The position numbers were made by a program, and so were the translations under genes. The notes below the pieces were generated by a model. It searched no databases. It was not told the DNA's origin and saw nothing but the letters and a program-made list of their open reading frames with translations. DNA of 64,000 nt from Christiangramia sabulilitoris (GTDB lineage: Bacteria > Bacteroidota > Bacteroidia > Flavobacteriales > Flavobacteriaceae): the NCBI RefSeq assembly GCF_007050985.1, contig NZ_VHSF01000001.1, forward strand, positions 434,001 through 498,000. The letters are read 5' to 3'. This document shows, piece after piece, positions 1 to 64,000 of this stretch (positions are counted from its first letter, which is position 1; each line of letters opens with the position of its first letter).

Positions 1-1
1 A

Positions 2-1588
2 AGAGTGAACGAAGATGAAGTTGCTGCGCTGGTTTTTATTTGTGGGATCGTAGTATTACTGTTTTTTCTAAAAAACTTTTTTGGTTATCTAAGTTCGTTC
101 TTTCTTACTTTTTTGCGCAACGGGGTACTTCGAGATCTTCGGGATGCTATGTATAAGAAAATCTTAGCCTTGCCGGTCTCCTACTTTTCTGAAAAGAAAA
201 AAGGGGATACAATTTCCAGGATCACGGCAGATGTTAACGAAGTACAGACTTCATTTCTTTCTATTTTAGAATTGATCGTTAGGGAACCTTTAACTATTCT
301 CTTCACTATCATCGCAATGCTTTTAATGAGTGCCAAGCTGACGCTTTTTGTTTTTCTGTTTCTTCCCGTAGCCGGTTTTATAATCTCTGTTATAGGTAAG
401 AAATTAAAAAAACAATCGAACCTGGCTCAGGAAGAAAACGGTCATTTTCTAAGTATAGTCGAAGAAACTCTTTCCAGCCTTAAGATCGTTAAAGGATTTA
501 ATGCCGAGGATAAGTTCTACAAACGTTTTCAGCAATCCACTAACCGATTGAATCATATTCTCAACCAATTGGTGAACCGCCAGAATATGGCATCCCCAAC
601 AAGTGAGTTCCTGGGAATTTTTGTAATTGTGATCATTCTATGGTTCGGCGGAAATATGGTACTTGTAGAGGGCAGCCTTGATGCGGCCACCTTTATTGCT
701 TTTTTAGGTCTTGCCTATAATATCCTTACTCCTGCCAAGCAAATTTCCAAGGCCACTTACAGCGTTAAAAAAGGGGACGCTGCCGCAGAAAGGATACTTG
801 CAGTACTGGAAACTCCATCCTCGATTACAGACGCTCCAAACGCAATAGATAAAAAGACATTTGACTCTGAGATAAGTATTGAGAATATTAATTTTAAATA
901 CGAAAAGGAGAAGGTATTAAAGAACTTTAGCATTAGCGTACCTAAAGGTCAGACGGTAGCCCTGGTTGGACAGTCAGGTTCAGGAAAGTCTACCATAGCG
1001 AACCTTATTACCAGGTTCTATGACGTGAATGAAGGCGCCATAAAAATCGACGGGATAGATATAAGGCAGATCACAAAGGTTTCATTAAGAAATTTGATGG
1101 GACTGGTTACCCAGGACTCGATCCTTTTTAATGACAGTATTAGAAATAATCTTTCCCTGGGGAAAGAAAATGCTACAGATGAAGAGATCATAGATGCCCT
1201 CAAGATCGCGAATGCCTGGGAATTTGTAAAAGAGCTTCCTGCGGGACTGGATACCAATATTGGAGATAGCGGAAATAAACTAAGCGGCGGACAAAAGCAA
1301 CGTCTTTCTATTGCCAGAGCCGTACTTAAAAATCCACCGGTCATGATCCTGGATGAAGCAACATCTGCCCTGGATACTGAAAGTGAAAAACTCGTACAGA
1401 AAGCTTTGGAGAATATGATGAAAAATCGAACTTCTGTTGTGATCGCACACCGGTTATCTACTATACAAAATGCAGATAAAATTATTGTAATGCAACGTGG
1501 TGAAATCGTGGAACAGGGAAAACATGCTGATCTAATTGCTGCCAACGGTGCATACAGGAAACTGGTCGAGATGCAGTCGTTCGACTAA
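2..1588 (+). CDS. ABC exporter, fused membrane and ATPase domains (5' end cut by window)
   Basis: MsbA/multidrug-type ABC exporter half-transporter in the inner membrane; the substrate cannot be told from sequence, with lipids or drugs typical for the family. The reading frame is open from the window edge, so roughly 70-80 N-terminal residues are missing; the GTG at position 5 is not a credible start. Counting from that GTG, several hydrophobic helices occupy about residues 1-255. The nucleotide-binding domain carries Walker A GQSGSGKST (322-330), signature LSGGQKQR (426-433), Walker B VMILDEATS (446-454) and the switch His in VIAHRLS (H482). All catalytic motifs are intact. It converges on a small secreted-protein gene with only 11 bases between the stop codons. 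Confidence 0.93.
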   Translation, partial: RVNEDEVAALVFICGIVVLLFFLKNFFGYLSSFFLTFLRNGVLRDLRDAMYKKILALPVSYFSEKKKGDTISRITADVNEVQTSFLSILELIVREPLTILFTIIAMLLMSAKLTLFVFLFLPVAGFIISVIGKKLKKQSNLAQEENGHFLSIVEETLSSLKIVKGFNAEDKFYKRFQQSTNRLNHILNQLVNRQNMASPTSEFLGIFVIVIILWFGGNMVLVEGSLDAATFIAFLGLAYNILTPAKQISKATYSVKKGDAAAERILAVLETPSSITDAPNAIDKKTFDSEISIENINFKYEKEKVLKNFSISVPKGQTVALVGQSGSGKSTIANLITRFYDVNEGAIKIDGIDIRQITKVSLRNLMGLVTQDSILFNDSIRNNLSLGKENATDEEIIDALKIANAWEFVKELPAGLDTNIGDSGNKLSGGQKQRLSIARAVLKNPPVMILDEATSALDTESEKLVQKALENMMKNRTSVVIAHRLSTIQNADKIIVMQRGEIVEQGKHADLIAANGAYRKLVEMQSFD

Positions 1589-1599
1589 TAATTTTAAAG

Positions 1600-1953
1600 T
1601 CAAACCTTATTAAGTTCCCCGGAAACTAAAGCTTTTGGATAACTTGCCTTAATAAAGGGGAATTTTCCAAAGAATTTTTTACCATCCTTTCTTTTCAAAA
1701 TGACAGTTTTCTCATCATTACCTGAAGGCTTAATTTTAGAGACAACAACCTGGGTTCCTTTAAGATCATTAAAATTAAGCATCCCAACTTGCTTAAGAAT
1801 AAAATTTGAAGGTGGTAATTTAATTTGAGCGTAGCCATATTGTTGGGCCTCCCCGATCTCCAGGGTTTCCCCTACAACAACTTCTGGAATCTCCTGAGCG
1901 TGTGCAGATATACTAATAAAGAATCCAAATAATAAAGAAAGAATAGTTTTCAT
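1600..1953 (-). CDS. small secreted protein of unknown function
   Basis: 117 residues. The first about 20 residues form a clear SPI signal peptide (Lys at position 2, hydrophobic core, cleavage after AHA/Q), so the mature protein of about 97 residues is periplasmic or secreted. The mature part is Lys-rich and beta-prone (KGTQVVVSKIK, TVILKRKDGKKFFGKFPF) with no cysteines and no family I recognise. It is convergent with the ABC exporter gene and divergent from the sigma-factor operon. Start ATG is supported by the signal peptide; function is unknown. Confidence 0.75.
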   Translation of the reverse strand: MKTILSLLFGFFISISAHAQEIPEVVVGETLEIGEAQQYGYAQIKLPPSNFILKQVGMLNFNDLKGTQVVVSKIKPSGNDEKTVILKRKDGKKFFGKFPFIKASYPKALVSGELNKV

Positions 1954-2313
1954 ATCGTGAATTTTAATTTGAAGATTTCAGATTGTGCAAAAATAAAAAA
2001 ATGGATGACCTAAGTAGGTATCATCCATTTTTTAGAAATTATCCTCTCTTTGGGGCAAGTGAGAATAATGCGATTAAATCATTTTTGTTTGAGGCAAAAA
2101 AAAGTTTAATTCATTTCTATATCGTAAAGTTAAAAAATATATTGGTTTAGCCAAAAAATAGTTGCCTTTTATCTTATAAAAATGCATTTAATCGATAAAA
2201 CGACTTGTTAAAAGATATAAAATCCTACAAATCAGTCCTTAAGAAATTACCTTCTCACTAATTCTTGTTTTCAATATCTTTACAGAATCTAAACTGACAC
2301 ATAACTACCTGAA
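1954..2313. other. 360-bp AT-rich divergent intergenic region
   Basis: No open frame of note. It must hold the promoters of the secreted-protein gene (leftward) and the ECF sigma operon (rightward); TATCTTTA at about 2275-2282 is a one-mismatch match to the Bacteroidota -7 box TAnnTTTG. It also holds a terminator-like hairpin at 1996-2033. A terminator between divergent genes is unexpected and could end a short untranslated transcript read leftward from somewhere in 2034-2313. Confidence 0.5.
1996..2033. terminator. hairpin with A-run and T-run (bidirectional terminator shape)
   Basis: ATGGATGACCT pairs with AGG-TA-TCATCCAT around an AAGT loop (a two-base bulge on the right arm), preceded by A6 and followed by T6. 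It has the shape of an intrinsic terminator on either strand, yet it lies upstream of both neighbouring genes. Confidence 0.5.
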
Positions 2314-2859
2314 TTGCACAATCCGGAAGATCACTTTATAAAAAGATTGCAGGAAAGCTCCACTTCCCAGGAGGCTTTCAGGGAACTTATATCCACTTAT
2401 AAAGAACGACTTTACTGGCATATCAGGAATATGGTCAAAGATCATGACGATACAGATGATATTCTGCAGAACACTTTTGTAAAAATCTATAAAAACATAG
2501 GTAAGTTCAAGGGCGATAGTAAACTGTACAGCTGGATGTATCGAATAGCAACTAATGAATCTATTACTTTTCTGAACAAAAAGGCGCGAAGATTGCATAT
2601 CACTTCAGAAGAGTTGAAAGATCAAATCATAGACAACCTGGAAAGTGATGTTTATTTTGACGGTGATGAAATCAAATTAAAACTCCAGAGGGCTATAGCG
2701 CTGCTTCCGGAAAAACAACAACAGGTATTTAACATGAAATACTTCGAAGAATTAAAGTACCGGGAAATGGCCGAAATCCTTGAAACAAGTGAAGGTGCCT
2801 TAAAAGCTTCCTATCATATAGCTTCGAAAAAAATAGAAGAATATTTAAAGTCTAATTAA
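2314..2859 (+). CDS. ECF-type RNA polymerase sigma factor
   Basis: 181 residues, the normal size for an extracytoplasmic-function sigma factor. Region 2 is seen at about residues 30-95 (DDTDDILQNTFVKIYKN, then YSWMYRIATNESI) and region 4 at about 125-178 (LPEKQQQVF, then YREMAEILETSEGALKASYHI helix-turn-helix). The frame opens after a stop at 2302-2304 and the first ATG comes too late to keep region 2, so the start is probably TTG at 2314. It heads a three-gene unit with a membrane protein and a Spy-like periplasmic protein, the usual arrangement for a sigma factor held at the membrane until an envelope signal releases it. The stimulus is not deducible. Confidence 0.9.
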   Translation: MHNPEDHFIKRLQESSTSQEAFRELISTYKERLYWHIRNMVKDHDDTDDILQNTFVKIYKNIGKFKGDSKLYSWMYRIATNESITFLNKKARRLHITSEELKDQIIDNLESDVYFDGDEIKLKLQRAIALLPEKQQQVFNMKYFEELKYREMAEILETSEGALKASYHIASKKIEEYLKSN

Positions 2860-2890
2860 ACCATTTACTGAAATTATAGTCAAAGAATCG

Positions 2891-3421
2891 ATGAACTCCA
2901 ATAGATCCAACATATCAAAAGCTGGTTTTAAAGTTCCTGAAAATTATTTCGGGAACTTAGAGGATAGGCTCATGAGAAATATCGAAGAGCAGGAATCAAA
3001 GGAGTTTTTACCTGGCGACAGTGGCTTTACTGTGCCTGATGGTTATTTTGAGCAATTGGAGAATAGAATTCTTTCAAAGCTGGAGACTCATAACCCTAAG
3101 GTGATTAAGCTTTTTAAGAGAGAATATTTGTTTTATGCAGCTGCAGTTGCCGCTATTTTTGCACTTTTTCTTGGAGACTTTTTCAAATCTGATCCTGTTC
3201 AAACTATGGGTTGGGATGATATAGAGGTTTCAGCGATGGAAAATTATATAGAAGAAGGCTATGAAATGGGATATTTTGAATTAAATACCGCAGATTACCC
3301 TGATTTCATATTAAATCAAGAACAATTAGTAAGCGAGGAAGATTTTAATAGCGTAGACTCTGATGCTGCTTTAGATTATATTGATGAACATGCAGAAGAC
3401 CCGATTTATATTTTAGAATAA
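2891..3421 (+). CDS. probable anti-sigma factor, single-pass membrane protein with duplicated N-terminal motif
   Basis: 176 residues. The N-terminal cytoplasmic part carries the same motif twice, GFxVPxxYFxxLExR at residues 12-26 and 45-59, a 33-residue repeat. One transmembrane helix follows at about 79-97, then an acidic extracytoplasmic domain rich in Glu, Asp and Tyr with no cysteines. Position (31 bases after the sigma gene) and topology (soluble N-terminus inside, one TM, domain outside) argue for an anti-sigma factor. It has no zinc-binding anti-sigma (ZAS) HxxxCxxC motif, so the sigma-binding part would be the repeated motif; that is inference. Confidence 0.65.
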   Translation: MNSNRSNISKAGFKVPENYFGNLEDRLMRNIEEQESKEFLPGDSGFTVPDGYFEQLENRILSKLETHNPKVIKLFKREYLFYAAAVAAIFALFLGDFFKSDPVQTMGWDDIEVSAMENYIEEGYEMGYFELNTADYPDFILNQEQLVSEEDFNSVDSDAALDYIDEHAEDPIYILE

Positions 3422-3423
3422 CT

Positions 3424-3879
3424 ATGAAAAACTTAATCTTAATTATTTGTTTCCTTTTTACAGCCTTTTCGATGGGCGCCCAGGAGGAAAATAAAGAGGA
3501 ACAAAGGGAAAGAATAAAGGCTTTAAAAGTTGCTTATTTCACTCAGGAATTAAAACTAAATGAAAAAACTGCTGAGAAATTCTGGCCTATTTATAATGAA
3601 TATGAGAGGGAGAGGCGTGAGTTGCACAGAAGAGAACATATTGAACTAAAAAATGTTGAATGCATTTCAGAAAATGAAGCGGAAGATCTAATTGATGAGT
3701 TCCTTAGTGTAGAAAGTGAAGAATATAAAATTAAAAAACAGCTGTTCAAAGATCTTAAGCAGATCATTTCAGCAAAAGATATTATAAAACTGCATAAGCT
3801 GGAAGATGAATTCCATAAAAAGCTTATCAAGGAATACCGCTCTAAACGAGAGAAGAAAGATTCTAATAGTAGTGAGTAG
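3424..3879 (+). CDS. periplasmic Spy/CpxP-like protein, putative sensor for the ECF sigma factor
   Basis: 151 residues with a signal peptide cleaved near residue 19 (SMGAQ/E). The mature protein is almost all charged alpha-helix: a segment resembling RIKALKVAYFTQELKLNEKTAEKFWPIYNEYE followed by Glu/Lys/Arg-rich helices, like the LTxxQ-type Spy/CpxP proteins that sense envelope stress. In Bacteroidota such genes are often named sensor of ECF-type sigma factor. It starts 2 bases after the stop of the putative anti-sigma gene, so the two are co-transcribed. Suggested role: outer arm of the anti-sigma switch. Confidence 0.7.
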   Translation: MKNLILIICFLFTAFSMGAQEENKEEQRERIKALKVAYFTQELKLNEKTAEKFWPIYNEYERERRELHRREHIELKNVECISENEAEDLIDEFLSVESEEYKIKKQLFKDLKQIISAKDIIKLHKLEDEFHKKLIKEYRSKREKKDSNSSE

Positions 3880-3919
3880 AGATTCTATTCATATTTAGTT
3901 TTTGGTTAGTTAGTAGTTA

Positions 3920-3958
3920 ATGATCCGGCAGATGAAAATCTTCCGGATCATTTCTTTT
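3920..3958. terminator. bidirectional terminator between convergent genes
   Basis: ATGATCCGG-c-AGAT / GAAA / ATCT-t-CCGGATCAT forms a 13-pair hairpin with one mismatch, followed by TTTCTTTT. It lies just past the sigma operon and next to the stop of the leftward lipoprotein gene, serving both. Confidence 0.8.
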
Positions 3959-5039
3959 AATCAAATATTAAGCGCGCGATCCTGCCCTTTCCGGCTGCAT
4001 AAGCTAAAGTATCATTTACAAACCTCAAGGTATAAAAACCTTCATCTGAAAGCTTTTTCCAAGAGGCACCAGAATCCTTAGAATAGTGTATACCGGTAAA
4101 TCCCGTAGCAACCATTGCTTTACCTCCAGAATTGGGGACATACCTTACAGAACTTTTATAGCCCGGCTCCTGCCCTTCTGCGATCAATTGCCACGTTTTT
4201 CCACCATCCCTGGTGATTGCCTTATTTGCAGATGTATTTTCAGGTTTGGTATAATCCCCGCCAATAATGACCCCGTTCCTATCGTCGTAAAAATCTATAC
4301 TATAACCCCCAGTTGTTTCTTCACCCTGTATTAGCGGAGTATCATAAATTTCCCAGCTTTTTCCGCGATCAGGAGAATATAAAACTCTAGACTTTTTACC
4401 TCCGGTTAGTATCCAGGTATTGTCATCCAGTACAGCTATATTAGAATTACTGGCTGCAAAAGCAGCTTCGCCTTGCAACGATGCGGGTAGGCTATCACAT
4501 GTGATTTTATTCCAGCTGTTCCCTCCATTCCTCGTGGTAATAATCGAGATACATCCATCTATAGGATCCCCCATGGCGATCCCTTCCAGATCGTTCCAGA
4601 AGATCATGGAATCATAAAAAACATTTTCGTTTTCTTCTTTATAAACCAGCTCCATACTACCTTTATCTCCGGTTTTATAAAGCAATGCCGGGTTGGCAAC
4701 GCTTAACATGAAAAAATCATTGGAGGTACTTGCAACTGCCCTGAATTCAGGTTTTATGGTGTCAAAATTCTGTGTGCTTATCTTCCACTTTTCACTCTGG
4801 GAATTATATAAACCATATGTGCCATGATTTGCCGCGAAAGCCAGATTATCTCCCATCACCTGGATGGCCCTAATACTAAGTGAATCATCTTCTAAGATAA
4901 TTTCACTTGCTACAGATTCAAATGTTTTTGTCTCTTCCTGCTCTACCCGGGAAGATCTTACTTCATTATTATTTTTACAGGCAAATGTTAATAGTATAAG
5001 TAATAAGCTAATTCTTTTCATTTGTTTTTTTTTGATCAT
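3957..5039 (-). CDS. Asp-box (BNR/YCF48-like) repeat lipoprotein
   Basis: 360 residues. The N-terminus is a lipoprotein signal with lipobox LTFAC; Met7 (position 5021) would give a more typical short signal and may be the true start. The rest is a beta-propeller with repeated Asp-box motifs (RNGGNSWNKI, SPDRGKSWEIY, TRDGGKTWQLI, SKDSGASWKKL), as in YCF48/HCF136-like and sialidase-related proteins. No sialidase catalytic set is visible, so a binding or scaffolding role in the envelope is more likely than glycoside hydrolysis. It stands alone, divergent from the rsmB-like gene. Confidence 0.8.
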   Translation of the reverse strand: MIKKKQMKRISLLLILLTFACKNNNEVRSSRVEQEETKTFESVASEIILEDDSLSIRAIQVMGDNLAFAANHGTYGLYNSQSEKWKISTQNFDTIKPEFRAVASTSNDFFMLSVANPALLYKTGDKGSMELVYKEENENVFYDSMIFWNDLEGIAMGDPIDGCISIITTRNGGNSWNKITCDSLPASLQGEAAFAASNSNIAVLDDNTWILTGGKKSRVLYSPDRGKSWEIYDTPLIQGEETTGGYSIDFYDDRNGVIIGGDYTKPENTSANKAITRDGGKTWQLIAEGQEPGYKSSVRYVPNSGGKAMVATGFTGIHYSKDSGASWKKLSDEGFYTLRFVNDTLAYAAGKGRIARLIFD

Positions 5040-5159
5040 TTTGAAGTTGTGGCTAGCATCTATTTAAATCTGAGAACTGCCCTAAAAGGCATAATTTGTT
5101 ATGCATCCAATCTCCTTAGAATTTGATCCAAATATAAATTAATCCGTTTCAAAAAAACG

Positions 5160-5167
5160 TAACTTTG
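5160..5167 (+). promoter_or_regulatory. -7 promoter box TAACTTTG for the rRNA methyltransferase gene
   Basis: Exact match to the Bacteroidota -7 consensus TAnnTTTG, ending 18 bases before the ATG at 5186. No clear TTTG -33 element is visible at the right spacing. Confidence 0.6.
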
Positions 5168-5185
5168 CCGACTTAAAGAATTTTT

Positions 5186-6397
5186 ATGCGCCTACACAGG
5201 AATCTTGTTTTTGCTACCATCGATGCATTATCTGAAATTTTCAATGAAGGGAAATATGCCGACAAGGTAATAGAAAAAACACTGAAGAGAGATAAACGCT
5301 GGGGATCCCGGGATCGAAGTTTTATAGCTGAAACCACCTACGACATTGTAAGATGGAAAAGATTATATGCTGAAATTGCTGAAGTAAAAGAACCTTTTAA
5401 AAGAGAAGATCTTTTTAGAATGTTCGCTGTTTGGTGTGTGCTTAGAGGTGTAACAATTCCAGATTGGCCTCAATTTGAAAAAACTCCTGAAAGACGTATC
5501 AAGGGAAGGTTTGATGAGTTGAGCAGAATTAGAAAATTTAGAGAATCTGTTCCAGATTGGATGGATGAATTAGGGGAACAAGAATTGGGGGAAAAAGTAT
5601 GGACAAAGGAGATTCATGCCCTAAACGAGCAGGCTCCGGTGGTAATACGGGCAAACAAATTAAAAACGACCCCGAAGGATCTTGCAGCATTACTAAGTGA
5701 GGAAGGTTTCGAAACTTCCAATTTAAAAAATTATCCGGAAGCCCTAGAATTAAAGGAGCGTGGAAACATTTTTCGTACCAAGGCATTCCAGGATGGTTTG
5801 TTCGAGGTACAGGATGCCAGCTCACAAAGAGTTGCAGAATTTCTGGATGTACAACCGGGTATGCGGGTAGTAGATACCTGTGCCGGAGCCGGTGGTAAGA
5901 CCTTGCATCTTGCCGCCCTGATGGAAAATAAAGGCCAGATCATTGCCCTTGACATCTATGGTAATAAACTGAAGGAGTTAAAACGAAGAGCAAAACGAGC
6001 CGGAGCGCATAATGTGGAAACCAGAAGCATAGATTCCACCAAGGTTATTAAGAAATTATATAACTCTGCAGATCGGGTACTTATAGATGCTCCCTGCAGT
6101 GGACTGGGTGTTTTAAGTAGAAACCCCGACGCGAAATGGAAATTGCAGCCAGATTTCCTGGATAAGATCAGAAATACCCAACTGGAAATACTGGAACAGT
6201 ATTCTAAAATTGTAAAAAAAGGTGGAAAACTGGTATATGCAACCTGTTCTGTTCTACCTTCTGAAAATCAGAAACAGGTTCAGAAATTTCTCAAAACAGA
6301 AGCCGGCAAAGAATTTAAATTACTCCGTGAGAAAAGTATACTATCCAGTGAGAGTGGTTATGATGGCTTTTATATGGCTTCTCTTCATAAGGAATAA
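5186..6397 (+). CDS. RsmB/NOP-family rRNA (cytosine-C5) methyltransferase
   Basis: 403 residues. An N-terminal NusB/RsmB-like helical region (1-140) precedes a SAM-dependent methyltransferase domain. Motif I is DTCAGAGGKTLHLAALM (about 230-246), motif IV DAPCSGLG with C304, motif VI YATCS with C354; the two-cysteine arrangement is that of m5C RNA methyltransferases, where the motif VI cysteine attacks C6 and the motif IV cysteine helps release product. 16S rRNA is the likely substrate. Monocistronic, with its own -7 box upstream and a bidirectional terminator after it. Confidence 0.9.
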   Translation: MRLHRNLVFATIDALSEIFNEGKYADKVIEKTLKRDKRWGSRDRSFIAETTYDIVRWKRLYAEIAEVKEPFKREDLFRMFAVWCVLRGVTIPDWPQFEKTPERRIKGRFDELSRIRKFRESVPDWMDELGEQELGEKVWTKEIHALNEQAPVVIRANKLKTTPKDLAALLSEEGFETSNLKNYPEALELKERGNIFRTKAFQDGLFEVQDASSQRVAEFLDVQPGMRVVDTCAGAGGKTLHLAALMENKGQIIALDIYGNKLKELKRRAKRAGAHNVETRSIDSTKVIKKLYNSADRVLIDAPCSGLGVLSRNPDAKWKLQPDFLDKIRNTQLEILEQYSKIVKKGGKLVYATCSVLPSENQKQVQKFLKTEAGKEFKLLREKSILSSESGYDGFYMASLHKE

Positions 6398-6399
6398 AT

Positions 6400-6427
6400 A
6401 AAAGCGACCTTTCCAGGTCGCTTTTTT
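6400..6427. terminator. bidirectional terminator
   Basis: AAAAGCGACCT / TTCC / AGGTCGCTTTTTT: an 11-pair stem with A-run and T-run. It lies between the convergent methyltransferase and DUF4377 genes. Confidence 0.9.
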
Positions 6428-6995
6428 ATTTAAGTTCGATCAGCTTAATTTTTCGGTCACCTTCGTGCTGAAAAATCCCGCTTACTTCTTCTTCGGTTTC
6501 CAGGCGACTGGTCAATTCATCGCAAAGAGTATCACAATTTATTTCGTATTCCTGTATTAAACTGGGCGCACTACCTTCTGTAGTATGTACAAAATTCTCT
6601 CCATTCCACTTAAGCCGGATTTCGAAAATCTCGTTGCTTGAAACAGGATTTTTTGCTACCACGCTATGCAATATATATTTAAAAGCAGACGCATCCTGAG
6701 GAGGATCCTGCACTGATTTTTTAATCACTTTCAAATCATATATATACCCGGGTTTATAATTAAATCCTTCAATTTCATCATAAAAATATTTCCAATCTGC
6801 ACCTCCAATACTCTCATTCTCCTGTGCCAGCAATACTAGTAAAGGATAAGATCCAAAGGCGGTTTGTTGAAAATGATTTATACGCATTTCTATTAAAACT
6901 CTATCCTGCTCGTTTTCACCCACAAGGGAACATGAATTTGCTCCTGCAAACAATACAATGACAAGCACGAAAAGGTGAATAAATTTGAAATGCAT
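6426..6995 (-). CDS. DUF4377-like lipoprotein
   Basis: 189 residues with a lipoprotein signal ending in ANSC (Cys22), so the protein should be anchored in the envelope. The mature part shows a pattern I associate with DUF4377: an E-rich MRINHFQQTAFG stretch, then WKYFYDEIEGFNYKPGYIYDLKV (about 88-110). The second half has a Cys pair (NCDTLCDEL) that could form a disulfide. DUF4377 proteins are sometimes linked to HslJ-like (META) domains; none is present here. Function unknown. Confidence 0.7.
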   Translation of the reverse strand: MHFKFIHLFVLVIVLFAGANSCSLVGENEQDRVLIEMRINHFQQTAFGSYPLLVLLAQENESIGGADWKYFYDEIEGFNYKPGYIYDLKVIKKSVQDPPQDASAFKYILHSVVAKNPVSSNEIFEIRLKWNGENFVHTTEGSAPSLIQEYEINCDTLCDELTSRLETEEEVSGIFQHEGDRKIKLIELK

Positions 6996-7089
6996 TGGAA
7001 AAATTAATTGTCCTTATTAAGGTACATATAAAGACCAGAAATAAAAACTTAAGTTTCCCAAAATTTTTAATCTACCCAAGAAAAAATCC

Positions 7090-7097
7090 TAAATTTG
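7090..7097 (+). promoter_or_regulatory. -7 promoter box TAAATTTG for purL
   Basis: Exact TAnnTTTG match, 32 bases upstream of the purL ATG. The -33 element is not obvious. No purine riboswitch fold is apparent in the 130-bp leader. Confidence 0.6.
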
Positions 7098-7129
7098 TGC
7101 CTTTGCAAAACAACACAAACACAACCTAG

Positions 7130-10100
7130 ATGATCCTTTTCTTCGGAAACCAAACTACCAAGATCTTTGCTGTGGAAACACACTCAGAACTTTCAGCTCA
7201 GGAAATATCAAAACTTAACTGGCTTTTTGGAAACACTTTACAAATACATAAATCTGCTCTGGCAGATTTTTTTGTTGGACCACGTGCCGCAATGATCACT
7301 CCCTGGAGTACCAATGCTGTAGAAATTACCCAGAATATGGGTATACACGGCCTGATTAGAATAGAGGAATTTCTAAGGGTTGATAAGAATTTCCATGATT
7401 TTGATCCTATGCTCTCACAGAAATATGACGGGCTTGATCAGGATATTTTTGATATTCATATTAATCCTGCGCCAATCATCGAAGTTGAAGATATCAATGC
7501 ATTCAACCAGCAGGAAGGACTATCTTTAAACCATGAAGAAGTTGCCTATCTTGAAGGATTAGCAAAAAAGGTGGGCAGGAAACTTACAGACTCGGAAGTC
7601 TTCGGGTTTTCCCAGGTTAATTCAGAACATTGTCGTCATAAAATTTTCAATGGTAAGTTTATTATTGATGGAGAAGAAAAAGAAGAATCCTTGTTCAAAC
7701 TTATTAGAAAAACTTCTGAAGAGAATCCCAATGAAATAGTATCGGCATATAAAGACAATGTGGCTTTTGTAAATGGTCCGAGAGTGGAACAATTTGCACC
7801 CAAAGCTCCAGATGTCCCTGAATATTACCAGGTGACAGATTTTGACTCTGTTATTTCACTTAAGGCAGAAACCCATAATTTCCCCACTACGGTAGAACCT
7901 TTTAACGGAGCTGCTACGGGAAGTGGTGGTGAAATTCGAGACCGCCTTGCCGGAGGTAAAGGATCACTCCCGCTTGCCGGAACTGCCGTATATATGACTT
8001 CATATTCCCGACTTAATAAAGATCGAAAGTGGGAAAATGGAATGAAAGAAAGGGATTGGCTTTACCAGACTCCCATGGATATTCTGATTAAAGCTTCTAA
8101 TGGAGCTTCAGATTTCGGCAACAAATTCGGTCAGCCTTTGATCTCAGGATCTGTTTTAACCTTTGAACACCAGGAACATGACCGGTCTTTAGGATATGAT
8201 AAAGTGATCATGCTTGCCGGTGGGATTGGTTACGGTAAAAAGGAACAGGCATTAAAAGATGTGCCAAATAAAGGCGATAAAATTGTGGTCCTGGGTGGTG
8301 AAAATTATCGAATTGGTATGGGCGGTGCTGCCGTTTCTTCAGCAGATACAGGTGCCTTTAGCAGTGGTATAGAATTAAATGCAATTCAGCGTTCAAATCC
8401 CGAAATGCAGAAGCGAGCGGCCAATGCCGTACGTGGTATGGTTGAAAGTGAAAAAAATCCTATCGTCTCCATTCATGATCATGGTGCCGGTGGACATTTA
8501 AATTGCCTGAGTGAACTGGTGGAAGAAAAAGGAGGTAAAATAGACCTCGATGCTTTACCGGTTGGAGACCCTACCCTTTCTGCAAAAGAAATCATAGGAA
8601 ATGAATCCCAGGAAAGAATGGGCCTTGTAATTGGTGAAGCAGAAATTGCGCAACTAAAACGGGTTGCAGATCGGGAAAGATCGCCTATGTATGAAGTTGG
8701 AGATGTTACCGGTGATTACAGGTTCACTTTTGAAGGTAAAAAATCTGGTGAAAAGCCCATGGATCTTGATTTATCTGATATGTTTGGAAGTTCTCCCAAA
8801 ACCATAATGACAGACAAATCGGTAAAAAGAAACTACGAAGAAGTAAGCTATCAAACTTCAAAGATCCACGAATACCTGGAACAGGTATTACAATTAGAAT
8901 CTGTAGCCTGCAAAGACTGGTTAACCAATAAGGTAGATCGTTGTGTTTCTGGTAGAGTAGCTAAACAACAAACTGCGGGGCCGCTACAATTACCCCTGAA
9001 TAACTGTGGTGTAATGGCTCTTGACTATAAAGGAAAAGAAGGCGTGGCGACCTCAATTGGTCACTCTCCCGTATCTGCACTTGTAGATCCCGTTGCCGGT
9101 TCGAAAAACTCTATCGCTGAGGCTTTATCAAATATCATTTGGGCTCCATTGGAAAAAGGTTTAAAATCAATCTCTCTTTCCGCCAACTGGATGTGGCCAT
9201 GTAATAATGAAGGTGAAGATGCGAGACTATATGAGGCTGTGGAAGGAATCTCAAAATTTGCCATTTCCTTAGGCATAAATGTTCCTACCGGGAAAGATTC
9301 CCTGTCTATGAAGCAGCGCTACAAGGACCGCGAAGTGATTTCCCCGGGTACTGTAATTATTTCTGCTGCCGGGCATTGTAATGATATCACCAAAGTAGTT
9401 GAACCCGTTCTTCAAAAGAACGGCGGGGACATATATTATATCAACCTGTCTCAGGATGAATTTAAACTTGGCGGTTCGTCTTTTGCTCAAATTCTAAATA
9501 AAGTAGGAAATGCAGTCCCAACCATAAAGGATGATAAAAAATTCGCAGCTGCTTTTAATACCGTTCAGAAACTTATAAAACAGAACCTGATCCTTGCCGG
9601 TCACGATATAGCTTCAGGTGGATTAATCACCAGTCTTTTAGAAATGTGCTTTGCCGATGTAAATCTTGGAGCTGAATTCGATCTTTCTAAAGTAGGCGAA
9701 AAGGATATCATAAAACTCCTTTTCAATGAGAACTGCGGAATTATTTTTCAGGCAAAAAATGATTTGATAGAAGATATTCTGAAGGAAGATAAAATTGAAT
9801 TTTTCAAGATCGGTAAAGTAACTGAAGGTTCAAGTTTAAGGATTAAAAATTTCGGTGCAGACCTCACTTTTAATATTCCGGAATTAAGAGATACCTGGTA
9901 CAAAACATCTTTCCTTCTGGATGAACACCAAAGCGGAATCGACAAGGCCACCGAGCGTTACCATAATTATAGAGAACAGCCACTTGAGTTCAGGTTCCCG
10001 GAGCATTTTACCGGCAAACTACCTGAAATAGATCCTTCAAAACCAAGAATAAAAGCTGCTATAATTCGGGAAAAAGGTTCAAATTCTGAAAGAGAGATGG

Positions 10101-10795
10101 CCCGGGCAATGTTCCTCGCCGGTTTCGACGTTAAGGATGTTCACATGACCGATCTGATTTCTGGCCGGGAAACTCTGGAAGATATACAGTTCATAGCTGC
10201 TGTGGGAGGATTCTCAAATTCAGATGTCCTGGGAAGTGCTAAAGGCTGGGCCGGAGCTTTTCTATATAATGCAAAAGCGAAAGAAGCCCTGGATAAATTC
10301 TTTGCTAGAAAAGACACGTTATCTTTAGGAGTGTGTAACGGTTGCCAGCTTTTTATTGAACTTGGTTTAATCAACCCGGAGCACAAACAGAAGCCAAAAA
10401 TGCTTCATAATGAATCTCATAAATTTGAATGCAATTTCACTTCAGTAGAAATTCAGGAAAATAATTCAGTGATGCTTTCAAGCCTGGCCGGTTCAAAACT
10501 TGGAATCTGGGCGGCCCATGGTGAAGGGAAATTCAGTTTTCCGTATGAGGAAGAAAAATATAATATCCCTGGCAAATACGGATATGAGGGCTACCCGGCA
10601 AATCCAAATGGTTCTCATTTTAATGCGGCAATGCTCACAGATGAAACCGGTCGACACCTGGTCATGATGCCTCACCTGGAACGATCAACCTTTCAGTGGA
10701 ATTGGGCCCATTATCCAAAAAACAGAAAAGATGAAGTTTCTCCATGGCTGGAAGGATTCGTCAATGCCAGGAAATGGCTGGAAGAAAAGATTTGA
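7130..10795 (+). CDS. purL: phosphoribosylformylglycinamidine synthase, single-chain form
   Basis: 1221 residues, the large PurL type found in enterobacteria and eukaryotes. It catalyses FGAR + Gln + ATP to FGAM in purine synthesis. The N-terminal and linker domains run to about residue 210 (SQVNSEHCRHKIF). Duplicated AIRS-like ATPase halves follow, with KAETHNFPTTVEPFNGAATGSGGEIRD near 243-270 and SIHDHGAGGHLNCLSELVEE near 445-464. The C-terminal class I glutaminase has nucleophile C1069 (GVCNGCQ) and partners H1182 and E1184 (MPHLERS). All key residues are present. Stand-alone transcription unit with its own -7 box and terminator. Confidence 0.97.
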   Translation: MILFFGNQTTKIFAVETHSELSAQEISKLNWLFGNTLQIHKSALADFFVGPRAAMITPWSTNAVEITQNMGIHGLIRIEEFLRVDKNFHDFDPMLSQKYDGLDQDIFDIHINPAPIIEVEDINAFNQQEGLSLNHEEVAYLEGLAKKVGRKLTDSEVFGFSQVNSEHCRHKIFNGKFIIDGEEKEESLFKLIRKTSEENPNEIVSAYKDNVAFVNGPRVEQFAPKAPDVPEYYQVTDFDSVISLKAETHNFPTTVEPFNGAATGSGGEIRDRLAGGKGSLPLAGTAVYMTSYSRLNKDRKWENGMKERDWLYQTPMDILIKASNGASDFGNKFGQPLISGSVLTFEHQEHDRSLGYDKVIMLAGGIGYGKKEQALKDVPNKGDKIVVLGGENYRIGMGGAAVSSADTGAFSSGIELNAIQRSNPEMQKRAANAVRGMVESEKNPIVSIHDHGAGGHLNCLSELVEEKGGKIDLDALPVGDPTLSAKEIIGNESQERMGLVIGEAEIAQLKRVADRERSPMYEVGDVTGDYRFTFEGKKSGEKPMDLDLSDMFGSSPKTIMTDKSVKRNYEEVSYQTSKIHEYLEQVLQLESVACKDWLTNKVDRCVSGRVAKQQTAGPLQLPLNNCGVMALDYKGKEGVATSIGHSPVSALVDPVAGSKNSIAEALSNIIWAPLEKGLKSISLSANWMWPCNNEGEDARLYEAVEGISKFAISLGINVPTGKDSLSMKQRYKDREVISPGTVIISAAGHCNDITKVVEPVLQKNGGDIYYINLSQDEFKLGGSSFAQILNKVGNAVPTIKDDKKFAAAFNTVQKLIKQNLILAGHDIASGGLITSLLEMCFADVNLGAEFDLSKVGEKDIIKLLFNENCGIIFQAKNDLIEDILKEDKIEFFKIGKVTEGSSLRIKNFGADLTFNIPELRDTWYKTSFLLDEHQSGIDKATERYHNYREQPLEFRFPEHFTGKLPEIDPSKPRIKAAIIREKGSNSEREMARAMFLAGFDVKDVHMTDLISGRETLEDIQFIAAVGGFSNSDVLGSAKGWAGAFLYNAKAKEALDKFFARKDTLSLGVCNGCQLFIELGLINPEHKQKPKMLHNESHKFECNFTSVEIQENNSVMLSSLAGSKLGIWAAHGEGKFSFPYEEEKYNIPGKYGYEGYPANPNGSHFNAAMLTDETGRHLVMMPHLERSTFQWNWAHYPKNRKDEVSPWLEGFVNARKWLEEKI

Positions 10796-10804
10796 TAAAA
10801 AGAG

Positions 10805-10832
10805 AAAGGAGCCAAATGGCTCCTTTTTTTTT
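10805..10832 (+). terminator. purL terminator
   Basis: AAAGGAGCCA / AA / TGGCTCCTTT stem followed by a long T-run, starting 9 bases after the purL stop codon. Confidence 0.9.
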
Positions 10833-11156
10833 GTCTTTAATTTCGGTTCTTATTTATACTCCCATAATCAGAACTGAACCGATTATAAAATTAAGTTTAT
10901 TCAAAATATCTTTTTTAAGATTTGACCTAATTCAAAAACTTACCTGGCTAATAATCAATAGTTTGATCGGCTTGAAAACAGTTTAACTTGAGCTGAGAAT
11001 TTTTATAAAAAATTATATTAATTCGAGGTTTATCTATCAAAAAAGAGGCGTTGATTTGTGAATATGTTAATTATTCTAAATTATTTTGTTGAATTTGATT
11101 TGAAACAGTAGTCAAAATTCCTATTTTGCAAGGCATATCAAAAACTATTCAACTTG
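10833..11156. other. 324-bp AT-rich intergenic region
   Basis: No credible gene. An 80-codon frame overlapping the purL 3' end runs through the terminator into this stretch but has no coding character. The region must carry the acyl-CoA synthetase promoter; TATTTTG at 11122-11128 resembles a -7 box with one base deleted. I see no repeat or RNA structure. Confidence 0.5.
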
Positions 11157-12938
11157 ATGAATGAAATAAAACGACTCTTTGACTTTCCTTATTATCAGTT
11201 AGAAAATTTCCCATTAGAACACTCACTAGGTACTAAATATGGTGATGAATGGCAAACTCTTTCAACTCAGCAATACATCGATCAGGCAAATGCCATTAGC
11301 CGTGGGCTTTTAAGATTAGGAGTGAAACCTAATGATAAGATCGCTGTCATTTCCACAAACAATAGAACCGAGTGGAATGTAATGGATATTGGTATCCTGC
11401 AATTAGGAGCGCAAAATGTACCAATCTACCCTACTATTTCTGAAGAGGATTACGCTTATGTATTAAATCACAGTGAATCAATTTACTGTTTTGTCTCAGA
11501 TGAAGAAGTTCTTGATAAAGTAAACCGTATAAAAGGTACAACCCAGTTAAAGGAGGTATACAGCTTTGACGAGATCGCCGGCTGTAAAAACTGGAAAGAA
11601 GTTTTAAAAAGCGGTGAGGATAAAAGTAATCAGGATGAAGTTGAAAAAATTAAGGACGCTGTAAAGCCAGATGATCTGGCTACCTTAATATATACTTCAG
11701 GAACTACCGGAAGACCTAAAGGCGTGATGCTAACACATAATAATATAGTTAGTGATGTGTTGGGTAGTGCTCCCCGAGTACCTTTTGAAAAAGGCACTTA
11801 TAAAGCGTTGAGCTTTCTACCTGTGTGTCATATATTCGAGAGAATGATTCTTTACCTATACCAGTATTATTCAGTGTCGATATATTTTGCTGAATCTATT
11901 GAAAAGATAAGTGACAACCTTAAAGAAGTACAACCACATGTAATTAGTGCTGTACCAAGATTGCTGGAAAAAGTATACGATAAAATTATCGCGAAAGGAA
12001 CAGCGCTGGATGGAATCAAGAAGAAATTATTCTTTTGGGCCGTTGAACTTGGTCTTGAATATGAACCATATGGTCAAAACGGATGGTGGTATGAAACCAA
12101 ACTTAATCTTGCCAGAAAACTTATTTTCTCTAAATGGAAAGAAGGTTTGGGCGGTAATATTGAATTGATCGTATCGGGAAGTGCAGCTCTGCAGCCTAGA
12201 TTGGCCAGAGTTTTCGCTGCGGCAGAAATTCCGGTAATGGAGGGATATGGATTAACTGAAACATCTCCTGTGATCTCGGTAAATGATGAACGCAATTACG
12301 GATTCAGGATAGGAACTGTTGGAAAAGTGCTGGACAATGTAGAAGTGAAAATAGCCGAAGATGGAGAGATCCTTGCCAAAGGACCTAATATTATGAAGGG
12401 TTATTATAAGGACGAAGCTAAGACCAGAGAAGTTCTTACAGATGATGGTTTCTTTCATACCGGAGATATTGGAGAGATCGATAAGGACGGTTTCCTGAAA
12501 ATAACAGACAGGAAAAAGGAAATGTTCAAAACTTCCGGAGGAAAATATGTAGCTCCTCAAATGATCGAGAATGTAATGAAACAATCACGATTCATTGAGC
12601 AGATCATGGTTGTTGGTGATGGTGAAAAAATGCCTTCAGCTTTGATCCAGCCAAATTTTGAATTTATTTCAGATTGGGCAAAAAGAAAGAACATCGATCT
12701 GGGCAAGGGAACTGAAAGGGAAATTGCCAATAATAAACTGGTTAAAGAACGAATTCAGGAAGAAATAGATTTCTATAACCAGAAATTCGGGAAATGGGAA
12801 AGGATCAAAACTTTTGAACTTACCCCTGAATCCTGGACGATAGATGATGGTCACCTTACTCCTACTATGAAATTAAAAAGAAGGATAATTAAGGAGAGAT
12901 ACAAAGATCTCTACGAAAAATTATACGGTAGATTTTAA
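11157..12938 (+). CDS. long-chain acyl-CoA synthetase (AMP-binding)
   Basis: 593 residues, FadD15/ACSL-like adenylate-forming enzyme that activates fatty acids to acyl-CoA with ATP. The P-loop-like motif YTSGTTGRPKG is at 179-189, followed by VMLTHNN. The core motif EGYGLTETSPV lies near 361-371 and the hinge and dipeptide FFHTGDIGEIDKDGFLKITDRKKE near 436-459. The C-terminal domain includes the catalytic Lys in the LTPTMKLKRR segment. A TTG directly precedes the ATG; ATG at 11157 is preferred. It precedes the beta-oxidation operon, for which it would supply substrate, but is separated from it by a terminator. Confidence 0.93.
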   Translation: MNEIKRLFDFPYYQLENFPLEHSLGTKYGDEWQTLSTQQYIDQANAISRGLLRLGVKPNDKIAVISTNNRTEWNVMDIGILQLGAQNVPIYPTISEEDYAYVLNHSESIYCFVSDEEVLDKVNRIKGTTQLKEVYSFDEIAGCKNWKEVLKSGEDKSNQDEVEKIKDAVKPDDLATLIYTSGTTGRPKGVMLTHNNIVSDVLGSAPRVPFEKGTYKALSFLPVCHIFERMILYLYQYYSVSIYFAESIEKISDNLKEVQPHVISAVPRLLEKVYDKIIAKGTALDGIKKKLFFWAVELGLEYEPYGQNGWWYETKLNLARKLIFSKWKEGLGGNIELIVSGSAALQPRLARVFAAAEIPVMEGYGLTETSPVISVNDERNYGFRIGTVGKVLDNVEVKIAEDGEILAKGPNIMKGYYKDEAKTREVLTDDGFFHTGDIGEIDKDGFLKITDRKKEMFKTSGGKYVAPQMIENVMKQSRFIEQIMVVGDGEKMPSALIQPNFEFISDWAKRKNIDLGKGTEREIANNKLVKERIQEEIDFYNQKFGKWERIKTFELTPESWTIDDGHLTPTMKLKRRIIKERYKDLYEKLYGRF

Positions 12939-12957
12939 ATCTACATTAAGAATATGA

Positions 12958-12993
12958 TAAAAAAAGCTCCTCCCACAAAGAGGAGTTTTTTTG
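12958..12993 (+). terminator. terminator after acyl-CoA synthetase gene
   Basis: An A-run and CTCCTC pair with GAGGAG and T7 around a CCACAAA loop, about 20 bases past the stop. Confidence 0.85.
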
Positions 12994-13047
12994 TTTTAAG
13001 AATTTTAAGGCCTATAATTCAGTAATTTAATATTTTATAACTAATTT

Positions 13048-13065
13048 TATTATGCATGCATAATA
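13048..13065. promoter_or_regulatory. perfect 18-bp palindrome, probable MarR operator
   Basis: TATTATGCATGCATAATA is identical to its reverse complement. It lies 36 bases upstream of the marR ATG and 8 bases upstream of the -7 box, covering the place where the -33 element should be. That is the classic position for a repressor site, and MarR dimers bind palindromes of this size. Autoregulation of the whole beta-oxidation operon is inferred. Confidence 0.75.
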
Positions 13066-13073
13066 TTTTTTCC

Positions 13074-13081
13074 TAACTTTG
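13074..13081 (+). promoter_or_regulatory. -7 promoter box TAACTTTG of the beta-oxidation operon
   Basis: Exact TAnnTTTG match 19 bases before the marR start. The overlapping palindrome occupies the -33 region and no TTTG is seen there, which fits a regulated promoter. Confidence 0.7.
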
Positions 13082-13100
13082 GAATCATTCAAAAAGCCAG

Positions 13101-13553
13101 ATGAAAGAAAAAACTATAGATTATGTTTTGCGTGCAACCTGGATGGCGGTCTCCAAGATGTATAATGAGGAAGCCGGAAAGGCTGGAAGCACTATGGCTA
13201 CGGGATTTGCACTTTTAAGCATAGATCCTGAGGAAGGCACCCCATCTACATCTTTAGGTCCAAAAATGGGTATGGAAGCTACCAGCCTATCAAGAATTCT
13301 TAAAACCATGGAAGAAAAAGGTTTGATCATAAGGAAAAAAAATCCGGATGATGGGCGAAGTGTTCTTATTCACCTAACCGATTTTGGTAAAGAAATGAGG
13401 GATTATTCCAAACGCGTGGTTCTAAGGTTTGATGAAGCAGTAAAAGAATCAGTTTCAGATAAAGATCTTAATACTTTTATAGATGTGGCAAATACCATCC
13501 TGGGACTTATAAGTGATAAGAAAATTTATACAGAAGAAATTAGTATCAGATAA
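13101..13553 (+). CDS. MarR-family transcriptional regulator of fatty-acid degradation
   Basis: 150 residues with a winged helix. The recognition region is GMEATSLSRILKTMEEKGLI (about 56-75) and the wing is RKKNPDDGRSVLIHLTDFGKE (about 77-97), both standard for MarR proteins. It is the first gene of the beta-oxidation operon, 18 bases before the fadN-like gene, and a perfect palindrome overlaps its promoter. By analogy with fatty-acid MarR/TetR regulators the likely ligand is an acyl-CoA that releases the repressor; the ligand is inference. Confidence 0.88.
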   Translation: MKEKTIDYVLRATWMAVSKMYNEEAGKAGSTMATGFALLSIDPEEGTPSTSLGPKMGMEATSLSRILKTMEEKGLIIRKKNPDDGRSVLIHLTDFGKEMRDYSKRVVLRFDEAVKESVSDKDLNTFIDVANTILGLISDKKIYTEEISIR

Positions 13554-13571
13554 AATAATAAAAACCAAAAA

Positions 13572-15977
13572 ATGAAAAGAAGGATTAATAAAATAGCAGT
13601 TGTCGGATCCGGAATTATGGGTAGCGGTATTGCCTGCCACTTTGCCAATATTGGCGTGGAAGTTCTACTTCTGGACATCGTTCCACGGGAACTAAATGAA
13701 AAGGAAAAGAAAAAAGGTTTAACCCTGGAAGATAAAGTGGTTCGTAACCGAATAGTTAATGATTCGCTTACGGCTTCGGTAAAATCTAAACCCTCTCCAA
13801 TTTACCATATGGATTTTGTGAACAGGATTTCTACCGGGAATCTTGAAGATGATATTCATAAGATCGCAGAGGTAGATTGGATCATTGAGGTGGTTGTTGA
13901 ACGTCTTGATATTAAAAAGCAGGTTTTTGAAAACATTGAGAAGCACAGAAAACCGGGAACTTTAATTACTTCGAATACTTCTGGTATCCCTATTAATTTT
14001 ATGACCGAAGGCAGAAGTGAAGATTTTAAAAAGCATTTCTGCGGAACTCACTTTTTTAACCCTCCAAGATATTTAAGATTATTTGAAATTATCCCTGGTA
14101 AAGAGACTTCTCCTGAAGTTCTTGAATTCCTTGAGATGTATGGTGAAAAATTCCTTGGAAAGAAAGCAGTTCTTGCTAAGGATACCCCAGCATTTATTGG
14201 AAACCGAATAGGTATTTTTTCAATCATGAGTCTGTTCCATACAGTAAAGGATATGGGCATGACTATAGAAGAGGTAGATAAACTCACCGGTCCGGTAATA
14301 GGACGCCAGAAGTCAGCTACGTTTAGAACTGTAGATGTAGTTGGCCTGGATACCCTGGTACATGTTGCAAACGGGATTTATGAAAATGTTCCAGATGATG
14401 AGCAGCACGACCTTTTCCAGTTACCAGATTTCATCAATACCATGATGGAAAATAAATGGCTAGGTAGTAAGACTGGCCAGGGATTTTATAAGAAAATTAA
14501 AAATGACGACGGTTCCAGCGAGATCAAATCTCTTGATCTTGATACTATGGATTACCGTGATAGAAAAAGTGCTTCTTTCGCAACACTGGAGATGACCAAG
14601 ACCATCGATAATGTTGCCGATCGTTTTGAGGTACTGGTTAAAGGAAAAGATAAAGCCGGAGACTTCTATAGAAAGAGTTTTTCAGCACTTTTCGCCTATG
14701 TATCTAACAGAATTCCGGAAATTTCTGATGAGCTTTATAAGATAGATGATGCCATGAAAGCCGGATTCGGTTGGGAACATGGTCCATTCCAGATCTGGGA
14801 TGCGATTGGTGTAGAAAAAGGTATCGAAATGATGAAGGCTGAAGGTTATGAACCTGCTGCCTGGGTTAACGAGATGTTGGAGAGCGGAAGCAAAAGTTTC
14901 TATACCGTAAAAGAAGGTAATACCTATTATTATAGTATAGACGAAAAGAAACAAACTAAAGTTCCGGGACAGGATGCATTTATCATACTGGATAACATCA
15001 GGGAATCTAATGAAGTATTTAAGAATAGCGGCGTAGTTGTCGAAGACCTTGGGGACGGAATCCTGAATGTGGAGTTCAGAAGTAAAATGAATTCCATAGG
15101 CGGTGATGTTCTTGACGGCCTTAACAAAGCGATAGATATCGCTGAAAATGAATACCAGGGACTGGTTGTAGCCAATGACGGGAAGAATTTCTCTGTTGGA
15201 GCTAATATCGGGATGATCTTTATGATGGCTGTTGAGCAGGAATATGAAGAGCTTAACATGGCGATTAAATATTTCCAGGATACCATGATGAGAATGCGTT
15301 ATTCCTCCATTCCAACAGTTTCTGCCCCACACGCCATGACTCTTGGTGGTGGATGCGAGCTTTCACTGCATGCCGATAAGGTTGTAGCCGCAGCTGAAAC
15401 CTATATTGGTTTGGTTGAATTTGGTGTTGGTGTGATCCCTGGTGGTGGTGGAACTAAGGAAATGACCCTTAGAGCAGCCGATACATTCCAGAAAGATGAT
15501 GTACAGCTAAACCGTTTAAGAGAGAACTTCCTGACCATAGGTATGGCCAAGGTTTCAACTTCAGCTTATGAAGCGTATGACCTGGGACTTCTTCAGAAAG
15601 GAAAAGATATAGTGGTAGTGAATCCAGACAGGCAGTTGGCGATCGCTAAAAAGCAGGCATTATTAATGGCTGAAAATGGATATACCAAACCAATCGCCCG
15701 TAAGGACGTTAAAGTCCTTGGAAAACAGGCATTGGGTGCATTCCTCGTGGGCACAGACCAAATGGCTGCAGGAAAGTATATAAGCGAACATGACAAAAAG
15801 ATTGCCAACAAACTGGCTTATGTTATGGCCGGTGGAGACCTTTCAGCAAACCAGATGGTTAGTGAACAGTATTTGTTAGACCTGGAAAGAGAAGCCTTCC
15901 TGTCCCTTACCGGAGAGAGAAAGACTCTGGAAAGACTTCAGCACATGCTTAAAAAAGGAAAACCGCTACGTAATTAG
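13572..15977 (+). CDS. 3-hydroxyacyl-CoA dehydrogenase / enoyl-CoA hydratase fusion (FadN type)
   Basis: 801 residues. It combines two steps of beta-oxidation: hydration of trans-2-enoyl-CoA and NAD-dependent oxidation of L-3-hydroxyacyl-CoA. The dehydrogenase comes first, with Rossmann motif VVGSGIMGSGI (10-20), NTSGIPI and HFFNPPRY in the substrate region, and a duplicated HAD C-terminal domain to about 430. The crotonase domain follows at about 500-700, with GGGCELSLHAD and GVIPGGGGTKEM forming the oxyanion hole and active site. This dehydrogenase-then-hydratase order matches Bacillus FadN and is opposite to E. coli FadB. Confidence 0.93.
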   Translation: MKRRINKIAVVGSGIMGSGIACHFANIGVEVLLLDIVPRELNEKEKKKGLTLEDKVVRNRIVNDSLTASVKSKPSPIYHMDFVNRISTGNLEDDIHKIAEVDWIIEVVVERLDIKKQVFENIEKHRKPGTLITSNTSGIPINFMTEGRSEDFKKHFCGTHFFNPPRYLRLFEIIPGKETSPEVLEFLEMYGEKFLGKKAVLAKDTPAFIGNRIGIFSIMSLFHTVKDMGMTIEEVDKLTGPVIGRQKSATFRTVDVVGLDTLVHVANGIYENVPDDEQHDLFQLPDFINTMMENKWLGSKTGQGFYKKIKNDDGSSEIKSLDLDTMDYRDRKSASFATLEMTKTIDNVADRFEVLVKGKDKAGDFYRKSFSALFAYVSNRIPEISDELYKIDDAMKAGFGWEHGPFQIWDAIGVEKGIEMMKAEGYEPAAWVNEMLESGSKSFYTVKEGNTYYYSIDEKKQTKVPGQDAFIILDNIRESNEVFKNSGVVVEDLGDGILNVEFRSKMNSIGGDVLDGLNKAIDIAENEYQGLVVANDGKNFSVGANIGMIFMMAVEQEYEELNMAIKYFQDTMMRMRYSSIPTVSAPHAMTLGGGCELSLHADKVVAAAETYIGLVEFGVGVIPGGGGTKEMTLRAADTFQKDDVQLNRLRENFLTIGMAKVSTSAYEAYDLGLLQKGKDIVVVNPDRQLAIAKKQALLMAENGYTKPIARKDVKVLGKQALGAFLVGTDQMAAGKYISEHDKKIANKLAYVMAGGDLSANQMVSEQYLLDLEREAFLSLTGERKTLERLQHMLKKGKPLRN

Positions 15978-15980
15978 TAG

Positions 15981-16383
15981 TTAGTATTGAGTAAAGAGTA
16001 ATAAGAAATGTACAAATTGGAAGATTTAAAAGTTTGGACAAAAGCAATGAAAGTTGCTAAAGATATTTATGTTCTGAGTTCAGCTTTTCCTTCTGCAGAA
16101 AAATTTGGCTTAACCAGTCAAATCCGTAGAAGTGCAATTTCTATTGCCTCAAATATTGCAGAAGGTGCCGGAAGAAACACCAAAGGAGAATTTAGAAATT
16201 TTCTAAGTATAGCCAGTGATTCTTCTTATGAACTTTTTACTCAATTAACCTTAGCTTATAATTTAAATCTTACTTCTGAGAATCTGGTACAGCCAATTCT
16301 GGAAGAAGTAGTTGAGATACAAAAAATGAATTACTCTTTAATAAAAACTTTAGTCTAATGTGTATCTCAATACTCATTACTAA
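15981..16383. repeat. four-helix-bundle gene unit with imperfect terminal inverted repeats of heptamer type
   Basis: Left arm 15981-15993 is TTAGTATTGAGTA. The right arm 16371-16383 reads, on the minus strand, TTAGTAATGAGTA; 12 of 13 bases match. Both arms belong to longer stretches with a 7-base period (TTAGTAT-TGAGTAA-AGAGTAA on the left; TTAGAAT-TTAGTAA-TGAGTAT on the right, minus strand). The enclosed 403 bp hold one gene. This looks like a discrete insertion unit within the operon; no target-site duplication was proven. Confidence 0.5.
16008..16358 (+). CDS. four-helix bundle protein (23S rRNA intervening-sequence / S23 family)
   Basis: 116 residues, all helical. It shows the family signature: LEDLKVWTKAMKVAKDIY at the start, LTSQIRRSAISIASNIAEGAGR in the centre (about 37-58) and FRNFLSIASDSSYELFTQL after it. 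The family includes proteins encoded in 23S rRNA intervening sequences and is related in fold to Avd of diversity-generating retroelements; no reverse transcriptase, template repeat or rRNA is near. It has no link to fatty-acid metabolism yet sits between fadN-like and thiolase genes, bounded by inverted heptamer arms, so it is probably an insertion. Confidence 0.88.
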   Translation: MYKLEDLKVWTKAMKVAKDIYVLSSAFPSAEKFGLTSQIRRSAISIASNIAEGAGRNTKGEFRNFLSIASDSSYELFTQLTLAYNLNLTSENLVQPILEEVVEIQKMNYSLIKTLV

Positions 16384-16401
16384 ATTCTAAATACTAGAAA
16401 A

Positions 16402-17592
16402 ATGAAGACAGCATATATAGTAAAAGCATACAGAACTGCAGTAGGAAAAGCTCCAAAAGGTGTGTTTCGTTTCAAAAGACCAGATGAACTGGCTGCTGAA
16501 ACGATCCAGTACATGATGGATAAATTACCAGATTTCGACAAGACCCGGATTGATGATGTTATGGTTGGAAATGCCATGCCAGAAGCAGAACAGGGTTTGA
16601 ACGTTGGTCGACTGATCTCTCTTATGGGATTAAAAATTGAAGACGTTCCCGGGATGACCGTAAACAGATACTGCGCATCAGGTCTGGAAACCATCTCGAT
16701 TGCAACAGCAAAGATCCAGATGGGAATGGCAGACTGCGTGATCGCAGGTGGTGCAGAAAGTATGAGTTATATCCCAATGGGCGGATATAAGCCGGTGCCA
16801 GATTATGAAGTAGCCAAAGCCGGTAATGAGGATTATTACTGGGGAATGGGTCTCACTGCAGAGGCAGTAGCGAATAAATACAATGTTTCCCGTGAAGACC
16901 AGGATGAATTTGCTTACAATTCGCATCAGAAAGCGATAAAAGCTCAGGCAGAAGATCGTTTCCAGGATCAAATTGTTCCAATTACCATTGATGAAACCTA
17001 TGTGGATGAAAATGGTAAGAAACAAACCAGGTCTTACACTGTAAATAAAGATGAAGGTCCAAGAAAAGATACTTCCATTGAAGTTCTTAATAAATTGAGA
17101 CCGGTGTTTGCAGAAGGTGGAAGTGTTACTGCAGGTAACTCTTCACAGATGAGTGACGGAGCCGCTTTTGTAATGGTGATGAGCGAGGAAATGGTAAAGG
17201 AACTAAACCTTGAGCCAATTGCCAGAATGGTAAGTTATGCCGCAGTTGGTGTAGAACCAAGAATCATGGGAATAGGACCCGTACATGCTATTCCAAAGGC
17301 TTTAAAACAAGCTGGAATTAAGCAGGATGACCTGGAGTTAATAGAATTGAATGAGGCATTCGCTTCTCAATCTCTGGCCGTTATCAGAGAGCTCGACCTT
17401 AATCAGTATAAGCTTAACGTAAATGGAGGAGCTATCTCTATGGGACACCCGCTAGGATGTACCGGAGCAAAATTATCTGTTCAGGTTTTCGACGAAATGC
17501 GCAAGCGTGATTTAAAGAACAAGCATTGTATGGTTACCATGTGCGTAGGTACAGGCCAAGGTGCTGCCGGAGTTTTTGAATTCCTGAACTAG
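16402..17592 (+). CDS. fadA: acetyl-CoA acyltransferase (3-ketoacyl-CoA thiolase)
   Basis: 396 residues, normal thiolase length. It performs CoA-dependent cleavage of 3-ketoacyl-CoA to acetyl-CoA plus shortened acyl-CoA, the last step of beta-oxidation. The nucleophile is C91 in NRYCASGLETI. The second active-site block is GGAISMGHPLGCTGA with H349 and the third is MCVGTGQGAAG with C381. All catalytic residues are present. It is the third metabolic gene of the MarR-led operon, separated from fadN-like by the four-helix-bundle insertion. Confidence 0.93.
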   Translation: MKTAYIVKAYRTAVGKAPKGVFRFKRPDELAAETIQYMMDKLPDFDKTRIDDVMVGNAMPEAEQGLNVGRLISLMGLKIEDVPGMTVNRYCASGLETISIATAKIQMGMADCVIAGGAESMSYIPMGGYKPVPDYEVAKAGNEDYYWGMGLTAEAVANKYNVSREDQDEFAYNSHQKAIKAQAEDRFQDQIVPITIDETYVDENGKKQTRSYTVNKDEGPRKDTSIEVLNKLRPVFAEGGSVTAGNSSQMSDGAAFVMVMSEEMVKELNLEPIARMVSYAAVGVEPRIMGIGPVHAIPKALKQAGIKQDDLELIELNEAFASQSLAVIRELDLNQYKLNVNGGAISMGHPLGCTGAKLSVQVFDEMRKRDLKNKHCMVTMCVGTGQGAAGVFEFLN

Positions 17593-17610
17593 AACTAAAC
17601 AATGAGATCT

Positions 17611-17682
17611 TAGAAGTGAGATCTTAAATGAAATAGAAAAATTAATCCATAAAGTGAGATTTTCGATAATCATATCTCACTT
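17611..17682. repeat. heptamer-type direct and inverted repeats in the thiolase-dehydrogenase gap
   Basis: AAGTGAGAT occurs at 17614-17622 and 17652-17660, and inverted as ATCTCACTT at 17674-17682. The last two copies can form a 9-pair hairpin with a 13-base loop, without a T-run. The following TCTAAATACTAAATA is shared with the right flank of the four-helix-bundle unit (TCTAAATACTAGAAA), and on the minus strand both read as 7-base-period DNA. It may be a gene-less relative of that unit or an mRNA processing or stability element. Confidence 0.5.
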
Positions 17683-17699
17683 CTAAATACTAAATAAAA

Positions 17700-19508
17700 A
17701 TGAGCACAGATACAGCTAAAAAAGATCTTTTACGCGGGGGCCAGTTCCTGGTAAAAGAAACTAAGAGTGAAGACGTCTTCACACCAGAAGATTTTAACGA
17801 AGAACAAAAAATGATGCGCGATTCTGTTAAGGAGTTCGTAGAGCGTGAAGTATGGCCTCACAAAGAACGTTTTGAGCAAAAAGACTATGCTTTAACCGAA
17901 GAGGTAATGCGCAAAGCTGGAGAGCTCGGTTTTCTTGGAGTTGCCGTACCAGAAGAATATGACGGGTTAGGAATGGGATTTGTATCCACTATGTTGGTTT
18001 GTGATTATATTTCAGGAGCAACAGGATCTTTAGCTACTGCCTTTGGTGCACATACTGGAATTGGTACTATGCCAATTACCTTATATGGTACCGAAGAACA
18101 AAAGAAAAAATATGTACCAAAACTGGCTACCGGTGAATGGTTTGGAGCTTACTGTTTAACTGAACCTGGTGCAGGTAGTGATGCCAATTCCGGAAAGACC
18201 AAAGCAGTACTTTCAGATGACGGGAAATATTACAGCATCAGCGGGCAGAAAATGTGGATCTCCAACGCCGGTTTTGCTAATGTATTTATCGTTTTCGCGA
18301 GAATAGAAGACGACAAGAACATTACCGGATTTATAGTTGAAAATGACCCTGAAAACGGTATTACCTTTGGCGAAGAAGAGAAGAAATTAGGTATTCACTC
18401 CTCCTCTACCCGCCAGGTGTTCTTTAACGACACTAAAGTACCGGTGGAAAATATGCTTTCAGAGCGTGGAAATGGTTTTAAAATAGCCATGAATGCCCTG
18501 AACGTAGGTCGTATCAAACTTGCTGCTGCATCTTTGGATGCTCAAAGAAGAGTAACAGATCTTTCAGTAAAATATGCTAATGACCGCGTACAGTTCAACA
18601 CACCTATATCTAAATTTGGTGCTATAAAGTCTAAACTGGCAGAAATGGCTACTTCTACATATGTTGGAGAAGCTGCAGCTTACCGTGCTGCCAAGAATAT
18701 TGAAGACAGGATTAATATTCGTCTGGAGGAAGGAAACTCTCATTCTGAAGCTGAGCTGAAAGGTGTGGAAGAATATGCTATCGAATGTTCTATTTTAAAA
18801 GTAGCCTGTTCAGAAGATGTTCAAAACTGTAGTGATGAAGGAATTCAGGTATTTGGTGGTATGGGCTTCTCTGCTGATACTCCAATAGAATCTGCCTGGA
18901 GAGATGCACGTATAGCCCGAATTTACGAAGGTACTAACGAGATCAACAGAATGCTGGCGGTTGGTATGTTGGTAAAGAAAGCGATGAAAGGTCACGTAGA
19001 TCTATTAGGTCCTGCGATGAAGGTAGGTGAAGAATTAACCGGAATTCCATCTATGGACAAACCAGATTTTTCTAAGCTTTTTGCTGAAGAAAAAGACATG
19101 ATCGCCAAGCTGAAGAAGGTATTTTTAATGGTAGCAGGAAGTGCCGTACAGAAATTTGGACCTAAGTTGGAAGAAAACCAGCAGTTATTACTGGCTGCCT
19201 CAGATATTTTAATTGAGGTTTATATGGCCGAATCTGGTATCCTGAGAGCTGAGAAGAACGCCAAGCGATTTGGGGAAGAATCTCAAGCTGAAGAGATCGC
19301 TATGGCAAAACTTTATCTGTACCATGCCGTAGATATCATTAATACAAAAGCCAAGGAAGGTATCGTTTCCTTCGCTGAAGGTGATGAACAGAAAATGATG
19401 TTGATGGGTCTTAAGCGTTTTACCAAGTACACCAACATGCCGAATGTTGTAGAACTTAGAAATAAGATCGCTGAGAAACTGACTTCTGAAAATAAATATT
19501 GTTTCTAA
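17700..19508 (+). CDS. acyl-CoA dehydrogenase, long (VLCAD-like) form
   Basis: 602 residues, FAD-dependent first step of beta-oxidation. The helical N-terminal domain carries FVEREVWPHKERFEQ. The FAD and substrate middle domain has YCLTEPGAGSDANS (about 151-164) and GQKMWISNAGFANVF (about 182-196). The C-terminal helical domain holds the QVFGGMGFS motif and IYEGTNEINRML, where E410 is the expected catalytic base. A further about 170-residue C-terminal extension is typical of VLCAD/ACAD9-like bacterial proteins. Last gene of the operon; an electron-transfer flavoprotein is not encoded in the window. Confidence 0.93.
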   Translation: MSTDTAKKDLLRGGQFLVKETKSEDVFTPEDFNEEQKMMRDSVKEFVEREVWPHKERFEQKDYALTEEVMRKAGELGFLGVAVPEEYDGLGMGFVSTMLVCDYISGATGSLATAFGAHTGIGTMPITLYGTEEQKKKYVPKLATGEWFGAYCLTEPGAGSDANSGKTKAVLSDDGKYYSISGQKMWISNAGFANVFIVFARIEDDKNITGFIVENDPENGITFGEEEKKLGIHSSSTRQVFFNDTKVPVENMLSERGNGFKIAMNALNVGRIKLAAASLDAQRRVTDLSVKYANDRVQFNTPISKFGAIKSKLAEMATSTYVGEAAAYRAAKNIEDRINIRLEEGNSHSEAELKGVEEYAIECSILKVACSEDVQNCSDEGIQVFGGMGFSADTPIESAWRDARIARIYEGTNEINRMLAVGMLVKKAMKGHVDLLGPAMKVGEELTGIPSMDKPDFSKLFAEEKDMIAKLKKVFLMVAGSAVQKFGPKLEENQQLLLAASDILIEVYMAESGILRAEKNAKRFGEESQAEEIAMAKLYLYHAVDIINTKAKEGIVSFAEGDEQKMMLMGLKRFTKYTNMPNVVELRNKIAEKLTSENKYCF

Positions 19509-19530
19509 AGAAACATTCTTTTAAACTGAG

Positions 19531-19558
19531 AAAAGCCATCTGAAAAGATGGCTTTTTT
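19531..19558 (+). terminator. terminator of the beta-oxidation operon
   Basis: AAAAGCCATCT / GAAA / AGATGGCTTTTTT, an 11-pair stem with T6. Confidence 0.92.
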
Positions 19559-19668
19559 GTTTTTTTCATACTCCAAATGTTAAAGCTGAAACTTTTTTAT
19601 AATAAAATGATAAAATCGATAAAGAATTAAATATATTCGACCAAAATCAAACAATAACCAAAACTATT

Positions 19669-20724
19669 ATGAAAAAAGTTTTTCTAGGAATGGCAGCTTT
19701 AGCCTTCCTTTTTGCTTCTTGTGAGCAAGACCCTACAGAAACAATTGCTGAGCAGCAGGAAGCTCAGGTGGACATGAGTGATTTCTATCTTTACACAGAT
19801 GCCGATGCCGATGGTAAAAGCTCTGAAAATGGAAAAGCAAAATGTTACAGTATGACTAACCTTAATCGTTTATTGAACGAAAATGGTGACCTGCACAAGA
19901 AGATGTATAACATCGAAAAGAACACTAGATCTATTCTTGCAAAAGGAAGTAATGCGAAAGGCAAACCCGGTTCTGGCGGGGGTGGTGGTACTGAACCACC
20001 GGTTACAGATAACCTAGGGGTTGTAAATATTCCGGTTGTCGTGCATGTGATCTACAGCAACTCTCAGCAGAATATTTCAGATGCTCAGATAGCCTCTCAG
20101 ATTGCAGTTTTAAATGATGACTTTAACGCAAGTAATAATGACGCAAGCCAGGTGCCTTCAGAATTTGCTGGTTTAGTTGCAGATTCAGATGTTTCCTTTA
20201 CACTTGCCAATACTTTTAGACACAGCAATTCCAGAACTGAATGGGGAACCAGAGACGATATGAAATATGCATATCCACCGGTATCACCATCAACTACCCT
20301 GAATATATGGGTTTGTAACATTGGCGGCGGAATTCTAGGATATGCACAGTTCCCGGGAGGTCCTGCTTCTACTGATGGTGTGGTAATTTCTCCGCAATAT
20401 TTTGGAACTACCGGTTATGTTTCAGCTCCATTCGACAAAGGAAGAACGGCTACTCACGAGGTTGGACATTATCTTAATCTTCGCCACATCTGGGGTGATG
20501 GAAGATGTCGCCAGGATGATTTCGTAGCTGATACTCCATCTTCAGATGGTCCTAACTATGGATGTCCATCTTATCCTACAGTAAATTGTAGAGATAATGA
20601 CATGACCATGAACTATATGGATTATACAAACGATGCATGTATGTACATGTTCTCTGAAGGTCAGAAGGCTCGTATGAGAACTTTATTTATGGATGGTGGA
20701 GCAAGAACAGGTTTTGTAAATTAA
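19669..20724 (+). CDS. pappalysin-like (M43 family) zinc metalloprotease lipoprotein
   Basis: 351 residues. A lipoprotein signal ends in FASC (Cys18), followed by an acidic pro-region and a Lys/Gly linker (KGKPGSGGGGG, about 101-109). The catalytic domain begins near residue 115. The zinc site is HEVGHYLNLRH (H263, E264, H267, H273) and the Met-turn is MNYMDYTNDACMYMF. Conserved cysteines after the zinc site (GRCRQDD, YGCP, NCRD, DACM) fit the metzincin M43B fold with disulfides. Expected role is a surface or secreted protease. It stands alone between two terminators. Confidence 0.88.
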   Translation: MKKVFLGMAALAFLFASCEQDPTETIAEQQEAQVDMSDFYLYTDADADGKSSENGKAKCYSMTNLNRLLNENGDLHKKMYNIEKNTRSILAKGSNAKGKPGSGGGGGTEPPVTDNLGVVNIPVVVHVIYSNSQQNISDAQIASQIAVLNDDFNASNNDASQVPSEFAGLVADSDVSFTLANTFRHSNSRTEWGTRDDMKYAYPPVSPSTTLNIWVCNIGGGILGYAQFPGGPASTDGVVISPQYFGTTGYVSAPFDKGRTATHEVGHYLNLRHIWGDGRCRQDDFVADTPSSDGPNYGCPSYPTVNCRDNDMTMNYMDYTNDACMYMFSEGQKARMRTLFMDGGARTGFVN

Positions 20725-20747
20725 GCCCCCACCCTTTACCTAAAATA

Positions 20748-20776
20748 TAAAGCCACCTTCCGGGTGGCTTTTTTTT
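20748..20776 (+). terminator. terminator after the metalloprotease gene
   Basis: AAAGCCACC / TTCCG / GGTGGCTTTTTTTT, a 9-pair stem and T8. Confidence 0.92.
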
Positions 20777-20887
20777 GTACCATAATTTTGCACTTCAGGG
20801 TTAAAATTTTCCCATAAAACAAGCTGCTTTTTTAATTTTTTTTAAAAATCGGTATCTTCAAAAGATATCTAATCAACCTGCCAGGCA

Positions 20888-22654
20888 ATGCAACAGCTTC
20901 AGTTCAAAAAATCATTGATCATCCTTCTCTTAACTTGTTGGTGTCAAACTTTCGGGTTTCAAGAAAACATCGATTCAACCAGGTCTGGGAACTTAGGGGA
21001 AGAACTTCCTTCGAAGGATTTAATTCTAAGGGACACAACAGAATTTAAAAGACCGGAACTACAGGATTATAACGCGGCATATTATCAAACCGGCCGCTGG
21101 AATCAAGGCATTGGATTCCCACCAGAAAAGTATAACCTACAGACTCCGCAGGCGACCCTGGAGCATTTTATCGTTAACGCAAGAAATAATGATTTTGAAG
21201 CTGCCGCTTATGCTCTGAATTATAACCTTTTTCCAGATGACATTAGTATTAAAGAAGCTGCTATTCTTGCTGAAAAACTAAATTTTATATTAAATCAACG
21301 GGTCGCAATTTCCTGGGATGATCTTTCAGACAGGCCCGATGGTCAAATAGACATAAGTACCGCAATCACTAAAGCGGTGGCGGGTAAACCCAGAAGAAGC
21401 ATAGATTTTGGTAAGGTCGATTTTGAAGGAAGGGATGCTGTATTTAGATTGCAACGGGTAAAATATAAAGACAAAAGCCCGGTCTGGCTTATTTCTTCCC
21501 AAACGGTAGAAAATATCGAGCAACTATACGCTATTTACGGTCCTCGGAAACTTGACGAAATGATACCCGGCTGGCTGAATTTTGAACTTTTCGATATCCC
21601 TGTATGGAAATTACTTGGCACTCTTATTTTCATTTTGATTTCCTTACTCACAGCCAAACTAATATCTTTTTTAATAAAAAAGGCCTTTTCGAATACCGAT
21701 CGTTACTGGATAAAAAATATAGCCAGCCGTCTAGCCTCACCAGCAGGTGGCGCAGTAGGAGTTCTTGCCTTTTATATCCTGATCAATAATCTCATCACTT
21801 TTTCCGGTCCGCTGGCAAGAGGCTTCTATGCGATATTACTGGTAATACTCATTATTGTTTTTACCTGGCTGGTAATGCGGGTGATCGATTATATCATGGA
21901 CTTTTTTGCCGTCCATAAGATTGGAGATACCAGTAAGGAGGAAAATGTAGAATCCAAACGTATGCTCACCTATGTATCTGTAGGAAGAAGAATATTTATT
22001 TTTATTGTTTTTATCGTAGGGGCATCTATTATATTCTCTCAGTTTCCTTCACTGGAAAAACTTGGTATTTCGTTGATGGCTTCGGCGGGGATTGCTACGG
22101 TTATAGTCGCTATTGCTGCTCAAAGCACCCTGGGGAATATTATCGCGGGCATCCAGATAGCACTTACCAAACCAGTAAGAATTGGAGATTCTGTAATTAT
22201 TAATGACAAATTTGGTTTTGTAGAAGATCTTCGGTTCACCTATATGGTGGTAAAAACCTGGGATCTCAGAAGGATCGTAATTCCCTTAAAGACTGTTATT
22301 TCTGAAAGTTTCGAAAACCTTTCCATGACCAATTCACAAACCATTGGTGTGGTGGAAGTGTATGCAGATCATCGCATCGATGTATCTAAAGTGAGGGCGA
22401 AATTTAATGAACTCGTAAGGAATTCAGATAAATGGGATGGCGACGAAGAGAAAACACCTTCAGTACAGGTAACCGAAATGGATAGTAAAGCATTAAAACT
22501 CCGTTGCCTGGCCGGCGGAAAAGACTTCCTTACTTCATGGGATCTGCATTGTGAACTTCGGGAAAAGATCGTGGCTTATATTGCTGAGCTAGAAGATGGA
22601 TTCTATCTCACCAAAGAACGGGTGGAACTGGAGAATAAGAAAAACCCTGAATGA
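20888..22654 (+). CDS. MscS-family mechanosensitive channel with periplasmic N-terminal domain
   Basis: 588 residues. A signal-like N-terminus is followed by a soluble, presumably periplasmic domain of about 200 residues. Hydrophobic helices begin near residue 240 and include about 240-262, 280-300, 308-332 and 360-385. The pore-lining TM3 is SAGIATVIVAIAAQSTLGNIIAGIQIAL, followed by the beta domain (KPVRIGDSVIINDKFGFVEDL) and a C-terminal alpha/beta vestibule. It belongs with the large MscS-like proteins that release solutes on hypo-osmotic shock. A second MscS gene follows after 85 bases in the same direction. Confidence 0.9.
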   Translation: MQQLQFKKSLIILLLTCWCQTFGFQENIDSTRSGNLGEELPSKDLILRDTTEFKRPELQDYNAAYYQTGRWNQGIGFPPEKYNLQTPQATLEHFIVNARNNDFEAAAYALNYNLFPDDISIKEAAILAEKLNFILNQRVAISWDDLSDRPDGQIDISTAITKAVAGKPRRSIDFGKVDFEGRDAVFRLQRVKYKDKSPVWLISSQTVENIEQLYAIYGPRKLDEMIPGWLNFELFDIPVWKLLGTLIFILISLLTAKLISFLIKKAFSNTDRYWIKNIASRLASPAGGAVGVLAFYILINNLITFSGPLARGFYAILLVILIIVFTWLVMRVIDYIMDFFAVHKIGDTSKEENVESKRMLTYVSVGRRIFIFIVFIVGASIIFSQFPSLEKLGISLMASAGIATVIVAIAAQSTLGNIIAGIQIALTKPVRIGDSVIINDKFGFVEDLRFTYMVVKTWDLRRIVIPLKTVISESFENLSMTNSQTIGVVEVYADHRIDVSKVRAKFNELVRNSDKWDGDEEKTPSVQVTEMDSKALKLRCLAGGKDFLTSWDLHCELREKIVAYIAELEDGFYLTKERVELENKKNPE

Positions 22655-22739
22655 TGTGCGAAAACCTTATAGGTTAAAATATGTTAGTATAACCATCTGA
22701 ATAAATCATAAAATTTAACTTGGGTATAAAAGCAACTAT

Positions 22740-23786
22740 ATGCCTGAATTGGAAAGAAATACAATAACATACCTTATTGGTGGGATCATCATCCTTATAC
22801 TTACCTTCTCGATCGCCTTTTATGTTTTAAAGAAAATAGGCAAAAATCCCAGGAATTTACTTCCTGTAAATTTTGCGCAAAAGATCAGGTTACCGCTTTT
22901 AATCTTTCTGGCGAGTTTACTTGCACGAGTTGCCATTATAGCAGATATCTTCATGTTCGAAGCAACAAAAACCATCGTGGGACATATTAGTAAAATTGGC
23001 CTGATTGGTAGTATTGCCTGGTTCCTGATTTTAACTTTCAAGGTCCTTAAAAAACAAATGCTAAAAAAATATGATGTAGGCAGTGAAAATAACCTGAAAG
23101 CCAGGAAGGTTTATACACAGTATATGATCCTGGAAAATATTATCATCTTCATTATCGTGATCCTGGCTATGGGTATAGCCCTGATGAGTTTCGATAGTAT
23201 TAGATCGATTGGTGTTAGTGTATTGACTTCTGCCGGAATCGCGGGTATTATCATAGGTCTTGCTGCCCAAAAAGCCATCGCGACCTTACTGGCAGGAATT
23301 CAAATTGCCATTACCCAGCCCATACGAGTGGATGATGTGGTAATTGTAGAGGGAGAATGGGGCTGGATAGAGGAAATCAATCTAACCTACGTTGTGGTAA
23401 GGGTTTGGGACAAAAGAAGACTTGTGGTTCCCACTACCTATTTCATAGAAAAGACCTTTCAGAACTGGACAAGGAACTCGGCCGATATCCTGGGAACGGT
23501 ATATCTGTTCGTTGATTATGATCTGCCTGTAGATGTGGTAAGAAAGGAACAAACCAGATTACTTAATTCAACAGGTCTCTGGGATGGAAAAGTAGATGTT
23601 TTACAGGTTACAAATACTACTGAAAAAACAGTAGAATTAAGAGTTTTAGTAAGTGCAAAAGATTCACCAACCGCGTGGGATTTAAGGGTTTTCCTGAGAG
23701 AAAAACTGCTGGATTTCATACAAAAAAATTATCCGGACTCTTTGCCAAAAGCCCGGATATCCATTAAAAATGATAAGAAAGATTAG
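22740..23786 (+). CDS. MscS-family mechanosensitive channel, short form
   Basis: 348 residues. Four hydrophobic segments (about 8-30, 45-70, 80-102, 125-150) precede the pore helix SAGIAGIIIGLAAQKAIATLLAGIQIAI and the beta domain (QPIRVDDVVIVEGEWGWIEEI). It is similar to the upstream gene through the pore and beta domains, but lacks the signal and periplasmic domain, so it is a diverged tandem paralogue. Its TAG stop overlaps the stop codon of the convergent GH15 gene by two bases. Confidence 0.9.
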   Translation: MPELERNTITYLIGGIIILILTFSIAFYVLKKIGKNPRNLLPVNFAQKIRLPLLIFLASLLARVAIIADIFMFEATKTIVGHISKIGLIGSIAWFLILTFKVLKKQMLKKYDVGSENNLKARKVYTQYMILENIIIFIIVILAMGIALMSFDSIRSIGVSVLTSAGIAGIIIGLAAQKAIATLLAGIQIAITQPIRVDDVVIVEGEWGWIEEINLTYVVVRVWDKRRLVVPTTYFIEKTFQNWTRNSADILGTVYLFVDYDLPVDVVRKEQTRLLNSTGLWDGKVDVLQVTNTTEKTVELRVLVSAKDSPTAWDLRVFLREKLLDFIQKNYPDSLPKARISIKNDKKD

Positions 23787-25579
23787 TCTCTGAAGACCAT
23801 TCCGGTATCTGCTATTCCTTTGCTGAAATTAGCCGCGGTTTCTATTAGCGCTAAATGAGAATACGCCTGTGGAAAATTCCCAAGTAATCGTTTAGTCTTA
23901 AAATCAATATCCTCGCTGAATAGTCCAAGATGGTTACTATAGGATAGTAACTGGTCAAATAATTCCTTGGCTTTTTTCTTTTCTCCTATCTTGTATAAAC
24001 TATCTATTAACCAGAAGGTACAAATGGTAAAAGATGACGTTGGTTTTCCAAAATCATCATTATTCCTGTAACGATACATTAAACCATCTTCACAAAGTTC
24101 ATTTTCTGTAGCCTGTACCGTGCTAATAAATCTGGGGTCATCTGCTTCAATAAATCCATAGGATTCCATTAGTAAAGTAGAAGCATCGAGATCTGAAGAT
24201 CCGTAATATTGGGTATAAGCCTGTTTTTCTTCATTCCATCCATTATCATAAATATCCTGGTAAATTTCATCTCTTAAAGCTATCCATTTAGAATCATTCA
24301 CACCCATGCGAAGTACTTCACCTATTTTTATGGCGCGGTCTATAGCCACCCAACATAGAAGTTTTGAAAACACAAAATGTCGATCTTCAGTTCTTAATTC
24401 CCAGATTCCTTTATCTGGTTTCTTCCAATTCTCTTCCACGATCATCACGATCCCCCGAACTACTGTCCATAGAGCCTCAGAATTTTCCAGGGAAGTTTCG
24501 AACATCAGGAATTGCTGGTAGATCACTTCCATCAAAATTCCATATATATCATTCTGCTTTTGTATATATGCGGCATTACCTGTTCTAACCGGTTTAGAAT
24601 TCTTGTAACCGCTTAAATGGCTCAGGATATGTTCGGTCAACTCTTTTTCACCATTGATGCCATACATGATCTGGATCTTTTCATCCTTATGCGGAATGAT
24701 GTTCAGGATGAATCTCAGAAAATCTTTAGCAGATTTAATATGGCCCAGTCCAGCCATTACCTTGATCACCATGGAGGCATCCCTTATCCAGCAAAACCTG
24801 TAATCCCAATTGCGCTCCTCCCCTATAGTTTCTGGCAAAGAGGTCGTGGCCGCAGCGAGCACAGCTCCAGATTTTTTATAACTAAGAGCCTTCAACACCA
24901 GTGCGCTCCGCATGATCTCGTTCCCGTATTTGGTATATCGGGTCGTATTATCACTCCAGTTCATCCAGTAAACTTTAGTTCTCTGGAATTTCAGGTAAGA
25001 CCTGTCAAGACTCTGTTCCACCAGTTTTTCATGATAACCTAAGAGGCAATAGGCATTTCCCGTCAGGCTGATTTCCTTCATATCCATGATATCCTGCAGG
25101 TCGAAGCTCGAATATAAATAGGCCGAATCATATTTTCCTTCTTTGGTAAAGCTCTTGATATAATCACCCTTTAGTTCACTATATGTCTTCTCCCTCGCAA
25201 AATCCAGTTTAGGATCATATTTGATCTTAAATCTGGGAGTTCCTCCGGTCAACCTGAAAAAGCGAATTACATCTGGCGGAGCATAATATGATCCATCTTC
25301 ACGCGGATAGCGCGGCATAAAATCTATTAGCTGAAAGGAATCTGTACCATTGTCGAAAATCGTACTTAGAATATTTGTTTCCCATAAGTATTCCTGCGTG
25401 ATTTTATAATCGTCCCCTACCAGAATCTCAAAGCTCCCTCCTATTTTCTCATCAAGTATTTTCGCAAACATCGCCGAGGAATCAAAATGAGGCATACAAC
25501 ACCAATCCAGCGAGCCAGTTTTGGAAATTAGTGCCGCACTTTTACAATTACTTATAATTCCGTAGTCAAGGTTATCCAT
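23783..25579 (-). CDS. glycoside hydrolase family 15 protein (glucoamylase/trehalase-like)
   Basis: 598 residues from ATG at 25579; an upstream in-frame extension of 25 codons is possible but the family starts at MDNLDYGIISNC. No signal peptide, so cytoplasmic. The N-terminal beta-sandwich runs to about 225, with SLDWCCMPHFDSSAMFAKILD early. The catalytic (alpha/alpha)6 barrel shows RNWDYRFCWIRDAS, EENWKKPDKGIWELR, and FPQAYSHLALI near the end, as in bacterial GH15. It is divergent from a trehalose-6-phosphate synthase/phosphatase fusion, which suggests a substrate such as trehalose or a maltooligosaccharide; GH15 trehalases are known in mycobacteria. Substrate is unproven. Confidence 0.88.
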   Translation of the reverse strand: MDNLDYGIISNCKSAALISKTGSLDWCCMPHFDSSAMFAKILDEKIGGSFEILVGDDYKITQEYLWETNILSTIFDNGTDSFQLIDFMPRYPREDGSYYAPPDVIRFFRLTGGTPRFKIKYDPKLDFAREKTYSELKGDYIKSFTKEGKYDSAYLYSSFDLQDIMDMKEISLTGNAYCLLGYHEKLVEQSLDRSYLKFQRTKVYWMNWSDNTTRYTKYGNEIMRSALVLKALSYKKSGAVLAAATTSLPETIGEERNWDYRFCWIRDASMVIKVMAGLGHIKSAKDFLRFILNIIPHKDEKIQIMYGINGEKELTEHILSHLSGYKNSKPVRTGNAAYIQKQNDIYGILMEVIYQQFLMFETSLENSEALWTVVRGIVMIVEENWKKPDKGIWELRTEDRHFVFSKLLCWVAIDRAIKIGEVLRMGVNDSKWIALRDEIYQDIYDNGWNEEKQAYTQYYGSSDLDASTLLMESYGFIEADDPRFISTVQATENELCEDGLMYRYRNNDDFGKPTSSFTICTFWLIDSLYKIGEKKKAKELFDQLLSYSNHLGLFSEDIDFKTKRLLGNFPQAYSHLALIETAANFSKGIADTGMVFRD

Positions 25580-25674
25580 ATATCTTAAATATCTTATAAA
25601 TGAATGGTGGTCTAAAATGATTTTCGGAAATTTAATAAATTTCAAACGCGTCACAACAGCATTTACATATAATT

Positions 25675-27888
25675 ATGAGTAAAACGATCATTCTATCCAA
25701 CCGGTTACCCCTGCAAATTTCAATAGAAAATGATACCCTTGAGGTCACTCCAAGTGTTGGAGGCCTGGCAACAGGTTTAAAATCATTTCATAAGGACGGA
25801 GATAGTGTTTGGATAGGATGGCCCGGCTTAACTGAAGAAGAAATTCCGGAACATTTGAAAGAGGAGGTTCAGAAAAAGGCCCGGGAAGAAAATTGTGTCG
25901 CCGTTCATTTGAATTCAGCAGAAATAGACGGCTTTTATTATGGTTTCAGCAACAGGACCATCTGGCCATTATTTCACTATTTCATGGAATATACAGAGTC
26001 TGATGATGAACACTGGAAAACCTATAAAGAAGTAAATCAAAAATATGCCGATGAAGTACTTCAGCATTATGAAGATGGCGATGTGATTTGGGTGCATGAT
26101 TATCAATTATTATTGGTTCCCAATATGATCAGGGAACAGAAACCGGAGGCAGTGATCGGGTTTTTTAATCATATTCCTTTCCCATCCTACGAAGTTTTCA
26201 GGACATTGCCCTGGAGAGATGAAGTTCTTCAAGGTGTGCTGGGGGCAGATCTTATTGGTTTCCATACCTATGATTACGAACGTCATTTTTTAAGTTCTGT
26301 AAGTAGAATTCTAAGACACCAGGTAGATTTTAATGAAATTACCCTTCCAGACAGGATCGTAAAGGTGGATTCTTTCCCTATGGGAATAGATTACAAGAAA
26401 TTTGAGCAGGCTGCTTTAGATCATTTTGAAAGTACCAGCGCAGACCAATCTGAACTTCAAAGAAGACTGGACCATCACCTGGAAGCTACCCCAGATGCTA
26501 AAATGATCCTGAGCATAGACCGGCTGGATTATACCAAAGGTATTGCACACCGAATAAGGGCCTATGAATATTTTCTGGATAAGAACCCGGAATTTATTGA
26601 AAAGGTAAGACTGGTTATGCTGGCCGTTCCTTCACGATCTAATGTTCCCCAGTACCGGAGACTAAAAAGAGAGATCGATGAACTGGTGGGAAGGATCAAT
26701 GGAAAATTTTCTACGGTAAGCTGGACACCTATCTGGTATTTTTATAGATCCCTACCCTTTAACAACCTGATTGATCTCTATACCACCTGTGATATAGCCC
26801 TTCTAACGCCAATTCGCGACGGGATGAATTTAGTGGCCAAAGAATACATTGCTACCAGAACCAATCATACCGGTGTACTTATTTTAAGTGAAATGGCCGG
26901 GGCAGCCCATGAAATGAATGAAGCGCTGATTATTAACCCAAATAATTTTGAACAGATTTCCCAGGCCTTGAAAACCGCTTTTGAAATGCCCGAGGAAGAG
27001 CAGATTGAGCGAAATAAAATGCTTCAGAAAAGATTAAGAAGGTACAGCGTGGAAAAATGGGCGAATGACTTTATGAAATCGCTCAGGGCTACCAAGGAAA
27101 ACAGGGATTCCTTTAAATCTATTCGTATCACTCCAGAGATCTCTGAGGAGATCATGACTCAGTTTAGAAATGCCAAAAAAAGGATACTATTTATAGACTA
27201 TGACGGTACATTGGTAAATTTCGTCGATAAACCTGAGAATGCTAGACCAGATGATGAATTAAAAAATCTTATCAGGACGCTTAATTCCAGGGAAAATACC
27301 GATGTCATCCTGATTAGCGGTAGAGATAAAAATACTTTAGGCAGTTGGTGGAAAGATGTTCCCGTTGAACTTATCTCGGAACATGGAGTTTGGATGAGAC
27401 AGATAGATGGCGAATGGGAATTGTCTGAAAATGTGAAAAGTGAATGGATGGATGCGGTAAGGCCGGTTATCGAAAATTTCGTAGACAGAACCCCGGGAAC
27501 ATTCATTGAGGAAAAAAATTATTCCCTTGCCTGGCATTACCGTAAAGCAGATCCTGAATTAGGCGAAATAAGAGCCAATGAACTTAGCAATGTATTAAAA
27601 GAATTAATTTCCAACCGTGGGCTTAGTGTCCTTGAAGGAAACAAAGTGCTGGAGATCAAAAGCAGTGACGTAAATAAGGGTAAGGCATCCACCAAAAAAC
27701 TTATAGGTAATAACTACGATTTTATATTTGCTATTGGCGATGACTGGACAGATGAATATATGTTCCGGGAGCTGCCGGAAACTTCGCATACGGTTAAGGT
27801 AGGAATCAAAAAAACTTCTGCCAGATACTATGTTGAAGGCACGCCTAAAGTGAGAACATTGCTGGAAAAATTCCGGGATAATTTATAG
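25675..27888 (+). CDS. trehalose-6-phosphate synthase / trehalose-6-phosphate phosphatase fusion
   Basis: 737 residues. The N-terminal GT20 domain (1-470) makes trehalose-6-P from UDP- or ADP-glucose and glucose-6-P; WVHDYQLLLVP, FFNHIPFP, SIDRLDYTKGI and RDGMNLVAKEYIA are its sugar-nucleotide and phosphate-binding motifs. The C-terminal HAD phosphatase begins near 500 with FIDYDGTLV (nucleophile D508, acid D510) and has GDDWTDEYMF near 686 for Mg binding. Both halves look active, so trehalose is made in one polypeptide. It starts 95 bases from the divergent GH15 gene, forming a trehalose synthesis/turnover pair; with the MscS channels this fits osmotic adaptation. Confidence 0.95.
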   Translation: MSKTIILSNRLPLQISIENDTLEVTPSVGGLATGLKSFHKDGDSVWIGWPGLTEEEIPEHLKEEVQKKAREENCVAVHLNSAEIDGFYYGFSNRTIWPLFHYFMEYTESDDEHWKTYKEVNQKYADEVLQHYEDGDVIWVHDYQLLLVPNMIREQKPEAVIGFFNHIPFPSYEVFRTLPWRDEVLQGVLGADLIGFHTYDYERHFLSSVSRILRHQVDFNEITLPDRIVKVDSFPMGIDYKKFEQAALDHFESTSADQSELQRRLDHHLEATPDAKMILSIDRLDYTKGIAHRIRAYEYFLDKNPEFIEKVRLVMLAVPSRSNVPQYRRLKREIDELVGRINGKFSTVSWTPIWYFYRSLPFNNLIDLYTTCDIALLTPIRDGMNLVAKEYIATRTNHTGVLILSEMAGAAHEMNEALIINPNNFEQISQALKTAFEMPEEEQIERNKMLQKRLRRYSVEKWANDFMKSLRATKENRDSFKSIRITPEISEEIMTQFRNAKKRILFIDYDGTLVNFVDKPENARPDDELKNLIRTLNSRENTDVILISGRDKNTLGSWWKDVPVELISEHGVWMRQIDGEWELSENVKSEWMDAVRPVIENFVDRTPGTFIEEKNYSLAWHYRKADPELGEIRANELSNVLKELISNRGLSVLEGNKVLEIKSSDVNKGKASTKKLIGNNYDFIFAIGDDWTDEYMFRELPETSHTVKVGIKKTSARYYVEGTPKVRTLLEKFRDNL

Positions 27889-28026
27889 GCCGATTTTCTT
27901 GTTAAATTCTTTGGCAATTTCACTGAAAGTTTAATTATACATTAACGCATCTACTATGGCTTCATGCTGAATTCTGATTAATTTTATCCTATGAATTTAA
28001 ATCGAACCAATTTAAAACCAAATTCA

Positions 28027-28314
28027 ATGAAATCAGGAAATTTATTAGCAGGATTAGTATCAGGAGTGGCTGCAGGTGCAGTATTAGGTCTTTTATTTGC
28101 CCCTAAAAAAGGAAGAGATACGCGTAAGGCGATCACCGAAAAAGGAGATGAGTATATCAAGGGAGCAAACAGAAGTATCCATGACTTTACAGATTCTATT
28201 AATCATAAAGTAGAAGCTCTTAAAGCCAGAACAAAGGCAAACTTATCTGATTCTAAATCCAAAGAAAAAATTAATCAGGCTAAAGCTGAAATGCACGAAA
28301 TGAGAGCCAGTTAA
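28027..28314 (+). CDS. YtxH-domain protein
   Basis: 95 residues from the internal ATG that gives the usual family start (MKSGNLLAGLVSGVAAGAV); an ATG at 27991 would add 12 residues. A single glycine/alanine-rich hydrophobic helix (about 5-24) is followed by LLFAPKKGRDTRKAI, the YtxH signature, and a charged helical tail. YtxH proteins are small membrane-anchored stress-associated proteins of unclear function. It follows the trehalose gene in the same direction and ends at a strong terminator. Confidence 0.82.
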   Translation: MKSGNLLAGLVSGVAAGAVLGLLFAPKKGRDTRKAITEKGDEYIKGANRSIHDFTDSINHKVEALKARTKANLSDSKSKEKINQAKAEMHEMRAS

Positions 28315-28335
28315 TTAATAGAGTAATTGAATAAT

Positions 28336-28376
28336 GCAAAGCCCTGTGGTATCACCACGGGGCTTTGTTTTTTTTT
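28336..28376 (+). terminator. terminator after the YtxH gene
   Basis: CAAAGCCCTGTGGT / ATC / ACCACGGGGCTTTG with a T-run: 14 pairs including one T-G wobble. Confidence 0.93.
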
Positions 28377-28417
28377 ATTCTCAAACTTCTGTATTTTAGA
28401 AAAAAATTGATTGAAAA

Positions 28418-29770
28418 ATGATAAAATTATCCCCCAGATTTTTACTTGCCATGATCTCCATATTTGGAGTTAGCCTATCGACTAACGCGCAGGATACAGA
28501 TAAGAGATTATATGAAATTATTGACGATATCTCTGCAGATAGTATAGAGTATGATATAAGAAAACTAGCCGGTTTTGGCACCAGGAACACCTTTAGCGAT
28601 ACAGTTTCTGATACCAGGGGAATAGGTGCTGCCAGGAGATGGATCAAATCTGAATTCGAAAATATCTCTTCTAAATGTGACGATTGCCTGGAGGTTTTCT
28701 ATCAGAAAGATTATGTTACTCCAGAAGACGGAGATCGTATACCTAAAGAAGCCTGGGTCGTAAACGTTGTAGCTATACAGAAAGGTGCTAAATATCCCAA
28801 TCGCTATGTCATTATGAGTGGTGATATAGATTCCAGAGCCAGCAATACGATGGATTTTACCACAGATGCTCCCGGTGCAAATGATAACGCCAGTGGAATG
28901 GCCGGAACCATGGAAGCAGCGAGGGTCCTTTCTCAATATGAGTTTGACAGCAGTATTATTTATGTGGGCTTATCTGGTGAAGAACAAGGTCTTTTTGGTG
29001 GCAAAGGTCTGGCTGAATTTGCTAAAAAGAATAACTGGGATGTTATTGGCATCCTTAACAATGATATGATAGGTAATATTGAAGGTGTGGATGGAGTAAT
29101 AGATAACCGAAGTTTTAGAATTTTTTCTGAACCTGTTCCGCCGAATGAGACTGAACGGGAAAGAAGAATGAGAAGATTCTATGGTGGCGAAGTAGATGGA
29201 ATTTCCAGGCAACTGGCCCGTTACATTCATAATAACGTTAAAACCCATATGCCAGAAATGAATCCAATGATGATCTACCGTCTTGATAGATTTGGACGTG
29301 GCGGTCACCACAGGCCTTTTAATGACCTAGGTTTTGCCGGGGTCAGGATCATGGAAGCTCATGAAAATTATAACAGGCAGCATCAGGATATTCGCACCGA
29401 GAACGGGATAAATTATGGAGATGTGGTAGAAGGAGTGAATTTTGAGTATGCTAAAAAACTTACTGCGGTCAATGCGATCAACCTGGCCAGTCTTGCCTGG
29501 GCCCCTCCCGCCCCTTCTAAAGTAGAGATCGGGGGAATAGTTGAGCCAAGCACTAAACTAAGATGGGAGCCGGTTAAAGGTGATATAGCCGGCTATAAAA
29601 TATACTGGAGAGATACCACGGCACCGCAATGGCAGCATTCAAGGTTTGTTGGAAATGTTACAGAATTTACGTTGGAGGGAATTGTCATAGACAACTTCCT
29701 GTTTGGAGTAGCAGCGGTGGGTAAAAACGGGCATGAAAGCCTGGTGGTTTTCCCAAACGGAACTTTTTGA
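28418..29770 (+). CDS. M28-family zinc aminopeptidase, secreted
   Basis: 450 residues with a signal peptide cleaved near STNAQ/D (about 25). The peptidase domain shows NDNASG (D156), GEEQG (E188/E189), NNDMIG (D216) and HHRPFND (H298), the usual co-catalytic zinc ligands and base. The first ligand position is unusual: the normal HxD is D136-I-D138, so a His ligand is replaced by Asp. A C-terminal fibronectin-like beta domain occupies about 365-450. Expected role is trimming peptides outside the cytoplasm. The next gene starts 17 bases after this stop, so the two are probably co-transcribed. Confidence 0.88.
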   Translation: MIKLSPRFLLAMISIFGVSLSTNAQDTDKRLYEIIDDISADSIEYDIRKLAGFGTRNTFSDTVSDTRGIGAARRWIKSEFENISSKCDDCLEVFYQKDYVTPEDGDRIPKEAWVVNVVAIQKGAKYPNRYVIMSGDIDSRASNTMDFTTDAPGANDNASGMAGTMEAARVLSQYEFDSSIIYVGLSGEEQGLFGGKGLAEFAKKNNWDVIGILNNDMIGNIEGVDGVIDNRSFRIFSEPVPPNETERERRMRRFYGGEVDGISRQLARYIHNNVKTHMPEMNPMMIYRLDRFGRGGHHRPFNDLGFAGVRIMEAHENYNRQHQDIRTENGINYGDVVEGVNFEYAKKLTAVNAINLASLAWAPPAPSKVEIGGIVEPSTKLRWEPVKGDIAGYKIYWRDTTAPQWQHSRFVGNVTEFTLEGIVIDNFLFGVAAVGKNGHESLVVFPNGTF

Positions 29771-29787
29771 TAATTAATAATGATTAT

Positions 29788-30630
29788 ATGAAACGATTAA
29801 GTATAAATTTTCTTCTGGCTTTAAGCCTTGTGAGTGGTATTTCCTGTAAAAATTCTGAAAGATCCTCAGGGGAAAATTCTTCAGATACTGGTGTGACCAC
29901 CTCAGATTCAGCTGAACTATCACATTCATCACGGCACCACGAATGGGTTACCTTATCACATGACGACCGGGAGTTTGATGCTTTTGTGGCCTACCCTGAA
30001 ACTTCTGAAAAGGCAAAACCTGTAATCGTTATTCATGAAAACCGTGGGCTTAATGACTGGGCTCGCTTATTTGCAGATAAACTGGCAGAAAAAGGATTTT
30101 TAGTGATCGCTCCAGACCTTATCTCTAATACGGTAGAAGGGAAAAGGCGGACTACAGATTTTGATAATTCTGATGCCGCTCGCTCTGCGATCTATGATCT
30201 TGACAAAGATCAGGTAACCGCAGACTTAAACGCTGCTTATGAATATATAAGCAAGGATCCGGCTTCTACCGGTAAGGTTGCGGTAGTTGGATTTTGCTGG
30301 GGAGGATCCCAAACTTTCCGGTATGCAACAAGTAATCCAGATATCACCTCAGCTCATGTGTTCTATGGAACTGCGCCCACAGGGCCGGAATTGATTTCGA
30401 AGATCAGCGCACCTGTGTATGGCTATTATGGAGGGAACGACAATCGTGTTAATTCTACTTTAGAAGAAACTGAAGAATTGATGGAAGCTGCCAGGAAAAA
30501 ATTTGAATATGTAATTTATGAGGATGCTGGTCATGCATTCATGAGAAGCGGACATATGGAAGATGCGCTGCCGGCAAATAGAAAGGCCCATAATGAAGCT
30601 TGGGAAAGATTGCTTAAGCTTTTGGAATAA
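29788..30630 (+). CDS. dienelactone hydrolase-family lipoprotein
   Basis: 280 residues from ATG at 29788, giving a clean lipoprotein signal with lipobox SGISC; a TTG 21 bases upstream is less likely. The mature protein has the DLH alpha/beta-hydrolase fold: ENRGLNDWARLFAD, then GFCWGGSQTF with the cysteine nucleophile typical of dienelactone hydrolases, GYYGGNDNRV with the Asp, and EDAGHAFM with the His. An anchored envelope location is unusual for aromatic-lactone metabolism, so the natural substrate is probably another ester. It follows the M28 peptidase gene. Confidence 0.85.
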   Translation: MKRLSINFLLALSLVSGISCKNSERSSGENSSDTGVTTSDSAELSHSSRHHEWVTLSHDDREFDAFVAYPETSEKAKPVIVIHENRGLNDWARLFADKLAEKGFLVIAPDLISNTVEGKRRTTDFDNSDAARSAIYDLDKDQVTADLNAAYEYISKDPASTGKVAVVGFCWGGSQTFRYATSNPDITSAHVFYGTAPTGPELISKISAPVYGYYGGNDNRVNSTLEETEELMEAARKKFEYVIYEDAGHAFMRSGHMEDALPANRKAHNEAWERLLKLLE

Positions 30631-30650
30631 TTTTTATTAGCATAGATCTA

Positions 30651-30681
30651 ACAGCCGGATTTTCAATATCCGGCTTTTTTC
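30651..30681 (+). terminator. terminator after the hydrolase gene
   Basis: AGCCGGAT / TTTCAAT / ATCCGGCT followed by T6. Confidence 0.9.
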
Positions 30682-30794
30682 ATTTTAACCCCTGGCCTAT
30701 TACTCGTAAAATTCTATTTAACAATACTTTACACCAATTTTAAATAAAATTAGGAGATAGCCTCTTTACATTAGATAGACTAAAAAATAACGTC

Positions 30795-30998
30795 ATGGCC
30801 GATATTAGAATTGAAAAGAAGAAGCCTGTCTGGCCCTGGTTATTCCTCATCATCATCCTGGCAATACTGGTATTTCTATATTTCTACGGAAGCATGAGTA
30901 CGGAAGAAAACGATGAAATAGAAAATATAGATTATAAGGAAACCACTTCTCAGACTTCTGCATCAAATTCAACTGGAATTTCTTCTATCAACATTTAA
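30795..30998 (+). CDS. small single-pass membrane protein of unknown function
   Basis: 67 residues. A basic N-terminus (RIEKKKPVWPW) leads into one transmembrane helix (about 13-30). An acidic, Ser/Thr-rich tail (about 35-67) follows, presumably outside the cytoplasm by the positive-inside rule. No known domain. It is 10 bases before the PRC-barrel gene, so co-transcription and a joint envelope role are likely. Confidence 0.7.
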   Translation: MADIRIEKKKPVWPWLFLIIILAILVFLYFYGSMSTEENDEIENIDYKETTSQTSASNSTGISSINI

Positions 30999-31008
30999 AT
31001 CTTGAAAT

Positions 31009-31632
31009 ATGAGCACCGGGGATAAGTATTTATATTACCTGTCAGAATTAAAGGATTATAAGGTAAATCGCAAAGACCCCGATATTCGCGGGTGGAAAGT
31101 AAAAGACCTGGACAATCGTATAATTGGAAAGGTCGACGATTTTTTGGTGAATATGGAATCAGGTAAAGTCGTGTATATTGATGTGGAAGTAGAAAAGAGT
31201 ATAATAAACATGAAACACGATCCTTACGCCCAATCCCAACATACAGAATTCAGTGAGTTTATTAATAAAGAAGGTGAAAATCATATTATCATTCCTATTA
31301 ATTTAATAGATATAAACACTGAGAACAAACATGTAGTCACCCAGACTATTAATTATGAAACCTTCGCTGAAACAAAACGCTATAAATCTGGCACCACAAT
31401 CAGCAAAGAATATGAACAACAAGTACTAAGTTCTTATAAATCCAACCAGGATCAGGATCCAGATAAACATGATCCTGAAGAAGTTGAAAGAACAAGATCT
31501 GCTTACACTCATGAGGATATAACAGCAGAGGACAATGCCCTGGGAATTAATCAACCGCCTACCGCAAGTAGATCTGGCAATTTAAGGCCTGAAAAAACGC
31601 TTGATGAAGATAGTGAGTGGAAACACGAATAA
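31009..31632 (+). CDS. PRC-barrel domain protein
   Basis: 207 residues, no signal peptide. The PRC-barrel is seen in the N-terminal half: DIRGWKVKDLDNRIIGKVDDFLVN, then GKVVYIDVEVEKS (about 25-68), with IIPINLIDI closing the fold near 105. The C-terminal third (from about 140) is polar, Asp/Glu/Ser/Thr-rich and probably disordered. PRC-barrels occur in photosynthetic reaction centre H subunits and RimM, but stand-alone ones in Bacteroidota have no firm role. Forms a two-gene unit with the upstream membrane protein. Confidence 0.82.
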   Translation: MSTGDKYLYYLSELKDYKVNRKDPDIRGWKVKDLDNRIIGKVDDFLVNMESGKVVYIDVEVEKSIINMKHDPYAQSQHTEFSEFINKEGENHIIIPINLIDINTENKHVVTQTINYETFAETKRYKSGTTISKEYEQQVLSSYKSNQDQDPDKHDPEEVERTRSAYTHEDITAEDNALGINQPPTASRSGNLRPEKTLDEDSEWKHE

Positions 31633-31666
31633 GGACGAAATTCAAATTTCAGAAATAAGTATTTAG

Positions 31667-31698
31667 CAATGGAAAACAATTTATGTTTTCCATTTTTG
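31667..31698 (+). terminator. terminator after the PRC-barrel gene
   Basis: AATGGAAAACA / ATTTA / TGTTTTCCATT, an 11-pair stem followed by T's. Confidence 0.82.
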
Positions 31699-31736
31699 CG
31701 TTTAAAGTGAGTAGAGTTGTTTTTGGTTGAAAATTG

Positions 31737-31744
31737 TATCTTCG
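31737..31744 (+). promoter_or_regulatory. near-consensus -7 box TATCTTCG
   Basis: One mismatch from TAnnTTTG, 30 bases before the preferred ATG at 31775 of the BNR-repeat gene. A TTTTTGG stretch lies upstream at a reasonable distance for the -33 element. Confidence 0.45.
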
Positions 31745-31774
31745 ACTTTCTTTTAACCTATTATGCTCACCTAT

Positions 31775-34700
31775 ATGAGAAAAATTTATTTCCTCCTTAC
31801 CATTTTTATGTTTACCTCCCTTATACAGGGACAAACTGTAAACCCATCATTATTTAAAAGTAAAACTCCAAGAAATATAGGACCTGCCGGAATGAGCGGG
31901 CGCGTAACTTCTATAGATGTAGTAACCAGCAATCCTGATATTATGTATGCCGGAACTGCCTCAGGAGGTTTATGGAAATCTACCAGTGGCGGGGTAAAGT
32001 GGGCACCGGTATTTACAGACCAGGTAACCGCTTCTATTGGAGCCGTGGCAATTCAGCAATCCAACCCTTCAGTTGTGTGGGTGGGGACAGGAGAAGGAAA
32101 CCCTCGCAATAGTCTAAATGGTGGTTATGGGATTTATAAATCTCTTGACGCGGGCAGAACCTGGACCAGTATGGGACTGGAAGAGACCCGTCATATTCAC
32201 CGTGTGATCATCCACCCTTCTAATCCAGATATAGTTTATGCGGCTGCTATTGGATCACCATGGGGTGCACATGAAGAGCGCGGCGTCTATAAAACAACCA
32301 ATGGTGGTAAAAGCTGGGAAAAAATATTATATGCCAACAAATTAACCGGAGCAGCAGATCTGGTCATGGATCCTAATAATCCTAATAAACTCATTGCTGC
32401 TTTATGGGAGCACAAAAGAGACCCATGGTTCTTTCGTTCTGGTGGAAAAGGTTCAGGATTATTCATCACCCATGATGGCGGCGAAACCTGGGAAGAAAAA
32501 ACTTCAGTAGATGGTTTGCCAGATGGCGAACTTGGACGTATAGGTCTGGGTATCGCACCAAGCGACTCCAATATAATTTATGCCCTCATAGAATCAGAAA
32601 AAAATGCCCTCTATAAATCACAGGACGGAGGCTTTTCCTGGAAAATGATCAACGATAAAGATGAGATTGGGAACAGGCCATTTTATTACAGCGATATATT
32701 TGTGGATCCACAGAATGCAAACAGGCTTTATTCTGTTTTTACCTATGTAAATGTTTCAGAAGATGGAGGCAAAAGTTTTGAGTCCCTTATGCCCGCATAT
32801 GGGGTAGATAATGGAGTTCATCCAGACCATCATTCATGGTGGATCCACCCTGAAGACGGAAGCTTTATGATGGATGGGAACGATGGAGGTTTAAATATTA
32901 CCCGCGATGGTGGTAAAACCTGGAGATTCGTGACTAACCTGCCTGTCGCCCAGTTTTATCATATAGCGGTAGACAATGAATATCCTTATAATGTTTACGG
33001 GGGTATGCAGGATAACGGAAGCTGGAGAGGACCGGCATATGTATGGAAATCTCAGGGAATAAGAAATTCATACTGGCAGGAGATCTCTTTTGGTGACGGC
33101 TTTGATGTGGTTCCAGATAAAGATGACAGCCGCTATGGCTGGAGCATGAGCCAGCAGGGGTATGTGAGTCGTTATGATCACCTCACCGGAAATAATTATA
33201 CAGTTAAACCTACCCATCCAGATCCAGAAGTAGAATTAAGATTTAACTGGAATTCAGCAATAAACATTGATCCGTTTGATAATAACACCCTTTATTTTGG
33301 AAGTCAGTTTGTTCATAAAAGCAATGATAAGGGACTAACCTGGAAAGTGATCTCTCCAGACCTTACTACAAATGATCCTGAAAAACAAAAGCAGGAAGAT
33401 AGTGGCGGGCTTACTATAGACGCTACCGGCGCCGAGAATTATACCACCATACTGGTAATTGAGCCTTCACCCTTGGAAAAAGATATGTTATGGGTTGGTA
33501 CCGATGATGGAAAGGTTCATTATACGACAGATGGGGGTAAAAACTGGAAAGATGTATCTGCCAATTTACCCGAACTGCCCGAAGGCAGCTGGATAGTTCA
33601 GATAAAAGCTTCAAATAAGAACAAAGGAGAAGCGCTACTTGTAGCTAATGATTACAGAAGGTATAATTATGAACCTTATGCCTATAGAACCAGGAATTAT
33701 GGTAAAAGCTGGACCCGTATCGTTGAAAAGAACGATACAGAAAGTTATGCCTTAAGTATTGTCGAAGATCATGAAGAAAGGAATCTTATGTTTCTGGGTA
33801 CAGATGATGGTCTATATATTTCCTTCAATGCCGGGAATGACTGGCAAAAATATACCAATGGGTTTCCGACGGTTTCAGTAAAAGATATGGTTATCCATCC
33901 GCGCGAAAATGACCTGGTGCTTGGAACTTTTGGCAGGTCTGCCTGGATACTGGATGATATTAAACCATTTAGAGCCATCGCAAAAAATCCTGATTTACTT
34001 GAAAGTAAAGTTGCCCTTTTTGAGCCACCGGTGGCATATCATTCCGCCTACCAGCAACCTACCGGAAGCAGGTTTGGAGCAGATGCCACTTACCATGGTG
34101 AAAATCGCGCCGGTGGTGGAAGGATCACCTATTACGTTCAGGTACCGGAAAAGTCAAAAGATGAAAGTTCTAAAAAATCGAAAGAAAAAGAAGGATCTGA
34201 ATCAGACTCAGCTGAGGTATCTGAAGTAAAATGGGATTCACTGGTGCTTAATATATACGATGGAGAACGGCTTATCAGGACCTTAAAAGAAAAGGCACCA
34301 GATACTACCGGAATTTATACTTTAACCTGGAGGTTAAAAGAAAAGGGAGTTTCGTGGCCATCCAGAGAGATAAAGGAGCCAAAAAGTGAACCTTCAGGAG
34401 TTGATGTAAAACCCGGAACTTATAAACTGGTCTTAAATTATGGAGATCAGACTTCTGAAGGGACCATCAAGGTAGAATCAGATCCTAGGCTGGAAGTTTC
34501 TCCCGCTAATATCGAGGAAGTCTATTCCAGCCTTAAAGAGCTTGAAAATATGACCAGTACTGCTTCACTGGCGGTTAAACAATTAGTTGAAAGTAAGAAT
34601 ATAGCCAAAGACTATTTAGATGAGTTAAGCGCTCAGAAGAATGGAGAAAAAGAATTTAAGGTTGAAATTAAGGAAAGTAAAAATGTGATCGAAGAAATAG

Positions 34701-34996
34701 AAGGGCTAATCGCATTGTATTTAGGAAAAAAAGATGAAAGACAGGGTATAGTAAGAAACAGGGAACTCACCGTCGTTGAAAGGATTGGGCAGGCACAAAG
34801 TTATGTAAGCAGCAGGCAAAGTGGACTTACAGAAACCGAGAACACGTTGATCAAACACGCCCGGAATGATCTGGAAGAAGCCCTGGTTAAAACTAACAAG
34901 TTTTTCGCTGAAAACTGGTCTACTTACCGAAACAGGATGGAAAGCATAGATCTACCGGTATTTAAGGAGGTTAATACTTTTGATTTGGGGAATTGA
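31775..34996 (+). CDS. large secreted BNR/sortilin (VPS10)-like beta-propeller protein
   Basis: 1073 residues from ATG at 31775, which yields a standard signal peptide cleaved near IQG/Q; ATG at 31763 adds four residues. Residues about 25-740 are a propeller region with at least seven Asp-box motifs (for example STSGGVKW, SLDAGRTW, TTNGGKSW, THDGGETW, TRDGGKTW, TTDGGKNW, NAGNDW), as in sortilin/VPS10 and xyloglucanase GH74-like proteins. After about 800 comes a charged linker (KDESSKKSKEKEGSES), a beta domain (YDGERLIRTLKEKAPDTTGIYTL) and a C-terminal helical region. Proteins of this build are abundant in marine Bacteroidota; glycosidase activity cannot be claimed. Confidence 0.87.
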   Translation: MRKIYFLLTIFMFTSLIQGQTVNPSLFKSKTPRNIGPAGMSGRVTSIDVVTSNPDIMYAGTASGGLWKSTSGGVKWAPVFTDQVTASIGAVAIQQSNPSVVWVGTGEGNPRNSLNGGYGIYKSLDAGRTWTSMGLEETRHIHRVIIHPSNPDIVYAAAIGSPWGAHEERGVYKTTNGGKSWEKILYANKLTGAADLVMDPNNPNKLIAALWEHKRDPWFFRSGGKGSGLFITHDGGETWEEKTSVDGLPDGELGRIGLGIAPSDSNIIYALIESEKNALYKSQDGGFSWKMINDKDEIGNRPFYYSDIFVDPQNANRLYSVFTYVNVSEDGGKSFESLMPAYGVDNGVHPDHHSWWIHPEDGSFMMDGNDGGLNITRDGGKTWRFVTNLPVAQFYHIAVDNEYPYNVYGGMQDNGSWRGPAYVWKSQGIRNSYWQEISFGDGFDVVPDKDDSRYGWSMSQQGYVSRYDHLTGNNYTVKPTHPDPEVELRFNWNSAINIDPFDNNTLYFGSQFVHKSNDKGLTWKVISPDLTTNDPEKQKQEDSGGLTIDATGAENYTTILVIEPSPLEKDMLWVGTDDGKVHYTTDGGKNWKDVSANLPELPEGSWIVQIKASNKNKGEALLVANDYRRYNYEPYAYRTRNYGKSWTRIVEKNDTESYALSIVEDHEERNLMFLGTDDGLYISFNAGNDWQKYTNGFPTVSVKDMVIHPRENDLVLGTFGRSAWILDDIKPFRAIAKNPDLLESKVALFEPPVAYHSAYQQPTGSRFGADATYHGENRAGGGRITYYVQVPEKSKDESSKKSKEKEGSESDSAEVSEVKWDSLVLNIYDGERLIRTLKEKAPDTTGIYTLTWRLKEKGVSWPSREIKEPKSEPSGVDVKPGTYKLVLNYGDQTSEGTIKVESDPRLEVSPANIEEVYSSLKELENMTSTASLAVKQLVESKNIAKDYLDELSAQKNGEKEFKVEIKESKNVIEEIEGLIALYLGKKDERQGIVRNRELTVVERIGQAQSYVSSRQSGLTETENTLIKHARNDLEEALVKTNKFFAENWSTYRNRMESIDLPVFKEVNTFDLGN

Positions 34997-35015
34997 TTTC
35001 CTCTTCCAGAAAATT

Positions 35016-35045
35016 AAAGCCCTGCTTCGTTGCAGGGCTTTTTTT
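35016..35045. terminator. bidirectional terminator between convergent genes
   Basis: AAAGCCCTGC / TTCGT / TGCAGGGCTTT followed by T's. It overlaps the stop codon of the leftward App1 gene. Confidence 0.92.
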
Positions 35046-36012
35046 ATATTATGTCAATTCTTTCAGAATGTTGTATAGCTTTTTCACTATTCCTGAAATA
35101 ACAAACACTTACTCCCATGCTTTCGATATTTTCTAAAACCTTATTGATCTTATCTTTTTGTTTGCTGCTGGTCTGCCTGATATAAACCGCCCTAATATTT
35201 AACGGGAAACTTTTGCAGATCTTTTCGTAGAGATAAGCATCATGCTGGGAATCATCACCCAGTAATACATATTTAAGTTTGGGGTAAAAGGAAATGATAT
35301 CCTTTATCTTGATAAATTTATGATCATGATCTCCCCTACCCGATTTTATAAAATCACTAAGACCTGTCTTAATATCTTTCAATTTAATTACCGCCTTAGG
35401 CAGATCGTGTAAGGCAGCAAACTCCTCGATAAAATCATACAGATTCCATTCGCTGCTGGAGACGTAGAAAAAGGAATTCGAGGCTTTCTTCTTATTATCC
35501 TGGCCGGCGATACTTAATCTTTTATAGTGCCTTACCACGTCATTAAAAACTTTGCGTTTATTAAGGTTTTTTGAAAGCATCACATATAGTTTTTTAAAAA
35601 AACTATTACTATGAGAGATTAGAAAAGTATCATCAATATCAGAAATGATCCCGAACCTGCTTTTATAAGGTTTTAATAACTCACCGGTTTCTATGATTCC
35701 GAAATCATGCATTTTGCAAATCACCTCATATCTATGCCAGCCCGGTTCAAGATCTTCGTTATAGGGGATGGTAAATCTAAAATATCCATCATCCATGGTT
35801 TTCGTGGTGACTTCCAGGTCCCTGAATCTTAATTTTACTTCATAGTTCTTTAAAGGTTTGATTCGGAATTTGTGCAAAATGGCGTAGGCGTGCTTTATAC
35901 CTTTTTTCTCAATACTGTATTTATCAGGGGCCCAGGACTCGAATAAATGACCAAAAACAACCAGTTCCTCGTCATTCGCATATCCCCGGTATAACTTAAG
36001 ATCTAATTTCAA
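35044..36012 (-). CDS. App1-family phosphatidate phosphatase (DUF2183)
   Basis: 322 residues. The N-terminal beta domain (1-118, YRGYANDEELVVFGHLF) is followed by a HAD-like catalytic domain with SDIDDTF (D125-I-D127-D-T129), the DxDxT nucleophile motif of App1/lipin-type phosphatidate phosphatases. YVSSSEWNLYDFIEEF (about 186-201) and LGDDSQHDAYLYEKI (about 254-268) complete the fold. Likely reaction: phosphatidate to diacylglycerol. The start is TTG; no ATG fits. It is divergent from a diacylglycerol kinase-family gene, so the pair could interconvert phosphatidate and diacylglycerol. Confidence 0.87.
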   Translation of the reverse strand: MKLDLKLYRGYANDEELVVFGHLFESWAPDKYSIEKKGIKHAYAILHKFRIKPLKNYEVKLRFRDLEVTTKTMDDGYFRFTIPYNEDLEPGWHRYEVICKMHDFGIIETGELLKPYKSRFGIISDIDDTFLISHSNSFFKKLYVMLSKNLNKRKVFNDVVRHYKRLSIAGQDNKKKASNSFFYVSSSEWNLYDFIEEFAALHDLPKAVIKLKDIKTGLSDFIKSGRGDHDHKFIKIKDIISFYPKLKYVLLGDDSQHDAYLYEKICKSFPLNIRAVYIRQTSSKQKDKINKVLENIESMGVSVCYFRNSEKAIQHSERIDII

Positions 36013-36083
36013 AATATTGGCCTTTTTTTAAAATTGCTTTGTTCCAAAATAATTAATTTTAAGCGTTTTGTAAACATAACCGT

Positions 36084-36956
36084 ATGAATTTTAAGGAAGT
36101 TTTATTGGTTGTAAATCCAATTTCCGGAGACACAGAAAAGGTTAAAATCATTTCACGGGTTAGAAAGCATATTGAAAATGTGCAGGCAAATTTTCATTTA
36201 TATTCTACTACCGGTGAGAATGATAAGGAAAATATTTTGTCCCGGATCAAAGATCATAAAATAGACCGTGTTCTGGTCGCAGGTGGAGATGGCACTATAA
36301 ATCTGGTTGCTAATGCGATCAAGGATTTTAATATCGCTATGGGTATTATTCCTGCCGGCTCGGCGAATGGACTGGCGGTTAATTTCAATATTCCTGAAGA
36401 TTTGGATGAACAGATAATGATCTCACTAGGCTCAAATACAATAGATTTGGATTTGATCTGCCTGGATGATAGCATATGCCTTCACCTTAGTGATCTTGGG
36501 ATTAATGCTGAATTAATCAAAAACTACGACCAATCTTCTATCCGGGGAAAATTTGGTTACCTCCTCAATTCTATACCCACGCTTATTCAAAGTGAATTCC
36601 CTTTTGAATTCACCATAGAAACAGAGTCTCGAAGGCTGGAAGCCAGGGCGATTTTATTAGGTATAGCAAATGCGAATAAATATGGGACCGGCGCTAATGT
36701 AAACCCCAAAGGGGTACCGAATGATGGAAAGTTTGAGATCCTTATCTTTAAGAAATTAAGCATCACGGATATAATCAAAACCCTAAGAAATGAAAGCGAC
36801 CTGGATCCGGATTTTGTTGAAATAATTCAATCGAAAAAAGCTAAGGTCTATAGTAAAAAACCTGTAGCTTTCCAGATAGACGGTGAATATATTGGAAAAA
36901 GAACTGAAATAGATATTAAAATTATACCACGGAAACTGAAAATGGTCATTCCGTAA
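36084..36956 (+). CDS. diacylglycerol/lipid kinase family protein
   Basis: 290 residues, the length of YegS/DgkB-type lipid kinases. NPISG at 11-15 and AGGDGTINLVANAI at 66-79 form the ATP-binding GGDGT motif; GIIPAGSANGLAVNF follows, as in the family. The C-terminal beta-sandwich ends with FQIDGEYIGKR, the conserved late motif. It phosphorylates diacylglycerol or a similar lipid. Located 71 bases from the divergent App1-type phosphatase. Confidence 0.9.
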   Translation: MNFKEVLLVVNPISGDTEKVKIISRVRKHIENVQANFHLYSTTGENDKENILSRIKDHKIDRVLVAGGDGTINLVANAIKDFNIAMGIIPAGSANGLAVNFNIPEDLDEQIMISLGSNTIDLDLICLDDSICLHLSDLGINAELIKNYDQSSIRGKFGYLLNSIPTLIQSEFPFEFTIETESRRLEARAILLGIANANKYGTGANVNPKGVPNDGKFEILIFKKLSITDIIKTLRNESDLDPDFVEIIQSKKAKVYSKKPVAFQIDGEYIGKRTEIDIKIIPRKLKMVIP

Positions 36957-36997
36957 AAATTTAATACTACCGGATTTTATTTATTTTTTATCTTCGG

Positions 36998-37642
36998 TTA
37001 TAAAGACATGGCCTTACCATTTCCTAATTCGTCATTGGGCCCGCAGGCAATATATATCCCTGGAATAGGATCATACCACATTACATTTTCACCGATTTCC
37101 TCGCTGTTTTTCCAGGCCCAGATCCCTAGCTCCCTCACCGTGGTAAGGTAGGCATAAGCTCCCGCATCTGCATCGATACCCATTTCAGTTTGTTGTTTCT
37201 GTGCATCCTGTGTTTCTGTGAGTCGTGTCACATATTGCTCCTGTTCTGCCGGGCTCGCTTTTAAATATTTCCTGGTAATTTCCTCGAATTCCTGCTTAAC
37301 ACCTTCTTCCTGTGCTTTTTCATATTCAGTTTCAAAGGCACTGGAAAATGCATTGGCTGCTTCAGTAAACCTTTTTCTTCTTTGCTCATCTGCTACCTCA
37401 TCCATATAAGAATCAATAAACTGAGCTATGTTCAGATCTGAAGCTCCCGGGGTGTCTGTTTTCGGTATAATAATTTCCAGTACATTTTTTAGGGTGTAAC
37501 CCTGGGCCGCACTTAAAAAAACGGGTTGCCAGTCATACTCTGGTTCGCTCTTACAACTATGTAATAAACTAAGGGTGCCGGGCCCAACAATGATCGCTCC
37601 TGCTCCCAGTCCAATATTTCGTAATGCCTGTCTTCTATTCAT
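36998..37642 (-). CDS. gluconate 2-dehydrogenase subunit 3-family Tat lipoprotein
   Basis: 214 residues. The N-terminus has a Tat-like twin-arginine (MNRRQALRNIGLG) and a hydrophobic core ending in LLHSC, so it should be folded in the cytoplasm, exported by Tat and lipidated. The mature helical domain (LKNVLEIIIPKTDTPGASDLNIAQFIDSYM, then QEGVKQEFEEITRKYL) is the gluconate 2-dehydrogenase subunit 3 family. In glucoside 3-dehydrogenases this small subunit carries the GMC catalytic subunit across the membrane. It follows the GMC gene by 10 bases in the same operon. Confidence 0.88.
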   Translation of the reverse strand: MNRRQALRNIGLGAGAIIVGPGTLSLLHSCKSEPEYDWQPVFLSAAQGYTLKNVLEIIIPKTDTPGASDLNIAQFIDSYMDEVADEQRRKRFTEAANAFSSAFETEYEKAQEEGVKQEFEEITRKYLKASPAEQEQYVTRLTETQDAQKQQTEMGIDADAGAYAYLTTVRELGIWAWKNSEEIGENVMWYDPIPGIYIACGPNDELGNGKAMSL

Positions 37643-37652
37643 AAATAAAGAA

Positions 37653-39350
37653 TTAAGCTATTGTCTTTTTAAAATTTTTAACCGCATGATCCACAGCTCT
37701 TGCCGTAAGAGCCATATAGGTCAAAGAAGGGTTTACACAGGATGCAGAAGTCATGCATGCGCCATCGGTGACATATACATTGGGCACCGCATGAACCTGG
37801 TTAAAAGAATTCAACACAGATGTTTTTGGATCTCTGCCCATTCTTGCAGTACCCATTTCATGGATTCCAAGCCCGGGTGCACCAATATCATCATATGGTC
37901 TCACATCTTTGAAGCCAGCCTTTTCAAGCATTTGAACTGCCTGGTCTTTCATATCTTCCCTCATTTTAAGCTCGTTCTCCTTAAACTCTGCATCAAAAGT
38001 GACCGTAGGTAATCCCCACTCATCCTTTTTATCATAATCCAGCATCATCTTATTTTCATGATATGGTAGTGTTTCACCAAATCCGGTCAATCCCATGGTC
38101 CAGCTTCCGGGCTCTGTAAGCTTTTGCTTTAATTCCTTCCCATAACCCATCTCGGCTACGGCATCCTGCCAGTTATCCCGGCTGGCTCCGCCCTGATATC
38201 CATATCCTCTTATAAAGGCACTATCTTTTTCTCCTAAGTTCCGGAAACGAGGTAAGTATATTCCATTGGGTTTTCTTCCTTTATAATACGAATCTTCAAA
38301 ACCCTCATATTTACCATAAGCACCAACCTGGAAGTGGTGATCCATAATATTATGCCCTAATTCACCACTGTCATTACCCAGACCTTCCGGAAAACGATCA
38401 GACCTGGATTGCATTAGAATACTTGTAGAAGCAATGGCAGATGCACAAAGGAAAATCACGTCAGCATAATATTCGTATACCTCCATAGTTTCTGTATCAA
38501 CTACCTTTACTCCAATTGCTTTTTTCTTATCGGCATCATATAAAACTTCAGATACAATGGAATAAGGCCTGAGATCCATGTTTCCGGTTTTACTGGCGGC
38601 TGGAAGTGTAGAAGAATTACTACTGAAGTATGCGCCGTAAGGACAACCTCGTATGCACCTGTTTCTAAACTGGCAACTGCCCCTACCTTCAAATTTCTTA
38701 TCGCCGGTAATATGTGCTACCCTGCCGGCAGTCATGATGCGGCCATCAAAATTTTCATAAATACTTTGTCTTAAATGATCTTCCACGCAGTTCAACTCCA
38801 TCGGGGGAAGGAACTGCCCGTCAGGAAGCTGAGGAAGGTTTAGTTTTTCACCGGATATACCAACAAAAGACTCCACTTTATCATACCAGGGTGCTATATC
38901 TTTATAACGAATAGGCCAATCTACAGCGATACCATCGTTTTTATTTGCTTCAAAATCAAGATCGCTCCATCTGTAACTATGTCTTCCCCACATGATAGAT
39001 CTTCCTCCAACATGATATCCCCGCATCCAGTCAAACCTTTTGATCTCGTTATATGGATGTTTAATATCATCCACAAACCAGTGCTTACTGGGTTCTGTGA
39101 TAGTATAACCAGTGCGTGCCTGTTTATGCTGACGGTTAAGCTCTTCTCTGGGTAACTGTCCTTTATACTTATAGTCCCAGGGATCATCGTTCATGGTAGG
39201 GTAATCCTTCACATGCTCTACCATCCTTCCTCTCTCCAGGACCAGGGTTTTAAGCCCCTTTTCACAAAGTTCCTTGGCAGCCCAGCCACCACTAATACCG
39301 GTGCCTACAACTATAGCATCGTATTTATCATTTTCGTAGTATATACTCAC
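37653..39350 (-). CDS. GMC-family flavoprotein oxidoreductase, likely glucoside 3-dehydrogenase catalytic subunit
   Basis: 565 residues, GTG start (no ATG fits). The FAD dinucleotide motif is VVGTGISGG (14-22) with LVLERG at the end of strand 2. GGRSIMWGRHSYRW is the GMC signature 1 region. The C-terminal HEMGTARMG and NVYVTDGACMTSASCVNPSLTYMALTAR hold the expected catalytic His/Asn set. A cysteine-containing insert (RGSCQFRNRCIRGCPYGAY) has four close cysteines, seen in gluconate/sorbitol/glucoside dehydrogenases. No own signal peptide, consistent with co-export with the Tat subunit encoded next to it. Proposed reaction: oxidation of a glycoside at C3. Confidence 0.88.
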   Translation of the reverse strand: MSIYYENDKYDAIVVGTGISGGWAAKELCEKGLKTLVLERGRMVEHVKDYPTMNDDPWDYKYKGQLPREELNRQHKQARTGYTITEPSKHWFVDDIKHPYNEIKRFDWMRGYHVGGRSIMWGRHSYRWSDLDFEANKNDGIAVDWPIRYKDIAPWYDKVESFVGISGEKLNLPQLPDGQFLPPMELNCVEDHLRQSIYENFDGRIMTAGRVAHITGDKKFEGRGSCQFRNRCIRGCPYGAYFSSNSSTLPAASKTGNMDLRPYSIVSEVLYDADKKKAIGVKVVDTETMEVYEYYADVIFLCASAIASTSILMQSRSDRFPEGLGNDSGELGHNIMDHHFQVGAYGKYEGFEDSYYKGRKPNGIYLPRFRNLGEKDSAFIRGYGYQGGASRDNWQDAVAEMGYGKELKQKLTEPGSWTMGLTGFGETLPYHENKMMLDYDKKDEWGLPTVTFDAEFKENELKMREDMKDQAVQMLEKAGFKDVRPYDDIGAPGLGIHEMGTARMGRDPKTSVLNSFNQVHAVPNVYVTDGACMTSASCVNPSLTYMALTARAVDHAVKNFKKTIA

Positions 39351-39637
39351 AATTATTAATTATTTCGGTGATTCTTATGGTGGAAACCTATCAAATATAT
39401 AAATATATAGGCATAATTTTACATCTTTAAAAAAAAGACTACATTTAAATTTGAACTTTTTTTGAATTTTTAATTAGCTATAATCTTGTTCTATTAATTA
39501 CTATCAATGATTAACAATTCAGATGTATTTATTCATTCTGCCAGTAACCAGATGTACTGTTTCTGATGTTTCTTGGTGCTTTAATAAAAAAATACCAGTT
39601 AAAATAATCTGTATAAAATAATTACAACCCAACTACT
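39351..39637. other. divergent promoter region of the 3-keto-glycoside locus
   Basis: 287 bp, very AT-rich, between the GMC operon and the permease operon. It must carry both promoters. I see no exact TAnnTTTG on either strand, no clear palindrome and no regulator gene next to it. Confidence 0.4.
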
Positions 39638-40876
39638 ATGAACAAACTTGTAAGATTTCAACTCTCCCTAATGATGTTTCTGGAATTCTTTATTTGGGGA
39701 GGTTGGTTTGTTACCCTTGGTACTTTTTTAGGATATAACCTTAATGCTACAGACGTACAGATCTCAACCGCTTTTTCCACCCAGTCCTGGGGAGCAATTA
39801 TTGCCCCTTTTATTATCGGGCTTATAGCAGATCGCTTTTTTAATGCGGAAAGGATACTTGGTTTCCTGCATTTAATAGGAGCAGTGTTATTATACCTTAT
39901 GTACAATAGCACAGATTTTACAGGCTTCTATCCCCTGGTCCTGGGATATATGATCGCATATATGCCCACGCTGGCATTGGTTAATTCTGTTTCCTTTAAT
40001 CAAATGAAAGATCCGGCCAGGGAGTTTTCCTATATAAGAGTTTTCGGAACTATTGGCTGGATCGTGGCCGGTTTGGTAATTAGCTATCTTTTTTACTGGG
40101 ATGCTCCCGAGGCAAGACAGGAAGGAATGTTGAAATATACATTCCTGATGGTTAGTATAGCTTCGGCCTTTCTGGGCGTTTTTAGCTTTACTTTGCCCAA
40201 AACACCTCCCACGGTAGACAGATCAAAAAAAGTAAGTATCGTTGAAACTTTAGGACTGGATGCCCTAAGCCTTCTGAAAGACAGGAATTTTTTAATGTTT
40301 TTCCTGGCTTCGGTACTTATTTGTATTCCTTTGGCTTTTTATTACCAGAACACTAATCCATTTTTATCTGAAATTGGAGTTCAGAATCCAACCGGTCTTA
40401 TGACCATTGGTCAGGTATCTGAAGTATTATTTATGCTTCTTCTCCCCTTTTTCTTTAAAAGATTCGGTTTTAAACTTACCATTATTGCAGGAATGCTGGC
40501 CTGGACCTTAAGGTATGTACTCTTTGCCTATGGAAATTCCGGTGAATTAATCTTCATGCTTATAACCGGTATAGCCCTGCATGGCATATGCTACGATTTT
40601 TTCTTTGTTTCAGGACAGATCTATACAGATTTCAAAGCAGGCTCAAAATATAAAAGCTCTGCGCAAGGTCTTATAACCCTGGCTACTTATGGCGTGGGAA
40701 TGCTAATAGGATTCTATGTAGCTGGAATTATTACCAATGCATATGTTACAGGTGAAAAAATGCATGATTGGGAAACCATCTGGATATACCCGGCTGCTTT
40801 CGCATTTATCGTTATGCTGCTTTTTATCTTATTTTTTAAAAATGAGAAGATCGATAAGAAAGATATAGAATTATAA
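39638..40876 (+). CDS. NHS-family (NupG-like) MFS permease
   Basis: 412 residues with about 12 transmembrane helices. The start MNKLVRFQLSLMMFLEFFIWGGWFVTLG and the SYIRVFGTIGWIVAG segment are typical of nucleoside:H+ symporters of the NHS family. In this operon (permease, Gfo/Idh/MocA, isomerase, DUF1080) a sugar or keto-sugar is the more likely cargo than a nucleoside; that is inferred from context. The next gene starts 14 bases after its stop. Confidence 0.88.
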   Translation: MNKLVRFQLSLMMFLEFFIWGGWFVTLGTFLGYNLNATDVQISTAFSTQSWGAIIAPFIIGLIADRFFNAERILGFLHLIGAVLLYLMYNSTDFTGFYPLVLGYMIAYMPTLALVNSVSFNQMKDPAREFSYIRVFGTIGWIVAGLVISYLFYWDAPEARQEGMLKYTFLMVSIASAFLGVFSFTLPKTPPTVDRSKKVSIVETLGLDALSLLKDRNFLMFFLASVLICIPLAFYYQNTNPFLSEIGVQNPTGLMTIGQVSEVLFMLLLPFFFKRFGFKLTIIAGMLAWTLRYVLFAYGNSGELIFMLITGIALHGICYDFFFVSGQIYTDFKAGSKYKSSAQGLITLATYGVGMLIGFYVAGIITNAYVTGEKMHDWETIWIYPAAFAFIVMLLFILFFKNEKIDKKDIEL

Positions 40877-40890
40877 AATTGAAATAAGTT

Positions 40891-42027
40891 ATGGCTAAGA
40901 TCAGGCTGGGAATTTTAGGAGGAGGTAATGATTCGTTAATTGGTATTTTACATCGGGTTGCCGCAAATATGTTCGAGCAGTTCGAGATTACTGGTGGGGT
41001 TTTTAATGTAGATCATGATAAGAGTCTAAATTTTGGTGAAAGACTCGGCCTGGACAGGTCCAGGGTTTATAAGAATCTCGAGGAAATGATTCGGCAGGAA
41101 AAGGAACTACCCGAAGATAAGAGAATACAGGCGGTTTCTATTCTTACTCCGAATTTCCTTCATTACCCTATGGCCAAGCAATTACTGGAAAATGGCTTTC
41201 ACGTTATTTGCGAAAAACCATTAACCACCACTTTGCAGGAAGCAAGGATTTTAAATGAAATTCAGGCAGAATCGAATTCAATTTTTGCGGTTACCTATAC
41301 CTATACGGGATATCCTATGATCAGGCAAATGAAATCGATGATTGCAAATGGTGAAATAGGCAGCATTCAAAAAATTGATGTTCAGTATTACCAGGGTTGG
41401 ATTAATCCCTTAATTCATGATAAAGATAAAAGATCTGCCACCTGGAGGCTTGATCCGGAAAAATCCGGGATTAGCTGTTGTATTGGGGATATAGGAACCC
41501 ATGCATTTAATATGGCAGAATATGTTAGTGGAATGAAGGTGGAAAAAATTCTGGCAGATCTTAATTACCTTTACGAGGATAATCCAATGGATATTGATGG
41601 CACTGTCTTATTGCGATTTGGAGAAAACGTCAAAGGAGTACTCAGGGCAAGCCAGATCGCTACGGGAGAAGAAAATAATTTCACAGTTCAGATCTATGGC
41701 GATAAAGGCGGTTTGAAGTGGGAACAGGAAAACCCTAATTACCTTTATCTGTTAAAAGAAGATCAGGCATTGCAGGTTCTAAAACCTGGACATGCATTTC
41801 TAAGTGATTTTTCTTTAGAAGGAACCAAATTACCTCCGGGCCATCCGGAAGGGATATTTGATTCTATGGGTAATATTTATTATGGGGTGGCCATGGCAAT
41901 TAAGGACAAGGTAAAATATACCGGCGCTTATCCAACGTTAGGTGATGGATTAAGGGGAATGAGTTTTATCGAAAAAACCGTTTCTTCTCACAAACAGGGC
42001 AATATCTGGATCAAAATGCAGGATTAA
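40891..42027 (+). CDS. Gfo/Idh/MocA-family NAD(P)-dependent sugar oxidoreductase
   Basis: 378 residues. The Rossmann fold starts with LGILGGGNDSLIG, and CEKPLTTT (about 111-118) is the family's EKP motif with the conserved Lys. GDIGTHAFNMAEYVSG (about 200-215) carries the catalytic Asp/His. The family interconverts sugar hydroxyls and ketones; members act on 3-keto-glucosides in other 3-keto pathways (for example ThuB-like proteins). Here it would reduce an imported 3-keto sugar. Spaced 14 and 16 bases from its neighbours. Confidence 0.9.
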   Translation: MAKIRLGILGGGNDSLIGILHRVAANMFEQFEITGGVFNVDHDKSLNFGERLGLDRSRVYKNLEEMIRQEKELPEDKRIQAVSILTPNFLHYPMAKQLLENGFHVICEKPLTTTLQEARILNEIQAESNSIFAVTYTYTGYPMIRQMKSMIANGEIGSIQKIDVQYYQGWINPLIHDKDKRSATWRLDPEKSGISCCIGDIGTHAFNMAEYVSGMKVEKILADLNYLYEDNPMDIDGTVLLRFGENVKGVLRASQIATGEENNFTVQIYGDKGGLKWEQENPNYLYLLKEDQALQVLKPGHAFLSDFSLEGTKLPPGHPEGIFDSMGNIYYGVAMAIKDKVKYTGAYPTLGDGLRGMSFIEKTVSSHKQGNIWIKMQD

Positions 42028-42043
42028 TTCAAAATTTTAAAAA

Positions 42044-43096
42044 ATGAAAACGATCAAAGGACCCGCAGTTTTTCTGGCGCAGTTCATGGATGATAAAGAA
42101 CCATTTAATTCACTTGATGGCTTATGTAAATGGGCTGCAAATCTTGGCTACAAAGGCATACAGATCCCTACCTGGGAAACCAGATTAATCGATCTGGAAA
42201 AAGCTGCTGAAAGTAAAACTTATTGTGAAGAGTTGAAAGGCAAAGTAGCTTCATACGGGCTGGAGATAACAGAACTAAGTTCTCATCTGCAGGGACAGCT
42301 GGTTGCTGTACATCCTGCTTATGATCTTATGTTCGATAATTTTGCTCCCGAAGAATATAAGAACAATCCCAAGAAAAGAACAGATTGGGCCATAAAGCAG
42401 TTAAAATTTGCAGCCAGGGCCAGTAGAAATCTAGGTCTGGATGTTCATGGTACTTTTAGTGGATCTTTTCTCTGGCATACAGCCCACCCATGGCCCCAGA
42501 GACCAGATGGACTTGTTGAAATGGGTTTTGCAGAGCTTGCAAAAAGATGGATGCCTATACTTAACGAATTTGATGCTCAGGGTGTAGACGTTTGCTACGA
42601 GATCCATCCGGGGGAAGATCTTCACGACGGTGTGACCTTTGAACGATTCCTTGAAGCCACAAATCACCATAAAAGGGTAAATATTCTGTATGATCCCAGT
42701 CATTTTGTACTTCAACAACTCGATTATATAAAATATATAGACCATTATCATGATTATATCAAAATGTTCCATGTGAAAGATGCTGAATTTAATCCAACAG
42801 GTAAGAAAGGAATGTTTGGAGGATATGGAGATTGGAGAGACCGTGCCGGCAGATACAGGCATCCGGGCGATGGCCAGGTAGATTTTAAAACCGTCTTTTC
42901 AAAACTTACTGAATATGGCTGTGATGTCTGGGCAGTACTTGAGTGGGAATGTTGCATTAAATCTCCCGAACAGGGAGCTAAGGAAGGTGCTGTATTCATT
43001 CAGAATAATATCATAGAAGCAACCCAAAAAAGATTTGATGATTTTGCCGGTTCTGAAATTGATGAAAACAAACTAAAAAAGATCTTAGGAATCTAA
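42044..43096 (+). CDS. xylose-isomerase-like TIM-barrel sugar isomerase/epimerase
   Basis: 350 residues. The metal-site residues of the AP-endonuclease-2/sugar-epimerase family are visible: E186 in CYEIHPGEDL, D217 and H220 in LYDPSHFVLQ, H243 in MFHVKDAEF, and E300 in VLEWE. It has no signal peptide and acts in the cytoplasm. In the operon it lies between the oxidoreductase and DUF1080 genes, fitting isomerisation, epimerisation or retro-type processing of a keto-sugar product. Confidence 0.88.
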   Translation: MKTIKGPAVFLAQFMDDKEPFNSLDGLCKWAANLGYKGIQIPTWETRLIDLEKAAESKTYCEELKGKVASYGLEITELSSHLQGQLVAVHPAYDLMFDNFAPEEYKNNPKKRTDWAIKQLKFAARASRNLGLDVHGTFSGSFLWHTAHPWPQRPDGLVEMGFAELAKRWMPILNEFDAQGVDVCYEIHPGEDLHDGVTFERFLEATNHHKRVNILYDPSHFVLQQLDYIKYIDHYHDYIKMFHVKDAEFNPTGKKGMFGGYGDWRDRAGRYRHPGDGQVDFKTVFSKLTEYGCDVWAVLEWECCIKSPEQGAKEGAVFIQNNIIEATQKRFDDFAGSEIDENKLKKILGI

Positions 43097-43108
43097 TCCA
43101 ATTCAAAA

Positions 43109-43855
43109 ATGAAAACTATTTATCTGCCTGTCATGGCAATTTTATTAATCACCGCCTGCAAAAATGACCCAAAATCATCTGAAGAAAAGATCCAGGTAAA
43201 ATCGGAAAATATGAAAACTGAAGAACAGGACGACTGGCAGGTGCTTTTCAATGGGAAGAATCTGGATTCCTGGCAGGTTTATAACCGGGATTCTATTTCG
43301 GGCCAGTGGCGGGTGGAAAATGAAGCGATCGTATTTACTCCGGCAACTGGTGGACAAAGGATCAAAGAGTATTTAATGACAAAGGATAAGTTTGAAAATT
43401 TTGAACTTGAAATAGAGTGGAAAATTTCTGAAGCAGGAAATAGTGGTATTTTATGGGCTGTTCAGGAAATGGAGAAATATGATGAGCCTTATTACACAGG
43501 TCCGGAAATACAAATTCTCGATAATCAAAACCATCCTGATGCTCAAAATGGCCTAAATCGCACAGCAGGTGCTTTATATGATATGGTTGCTCCAAAAGTA
43601 GATGCCAGCAAACCAGCTGGAGAATGGAATAAGGAAATTATTCATATAGACCATCAGGCCAATATAGGCTGGGTGGAATTAAACGGAGTACGAATTGTTG
43701 AATTTCCTGTACACGGTGAAAGATGGGATAAAATGGTGGCTAAATCGAAATTTAAAGACTGGAAAGATTTTGGTGCCAGCCGGGAAGGTCATATAGCGCT
43801 GCAGGATCATGACGATAAGGTCTGGTTCAGGAACATCAGGATTAAAGAACTTTAA
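43109..43855 (+). CDS. DUF1080 (3-keto-disaccharide hydrolase family) lipoprotein
   Basis: 248 residues with a lipoprotein signal ending in LITAC. The mature part is the DUF1080 beta-jellyroll: WQVLFNGKNLDSWQVYN, WRVENEAIVFTP, FENFELEIEWKISEAGNSGILW, YYTGPEIQILDNQNHPD and GHIALQDHDDKVWFRNIRIKEL, all in the usual order. Pfam renamed this family after members that cleave 3-keto-glycosides. Together with the neighbouring C3-oxidising dehydrogenase it gives an envelope-located oxidise-then-cleave pair. Last gene of the permease operon. Confidence 0.9.
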   Translation: MKTIYLPVMAILLITACKNDPKSSEEKIQVKSENMKTEEQDDWQVLFNGKNLDSWQVYNRDSISGQWRVENEAIVFTPATGGQRIKEYLMTKDKFENFELEIEWKISEAGNSGILWAVQEMEKYDEPYYTGPEIQILDNQNHPDAQNGLNRTAGALYDMVAPKVDASKPAGEWNKEIIHIDHQANIGWVELNGVRIVEFPVHGERWDKMVAKSKFKDWKDFGASREGHIALQDHDDKVWFRNIRIKEL

Positions 43856-43865
43856 GAATAGTTTA

Positions 43866-43899
43866 TTAAAAAAAAGCTGCCGTTAAGGTGGCTTTTTTT
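43866..43899 (+). terminator. terminator of the permease-DUF1080 operon
   Basis: An A-run with GCTGCC pairs (two wobbles) with GGTGGC and T7 around GTTAA. Confidence 0.75.
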
Positions 43900-43942
43900 A
43901 ATCTTTATTAGGGTAAACCCCTTTCCCGGATAAAATTAAATT

Positions 43943-45154
43943 ATGAAAAAGATTGATGTAAGTTTTGAAAATTCCGAAGGCACTCAGTTGAAAGGAATTT
44001 TAGAATTACCTTCAAACAGGCAACCGGAAAATTTCATATTGTTTGCCCATTGCTTCACCTGCAACAAGAATTTTCACGCCCCAACCAACATAAGTAAAAA
44101 CCTCGCTTCCAATGGATTTGGAGTTTTGAGATTTGATTTCACTGGACTTGGGGAAAGTGAAGGCGAATTTGAGGACAGCAGCTTCTCTGGTAATGTGGAA
44201 GATCTAATCGCAGCTGCCAATTTTCTCGGAAAAGAATATAAATCACCCTCGATCCTTATTGGCCATTCTCTGGGTGGTGCCGCAATATTATTCGCCGCGA
44301 GCCAGATTGAATCCGTACAAGCTATCGTTTCCATAAATGCTCCGTCAAATCTAAGTCATCTAAAAAAGCATTTTCAATCCAGCCTGGAAGATATAGAGAA
44401 AGATGGGTCTGCCAGGATTAAAATAGGCGGCAGAAGTTTTCGTATCAAGAAGCACTTTATTGAAGACCTTAAGAAAAATGAAGATGCTGAAGCATTGAAA
44501 AAAATTAGAAAACCTTTATTAATAATGCATTCTCCACAGGATGAGATTGTCTCTGTAGATCATGCCGAAACCCTTTATAAGGCTGCGTGGCATCCAAAGA
44601 GCTTTATCTCACTGGACGGAGCAGATCATATGCTAAGTGAAAAAAAAGATTCTGAATATGCCGGGCTGGTGATTGCGGCCTGGGTTTCCAGATATATCAC
44701 TATTCCTGAAGTACCGGAACTTGAAACCGATCATGAGGTGATGGCGAATTTGGGTGCAGAAGGTTATACCACCCAGATTATAGCTGGCAATCATCACCTG
44801 GTAGCAGATGAACCGGTGAAAGTTGGGGGTAGTGACTTAGGGCCTAATCCTTACGAACTGGTCTCCGGCGGGCTTGCTGCGTGCACTTCCATGACGATAC
44901 AGATGTATGCCAGGAGAAAGGAATGGAAAGTAGATAACGTGGAAACTCATGTATCATACTCTAAAAAGCATGCCGAAGATTGTGAAAATTGTGAAAATGA
45001 TAAGGCTAAAATCGATCATTTTGATCGCGAAATAACTCTGAAGGGAGATCTCGATGAATCAAAAATTAAAAGGCTTATGGAGATTGCAGATAAATGTCCC
45101 GTCCACAAAACCCTGAGTGCGCAGGCGAAAATCACTACGAAGCAGAAGAATTGA
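43943..45154 (+). CDS. alpha/beta hydrolase-OsmC fusion protein
   Basis: 403 residues. The N-terminal half (1-260) is an alpha/beta hydrolase with GHSLGGAAI as nucleophile elbow (Ser near 110), SPQDEIVSVDHAE as acid loop and GADHMLSE with the His. The C-terminal half (about 275-400) is an OsmC/Ohr domain whose two cysteines appear in AACTSMTIQMYARR and DKCPVHKTL, the pair that reduces organic hydroperoxides. The natural fusion suggests hydrolysis of an ester or acyl group coupled to peroxide or thiol chemistry. Neighbour of Cu/Zn SOD, so oxidative-stress context. Confidence 0.9.
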   Translation: MKKIDVSFENSEGTQLKGILELPSNRQPENFILFAHCFTCNKNFHAPTNISKNLASNGFGVLRFDFTGLGESEGEFEDSSFSGNVEDLIAAANFLGKEYKSPSILIGHSLGGAAILFAASQIESVQAIVSINAPSNLSHLKKHFQSSLEDIEKDGSARIKIGGRSFRIKKHFIEDLKKNEDAEALKKIRKPLLIMHSPQDEIVSVDHAETLYKAAWHPKSFISLDGADHMLSEKKDSEYAGLVIAAWVSRYITIPEVPELETDHEVMANLGAEGYTTQIIAGNHHLVADEPVKVGGSDLGPNPYELVSGGLAACTSMTIQMYARRKEWKVDNVETHVSYSKKHAEDCENCENDKAKIDHFDREITLKGDLDESKIKRLMEIADKCPVHKTLSAQAKITTKQKN

Positions 45155-45268
45155 ATCACAAAAGTTTCAGCAATATTCCTTTGTTAAGCTAAGCTTAAAA
45201 CTTTGGAGATGCTTGTTATTAGGACTAATTTAGAATTATAATTCAATTTAAAAACCAATCGAAACACT

Positions 45269-45859
45269 ATGAGACGTATTAGTTTATCACTTATCCTTTG
45301 TGCAGGTTTGATCTTCACAAGTTGTAAAAACGAAAAGGAAAAAAATGACCTTGATGACCAGCAGGAAACCGAAGTCACTACTGAAATGGAAACCGAAAAA
45401 GAAGAAGTTAAAAAAGTTAAAGTAAGCCTTCAACCTGTAAGCAATTCTAAGCTTAGTGGAAATGTTGTTTTTACTGAAGAAAATGGTAAAGTTGCCATGA
45501 CCGCGATAATTTCTGGACTGGCAGAAGGTAAACATGCCATCCATATTCATGAAAACGGCGATTGTTCTGCTGCTGATGGTTCATCTGCAGGAGGACACTG
45601 GAACCCAACCGGTCAACCTCATGGTAAATGGGGAAGTTCTGATGGTTACCATAAAGGCGATATAGGAAATTTTGATGTTGATGCAAATGGTAATGGTACT
45701 GTAAATCTAACCACGAGTGAATGGTGCATTGGCTGCGATGATAAAAATAAAGACCTTTTAGGAAAGGCCGTTATTGTACATGATGGTGTAGACGATTATA
45801 CTTCTCAACCTTCCGGAGCTGCCGGAACCAGAGTGGGTTGTGGGGTGATTAAGAAATAA
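45269..45859 (+). CDS. sodC: Cu/Zn superoxide dismutase, lipoprotein
   Basis: 196 residues. The lipoprotein signal ends in FTSC, followed by a charged Glu/Lys/Asp linker (about 20-52) that would hold the enzyme off the membrane. Metal ligands are complete: HIHENGDC (two Cu His plus the disulfide Cys), GGHWNPTGQPHG (bridging His and a Zn His), YHKGDIGN (Zn His and Asp) and VIVHDGVDDY (Cu His). RVGCG supplies the second disulfide Cys and the active-site Arg is in AAGTRVGCG. It dismutates superoxide in the envelope. Confidence 0.95.
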   Translation: MRRISLSLILCAGLIFTSCKNEKEKNDLDDQQETEVTTEMETEKEEVKKVKVSLQPVSNSKLSGNVVFTEENGKVAMTAIISGLAEGKHAIHIHENGDCSAADGSSAGGHWNPTGQPHGKWGSSDGYHKGDIGNFDVDANGNGTVNLTTSEWCIGCDDKNKDLLGKAVIVHDGVDDYTSQPSGAAGTRVGCGVIKK

Positions 45860-45878
45860 GCCTCCCGGAAAATGATTG

Positions 45879-45908
45879 AAAAAGCGGCGCTACAGCCGCT
45901 TTTTTTTA
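45879..45908 (+). terminator. sodC terminator
   Basis: AAAGCGGC / GCTACA / GCCGCTTT with T8. Confidence 0.9.
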
Positions 45909-45949
45909 TCGGGTATTTAACATTATATTTATTTCCACAAACTTAACTA

Positions 45950-46480
45950 ATGCAGCAGGACGGACTAATCCTAGAACTTCAAAAAGGTAATCAGAGAGCT
46001 TTCGAGCGTATTTACGAATTATACTCAGAAAGCGTATACGGGATAATTTATAACATACTCAACGATGAAAAAATCGCAGAAGAAATCCTTCAGGATGTAT
46101 TTCTGAAAATCTGGAACAATGCCAGCTCCTATAATTCAGACAAGGGAAGGTTTTTTACCTGGATCCTGAACATCGCGAGAAATGCTTCAATAGATCATAT
46201 AAGGTCTAAAAGTCATAAGAATAAACAAAAAAACCTCAAGGCAGATAATTTCGTAGATATACTGGAGAGCAGATCTAATTTCTCTGGAAAAGCAGATGCT
46301 ATAGGTATCAACAAGTACATAAATATACTTAAACCTGTTTGCAAAAAATTAATAGATCTTCTGTTCTTTCAAGGATATACACAAAAAGAAACAGCCGAGG
46401 AGCTTGAAATGCCTTTAGGTACTGTTAAAACTAAAAACCGGGCTTGTATTAGCAAGCTTCGAGAAATGTTAGCAGAATAA
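45950..46480 (+). CDS. ECF sigma factor, SigK-like
   Basis: 176 residues. Region 2 is at about 10-85 (AFERIYELYSESVYGIIYNIL, EEILQDVFLKIWNNA, FFTWILNIARNASIDHIRSK) and region 4 at about 118-172 (LIDLLFFQGYTQKETAEELEMPLGTVKTKNRACISKLREML). The helix-turn-helix and the downstream RskA-type gene mark it as SigK-group. The anti-sigma gene starts 3 bases after its stop. It follows sodC, separated by a terminator. Confidence 0.93.
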   Translation: MQQDGLILELQKGNQRAFERIYELYSESVYGIIYNILNDEKIAEEILQDVFLKIWNNASSYNSDKGRFFTWILNIARNASIDHIRSKSHKNKQKNLKADNFVDILESRSNFSGKADAIGINKYINILKPVCKKLIDLLFFQGYTQKETAEELEMPLGTVKTKNRACISKLREMLAE

Positions 46481-46482
46481 AT

Positions 46483-47289
46483 ATGGATATAAAGGAATAC
46501 ATATCATCAGGGATACTTGAATTATACGTTTATGGTGCACTTACCGAAGCCGAAAGCCGGGAAGTAAGCCAGGTATTGAAAAAACATCCCGAGGTTAGGC
46601 AGGAAGTGGAAGAGATAGAATTGGCTTTGCAAAAACTATCTGCCGCTACAGCTCCTTCGTATAATGCAGAGGCTATTTTAAGTAGAATCAAATCAAAATT
46701 AGGGACCAAAGGAGACCGAAGTGTAATTGCTTTGGAACCTGAAAAAGAAACCAATTGGGTCTCTTATATTGGCTGGGCAGCCACTATCGCTCTGCTAATA
46801 GGTCTTTTCTTCGTTTTTGAAGATAAGAATGATCTACGTGAACAATTAAGTTATGAGCGAGCAAAGAACGCCAGGATGGAACAGCAGATCGCTGATGCGC
46901 GGGAAGATGCAGAAAAGACTGAAGAGCTTCTCGCAATACTTAGGGATAAAAATGTGGCCCGGGTCCCATTACAGGGTCAGAACGCAGCTCCTGAAGCCTA
47001 CGCTGCAGTATACTGGAACAAAGAGGAGAATACTGCTTATATAGATGCAGAGGCATTGCCTGAACCTCCAAGAGGAAAGGTATACCAGGTCTGGTCACTA
47101 AAATTAGATCCTTTGACCCCAACGAGTATTGGCCTTCTGGATGAATTCTCCATGGATGATAATAAGATTTTTGCCCTGCAGAACGCAAATGAATCACAGG
47201 CTTTTGGAATTACGCTGGAACCTGAAGGTGGAAGTGAGTCTCCAACCATGGATCAACTATACGTGCTGGGAGCAGTTACTGCACCGTAA
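46483..47289 (+). CDS. RskA-type anti-sigma factor
   Basis: 268 residues. The N-terminal sigma-binding part (ISSGILELYVYGALTEAESREVSQVLKKHPEVRQEVEEIE) has the zinc-less anti-sigma-K pattern. One transmembrane helix lies at about 87-105 (WVSYIGWAATIALLIGLFFVF), followed by a coiled-coil (about 107-150) and the C-terminal RskA domain (AYAAVYWNKEENTAYIDAEALPEPPRGKVYQVW, then FGITLEPEGGSESPTMDQLYVLGAV). It holds the upstream sigma factor at the membrane. Release would require regulated proteolysis, inferred from the family. Confidence 0.92.
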   Translation: MDIKEYISSGILELYVYGALTEAESREVSQVLKKHPEVRQEVEEIELALQKLSAATAPSYNAEAILSRIKSKLGTKGDRSVIALEPEKETNWVSYIGWAATIALLIGLFFVFEDKNDLREQLSYERAKNARMEQQIADAREDAEKTEELLAILRDKNVARVPLQGQNAAPEAYAAVYWNKEENTAYIDAEALPEPPRGKVYQVWSLKLDPLTPTSIGLLDEFSMDDNKIFALQNANESQAFGITLEPEGGSESPTMDQLYVLGAVTAP

Positions 47290-47315
47290 GCACTCTTACA
47301 GGATATGAAATAAAT

Positions 47316-47340
47316 AAACCCCACGTAAAACGTGGGGTTT
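47316..47340 (+). terminator. terminator of the sigma/anti-sigma operon
   Basis: AAACCCCACG / TAAAA / CGTGGGGTTT, a 10-pair stem. The downstream T-run is short. Confidence 0.8.
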
Positions 47341-47527
47341 ATCATTTAATACTTAGAAAGATTCCGGGAGGAATCATTAACTCTCTAAGCATCTAACCAA
47401 CCAAAAAAGTTAAAAACTCATCCATAATTTGACCAAAAACAAATTATGCAAAAACTTAGAGTTCTATTAAGATATACGGAGGCAGATGCCCGGCGGTTTT
47501 AAATATTCTTTTTTTAACATTTAAAGA

Positions 47528-48286
47528 TCACTGGTTAAGCCAGGTTTTAAAATCCTTCACCCTTTCCCTACTTACGATAAGCTGAAATTCATTAAAATTT
47601 TCTAATTTGATCTCCAGCCGGGAGTTGGTATAAGAAACTATGTCTTTTATAGCATTGATATTAAGAACACATTTCCTGTTGATACGATAAAACTTTTCCG
47701 GGTTAAGCTCATTCTCCAGTTGCTCCAGAGGAATGTCTATTGGATAATTACGTCCCGAGAAACAATGGATATAGGTTGCTTTATTTTCTGAAAAGAAACA
47801 GGCAATGTCAGAAACTTCTACAAGCTTAAGATGTTGTCCTACCTGAGCCGTAAACCTGGTTTTATAATTTTTCTCTTTTCCCGGTTCCCTGAGCAAGGAT
47901 TTAAGATCTTCTAAATTTATTTTTCCGGCCTGCTGCCGTGTATTTTCAAATTTTCTTATCGCTTCTTCCAGTTCATCCTCATCTATTGGCTTAAGCAGAT
48001 AGTCTATACTGTTCAATTTAAATGCTTTAAGAGCATACTCATCGTAGGCCGTTGTAAAAATGATGGCACTCTCAGTTTTAACATGGTCAAAAATCTCGAA
48101 AGACAAACCATCACTAAGCTGTATATCCAGGAACATAAGATCTGGATGCGGATTATTATTAAACCAGTCTACTGCTTCAGCTACCGAATGTAACATGGTT
48201 TGAACATCGATATCGTTGTTAGAAAGCATGCGCTGTAACCTTCTGGCAGCCGGCTTTTCATCTTCAATAATTATAACTTTGGTCAC
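47528..48286 (-). CDS. LytTR-family response regulator
   Basis: 252 residues, GTG start (MTKVIIIEDE fits the family). The receiver domain has the acidic pocket IEDE, phospho-acceptor Asp in LMFLDIQLSDG (near 56), FTTAYDEYAL and LLKPID. The LytTR DNA-binding domain runs about 145-250 (FTAQVGQHLKLVEVSDIACFFSENKATYIH, RINRKCVLNINAI). It is the output of the kinase encoded upstream and the third gene of the leftward operon. LytTR regulators bind tandem direct repeats; targets are unknown. Confidence 0.93.
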   Translation of the reverse strand: MTKVIIIEDEKPAARRLQRMLSNNDIDVQTMLHSVAEAVDWFNNNPHPDLMFLDIQLSDGLSFEIFDHVKTESAIIFTTAYDEYALKAFKLNSIDYLLKPIDEDELEEAIRKFENTRQQAGKINLEDLKSLLREPGKEKNYKTRFTAQVGQHLKLVEVSDIACFFSENKATYIHCFSGRNYPIDIPLEQLENELNPEKFYRINRKCVLNINAIKDIVSYTNSRLEIKLENFNEFQLIVSRERVKDFKTWLNQ

Positions 48287-48306
48287 GTATGATTATAGTT
48301 TAATTT

Positions 48307-48621
48307 TTATTTCCAGATCTGTCTTTTATCCTTCTCCATGATCTCCTTTATCTTTTTTTCCTCCCACTTCTTCCCAAGGATCAAATTGGGCCCAAATACG
48401 CTCGCCCAATGTGCGAATAATCCAATACCCCAGAAGAATATCGTAGAATAATTTGAAAGATCGGTAAGCCCGCGAATAATGCCAACGTCCCTGGTAATTA
48501 CGATAAAAATGGCCGTATTGATGAACAAGTAGACGGTTAGATGGATATAAAAGTCTTTCATATCCTTCACTCTTTTCTGAGCCGTTCTGTAACTGAGCTT
48601 TTCTTTATAATTTGTTTCCAT
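48307..48621 (-). CDS. 2TM-domain membrane protein
   Basis: 104 residues of the 2TM family: the amphipathic TAQKRVKDMKDFYIHLTVYLFINTAI start, then a second helix with FFWGIGLFAHWASVFGP and the charged C-terminal KKWEEKKIKEIMEKDKRQ. Its ATG overlaps the kinase stop (TAATG). A close homologue of this whole protein is fused to the C-terminus of the kinase, so two 2TM copies sit side by side. 2TM proteins commonly accompany LytTR systems in Bacteroidota; their role is unknown. Confidence 0.87.
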   Translation of the reverse strand: METNYKEKLSYRTAQKRVKDMKDFYIHLTVYLFINTAIFIVITRDVGIIRGLTDLSNYSTIFFWGIGLFAHWASVFGPNLILGKKWEEKKIKEIMEKDKRQIWK

Positions 48622-49946
48622 TATTTCCAGGATTTAGGTTGTTGCTGATCTTTTCCCATTAATTCTCTAATCTTGCGCTCTTCCCATTCTGATCCATATC
48701 CAAATACAGAAAAACCATGAATGGTTAATCCTATACCCCATCCAAATAGGGGAAACCAGAACCATTGAAAATCCCAGTAGGTATTATAGTTAATAAAGAT
48801 AAGGAACGGGATCACTACACAATAAGAAATTAGATTTCCGTAAAAATCCTTCATTTCTTTTACTCTTTGTTTCGCTTTGAAATAAGCGTTTTCCTGATTA
48901 ATTTCATTTGTATCCATAATTGAGATTTGTTTGGTTAATACCGGCAATTTTACCCGGAAAATTTCTTCGGTTTGTTCTATAAGCACCTTCCTTTCGGTCA
49001 CTTCGTTATATCTGTTTACGATATTTTGCAAGCCCACACCTTTACGATTGCTGAGTACCTCTTTTTTCTGAAAATTATTCTCTACCACCAGGTAACCTTC
49101 AGCCTCATAGATCTTAATTCTCAAGGGTTTACTCTCGCTTACAATATTATGCTTGATCGTATTTTCCAATAGCAGTTGCAGGGAAAGTGGTACCACCTTG
49201 GCTTCTTCATTAGAGAATTCGTCTGGACTATCAAAATAAATGCTGTTCTCGAACCTCATTTCCAGTAACTTCATATAGGTTTTGGCGAATTTTAATTCCT
49301 CGTGTACACTAACAAGCACCTTATCTTTATGCTCCAGAACATACCGGTACACTTTAGATAGTGAGGTGGTAAATCTCTGGGCCTGGTCTGAGTTTTCATC
49401 GATAAGTGAGGCCAGTACATTCAGGCTGTTAAAAAGAAAATGCGGATCTAACTGGTTCTTTAAGGCATCGAATTTGGCAGAAGCTGTCCCGGCGATTATC
49501 TTTTGTTCTTTAACCTTCTTTTCCTGAACAGATTTATAAAAATAAACCAGGTGGAGAAATAGAGAAATGATGGCAGTAAACAGAAAAGGAAAAAGGTAAA
49601 ACCTCATGCTTTCATTTTCCAGAAAGGTTTCCAATGGAATATTATCGAACACGGTTTTATGAACCAGACGGCAAAAAAAGAATCCTATCAGGGTAAGGAT
49701 AATCGAGCCTGCCGTAGCCAGAACAACCCTTTGAATGGTAGCTTCTGACCAGCCGATCTTTTTTTCAAAAAACCGGAAATAAGTTCCGTTTAATCCGGTA
49801 AGGGTAAATGAATAGAAAAGGTAGATTCCCCAATATTTAGGATCCAGCAGTTTATCCTGGTCAAACCCGTTGAAGGTACTGTCTAATATGATTAATAAAA
49901 GGGATACCGATAAACTTAAGGTTACTATTTTCAAAAGAAACTTCAT
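48621..49946 (-). CDS. LytS-like sensor histidine kinase fused to a C-terminal 2TM domain
   Basis: 441 residues from ATG at 49946. About four transmembrane helices (about 5-25, 38-55, 72-95, 118-140) are followed by a His_kinase domain with LKNQLDPHFLFNSLNVLASLI (phospho-His in the DPHF motif, near 170), LQLLLENTIKHNIV (N box) and GVGLQNIVNRY (G box). The kinase should end near residue 343. There the frame runs on without a stop into MDTNEINQENAYFKAKQRVKEMKDFYGN, a complete 2TM protein (344-441, Met codon at 48915-48917). Whether translation is fused or a separate internal start is used is open. Confidence 0.88.
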   Translation of the reverse strand: MKFLLKIVTLSLSVSLLLIILDSTFNGFDQDKLLDPKYWGIYLFYSFTLTGLNGTYFRFFEKKIGWSEATIQRVVLATAGSIILTLIGFFFCRLVHKTVFDNIPLETFLENESMRFYLFPFLFTAIISLFLHLVYFYKSVQEKKVKEQKIIAGTASAKFDALKNQLDPHFLFNSLNVLASLIDENSDQAQRFTTSLSKVYRYVLEHKDKVLVSVHEELKFAKTYMKLLEMRFENSIYFDSPDEFSNEEAKVVPLSLQLLLENTIKHNIVSESKPLRIKIYEAEGYLVVENNFQKKEVLSNRKGVGLQNIVNRYNEVTERKVLIEQTEEIFRVKLPVLTKQISIMDTNEINQENAYFKAKQRVKEMKDFYGNLISYCVVIPFLIFINYNTYWDFQWFWFPLFGWGIGLTIHGFSVFGYGSEWEERKIRELMGKDQQQPKSWK

Positions 49947-50128
49947 ATACACAAATATTCTAAAGCTAAAATCTAATGATTCAGGCTTAATTTGAAATCA
50001 ATTATTCTGAATTGTCATAATTAGATACCGAATTGTATTCTTATCTCAATTTTGGCATTTCAACCTGAAAATTAAATAATCTTTAACATTTAATTGAATA
50101 ACTTGAAAAAAATCCAAAAAATTAAATA

Positions 50129-50563
50129 ATGAATATTTTTGAAGCTTTAAGGCAGGAACATGAGATACAGAGAGATCTTATAGCTAAGCTACTTAAGACC
50201 GAAGGGAAGACCGAAGAAAGAAAAAAGATTTTTGAAGATCTTAAGCATGAATTAAAGATACATGAAGATGCAGAGGAACGTCATTTTTATATACCTCTCA
50301 TGGAGAAGGACATGACCCAGGAAAAAGCGAGGCACAGTGTAGCGGAACATCATGAAATGGATGAACTGGTAGAGAAACTTGAGGATACAGAGATGGATGC
50401 TTCCAACTGGTTAAAAATAGCCAGGGAACTTGAACATCAATTGATACATCACCTTGATGAAGAAGAACAGGAAGTCTTTCAAATGGCCGGTAAAGTGCTC
50501 ACAAGTAAGCAAAAAGAAGACCTGGCATCAGATTATAATAAGGCAATTAGAGAGAATAGATAA
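50129..50563 (+). CDS. hemerythrin-domain protein
   Basis: 144 residues, all helical. His and Glu residues match the hemerythrin/HHE pattern: LRQEHEIQRDL, LKIHEDAEERHFYIPL, VAEHHEMDELVEKL and LIHHLDEEEQEVFQMA. Such proteins bind a diiron centre and can sense or carry O2 or NO, or protect against oxidants. Monocistronic, divergent from the LytTR kinase operon and ended by a bidirectional terminator shared with the NADH dehydrogenase gene. Confidence 0.9.
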   Translation: MNIFEALRQEHEIQRDLIAKLLKTEGKTEERKKIFEDLKHELKIHEDAEERHFYIPLMEKDMTQEKARHSVAEHHEMDELVEKLEDTEMDASNWLKIARELEHQLIHHLDEEEQEVFQMAGKVLTSKQKEDLASDYNKAIRENR

Positions 50564-50565
50564 AT

Positions 50566-50595
50566 AAAAAAAGGCTGCCAGAAGGCAGCCTTTTT
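50566..50595. terminator. bidirectional terminator
   Basis: A-run, GGCTGCC / AGAA / GGCAGCC, T5, between the convergent hemerythrin and NADH dehydrogenase genes. Confidence 0.92.
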
Positions 50596-50597
50596 AA

Positions 50598-51905
50598 TTA
50601 TGCTTTTTCTTTGTCCATGGTCATTTTTTCTTCATGACCTTTAAAAGGCCTGATTATTAACCTGGCGGCTTTGTCATAATTAATATAATTATACACCCAG
50701 TTGAAGAAAGTTACCGTACGATTTCTGAATCCTACCAGGAACCACAAGTGTACAAACATCCACACGAACCAGGCAAAAAATCCAGAAAACTTCCATTTAT
50801 GTAGATCTACCACAGCCCTGTTACGACCCACCGTAGCCATTGTTCCCTTATCAAAATATTCAAAAGGTTCCAGTTTCTCCCCTTTTATTAGACGTACAAG
50901 GTTTTTAGCCAGATGTTTTCCCTGCTGGATAGCCGGTTGTGCAACCATGGGGTGTCCTTTAGGAAAATCCTCAGTTTGCATTAGGGCTATGTCGCCAATG
51001 GCAAAAATATTTTCATATCCGTTTACCTGGTTAAAAGCATTCACTTCATAGCGGTTTGCTTTTTCTACCAGGGCAGATGCATTAAGTCCACCTACCGGGG
51101 CGCCGGTCACCCCTGCAGACCAGATAAATGTTTCGGTTTTAAGGGCAAGATCTGTATTGGTGGTCACCAAATGGCCGTCATAATTTTCCACCATAGTATT
51201 TAAATGGATCTTCACCCCAAGTTCTTCCAGCATCTCATGGGCCTTCCTTGAGGCGTTCTCACTCATTGGCGGCAACACGCGGTCCAGGCCTTCTAGTAAA
51301 TGTATATTCATTTCGGCCGGGTTAAGATCAGGATAATCTTCCGGGACAATATGGTTACGAAGTTCAGCGATCGCACCACTAAGCTCTACCCCGGTTGGAC
51401 CTGCACCCACCAGAACAAAATTCAATAAAGCTTTCCTCTTTTCAGGATCATCTGTAATGGTGGCCTGTTCAAGATTTTCAAGGATAAGACTTCTAATATT
51501 CAAGGCTTGTGGCACCGTTTTCATCCACATGCCATTCTCCTCTATGCTCTGGTTTCCGAAGAAATTAGTCCTGGACCCGGTAGCAATTACGAGGTAATCA
51601 TAAACAATATCCCCTATGTTGGTATGCACCGTATTCTTTTCAGCAGATATAGATTTAACTTCTGCCAACCTGAAAAAACTTTTATCACTAGCCCGCGTAA
51701 TTTTTCTTAAAGGATAAGCGATGGAGTCTGGCTCAAGTCCAGAGGTGGAAACCTGGTATAAAAGAGGCTGAAAAGTATGATAGTTATGCCGGTCTAAAAG
51801 TACCATCTGCATATCTTCTTTTAAGATCTTTCTGGCAATGGCAACTCCGGCAAAACCACCTCCGATTATCACTACTCTGGGTAAGTTGGTCTTCGGGATA
51901 TTCAT
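50598..51905 (-). CDS. ndh: type II NADH dehydrogenase (NDH-2 family)
   Basis: 435 residues. Two Rossmann sites are seen: FAD-binding VVIIGGGFAGVAIARKI (11-27) and NAD-binding FVLVGAGPTGVELSGAIAEL near 164. NIFAIGDIALM near 301 is the third FAD motif. The C-terminal amphipathic and hydrophobic stretch (FSGFFAWFVWMFVHLWFLVGFRNR, about 370-395) anchors it to the membrane. It oxidises NADH and reduces the quinone pool without pumping protons. Single gene. Confidence 0.9.
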   Translation of the reverse strand: MNIPKTNLPRVVIIGGGFAGVAIARKILKEDMQMVLLDRHNYHTFQPLLYQVSTSGLEPDSIAYPLRKITRASDKSFFRLAEVKSISAEKNTVHTNIGDIVYDYLVIATGSRTNFFGNQSIEENGMWMKTVPQALNIRSLILENLEQATITDDPEKRKALLNFVLVGAGPTGVELSGAIAELRNHIVPEDYPDLNPAEMNIHLLEGLDRVLPPMSENASRKAHEMLEELGVKIHLNTMVENYDGHLVTTNTDLALKTETFIWSAGVTGAPVGGLNASALVEKANRYEVNAFNQVNGYENIFAIGDIALMQTEDFPKGHPMVAQPAIQQGKHLAKNLVRLIKGEKLEPFEYFDKGTMATVGRNRAVVDLHKWKFSGFFAWFVWMFVHLWFLVGFRNRTVTFFNWVYNYINYDKAARLIIRPFKGHEEKMTMDKEKA

Positions 51906-52030
51906 AGTATAGGCTGGTTTTACCCAAATTTACTATTTATACAAAGAAAGTTATAGTGATTAACTTTAAATTAAAGTTTTTTGTAACGCAGCTCGTTTTT
52001 TCACTACCTATAGCTGCTAACCAATCATAC

Positions 52031-52525
52031 GTGAATAAAGAATTAGAACATCAGTTTGTAATCAATCTGGAGAAACACCAGAATATTGCTCATAAAATCT
52101 GCCGTATCTATACCAATGATCAGGATTCCCATAACGATCTTTTTCAGGAAATAACCATCCAGTTATGGAAAGCTTATCCCAAATTCCGGGGTGAAGCAAA
52201 ATTCAGTACCTGGATGTACCGGGTTGCCCTAAATACTGCTATCACTTTATACCGGAAAAAAAAGAGAAGTATAAAGACTCAGGATTATGACAATTTCCAT
52301 TTTAAAATTAAAGCAGAGGAATATGATGATGAAGCAGAACAGCATTTAAAATTAATGTATGGTGCCATCAAACAACTTAATGATATAGACAAGGCCCTGG
52401 TCTTTCTTTATCTGGAGGATAAGAATTACGCAGAGATCTCAGAAACATTGGGGATCACTGAGGTTAATGCAAGAGTGAAAATGAATAGAGTGAAAACTAA
52501 ATTAAAGAACATTATTAATCCTTGA
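52031..52525 (+). CDS. ECF sigma factor with membrane partner
   Basis: 164 residues from GTG at 52031 (MNKELEHQFVINLEKHQNIAHKIC), the usual family start; the frame is open 25 codons further up but that part looks non-coding. Region 2 carries DSHNDLFQEITIQLWKAYPKFRGEAKFSTWMYRVALNTAI and region 4 carries LNDIDKALVFLYLEDKNYAEISETLGITEVNARVKMNRVKTKLK. It belongs to a Bacteroidota ECF group linked to a four-helix membrane protein rather than a classical anti-sigma. The partner's ATG is 6 bases past its stop. Confidence 0.87.
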   Translation: MNKELEHQFVINLEKHQNIAHKICRIYTNDQDSHNDLFQEITIQLWKAYPKFRGEAKFSTWMYRVALNTAITLYRKKKRSIKTQDYDNFHFKIKAEEYDDEAEQHLKLMYGAIKQLNDIDKALVFLYLEDKNYAEISETLGITEVNARVKMNRVKTKLKNIINP

Positions 52526-52530
52526 GAACT

Positions 52531-53166
52531 ATGGATGATTTAGATCTATTAAAAAAGGATTGGAAAAAGCAGGAAGCAAGCCTGCCCCATCTTTCGTACG
52601 ATGAAATTTATAAAATGATCTGGAAGAGATCTTCCTCGATCGTAAAGTGGATTTTTGTTATAAGTATCATTGAATTCCTTCTAGGCGCGGTACTGAATAT
52701 TTTCCTGGCAGATAAAGAGTACTGGGACCAGATGGAAAAATATGACCTGACAGAATTTACCATCGTGGTATATATTTTAAGCTACCTGGTCACTTTTTAT
52801 TTTATCTTCAGGTTCTATAAGAATTATGTAAATATTTCTTCCACAGACAGTGCTTCACGACTGATGAAAAATATTTTGAAGACCCGTAAAACGGTGAAAT
52901 ATTATATTGGATTCATTCTTATTTCCAGTGGTTTGGTATTTCTTTTTACGCTGTATATGATGATAAAAAATCATATAAATACTGCCGATGCAGATGCCAG
53001 TATGGCGTTTGACACCGCTCAGTGGTTCCTGTTTATAGCGGGTACCTTACTAGTGCTTATTTTATTACTTGGCGCCATCTGGCTAATTTACAGGGTGGTT
53101 TACGGTATATTATTGCGCAAGCTAAATAAGAACTATAAGGAGCTTAAAAAGCTGGAAATGGAATAG
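52531..53166 (+). CDS. membrane protein, probable regulator of the adjacent ECF sigma factor
   Basis: 211 residues. A cytoplasmic N-terminal stretch (LKKDWKKQEASLPHLSYDEIYKMIWKRSSSIVKW, about 5-38) precedes four transmembrane helices (about 38-60, 75-97, 128-150, 165-195) and a short basic tail. No known enzymatic domain. Co-transcription with the sigma gene and an exposed N-terminal region suggest it binds the sigma factor; this rests on context only. Confidence 0.75.
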   Translation: MDDLDLLKKDWKKQEASLPHLSYDEIYKMIWKRSSSIVKWIFVISIIEFLLGAVLNIFLADKEYWDQMEKYDLTEFTIVVYILSYLVTFYFIFRFYKNYVNISSTDSASRLMKNILKTRKTVKYYIGFILISSGLVFLFTLYMMIKNHINTADADASMAFDTAQWFLFIAGTLLVLILLLGAIWLIYRVVYGILLRKLNKNYKELKKLEME

Positions 53167-53270
53167 GTCGAGGTTAGAAGTTAGAAGAATTTAAATTTGC
53201 TTGATTAAAGGCAATTAACTGAATGATCATTTCGCGCAATAAGTTAACTAATAATTCAAAAAAATTGCAC

Positions 53271-53299
53271 TGGCGGACTGAGCTAGTTTAAGGCCGGTT
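53271..53299 (+). repeat. REP-like repeat, copy A
   Basis: TGGCGGACTGAGCTAG continuing to AAGGCCGGTT matches copy B at 53532 at about 21 of 29 positions, same orientation. The core GCGGACTGAGC..AAGGCC resembles the widespread REP-type element built on GGACTGAGCTTGTCGAAGTCC. Confidence 0.5.
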
Positions 53300-53309
53300 T
53301 TCTAATAAG

Positions 53310-53428
53310 AAGTGAGAAGTGAGTAGTGAGTAGTGAGTAGTGAGTAGTGAGTAGTGAGTAGTGAGTAGTGAGTAGTGAGTAGTGAGTAGTGAGTAGTGAG
53401 TAGTGAGTAGTGAGTAGTGAGTAGTGAG
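53310..53428 (+). repeat. 17-copy heptamer tandem array (AAGTGAG x2, TAGTGAG x15)
   Basis: 119 bases with strict 7-base period: two units AAGTGAG (53310-53323) then fifteen identical TAGTGAG units (53324-53428). Because 7 is not a multiple of 3, the array puts TAG or TGA in all three frames of the plus strand and no stop on the minus strand (CTCACTA). It sits in a 466-bp gene-free stretch between a membrane protein gene and plsC-like gene. Likely hypervariable in copy number. Confidence 0.95.
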
Positions 53429-53531
53429 AAAAATTACTATTTCTGGGAAATAAAAAAAAATTCCGGGTTTAAATTGCTCTAAATAAATTCAGCAATAATT
53501 ATAAAACTGCCTTTTCTGTAAAGCATTTCAT

Positions 53532-53560
53532 TGCCGGACTGAGCCTTTCGAAGGCCTGTC
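53532..53560 (+). repeat. REP-like repeat, copy B
   Basis: TGCCGGACTGAGCCTTTCG continuing to AAGGCCTGTC contains a short hairpin GCCTT/TCG/AAGGC and aligns with copy A, 260 bp away on the other side of the heptamer array. Confidence 0.5.
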
Positions 53561-53632
53561 CAATTTTAGAAAATCCAAACTAACTTTTGAGAACCATCAA
53601 AAACTTGAAGCCTTCCGCTTAAAACCTTTAAC

Positions 53633-54436
53633 TTAGTAACCCCAGCGACGTTGTTCGTTTAGTTCTTCCATTGCCTGTATTTCTTCGGCAGGAATTACCT
53701 TAAGGAATGATGGATGCTGCTCAATAGCATATTCCAGTTTGCTTACAATATCCTCGATACTATCGTTCTCATAATCAAATTCCATGGGTTCTTTGATCTG
53801 AAAAGTCTGAAGGATTCCCCTTTTCTTAATCCTAAGGCCCTTTTTATCAAAAGATCTTCTAAAGCCGTCTATCACAATAGGAATTACAATAGGCCGATGA
53901 TTTTTAATGATATGAGCGGTTCCTTTACGAATGGGCTTGAAAGGTTTTGTAGTACCCTGAGGAAAGGTGATTACCCAGCCATCGTCCAGGGCCGTTTTGA
54001 TATTTTCTGTATCATTTGGATTTACTTCCCGTTTGATCTCCTGCCCTTTAGCCCTCCAGGTTCTTTCTACTGTGATTGCGCCGGCATAAGCCATGATTCG
54101 CGCCAGCAAACCTGCTCTCATGGTTTCCTTCGCAGCTACATAATAGATATTAAGCTTAGGCTGCCAGATGTATCCAATATTTTTGATACTATCCACCCGT
54201 CCGCTTAAGCTCGCGTTGAAAACATGAAACATGGCAGTTACATCTGCAAAGTAGGTCTGGTGATTAGATACAAAAAGAACATTAGTATCTGGAAGATTTT
54301 TAATGATCTCTGAACCTTCAATCTGAAGTTCGTTATATCCCCGGTATCTTCTATGGGTCAAAACCCCGAAAATGCGGATCAACCACTTCTTCAGTATTAA
54401 ATAATGCCCAAATGGATTTTTTTTAAACAATCCCAT
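53633..54436 (-). CDS. PlsC-like 1-acyl-glycerol-3-phosphate acyltransferase
   Basis: 267 residues. The acyltransferase motif I is SNHQTYFAD (about 58-66), where His and Asp are separated by five residues (HX5D) rather than the usual four. Motif III-like TFPQGTTKPFK (about 150-160) matches the FPEGT block with Gln for Glu. A GTAHII block and a proline-rich IVIPIVIDGFRR stretch follow. It should transfer acyl chains to lysophosphatidate or a similar lipid at the inner membrane. Single gene. Confidence 0.85.
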   Translation of the reverse strand: MGLFKKNPFGHYLILKKWLIRIFGVLTHRRYRGYNELQIEGSEIIKNLPDTNVLFVSNHQTYFADVTAMFHVFNASLSGRVDSIKNIGYIWQPKLNIYYVAAKETMRAGLLARIMAYAGAITVERTWRAKGQEIKREVNPNDTENIKTALDDGWVITFPQGTTKPFKPIRKGTAHIIKNHRPIVIPIVIDGFRRSFDKKGLRIKKRGILQTFQIKEPMEFDYENDSIEDIVSKLEYAIEQHPSFLKVIPAEEIQAMEELNEQRRWGY

Positions 54437-54568
54437 TGCTGATTCTATTTTCGTTTGGCCCTTTATTCAGCTTTATTTCAACCGGCGGCAAATATAATAA
54501 TTAGTTTGATATAGCATCTAAACTGAGATATTACTCATATTTCACTTGCTTCCGGGTGATCCCTTTAT

Positions 54569-55207
54569 TTAGATCTTTAAAAGTAATTCCCTTATTTCGC
54601 TTAGCATCATCCCCGTTGCGCCCCACACTACATGACCGTTTAATCTATAGGCCGGAACCTCTATTTCCCTGGCATAGGATGTACTCAAATTCTCAGTTAT
54701 AATATTCTCGTCATCTAAGAACTCACTTAATTTTATCTCCAGAATTTCTTCCACTTCAGATTCCTGAGCGATCATATTCGGGGTTGTATGAAGCAATCCA
54801 AGATATGGCTGCACCCAGAAATTGGAAGGTGGAATATAAAGTCTGGTCAATTCCCTTATTACCTCAATTTCATTCTGGGGTATACCAACTTCTTCCTCTG
54901 TTTCTCTCAGAGCAGTGTCCTGCAGGTCCTTATCTGTGTGCTCTACTCTTCCACCGGGGAAGCCAACCTGGTTGGAATGAACGCCTTTATAGGTCTTACG
55001 TAAAATTAGTACTAACCTTGTTTCATTATTAATATCAGGATAAAACACGGCCATAACGCCTGCTTTTTCTGGCTTCCTGGTGGAAATATCCAGTTCCTCC
55101 AGTTCTTTAATTCTTAGCAAAGGGGCTAGTTTCTTATGCGCAGCTTCCCCGGGAAGCTGCATTTTTTTTAACTTTGAAATCCTGTTTTTAAAAACCTCAA
55201 ACTCCAT
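54569..55207 (-). CDS. Nudix hydrolase, CoA pyrophosphatase (NudL-like)
   Basis: 212 residues from ATG at 55207; a TTG two codons upstream is not needed. The N-terminal LPGEAAHKKLAP (about 18-29) is typical for NudL-like proteins. The Nudix box begins GGRVEHTDKDLQDTALRETEEEVGI (about 87-111), with all catalytic Glu residues. It would hydrolyse CoA or related ADP-linked compounds. Its ATG overlaps the ATG of the divergent cyclophilin gene by two bases in the sequence CATG. Confidence 0.88.
   Translation of the reverse strand: MEFEVFKNRISKLKKMQLPGEAAHKKLAPLLRIKELEELDISTRKPEKAGVMAVFYPDINNETRLVLILRKTYKGVHSNQVGFPGGRVEHTDKDLQDTALRETEEEVGIPQNEIEVIRELTRLYIPPSNFWVQPYLGLLHTTPNMIAQESEVEEILEIKLSEFLDDENIITENLSTSYAREIEVPAYRLNGHVVWGATGMMLSEIRELLLKI
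55169..55176 (+). promoter_or_regulatory. -7 promoter box TAACTTTG inside the Nudix coding region
   Basis: Exact TAnnTTTG match 29 bases before the cyclophilin ATG at 55206, located within codons 11-13 of the divergent Nudix gene. An 8-pair inverted repeat (CAGCTTCC/CCG/GGAAGCTG, 55141-55159) lies where the -33 element should be. Confidence 0.6.
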
Positions 55208-55979
55208 GTTCAAACAGCTTTCTTTAATAGCAATTTTTTCAATTCTTTTTTTCGCAAGTTGTGAAGATAAGCAAACTTCCTCTAAAAATGGCGGGGAGCT
55301 TAGTAAGGAAGCGTTAAAAGCTCAGCAAAAAAAGGATTCTATTCAACGTGCACGGGATAGTATTTTTGAACTAAGAAAACGCGAACTCGCCTCTAAAGAT
55401 AAGGTTACTAAAATCGAGAAGAACGAAATGTTTCCAATCACCCAGGAAGAATTGATTCCCACCCTTACCCAGTATGGTAAAGAAAACCAGGAAACCAGGA
55501 TCAGGATAAAAACAAAATTTGGAAATATAGATGTACAGCTTTTCCGGGATACGCCACTGCACCGGGCTAATTTCATTATGCTGGCCAAGAACGAATATTT
55601 CAACCATACTTTCTTTCACCGGGTTGCACCCGGCTTTGTGATCCAGGGTGGCAATGCAGACAATCAAATCACCGCAAGTAGTCGTGGCGATGTAGGTAAT
55701 TATTTAATCCCAAGCGAATTTGAGGCAGGCCACAAACATACCTATGGTGCTTTTTCTGCCGCGAAATATGCTGAACAAAATGTTAGCAAAGCTTCCTCAC
55801 CTTTTGAATTCTTTATCGTAATGGATAAGACTGGTACCCCACATCTTAATAATGACCATACCGTTTATGGTAAAGTTATTAGCGGTATGGACGTGGCAGA
55901 AAGGATTGCCCAGGTAGAAACAGGTGCGTCAGAATGGCCTGTAAATAATGTTGAAATAGATATTGAGGTTCTGGATTAA
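55206..55979 (+). CDS. cyclophilin-type peptidyl-prolyl isomerase, lipoprotein
   Basis: 257 residues from ATG at 55206, which gives a lipoprotein signal (LFFASC). A charged helical region (about 25-75, rich in KKDSIQRARDSIFELRKRE) tethers the domain. The cyclophilin fold begins near residue 95: TKFGNIDVQLFRDTPLHRANFIML, FFHRVAPGFVIQGGN with the catalytic Arg, FFIVMDKTGTPHLNNDHTVYGKV at the end. It should assist folding of envelope proteins. The upstream 42 codons open in frame are antisense to the Nudix gene and not used. Confidence 0.9.
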   Translation: MFKQLSLIAIFSILFFASCEDKQTSSKNGGELSKEALKAQQKKDSIQRARDSIFELRKRELASKDKVTKIEKNEMFPITQEELIPTLTQYGKENQETRIRIKTKFGNIDVQLFRDTPLHRANFIMLAKNEYFNHTFFHRVAPGFVIQGGNADNQITASSRGDVGNYLIPSEFEAGHKHTYGAFSAAKYAEQNVSKASSPFEFFIVMDKTGTPHLNNDHTVYGKVISGMDVAERIAQVETGASEWPVNNVEIDIEVLD

Positions 55980-56693
55980 TTAATGACGGGTAAAATAGTT
56001 GTAATCATTGATCACCCGCTGTACAAAGTCGAGGGGTTTTTCATCTGAGGTCACATCCATTAGCTCAGTTAGTTTTTTGCTCAGGGATAGGATAATATGA
56101 TGTTGTCCCGCTCTTCTGGCCTGCTGATAAAGATTTTTAACCTCCTGGATATCGCTATCACTTAGAATGGTTACCTGCGGGTATTTTGGCTGGTAATTCT
56201 CTGGAAGGTCAACTCCAAGGGAGTTTTCTATTCCTATAGTTTGTTTCTCTGAAATCACCGTAGTTCCCGCAGCGATATCTCCTAATCTTTGCCCCTTACC
56301 GTTAAGTAAGATGGTGACTACGGCCAATCCACCGCTGGTTAGACTTATATCTATAATTCTTAATAACCATCTTATGAGGAAATTTGAAAATTGTGGCCTT
56401 GAACCGTCTTTTCTTACTACTCTGATCTTCAACAAAGCTTTACCCGGAGTTCTTCCATCCCAAAAAGTTTCCCACATTAGATAATAAAGAAATGTTGGCA
56501 GTCCCAGTACCAGATAGTACATCATTAAACTTCCGTTATCCTCTTTTATCCCGGCAATAATCAGAAAACTGAATACATTATAAGCTATTAGAATTACCAA
56601 ATCCACAATGAAAGCCAGGATACGCTCCCCTATTCCCGCTACATTCTGTTGAATACTTATATTTTGAGCGGTTTCAATTTGAAAATTATCCAT
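55980..56693 (-). CDS. RDD-family membrane protein
   Basis: 237 residues. The RDD signature begins GERILAFIVDLVILIAYNVFSFLI (about 22-45), with Arg and Asp residues in and next to the first membrane helix. Two further helices lie near 55-75 and 100-125; a soluble C-terminal part follows. Its stop codon directly abuts that of the cyclophilin gene and its start is 34 bases from the divergent SpoIIM-like gene. RDD proteins are regularly found with SpoIIM, DUF4129, MoxR and DUF58 proteins, so it belongs to that system. Confidence 0.88.
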   Translation of the reverse strand: MDNFQIETAQNISIQQNVAGIGERILAFIVDLVILIAYNVFSFLIIAGIKEDNGSLMMYYLVLGLPTFLYYLMWETFWDGRTPGKALLKIRVVRKDGSRPQFSNFLIRWLLRIIDISLTSGGLAVVTILLNGKGQRLGDIAAGTTVISEKQTIGIENSLGVDLPENYQPKYPQVTILSDSDIQEVKNLYQQARRAGQHHIILSLSKKLTELMDVTSDEKPLDFVQRVINDYNYFTRH

Positions 56694-56727
56694 TAAATAT
56701 GTTACTTTGGGTTTTATTCAATTAAAG

Positions 56728-57687
56728 ATGCGCGAGGCTGCTTTCGTCAGGCAAAATAAAGATAAATGGGTTAAGTACGAAAGCCTCCTGCAAAATAATA
56801 AAACGCTATCCCCCGGCCAGATTTCGAACATTTATGTCTCATTAAGCGATGATCTGAGCTATTCCAAAACCTTTTATCCTAAATCTAATACCACCCGGTA
56901 TTTAAATGGATTGACTTCTGCAGCCCATCAAAAAATATTTCGTACCAAAAAAGAATCCGGAAACAGGTTTATCACCTTTTACACAAAAGAATTCCCCCTT
57001 GAGTTTCATAAGTTCCAGAAACAATTGCTTCTAAGTTTTCTAATCTTTCTTGGCTTTACCCTGATTGGCGCATATAGTGCTGCCTCAGATGCGGCTTTTG
57101 TTAGAACCATTCTTGGGGACGCCTACGTGAATATGACCCTGGAGAATATTGCGAATAACGATCCCATGGCCGTTTACAAAAAAATGACCGAAACAGACAT
57201 GTTTCTTGGTATCACCATTAACAATATCCGGGTTTCCCTGATGGCATTTTCTTTGGGTGTACTGGGTGGAATCGGTACTATCTTTATGCTGATGCAGAAT
57301 GCGATCATGCTGGGAAGTTTTCAGTATTTTTTCTTTGAGAAGGGATTGCTTTGGGAATCTGCCAGAACTATCTGGATTCATGGCACTATAGAAATAGCGG
57401 TAATTATTGTCGCGGGCTGTGCCGGCCTGGTGGTTGGAAAAAGCATGCTCTTCCCCGGCACCTATACAAGGTTAAGATCCTTTACCATGGGAATTAAGAA
57501 TGGCTTAAAGATCGTGATAAGTACTATTCCATTTTTTATTATCGCCGGGTTTCTGGAAGGATTTGTAACCAGGCTAACCTGGATGCCAGATATCGCAGCC
57601 ATTATTATTATCCTGGCTTCTCTGGGGCTTATCCTCTTCTATTATGTCTATTATCCTTTATATCTATTAAATAATACCCAAAAATGA
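56728..57687 (+). CDS. SpoIIM-family membrane protein
   Basis: 319 residues from ATG at 56728 (MREAAFVRQNKDKWVKYE, the family start); a TTG seven codons upstream is less likely. A cytoplasmic N-terminal helical part (1-95) is followed by about five transmembrane helices (about 98-118, 165-185, 190-210, 220-245, 260-310) with ISLNIR-like NNIRVSLMAFSLGVLGGIGT. The name comes from sporulation; these bacteria do not sporulate. First gene of a six-gene rightward operon; ATG of the next gene overlaps its TGA. Confidence 0.9.
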   Translation: MREAAFVRQNKDKWVKYESLLQNNKTLSPGQISNIYVSLSDDLSYSKTFYPKSNTTRYLNGLTSAAHQKIFRTKKESGNRFITFYTKEFPLEFHKFQKQLLLSFLIFLGFTLIGAYSAASDAAFVRTILGDAYVNMTLENIANNDPMAVYKKMTETDMFLGITINNIRVSLMAFSLGVLGGIGTIFMLMQNAIMLGSFQYFFFEKGLLWESARTIWIHGTIEIAVIIVAGCAGLVVGKSMLFPGTYTRLRSFTMGIKNGLKIVISTIPFFIIAGFLEGFVTRLTWMPDIAAIIIILASLGLILFYYVYYPLYLLNNTQK

Positions 57688-58538
57688 ACCCTGAACAAAT
57701 TCAATTTAAAAAACAGCGGGAGCTGGGAGAAATCTTAAATGTCACTTTTCAGTTTATAAGGCAAAATTATAAAGCCTGTGGAAAGATTTTGCTCAGGATC
57801 GTGGGACCTGTATTTCTACTTCTAATTGCCGCCGTTACCTATTACACCTGGTCCACCCTGGGGGATTCCTTGTTCGATACAGACGGAATCAATGGCTCTC
57901 AGGTGGTTATTGCACTTGGATTAATGCTTCTGGCCTATTTGCTTTATATCTCTACAATGACGGGTACTGTTTATCACATCATTTTAAGTTATATCAATAA
58001 CCGTGGAGAAATTATCTCTTCAGAAGTTAGTACCGGCATGAAAGAAGACTTTGGTAAGTTGTTATTAATAACTTTAATTTCATGGTTACTCATATTTGCG
58101 GGTATGATCTTCTTTATTTTTCCGGGGATTTATCTGTTTGTACCCTTAAGCCTTACTACGGCGGTACTTGTTTTTAGAAGAACAGGTGTTTCAGAAAGTA
58201 TATCAGAATCATTTAAACTGGTCAAAGAAAACTGGTGGATGACCTTTGCTACTTTATTATGTATCGGGATCATCGTATATCTTATTAGTCTGGTTTTCCA
58301 GCTACCGGCAATCTTATATTTTGTCTTTCGCGCATTCGTGGTAGCGACAGAGGGAACCTCTACTTCAGAACTTTTTGGTCCCGGCTACATTATTATTAAT
58401 GTATTCACCTCTGTAGTTCAGTATATTATCTATAGCATTACCCCTATAGGAGTCGCTTTTGTCTATTTTAATCTGAATGAAAAGCAAAATTTCACGGGTA
58501 CCTATGAGACCATTCAAAACCTTGGAAATAATAATTGA
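57684..58538 (+). CDS. multi-pass membrane protein of the MoxR operon
   Basis: 284 residues with about six transmembrane helices (about 38-58, 70-95, 120-145, 150-165, 190-215, 240-265). It has the pattern of the glycerophosphoryl-diester-phosphodiesterase membrane domain/DUF7847 type, without any catalytic phosphodiesterase domain. ATGA overlap with the SpoIIM gene and TTGA overlap with the next gene indicate translational coupling. A specific function is not known. Confidence 0.78.
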   Translation: MNPEQIQFKKQRELGEILNVTFQFIRQNYKACGKILLRIVGPVFLLLIAAVTYYTWSTLGDSLFDTDGINGSQVVIALGLMLLAYLLYISTMTGTVYHIILSYINNRGEIISSEVSTGMKEDFGKLLLITLISWLLIFAGMIFFIFPGIYLFVPLSLTTAVLVFRRTGVSESISESFKLVKENWWMTFATLLCIGIIVYLISLVFQLPAILYFVFRAFVVATEGTSTSELFGPGYIIINVFTSVVQYIIYSITPIGVAFVYFNLNEKQNFTGTYETIQNLGNNN

Positions 58539-59302
58539 CCTTGAAAAAAGTATTACCTGTCATTCTGTTTTTCCTGGCCTGCGGTAGTTTTTACTCGCAG
58601 GTTCATGATTCGCTGAAAGTAGAACAGGAAATTTTATATGATGAGGCTCAGGGTCTGGTTCCACTCGAATTTGATGCTGAAAAGATCGCAGGTTATCGAG
58701 ATCAAAAAGAATTTGAATATTTAGAATCAGTAGAAAATGATTCCTGGTGGACAAGGTTCAAAAGATGGGTCTCCTCCAAATATCATGAATTCCTTAATTG
58801 GCTTTTCGGTGATTATGATCCGGGCACTGCCCTATCTTTTTTTATTAATATTTTACCCTTTATACTTCTTCTAATTCTATCAGGTTTGATCATCTGGCTT
58901 TTTTCACGGTTGAATCCCGGCGCAAAAATACTTTCCAGCCCTAAGGAAAGCGAGGTGTTTTTATCTGAAGAAGAGGACCTGGTAAGACACGAAGATCTGG
59001 CTGCTTTGATTTCCATTGCTGTAAAAGAAGGGAGCTACAGGTTGGCAGTTCGCTATTATTATCTCAATGAATTGCGCAAATTAGACGAACTGCATCATAT
59101 AACCTACGAGTACCAGAAGACAAATAAGGATTATTTCGACGAGATAAAAAATAAAGGAATACGTAAGCATTTTTCAGAGATCACCAAGTTGTATGAATTT
59201 ATCTGGTATGGAAGCTTTGCGGTTTCAGAATCTGATTATAGATATATAGAGAAAGGATTTTTAAGAATGGAACAGGTTTTAAATTCTAAATCACATGAAT
59301 AA
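58535..59302 (+). CDS. DUF4129-domain membrane protein
   Basis: 255 residues; TTG start at 58535 overlapping the upstream stop, with a second in-frame TTG at 58541. An N-terminal signal (about 20 residues) precedes an extracytoplasmic segment. One transmembrane helix (FFINILPFILLLILSGLIIWLF, about 97-118) follows, then a cytoplasmic DUF4129 domain (EEDLVRHEDLAALISIAVKEGSYRLAVRYYYLNELRKL, about 148-185). Overlaps the DUF4350 gene by 8 bases. Confidence 0.85.
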   Translation: MTLKKVLPVILFFLACGSFYSQVHDSLKVEQEILYDEAQGLVPLEFDAEKIAGYRDQKEFEYLESVENDSWWTRFKRWVSSKYHEFLNWLFGDYDPGTALSFFINILPFILLLILSGLIIWLFSRLNPGAKILSSPKESEVFLSEEEDLVRHEDLAALISIAVKEGSYRLAVRYYYLNELRKLDELHHITYEYQKTNKDYFDEIKNKGIRKHFSEITKLYEFIWYGSFAVSESDYRYIEKGFLRMEQVLNSKSHE

Positions 59303-60503
59303 AACCTATAAGACCGCTTTCGCCCTTTTTCTTCTGTTGGTAATTTCCCTAGCCTGGTTGGAAAGCACAGAGCCCGAGCCCATAAACTGGACCCCGAGTT
59401 TTACCGCTAAAGATAAGATCCCTCTGGGAGCATTTGTATTTTATGAAAGCTGGAAAGAGACCCAGGCTATCAAAAATCTCAGGATACCTCCTTATGAATA
59501 TTTAAATAGTTCTCCCGATAGTGGCACTTATTTTTTCCTGAATGACTACGTAGATTTTGACAGGAACGAACTCAGGGATTTACTTCAATGGGTTTCTGAT
59601 GGCAATCGAATTTTTATATCTGCATATAATTTTGGAACACCTTTGAGTGATACGCTGAATTTCGAGACAGCTTCCTATATAAGTTCAGACGGTTTTAAAA
59701 CCCGGCCCGGACTCAATCTGGTAAATAAAGATCTTAAATTGAAAAAAGCCAGGGTATTTGACCATGATCTACCTGCCGTCTATTTTAAAAAGATAGATAC
59801 CACTAAAAGTGTTGTTCTTGGTACCGCTGCTTTTGAAGAAAAAGAATTAGAAGCAAAGATCAATTTCATAAAAACAGATTTTGGAAAAGGAGAGATATTT
59901 CTGCATACCACCCCTCAAGCCTTTAGTAATTATTTTCTACTGGATGGAACGAATTATAGTTATACTGAAGCTCTATTAGCTTACTTGCGTGGCAATCAAA
60001 TTTTATGGGATGCCTACTACAAATCTGGCAAAAGCTTTTTTTCCTCACCTCTTTATATTCTGCTGAATAATCGTCCATTAAAATGGGCCTATTACTTCAT
60101 TATAATCTCAGGGATCCTTTTCGTTTTATTTGAAGGAAAAAGAAAACAACGAAGTATTCCCGTAGTAGATCCTCCTGCGAACAAATCTTTTGAATTTACT
60201 GAAACCATATCCCAACTTTATCTGGAACAAAAGAAATTTCACGAACTTGGGCTAAAGAAGATCTCCCTTTTTTTGGAGTTTATTCGTAAACAATATAGAA
60301 TTGACACCTCTGTAATCAACGAAAAGTTCTATAAAGACCTTGCTGTAAAAAGCGAACATAGTATTGAAGAAACCAAAAAGCTGTTTGAACAAATCCACAA
60401 TTTCAGGGAGAAAAATGAAAATAGCAAAGAGGATTTTTTTAGACTGGCAAAACATATAAATACATTTAAAAACAAAAATGGAAAATCAGGACACCAATCA
60501 TAA
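59295..60503 (+). CDS. DUF4350-domain membrane protein
   Basis: 402 residues. An N-terminal membrane helix (about 8-24) leads into an extracytoplasmic DUF4350 domain related to GATase-like folds (KIPLGAFVFYESWKE, LLQWVSDGNRIFISAYNFG), then a second helix (about 258-277) and a cytoplasmic helical tail. It overlaps the neighbouring genes by 8 and 26 bases, so the unit is tightly coupled. DUF4350 proteins co-occur with MoxR and DUF58 genes in many phyla. Confidence 0.87.
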   Translation: MNKTYKTAFALFLLLVISLAWLESTEPEPINWTPSFTAKDKIPLGAFVFYESWKETQAIKNLRIPPYEYLNSSPDSGTYFFLNDYVDFDRNELRDLLQWVSDGNRIFISAYNFGTPLSDTLNFETASYISSDGFKTRPGLNLVNKDLKLKKARVFDHDLPAVYFKKIDTTKSVVLGTAAFEEKELEAKINFIKTDFGKGEIFLHTTPQAFSNYFLLDGTNYSYTEALLAYLRGNQILWDAYYKSGKSFFSSPLYILLNNRPLKWAYYFIIISGILFVLFEGKRKQRSIPVVDPPANKSFEFTETISQLYLEQKKFHELGLKKISLFLEFIRKQYRIDTSVINEKFYKDLAVKSEHSIEETKKLFEQIHNFREKNENSKEDFFRLAKHINTFKNKNGKSGHQS

Positions 60504-61479
60504 TGGGGGTATAAATTTCGAAAACAGAATTCCTCTGGACGATCTCAAAGCCTCTGTGAACAAATTAAAAGATCAGCTTTCCAGGGTCATCGTGGGACAG
60601 GAAAAATTTGTAGAATTACTCGTGGTAGGTTTACTATCCAATGGACATGTCCTTATCGAAGGGGTTCCGGGTGTGGCCAAAACCATTACGGCTAAGCTCT
60701 TCGCCAAATGCTTAAAAACAAATTTCAGCAGGATACAATTCACACCAGACCTTATGCCCAGTGATGTCCTGGGAACCTCGGTTTTCAATATGAAATCTTC
60801 AGATTTCGAATTCAAAAAAGGTCCGGTATTTTCAAATATCATTCTTATCGATGAAATTAATCGTGCTCCGGCCAAAACCCAGGCAGCGTTATTCGAAGTG
60901 ATGGAAGAAAGACAGGTGACCATAGATGGAAAAATGTATAAAATGGAGGAGCCTTTCATGGTTCTTGCCACCCAGAATCCCATTGAACAGGAAGGTACTT
61001 ATGCCCTGCCCGAAGCCCAGCTGGATCGTTTTCTCTTTAAGATCGAGGTAGATTATCCAGATTTTGAAGACGAGGTAATGATTCTTAAAACCCATCACGA
61101 AAGAAAAGGTAAATTACCAGAGACAGAGATCGAGGCAGTACTTACTCCAGAAACCATAGCCAGGCTCAGGGGACAGATCCATGAAATATTGATAGAAGAA
61201 AAACTGCTGAATTATATCGCAGAAATCATTCATAAAACCAGGAAACATCCTCACCTTTATCTGGGTGCCAGCCCCAGGGCTTCTATTGCCGTAATGAATG
61301 CAGCCAAAGCCTTTGCGGCGGTTAATGGGAGGGACTTTGTAATCCCTGAGGACATTAAGAACTCACTGAAACCCGTACTGGCGCACCGACTGATTCTTTC
61401 GCCAGATCGGGAAATGGAAGGAATGACTGCATCTTCGGTAATAGATATGATCACGCAATCTGTCGAAATTCCACGCTAG
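60478..61479 (+). CDS. MoxR-family AAA ATPase
   Basis: 333 residues. Walker A GVPGVAKTI (62-70), Walker B IILIDEINRAP (121-131), sensor 1 ATQNPIEQEG near 164, and the Arg-finger/sensor 2 region YLGASPRASIAVMNAAKAF near 260. This is the MoxR subfamily that acts as a chaperone for insertion or maturation of membrane or metal proteins together with a VWA/DUF58 partner, encoded next. The gene begins 26 bases inside the DUF4350 gene. Confidence 0.93.
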   Translation: MENQDTNHNGGINFENRIPLDDLKASVNKLKDQLSRVIVGQEKFVELLVVGLLSNGHVLIEGVPGVAKTITAKLFAKCLKTNFSRIQFTPDLMPSDVLGTSVFNMKSSDFEFKKGPVFSNIILIDEINRAPAKTQAALFEVMEERQVTIDGKMYKMEEPFMVLATQNPIEQEGTYALPEAQLDRFLFKIEVDYPDFEDEVMILKTHHERKGKLPETEIEAVLTPETIARLRGQIHEILIEEKLLNYIAEIIHKTRKHPHLYLGASPRASIAVMNAAKAFAAVNGRDFVIPEDIKNSLKPVLAHRLILSPDREMEGMTASSVIDMITQSVEIPR

Positions 61480-62810
61480 TGCTAAAATTCTTAAGATCAT
61501 TATATTTTGGAAAAAGGCTTTTTAATAGCTTATTCGCTATTTCCATACTTTTTTTGATCTCTTTCTGGTTCAACCCTTTATACAGTTTTACCTGGGTTCT
61601 AGCGGTAATTATTCTCGTTCTAACCATACTTGATATCATAAGCCTTTACCGGGGCCGGGGAATTAAAGCAGACAGGTCTCTGCCCGAAAAATTCTCTAAT
61701 TCAGACTTAAATAGTGTCAAAATAAGTATTGCAAATAATTATGGTTTTCGGGTCTATAGTGAAGTGATCGATGAGATCCCGGTGCAATTTCAAAAAAGAG
61801 ATTTTTTAAAAACTATACCGCTTCCCGCCTATAGCAGCAACTCCTTTGAATATGAACTAAAGCCATTAAAAAGAGGTGAATATACTTTCGGAAAACTAAA
61901 CATTTATATTTCCACTCCGTTCAAACTCGCAAAAAGGAGGTTCGTCTTCAATAAAGATCAGCAGGTAAAGGTCTATCCTTCCTTTATTCAGATGAAAAAA
62001 CTGGATTTTCTAGCCCTTGACCAGAAGATCAGCCTGCATGGGATCAAACGGATAAGACGGATTGGTCACACTATGGAGTTTGAGCAGATCAAAGAATATG
62101 TGCGCGGTGATGATGTAAGAACCATAAACTGGAAAGCCACAGCTAAGCAGGGAAACCTGATGGTAAACCAATTTCAGGATGAAAGATCTCAACCGGTATA
62201 TTCTGTTATCGATTGTGGTCGCGTGATGAAAATGCCATTTGAAGGCCTTAGCCTTCTGGATTATGCAATAAACAGCAGCCTCGCTTTCTCTAACGTCGCC
62301 CTCAAGAAAAAGGATAAAGTAGGACTGCTTTCGTTTTCAAATAAGATAGGGCATCTTCAAAAAGCGAGTTCAAAGCTAAGCCAGCTAAACCTATTAATGG
62401 AAGCTTTGTACAAGGTGGATACGGGATTTCATGATACAGATTATAGTTTGCTCTATTCGCGGGTTAAAAAACATATAACCCACCGAAGCCTTTTGATGCT
62501 TTACACCAATTTTGAACATATGACCGGGTTAGAACGGCAACTGCCTTTTCTTAAGGCGCTTGCCAAACAACACCTGGTGGTGGTCATTTTTTTTGAAAAC
62601 ACCGAGATCACAAAATTAACCGGGATTAATCCTTCAAATATTAGCGAGAGTGCACATCAAACCGTAGCTGAAGAATTTGCGCATAATAAATCCTTAATGG
62701 CCAAAGAGCTACAGCGACATGGAATTCAAACGATTCTCACCAAACCTGAAGAGCTAAGTATCAATACCATTAATAAATATTTGGAAATCAAATCGCGCGG
62801 ACTTCTTTGA
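61479..62810 (+). CDS. DUF58 protein, MoxR partner
   Basis: 443 residues, GTG start overlapping the MoxR stop (TAGTG). Two hydrophobic helices are at about 13-30 and 33-50. The DUF58 core is GDDVRTINWKATAKQGNLMVNQFQDERSQPVYSVIDCGR (about 209-247), followed by a VWA-like fold (KDKVGLLSFSN). DUF58 proteins work with MoxR ATPases. It ends the six-gene operon; no strong terminator hairpin was seen in the 100 bases that follow. Confidence 0.9.
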   Translation: MLKFLRSLYFGKRLFNSLFAISILFLISFWFNPLYSFTWVLAVIILVLTILDIISLYRGRGIKADRSLPEKFSNSDLNSVKISIANNYGFRVYSEVIDEIPVQFQKRDFLKTIPLPAYSSNSFEYELKPLKRGEYTFGKLNIYISTPFKLAKRRFVFNKDQQVKVYPSFIQMKKLDFLALDQKISLHGIKRIRRIGHTMEFEQIKEYVRGDDVRTINWKATAKQGNLMVNQFQDERSQPVYSVIDCGRVMKMPFEGLSLLDYAINSSLAFSNVALKKKDKVGLLSFSNKIGHLQKASSKLSQLNLLMEALYKVDTGFHDTDYSLLYSRVKKHITHRSLLMLYTNFEHMTGLERQLPFLKALAKQHLVVVIFFENTEITKLTGINPSNISESAHQTVAEEFAHNKSLMAKELQRHGIQTILTKPEELSINTINKYLEIKSRGLL

Positions 62811-62913
62811 AATTTTACAGTTCAGTTTAAAGATTCTACAGTTGGGTTAGATCATTTTCTAAAAAATCTGCTATGACCTTAAGTTTGTTTCATAATCAAA
62901 AAACATTAAAATT

Positions 62914-63330
62914 ATGAAGACAATCGCCGTTTTAGCAGCCATGTTATTAGGAGCTTTAGTACAGGCTCAAACAGGAACCTCAGGAAATATCAGCGCAACT
63001 GTGCCGAATGTATCGGGAACAGAAGGAAGTGTGGTATTTGGACTTTATTCTGCAGAAACTTTTATGAAAGCAGAACCGGAATTTGCCGTTAGCGCAGATA
63101 TAATAGATGGAAAGGCAGTCGCCCATTTTGAAGATGTCCCTCACGGTACTTATGCCATCCTGGTGATGCACGATAAAAATGACAATAAGAAAATGGATTT
63201 TGATACCAACGGAATGCCTCTGGAAAATTACGGTTCCAGCGGAAATGGCATGAGCTATGGACCACCGGTATGGGAAGATTCCAAATTCGATTTTGACGGA
63301 ACCCCAAAACAGCTGGAAATCAGATTTTAA
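62914..63330 (+). CDS. DUF2141-family secreted protein
   Basis: 138 residues with an SPI signal peptide (cleavage VQAQ/T near 19). The mature beta domain matches DUF2141: GSVVFGLYSAETFM, AHFEDVPHGTYAILVMHDKNDNKKMDFDTNGMP (with a Ca-binding-like DKNDNKKMD stretch, about 90-98) and EDSKFDF. Such proteins are exported and of unknown role. Possibly co-transcribed with the next gene, 17 bases downstream. Confidence 0.87.
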   Translation: MKTIAVLAAMLLGALVQAQTGTSGNISATVPNVSGTEGSVVFGLYSAETFMKAEPEFAVSADIIDGKAVAHFEDVPHGTYAILVMHDKNDNKKMDFDTNGMPLENYGSSGNGMSYGPPVWEDSKFDFDGTPKQLEIRF

Positions 63331-63347
63331 TCAAAACCACCAATATT

Positions 63348-63860
63348 ATGAAACCTGTAATCTTTCTTTTTTTCTTTGGCTTTATCGCTCTTCAAAACCT
63401 GCAAGCTCAATCCTTTGAGACAGACCTTGAAACACAGTCAAAAATCGTGGATCTATATTTCATTATTGGAGAATGGGAAGGCAATGGTTGGAGAATTTCT
63501 CCTGATGGAGTAAAGCATTCTTTTGAGCAAACAGAAAAGGTTCAGTATAAATTAGACAGCACCGCAATTTTGATCGAAGGTAAAGGATATACTGATGGAA
63601 AACTGATCCATAATGCGATGGCCATCATTACCAGCAATAAGGAGACCGGAGAATATGAATTCCAGTCATACTTGCAGAATGGAATGAAAGGAAACTTTAA
63701 AGCTGAGCTCAAAGATGACGTATTCTACTGGTATCCCAACCAAAATGTTCGTTACATTATCAGTATCGACGAGGAAGGACGATGGTATGAAAAAGGTGAA
63801 TTTAACCGGCAGGGAGAATGGATGCAATTCTTCGAAATGACATTATCAAAAAACAGTTGA
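63348..63860 (+). CDS. small secreted lipocalin-like protein (DUF1579/THAP4-like)
   Basis: 170 residues with an SPI signal peptide (cleavage LQAQ/S near 21). The mature part opens with FIIGEWEGNGW (about 38-48), the GxW pattern of lipocalin and nitrobindin/DUF1579-type beta-barrels, followed by alternating beta-strands (AILIEGKGYTDGK, EYEFQSYLQNGM, GRWYEKGEF). A ligand-binding barrel is likely; the ligand is unknown. Same direction and close spacing as the DUF2141 gene, with a terminator after it. Confidence 0.72.
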   Translation: MKPVIFLFFFGFIALQNLQAQSFETDLETQSKIVDLYFIIGEWEGNGWRISPDGVKHSFEQTEKVQYKLDSTAILIEGKGYTDGKLIHNAMAIITSNKETGEYEFQSYLQNGMKGNFKAELKDDVFYWYPNQNVRYIISIDEEGRWYEKGEFNRQGEWMQFFEMTLSKNS

Positions 63861-63882
63861 ACAGTTTGATGCTTATCTATTT

Positions 63883-63911
63883 AAAACCCTTCCTTATCCG
63901 GAAGGGTTTTT
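63883..63911 (+). terminator. terminator after the small secreted proteins
   Basis: AAAACCCTTCC / TTATCC / GGAAGGGTTTTT, an 11-pair stem. Confidence 0.92.
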
Positions 63912-63958
63912 CAATAGGTAAAACTAAGTTAATTCTCCTTTAATATAAGAAAAACTTA

Positions 63959-63966
63959 TACCTTTG
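63959..63966 (+). promoter_or_regulatory. -7 promoter box TACCTTTG
   Basis: Exact TAnnTTTG match 19 bases before an ATG at 63986 that opens the last, truncated gene. Confidence 0.6.
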
Positions 63967-63985
63967 TAATAGCAAATCAGTTCAC

Positions 63986-64000
63986 ATGACTATTACCCAG
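63986..64000 (+). CDS. start of a truncated gene (possibly LysR-type oxyR)
   Basis: Only the first five codons, MTITQ, lie in the window, behind a -7 box and after a terminator. LysR-family OxyR proteins of this phylum commonly begin MTI-Q-L, so an oxyR-like gene is a guess that would fit the other oxidative-stress genes in the window. Five residues cannot establish it. Confidence 0.3.

Follow-up and report, generated by a model that had tools for sequence, protein, structure and literature searches.

Kastner 2024, cited in PMC12101588, is said to be the reference for an operon of Agrobacterium tumefaciens that encodes GlycDH, a Tat protein, OGE, HYD and Gfo, and in Bacteroides a pathway of the BT2157-BT2160 type starts with an oxidation by a Gfo-type glycoside 3-dehydrogenase. 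For the former, the part of PMC10628242 that deals with the operon gives the same five genes and a route of oxidation, elimination, hydration and reduction, with 2-hydroxy-3-keto-glucal derived from C3-oxidised glycosides. In Caulobacter, LacABC are encoded in one cluster with DUF1080, a transporter, an epimerase and a reductase, and gene sets of the LacABC-DUF1080 type occur also in some Bacteroidota, as far as the account in PMC9007349 goes. Here, we report a locus of six genes in two divergent operons from Christiangramia sabulilitoris (Table 1), found in a stretch of 64,000 nucleotides that was analysed as a whole (the window). We consider it likely that the locus encodes this known non-hydrolytic (3-keto) glycoside route, with oxidation in the envelope, cleavage by a PF06439 protein, import by a YegT-type permease, hydration and Gfo reduction. 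With these six genes, the bacterium would very probably break up sugar-linked molecules not by hydrolysis but by an initial oxidation of the sugar.

Table 1. Features of the locus (positions in the window) and the matches on which the assignments are based.
Feature	Position	Strand	Basis
Subunit 3 family gene (LacC-like subunit, Tat lipoprotein, gluconate 2-dehydrogenase subunit 3 family)	36998..37642	-	PF13618 E 1.3e-18
GMC FAD dehydrogenase, no signal peptide	37653..39350	-, GTG start	PF05199 + PF00732
Conserved stretch in divergent control region	39347..39473		blastn vs same-genus gaps
NHS-family permease, YegT type	39638..40876	+	PF03825 E 7.3e-116
Gfo/Idh/MocA oxidoreductase, probable 3-keto-glucose reductase	40891..42027	+	Pfam Gfo/Idh/MocA domains + hydratase neighbour
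Predicted 2-hydroxy-3-keto-glucal hydratase (TIM barrel)	42044..43096	+	PF01261; 8ro4 match, by sequence
PF06439 (DUF1080) lipoprotein, probable 3-keto-glycoside lyase or hydrolase	43109..43855	+	PF06439 E 8e-49

The ORF check and the Pfam matches above gathering score confirmed the six ORFs, strands and families of the preliminary description, and its remark that a cytochrome c, a SusCD pair, a glycoside hydrolase and a regulator are all missing from the locus holds among ORFs of at least 100 aa within 36998-43855. With the Agrobacterium operon, the locus has in common a GMC plus Tat partner, a hydratase, a probable Gfo reductase and, as proposed, the four chemical steps, the GMC and Gfo being likened by their description in PMC10628242; cleavage is assigned to a TIM-barrel OGE there and to PF06439 here, and the NHS permease of the locus has no counterpart in what PMC10628242 reports of the operon. 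The Caulobacter LacABC cluster shares, by its described gene content, the GMC, subunit 3, PF06439, a transporter, epimerase-like genes and a reductase, whereas it has the LacB cytochrome and two epimerase-like genes, and no LacB-type cytochrome c subunit is co-encoded at our locus. PF06439 cleavage of 3-keto disaccharides is also part of the Bacteroides BT2157-BT2160 pathway, of which BT2157 is treated in PMC9007349 and BT2158 in PMC11300592, but the first oxidation is Gfo-type there and would be carried out by the GMC here, and the locus Gfo lies far under the cut-offs of the BT_2158 and BT_2159 models (41.9 bits against 750 and 29.6 against 650, respectively). The levoglucosan pathway LgdA-LgdB1-LgdB2-LgdC follows the same sequence of oxidation, elimination, hydration and reduction as proposed for the locus, although its first oxidation is apparently NAD-type (LGDH) in the account of PMC7676230.

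The TIM barrel is 64% identical (224/350) over its full length to the solved hydratase 8ro4 (540 bits, E 2.8e-161), which is probably the HYD of the Agrobacterium operon; this resemblance identifies it by sequence as a 2-hydroxy-3-keto-glucal hydratase and so links the locus with oxidation at C3. The isomerase that the preliminary description had named at this place is not supported by this match. In the cytosol, the hydratase would produce 3-keto-glucose, which the Gfo/Idh/MocA enzyme would reduce to glucose. This enzyme is of the right family and has the hydratase as a constant neighbour; among the NCBIfam models it reached no specific one, and none for a reductase (101.9 bits for the levoglucosan dehydrogenase equivalog, cut-off 650). 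The weak family similarity to IolE (59.9 bits) and IolG (63.7 bits) may bring to mind an inositol-type catabolic module, with the Gfo as inositol dehydrogenase and the TIM barrel as IolE, but both values are far under the equivalog cut-offs of 290 and 355, and the TIM barrel scores 38 bits with solved IolE against the 540 with 8ro4, i.e., such a module is extremely improbable. Oxidative 3-keto glycoside catabolism, as proposed in the preliminary description, is correct in kind, with the hydratase, the PF06439 protein and a GMC with three cysteines in its favour, but that scheme needs a hydration step as well, placed after elimination and before reduction. Since the pathway is already published, the locus is one more carrier of the 3-keto route.

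The closest solved relatives of the GMC protein are the large subunits of fructose and glucose dehydrogenase, and Cys226, Cys232 and Cys236 fall on the positions of the iron-sulphur ligands in fructose dehydrogenase; the three cysteines are kept in 130/130 aligned GMC pieces, a few of which are the same gene fetched twice. No signal is visible by eye in the GMC, the Gfo or the TIM barrel. Subunit 3 begins with MNRRQALRNIGLG and contains LLHSC, which we read by eye as a twin arginine followed by a lipobox; the RR and the lipobox Cys30 are conserved in an alignment of 30, and TatC is encoded in the genome. No solved relative of subunit 3 was found with its structure model as the query. The families and the signal of an FAD-dependent GMC with a Tat-exported partner are present, and its activity at C3 is predicted. 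We propose that the GMC would be exported together with its lipoprotein partner, by means of the partner's Tat signal, and would oxidise a glycoside at the C3 hydroxyl within the envelope. The electrons would pass via FAD and, probably, an iron-sulphur cluster, and their acceptor would be a cytochrome c or an alternative complex III encoded elsewhere. The cytochrome of a Hymenobacter cluster, used as the query, gave no match in the genome at E 0.001, which, like the lack of a cytochrome c at the locus, counts against the proposed route.

The family PF06439, currently called 3-keto-disaccharide hydrolase, has the lipoprotein of the locus as its sole member found in the genome (166.7 bits against a Pfam cut-off of 26.8; lipobox LLITAC, read by eye; solved relatives 8v31, 8tda, 8rr2 and 9fbe). 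At the family level, it is predicted to cleave 3-keto-glycosides, which would by beta-elimination yield 2-hydroxy-3-keto-glucal, or 3-keto-glucose if water is also added. The two operons stay together in relatives, on which the preliminary description had staked its reading: the six-gene block is kept in 21/21 same-genus loci compared, and the hydratase was found in 36 of the 79 relatives searched, all 36 of which also have a GMC of at least 60% identity. In each of these 21 loci, a further TIM-barrel gene lies between the GMC and the permease, and the window's genome is the only one among the 36 hydratase-bearing genomes without it. This second TIM-barrel lipoprotein has been lost here, so that the cleavage step at the locus would fall to PF06439 by itself, a natural comparison for what PF06439 achieves without that gene. 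The earlier idea of a minimal general-purpose module does not hold as a design, because relatives carry a seventh gene at the locus and minimal is true of this genome only. Being unique among the 36, the loss could also mean that the module is decaying, with the pathway cut or its substrates narrowed to few; we regard this as improbable, as none of the six genes still present is damaged and all resemble those of relatives (permease up to 95% identity, hydratase up to 93%) and a PF06439 protein by itself cleaves 3-keto-glycosides in other bacteria (BT2157, according to PMC9007349).

The permease matches the NHS family profile PF03825 (387.9 bits, cut-off 25.9) and stays under the cut-off of TIGR00889 (376.3 against 446.1); it scores 318 bits with YegT and 201 with NupG. 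The family name and the retained NupG ribose-contact residues would fit a nucleoside importer that stands next to the sugar genes either by coincidence or to serve nucleoside sugars. However, just Q261 is kept of the NupG nucleobase-contact residues F143, Q225, N228, Q261, Y318 and F322, the other five being replaced by W, A, Y, H and Y (W141-A233-Y236-H315-Y319), and judged by these contacts the permease would not be of the NupG type. E. coli YegT has the same five replacements; it did not bind nucleosides significantly according to PMC11979927, nor did it transport those tested according to PMC11241209. With linkage to pathway genes seen in many gene orders as well, nucleoside import is very unlikely. 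All ten compared pocket residues are identical to those of YegT (PDB 8zoj), which is in the same clade; the permease is ~42% identical to a yegT copy carried on an E. coli plasmid, and D320 aligns with the proton-site Asp of NupG, D323.

With linkage taken as a pathway gene no more than 8 kb from the permease gene, 44/51 YegT-type permeases in the phylum draw are linked, against 0/24 of the other type, as are 59 of the 80 in the named loci. Together with the replaced pocket, these counts bear out in many genomes the earlier view that the NHS permease is part of the pathway. Please note that the YegT type and the other split just once on the tree, which counts against this contrast as support for the importer reading. 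The permease is the sole transporter in the six-gene block, and since the hydratase and Gfo have no signal and act on oxidised sugars, the oxidised product must enter the cell; the permease would bring in the cleavage product with protons. Import of an oxidised sugar by the NHS permease is likely, the transported species being one we infer. Against this reading, the permease is replaceable, because six of the 36 hydratase-bearing relatives (G025, G027, G029, G040, G042 and G043) have no PF03825 member, a different MFS protein takes its place in G042, and a Pseudoalteromonas cluster has an MFS protein without a match to the NHS query.

If the pathway runs as proposed, the permease may instead import the plain monosaccharide from cleavage, e.g., glucose, or another plain sugar. 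The YegT-type permeases without a pathway gene within 8 kb (7/51 phylum loci, 21/80 named loci) are in line with this, as is E. coli YegT, which has the same pocket and sits in an operon, yegTUV, described in PMC10819704 as having genes for an ADP-ribosylglycohydrolase and a sugar kinase; PMC9007349 proposes a separate transporter for the uptake of glucose set free in the periplasm. Plain-sugar import is nevertheless unlikely in our view, given that the linked, signal-less hydratase and Gfo use oxidised sugars and the block offers one transporter. For oxidised-sugar import we go one step further, at about even odds: the members of the YegT-type NHS branch would not be nucleoside transporters but would bring in oxidised sugars, either 3-keto-hexoses or 2-hydroxy-3-keto-glycals, by proton coupling, with a W-x-Y-H-Y pocket replacing F-Q-N-Y-F, and the orphan transporter YegT of E. 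coli would lie inside this branch or in a sugar-importing offshoot. In the open-licence PMC papers, we found no NHS permease named as importer for the 3-keto route. If true, the transport step is the new part, the nucleoside permease annotation would have to be changed for an entire branch, and a testable substrate class would be at hand for the orphan YegT. The divergent gap between GMC and permease is conserved in part, with 78-89% identity over 56-101 bases by blastn to 7 of 21 same-genus gaps.

The cluster in the window is a real and conserved member of an already published pathway. Its six open reading frames agree in strand and family with the preliminary description (ORF calls, Pfam scan), i.e., the GMC and subunit 3 genes, separated by 10 bases, form a leftward group, and after 287 bases the permease, Gfo/Idh/MocA (Gfo), TIM barrel, and PF06439 genes form a rightward group with 12-16 bases between neighbours. 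A 2024 Nature paper reportedly deals with a broad-specificity glycan pathway. The excerpts of PMC10628242 show oxidation and elimination in Agrobacterium and support hydration and reduction in a preliminary way; the parts named are GlycDH, OGE, HYD, a Gfo, and a Tat protein. Passages of PMC9007349 place LacABC of Caulobacter near PF06439, together with a reductase, a transporter, and two genes resembling epimerases, and mention comparable clusters in Halomonas, Algoriphagus, and Indibacter; fitness data are given as well. A levoglucosan version of the route is described in PMC7676230, and Kastner 2024 is cited in PMC12101588. The route suggested earlier (C3 oxidation of a glycoside, beta-elimination, import, and reduction) is right in kind, and it is sharpened by two points described below, namely that the TIM barrel is a hydratase by sequence and that the permease belongs to a particular branch. 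In the open-licence PMC literature, no report was found that assigns import in the 3-keto route to an NHS permease, and it is this proposed transport role that deserves a test.

Coordinates of the cluster and of the other loci discussed
Feature	Location	Contents
Genes before the cluster	window 35044-36956	divergent APP1-type phosphatidate phosphatase and diacylglycerol-kinase (YegS)-like lipid kinase genes
Cluster	window 36998..43855	subunit 3, GMC (-); permease, Gfo, TIM barrel, PF06439 (+)
Genes after the cluster	window 43943-45859	alpha/beta hydrolase fused to OsmC domain, then lipoprotein resembling Cu/Zn superoxide dismutase (by eye)
Second GMC + subunit 3 (LacC-like) pair, same genome	G000:C1, about 967-971 kb	encloses a Tat lipoprotein TIM barrel
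Second-locus stretch	L015 (G000:C1:960000-978000), 4177-17967	
Azospirillum sp. TSH58 plasmid locus	L058, 4400-13069	hydratase homologue and Gfo between sugar ABC transporter and xylA/xylB

The pivotal part of the cluster is the TIM barrel protein, previously labelled an isomerase, which by its sequence is a hydratase instead. It matches PDB 8ro4 (titled 2-hydroxy-3-keto-glucal hydratase) over the full length with 540 bits and 224 of 350 residues identical, among them E186, D217, H243, and E300, which lie at the usual metal-binding places in barrels of this superfamily. The substrate of the hydratase comes from C3-oxidised glycosides. PF06439 presently bears the Pfam name 3-keto-disaccharide hydrolase, and the solved relatives of the PF06439 protein include 8v31, 8tda, 8rr2, and 9fbe. 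The GMC protein is nearest to the large subunits of fructose and glucose dehydrogenase among solved structures; its Cys226, Cys232, and Cys236, found in 130/130 aligned GMC pieces (a few being one gene fetched twice), align with three fructose dehydrogenase cysteines that carry an iron-sulphur cluster there. Gfo belongs to the right family, yet the profile search reached no specific model for it, and its best solved relative, 3v5n, is uncharacterised.

Inspection of the N-termini by eye marks subunit 3 as a twin-arginine lipoprotein and the PF06439 protein as a lipoprotein, while no signal sequence was seen in GMC, Gfo, or the TIM barrel; TatC is encoded in the genome. Going by these signals, GMC with subunit 3 would carry out the oxidation and the PF06439 protein the cleavage in the envelope, the permease would import the cleavage product, and hydration followed by reduction would take place in the cytosol. 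Given that the hydratase lacks a signal sequence, 2-hydroxy-3-keto-glucal itself may be what crosses the membrane, or else 3-keto-glucose, should the PF06439 protein hydrate as well as cleave. The electron acceptor is encoded outside the cluster. A query with the cluster-type cytochrome gave no match in the window's genome, which does, however, encode an alternative complex III (ActD adjoins a CBB3-type cytochrome) as well as a GSDH-family dehydrogenase with a neighbouring cytochrome c.

The six-gene divergent block is kept together in all 21 same-genus loci laid out, whereas separation of its two operons in relatives would have spoken against the earlier proposal; the other two of the 23 same-genus relatives are fragmented, and in each of them the permease and hydratase share one contig. 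Other genera of the family carry the block with variations. The layout of the window recurs in named loci from Allomuricauda and Aureitalea, which makes Flavobacteriaceae the probable source. The hydratase is present in 36/79 genomes, all 36 with a GMC protein of at least 60% identity; two further genomes (G036 and G048) have the GMC without the hydratase. PF03825 is above the cut-off in 30 of these 36 and absent from six, which argues against constancy of the permease. A different MFS protein occupies the transporter position in one genome (G042), and in the Pseudoalteromonas cluster the NHS query did not match the MFS protein present. In Azospirillum the hydratase homologue and a Gfo sit with an ABC transporter and xylAB, so this pair appears to serve in another setting too. 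As for the flanks, the pair of genes before the cluster was not found adjoining it in the stretches fetched from relatives, and those after it occupy the same place in most same-genus loci among the 21.

The window's cluster had been regarded as a possible minimal module, which does not hold. In 21/21 aligned same-genus loci, GMC and permease lie 1169-1191 bases apart, versus 299 in the window (nearly the same measure), and in all 21 the interval encloses an ORF of 331-335 amino acids with a lipoprotein-like start; a domain scan of one of these gave a PF01261 TIM barrel. With a threshold of E 1e-10, the interval protein turns up in 35/79 genomes, i.e., in every hydratase-bearing genome other than the window's, so the minimal layout is a secondary loss. 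No remnant of the gene was seen in the window's gap, where 56-101 bases beside the GMC gene are 78-89% identical to the seven relatives compared; the absence may also be an assembly fault rather than a loss. Its top solved relative is 4ovx, an uncharacterised barrel (247 bits), followed more weakly by DgpC1, 7bvs, and 7bvr (E 3.5e-7 to 4.6e-6); the excerpts of PMC10628242 use the name C-glycoside deglycosidase for 7EXB and 7EXZ, which appear in the same listing as 7bvs and 7bvr. We infer that the interval protein is either a second eliminase of the envelope or an epimerase. The genome has a second GMC locus; nearby, judged by eye, lie an FG-GAP lipoprotein bearing a CxxCH motif and genes resembling SusC/SusD. 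The only PF03825, PF06439, and hydratase matches of the genome, one each, lie in the window; the two loci may share the later steps.

The permease is nearer to YegT (318 bits) than to NupG (201 bits). According to excerpts of PMC11241209, R136, T140, and E264 of NupG contact ribose, D323 serves protons, and Q225, N228, Q261, Y318, F322, and F143 contact the nucleobase. By alignment, the window permease retains R134, T138, E262, D320, and Q259 at these places and carries W141, A233, Y236, H315, and Y319 at the five other nucleobase-contact places; YegT has the identical pocket (10/10 compared residues). Transport of gemcitabine, cytidine, uridine, and xanthosine by YegT was not detected in the same excerpts, and nucleoside binding was not significant in those of PMC11979927. 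In a quick tree of 113 permeases, including 27 of 80 named loci, W permeases form a single clade (SH-aLRT 96) with YegT inside, and the W/F difference is one change. One NHS permease (L164, G254:C5), whose pocket reads FSYQF and in which Ala replaces the proton-site Asp, is sister to the entire clade.

A draw of 198 genomes of the phylum gave 76 permease matches in 65 genomes, and 75 loci (the window's own left out) were examined, contig permitting, over flanks reaching about 8 kb in either direction for GMC, subunit 3, Gfo, hydratase, and PF06439. Among the 51/75 permeases that are YegT-type (W at 143), 37 have at least two of these gene kinds within 8 kb, seven have one, and seven none; linkage is 0/24 for the rest (23 FQNYF and one FSYQF). 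Of the 11 genomes in which both types occur, 10 have their YegT-type copy linked and none the other copy. With the W/F split a single event, this contrast counts one change many times over; the case for transport relies on the pocket and on linkage that recurs across different gene orders. Ten neighbours were scanned at six of the seven unlinked YegT-type loci (L148 left out): at L129, L130, L131, L133, and L145 the permease adjoins a different Gfo/Idh/MocA gene (331-397 amino acids), and at L143 such a gene is absent from the two neighbours scanned. Loci of the former kind perhaps represent another oxidised-sugar route.

The named-genome scan used the YegT-type alignment as query, could find little else, and kept the best 80 loci. 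W at 143 is present in 80/80 of these, position 225 is variable (Q kept in nine), and 59 are linked and 21 unlinked, the linked ones coming from seven named phyla and one unassigned record. At least four other gene kinds accompany the permease in 39/80, in 17 order strings, of which we count about ten truly different gene orders, some strings differing by a missed or doubled gene only. Annotated plasmids of Hymenobacter volaticus and Xanthomonas sacchari carry the same gene set, with a cytochrome c gene in both clusters.
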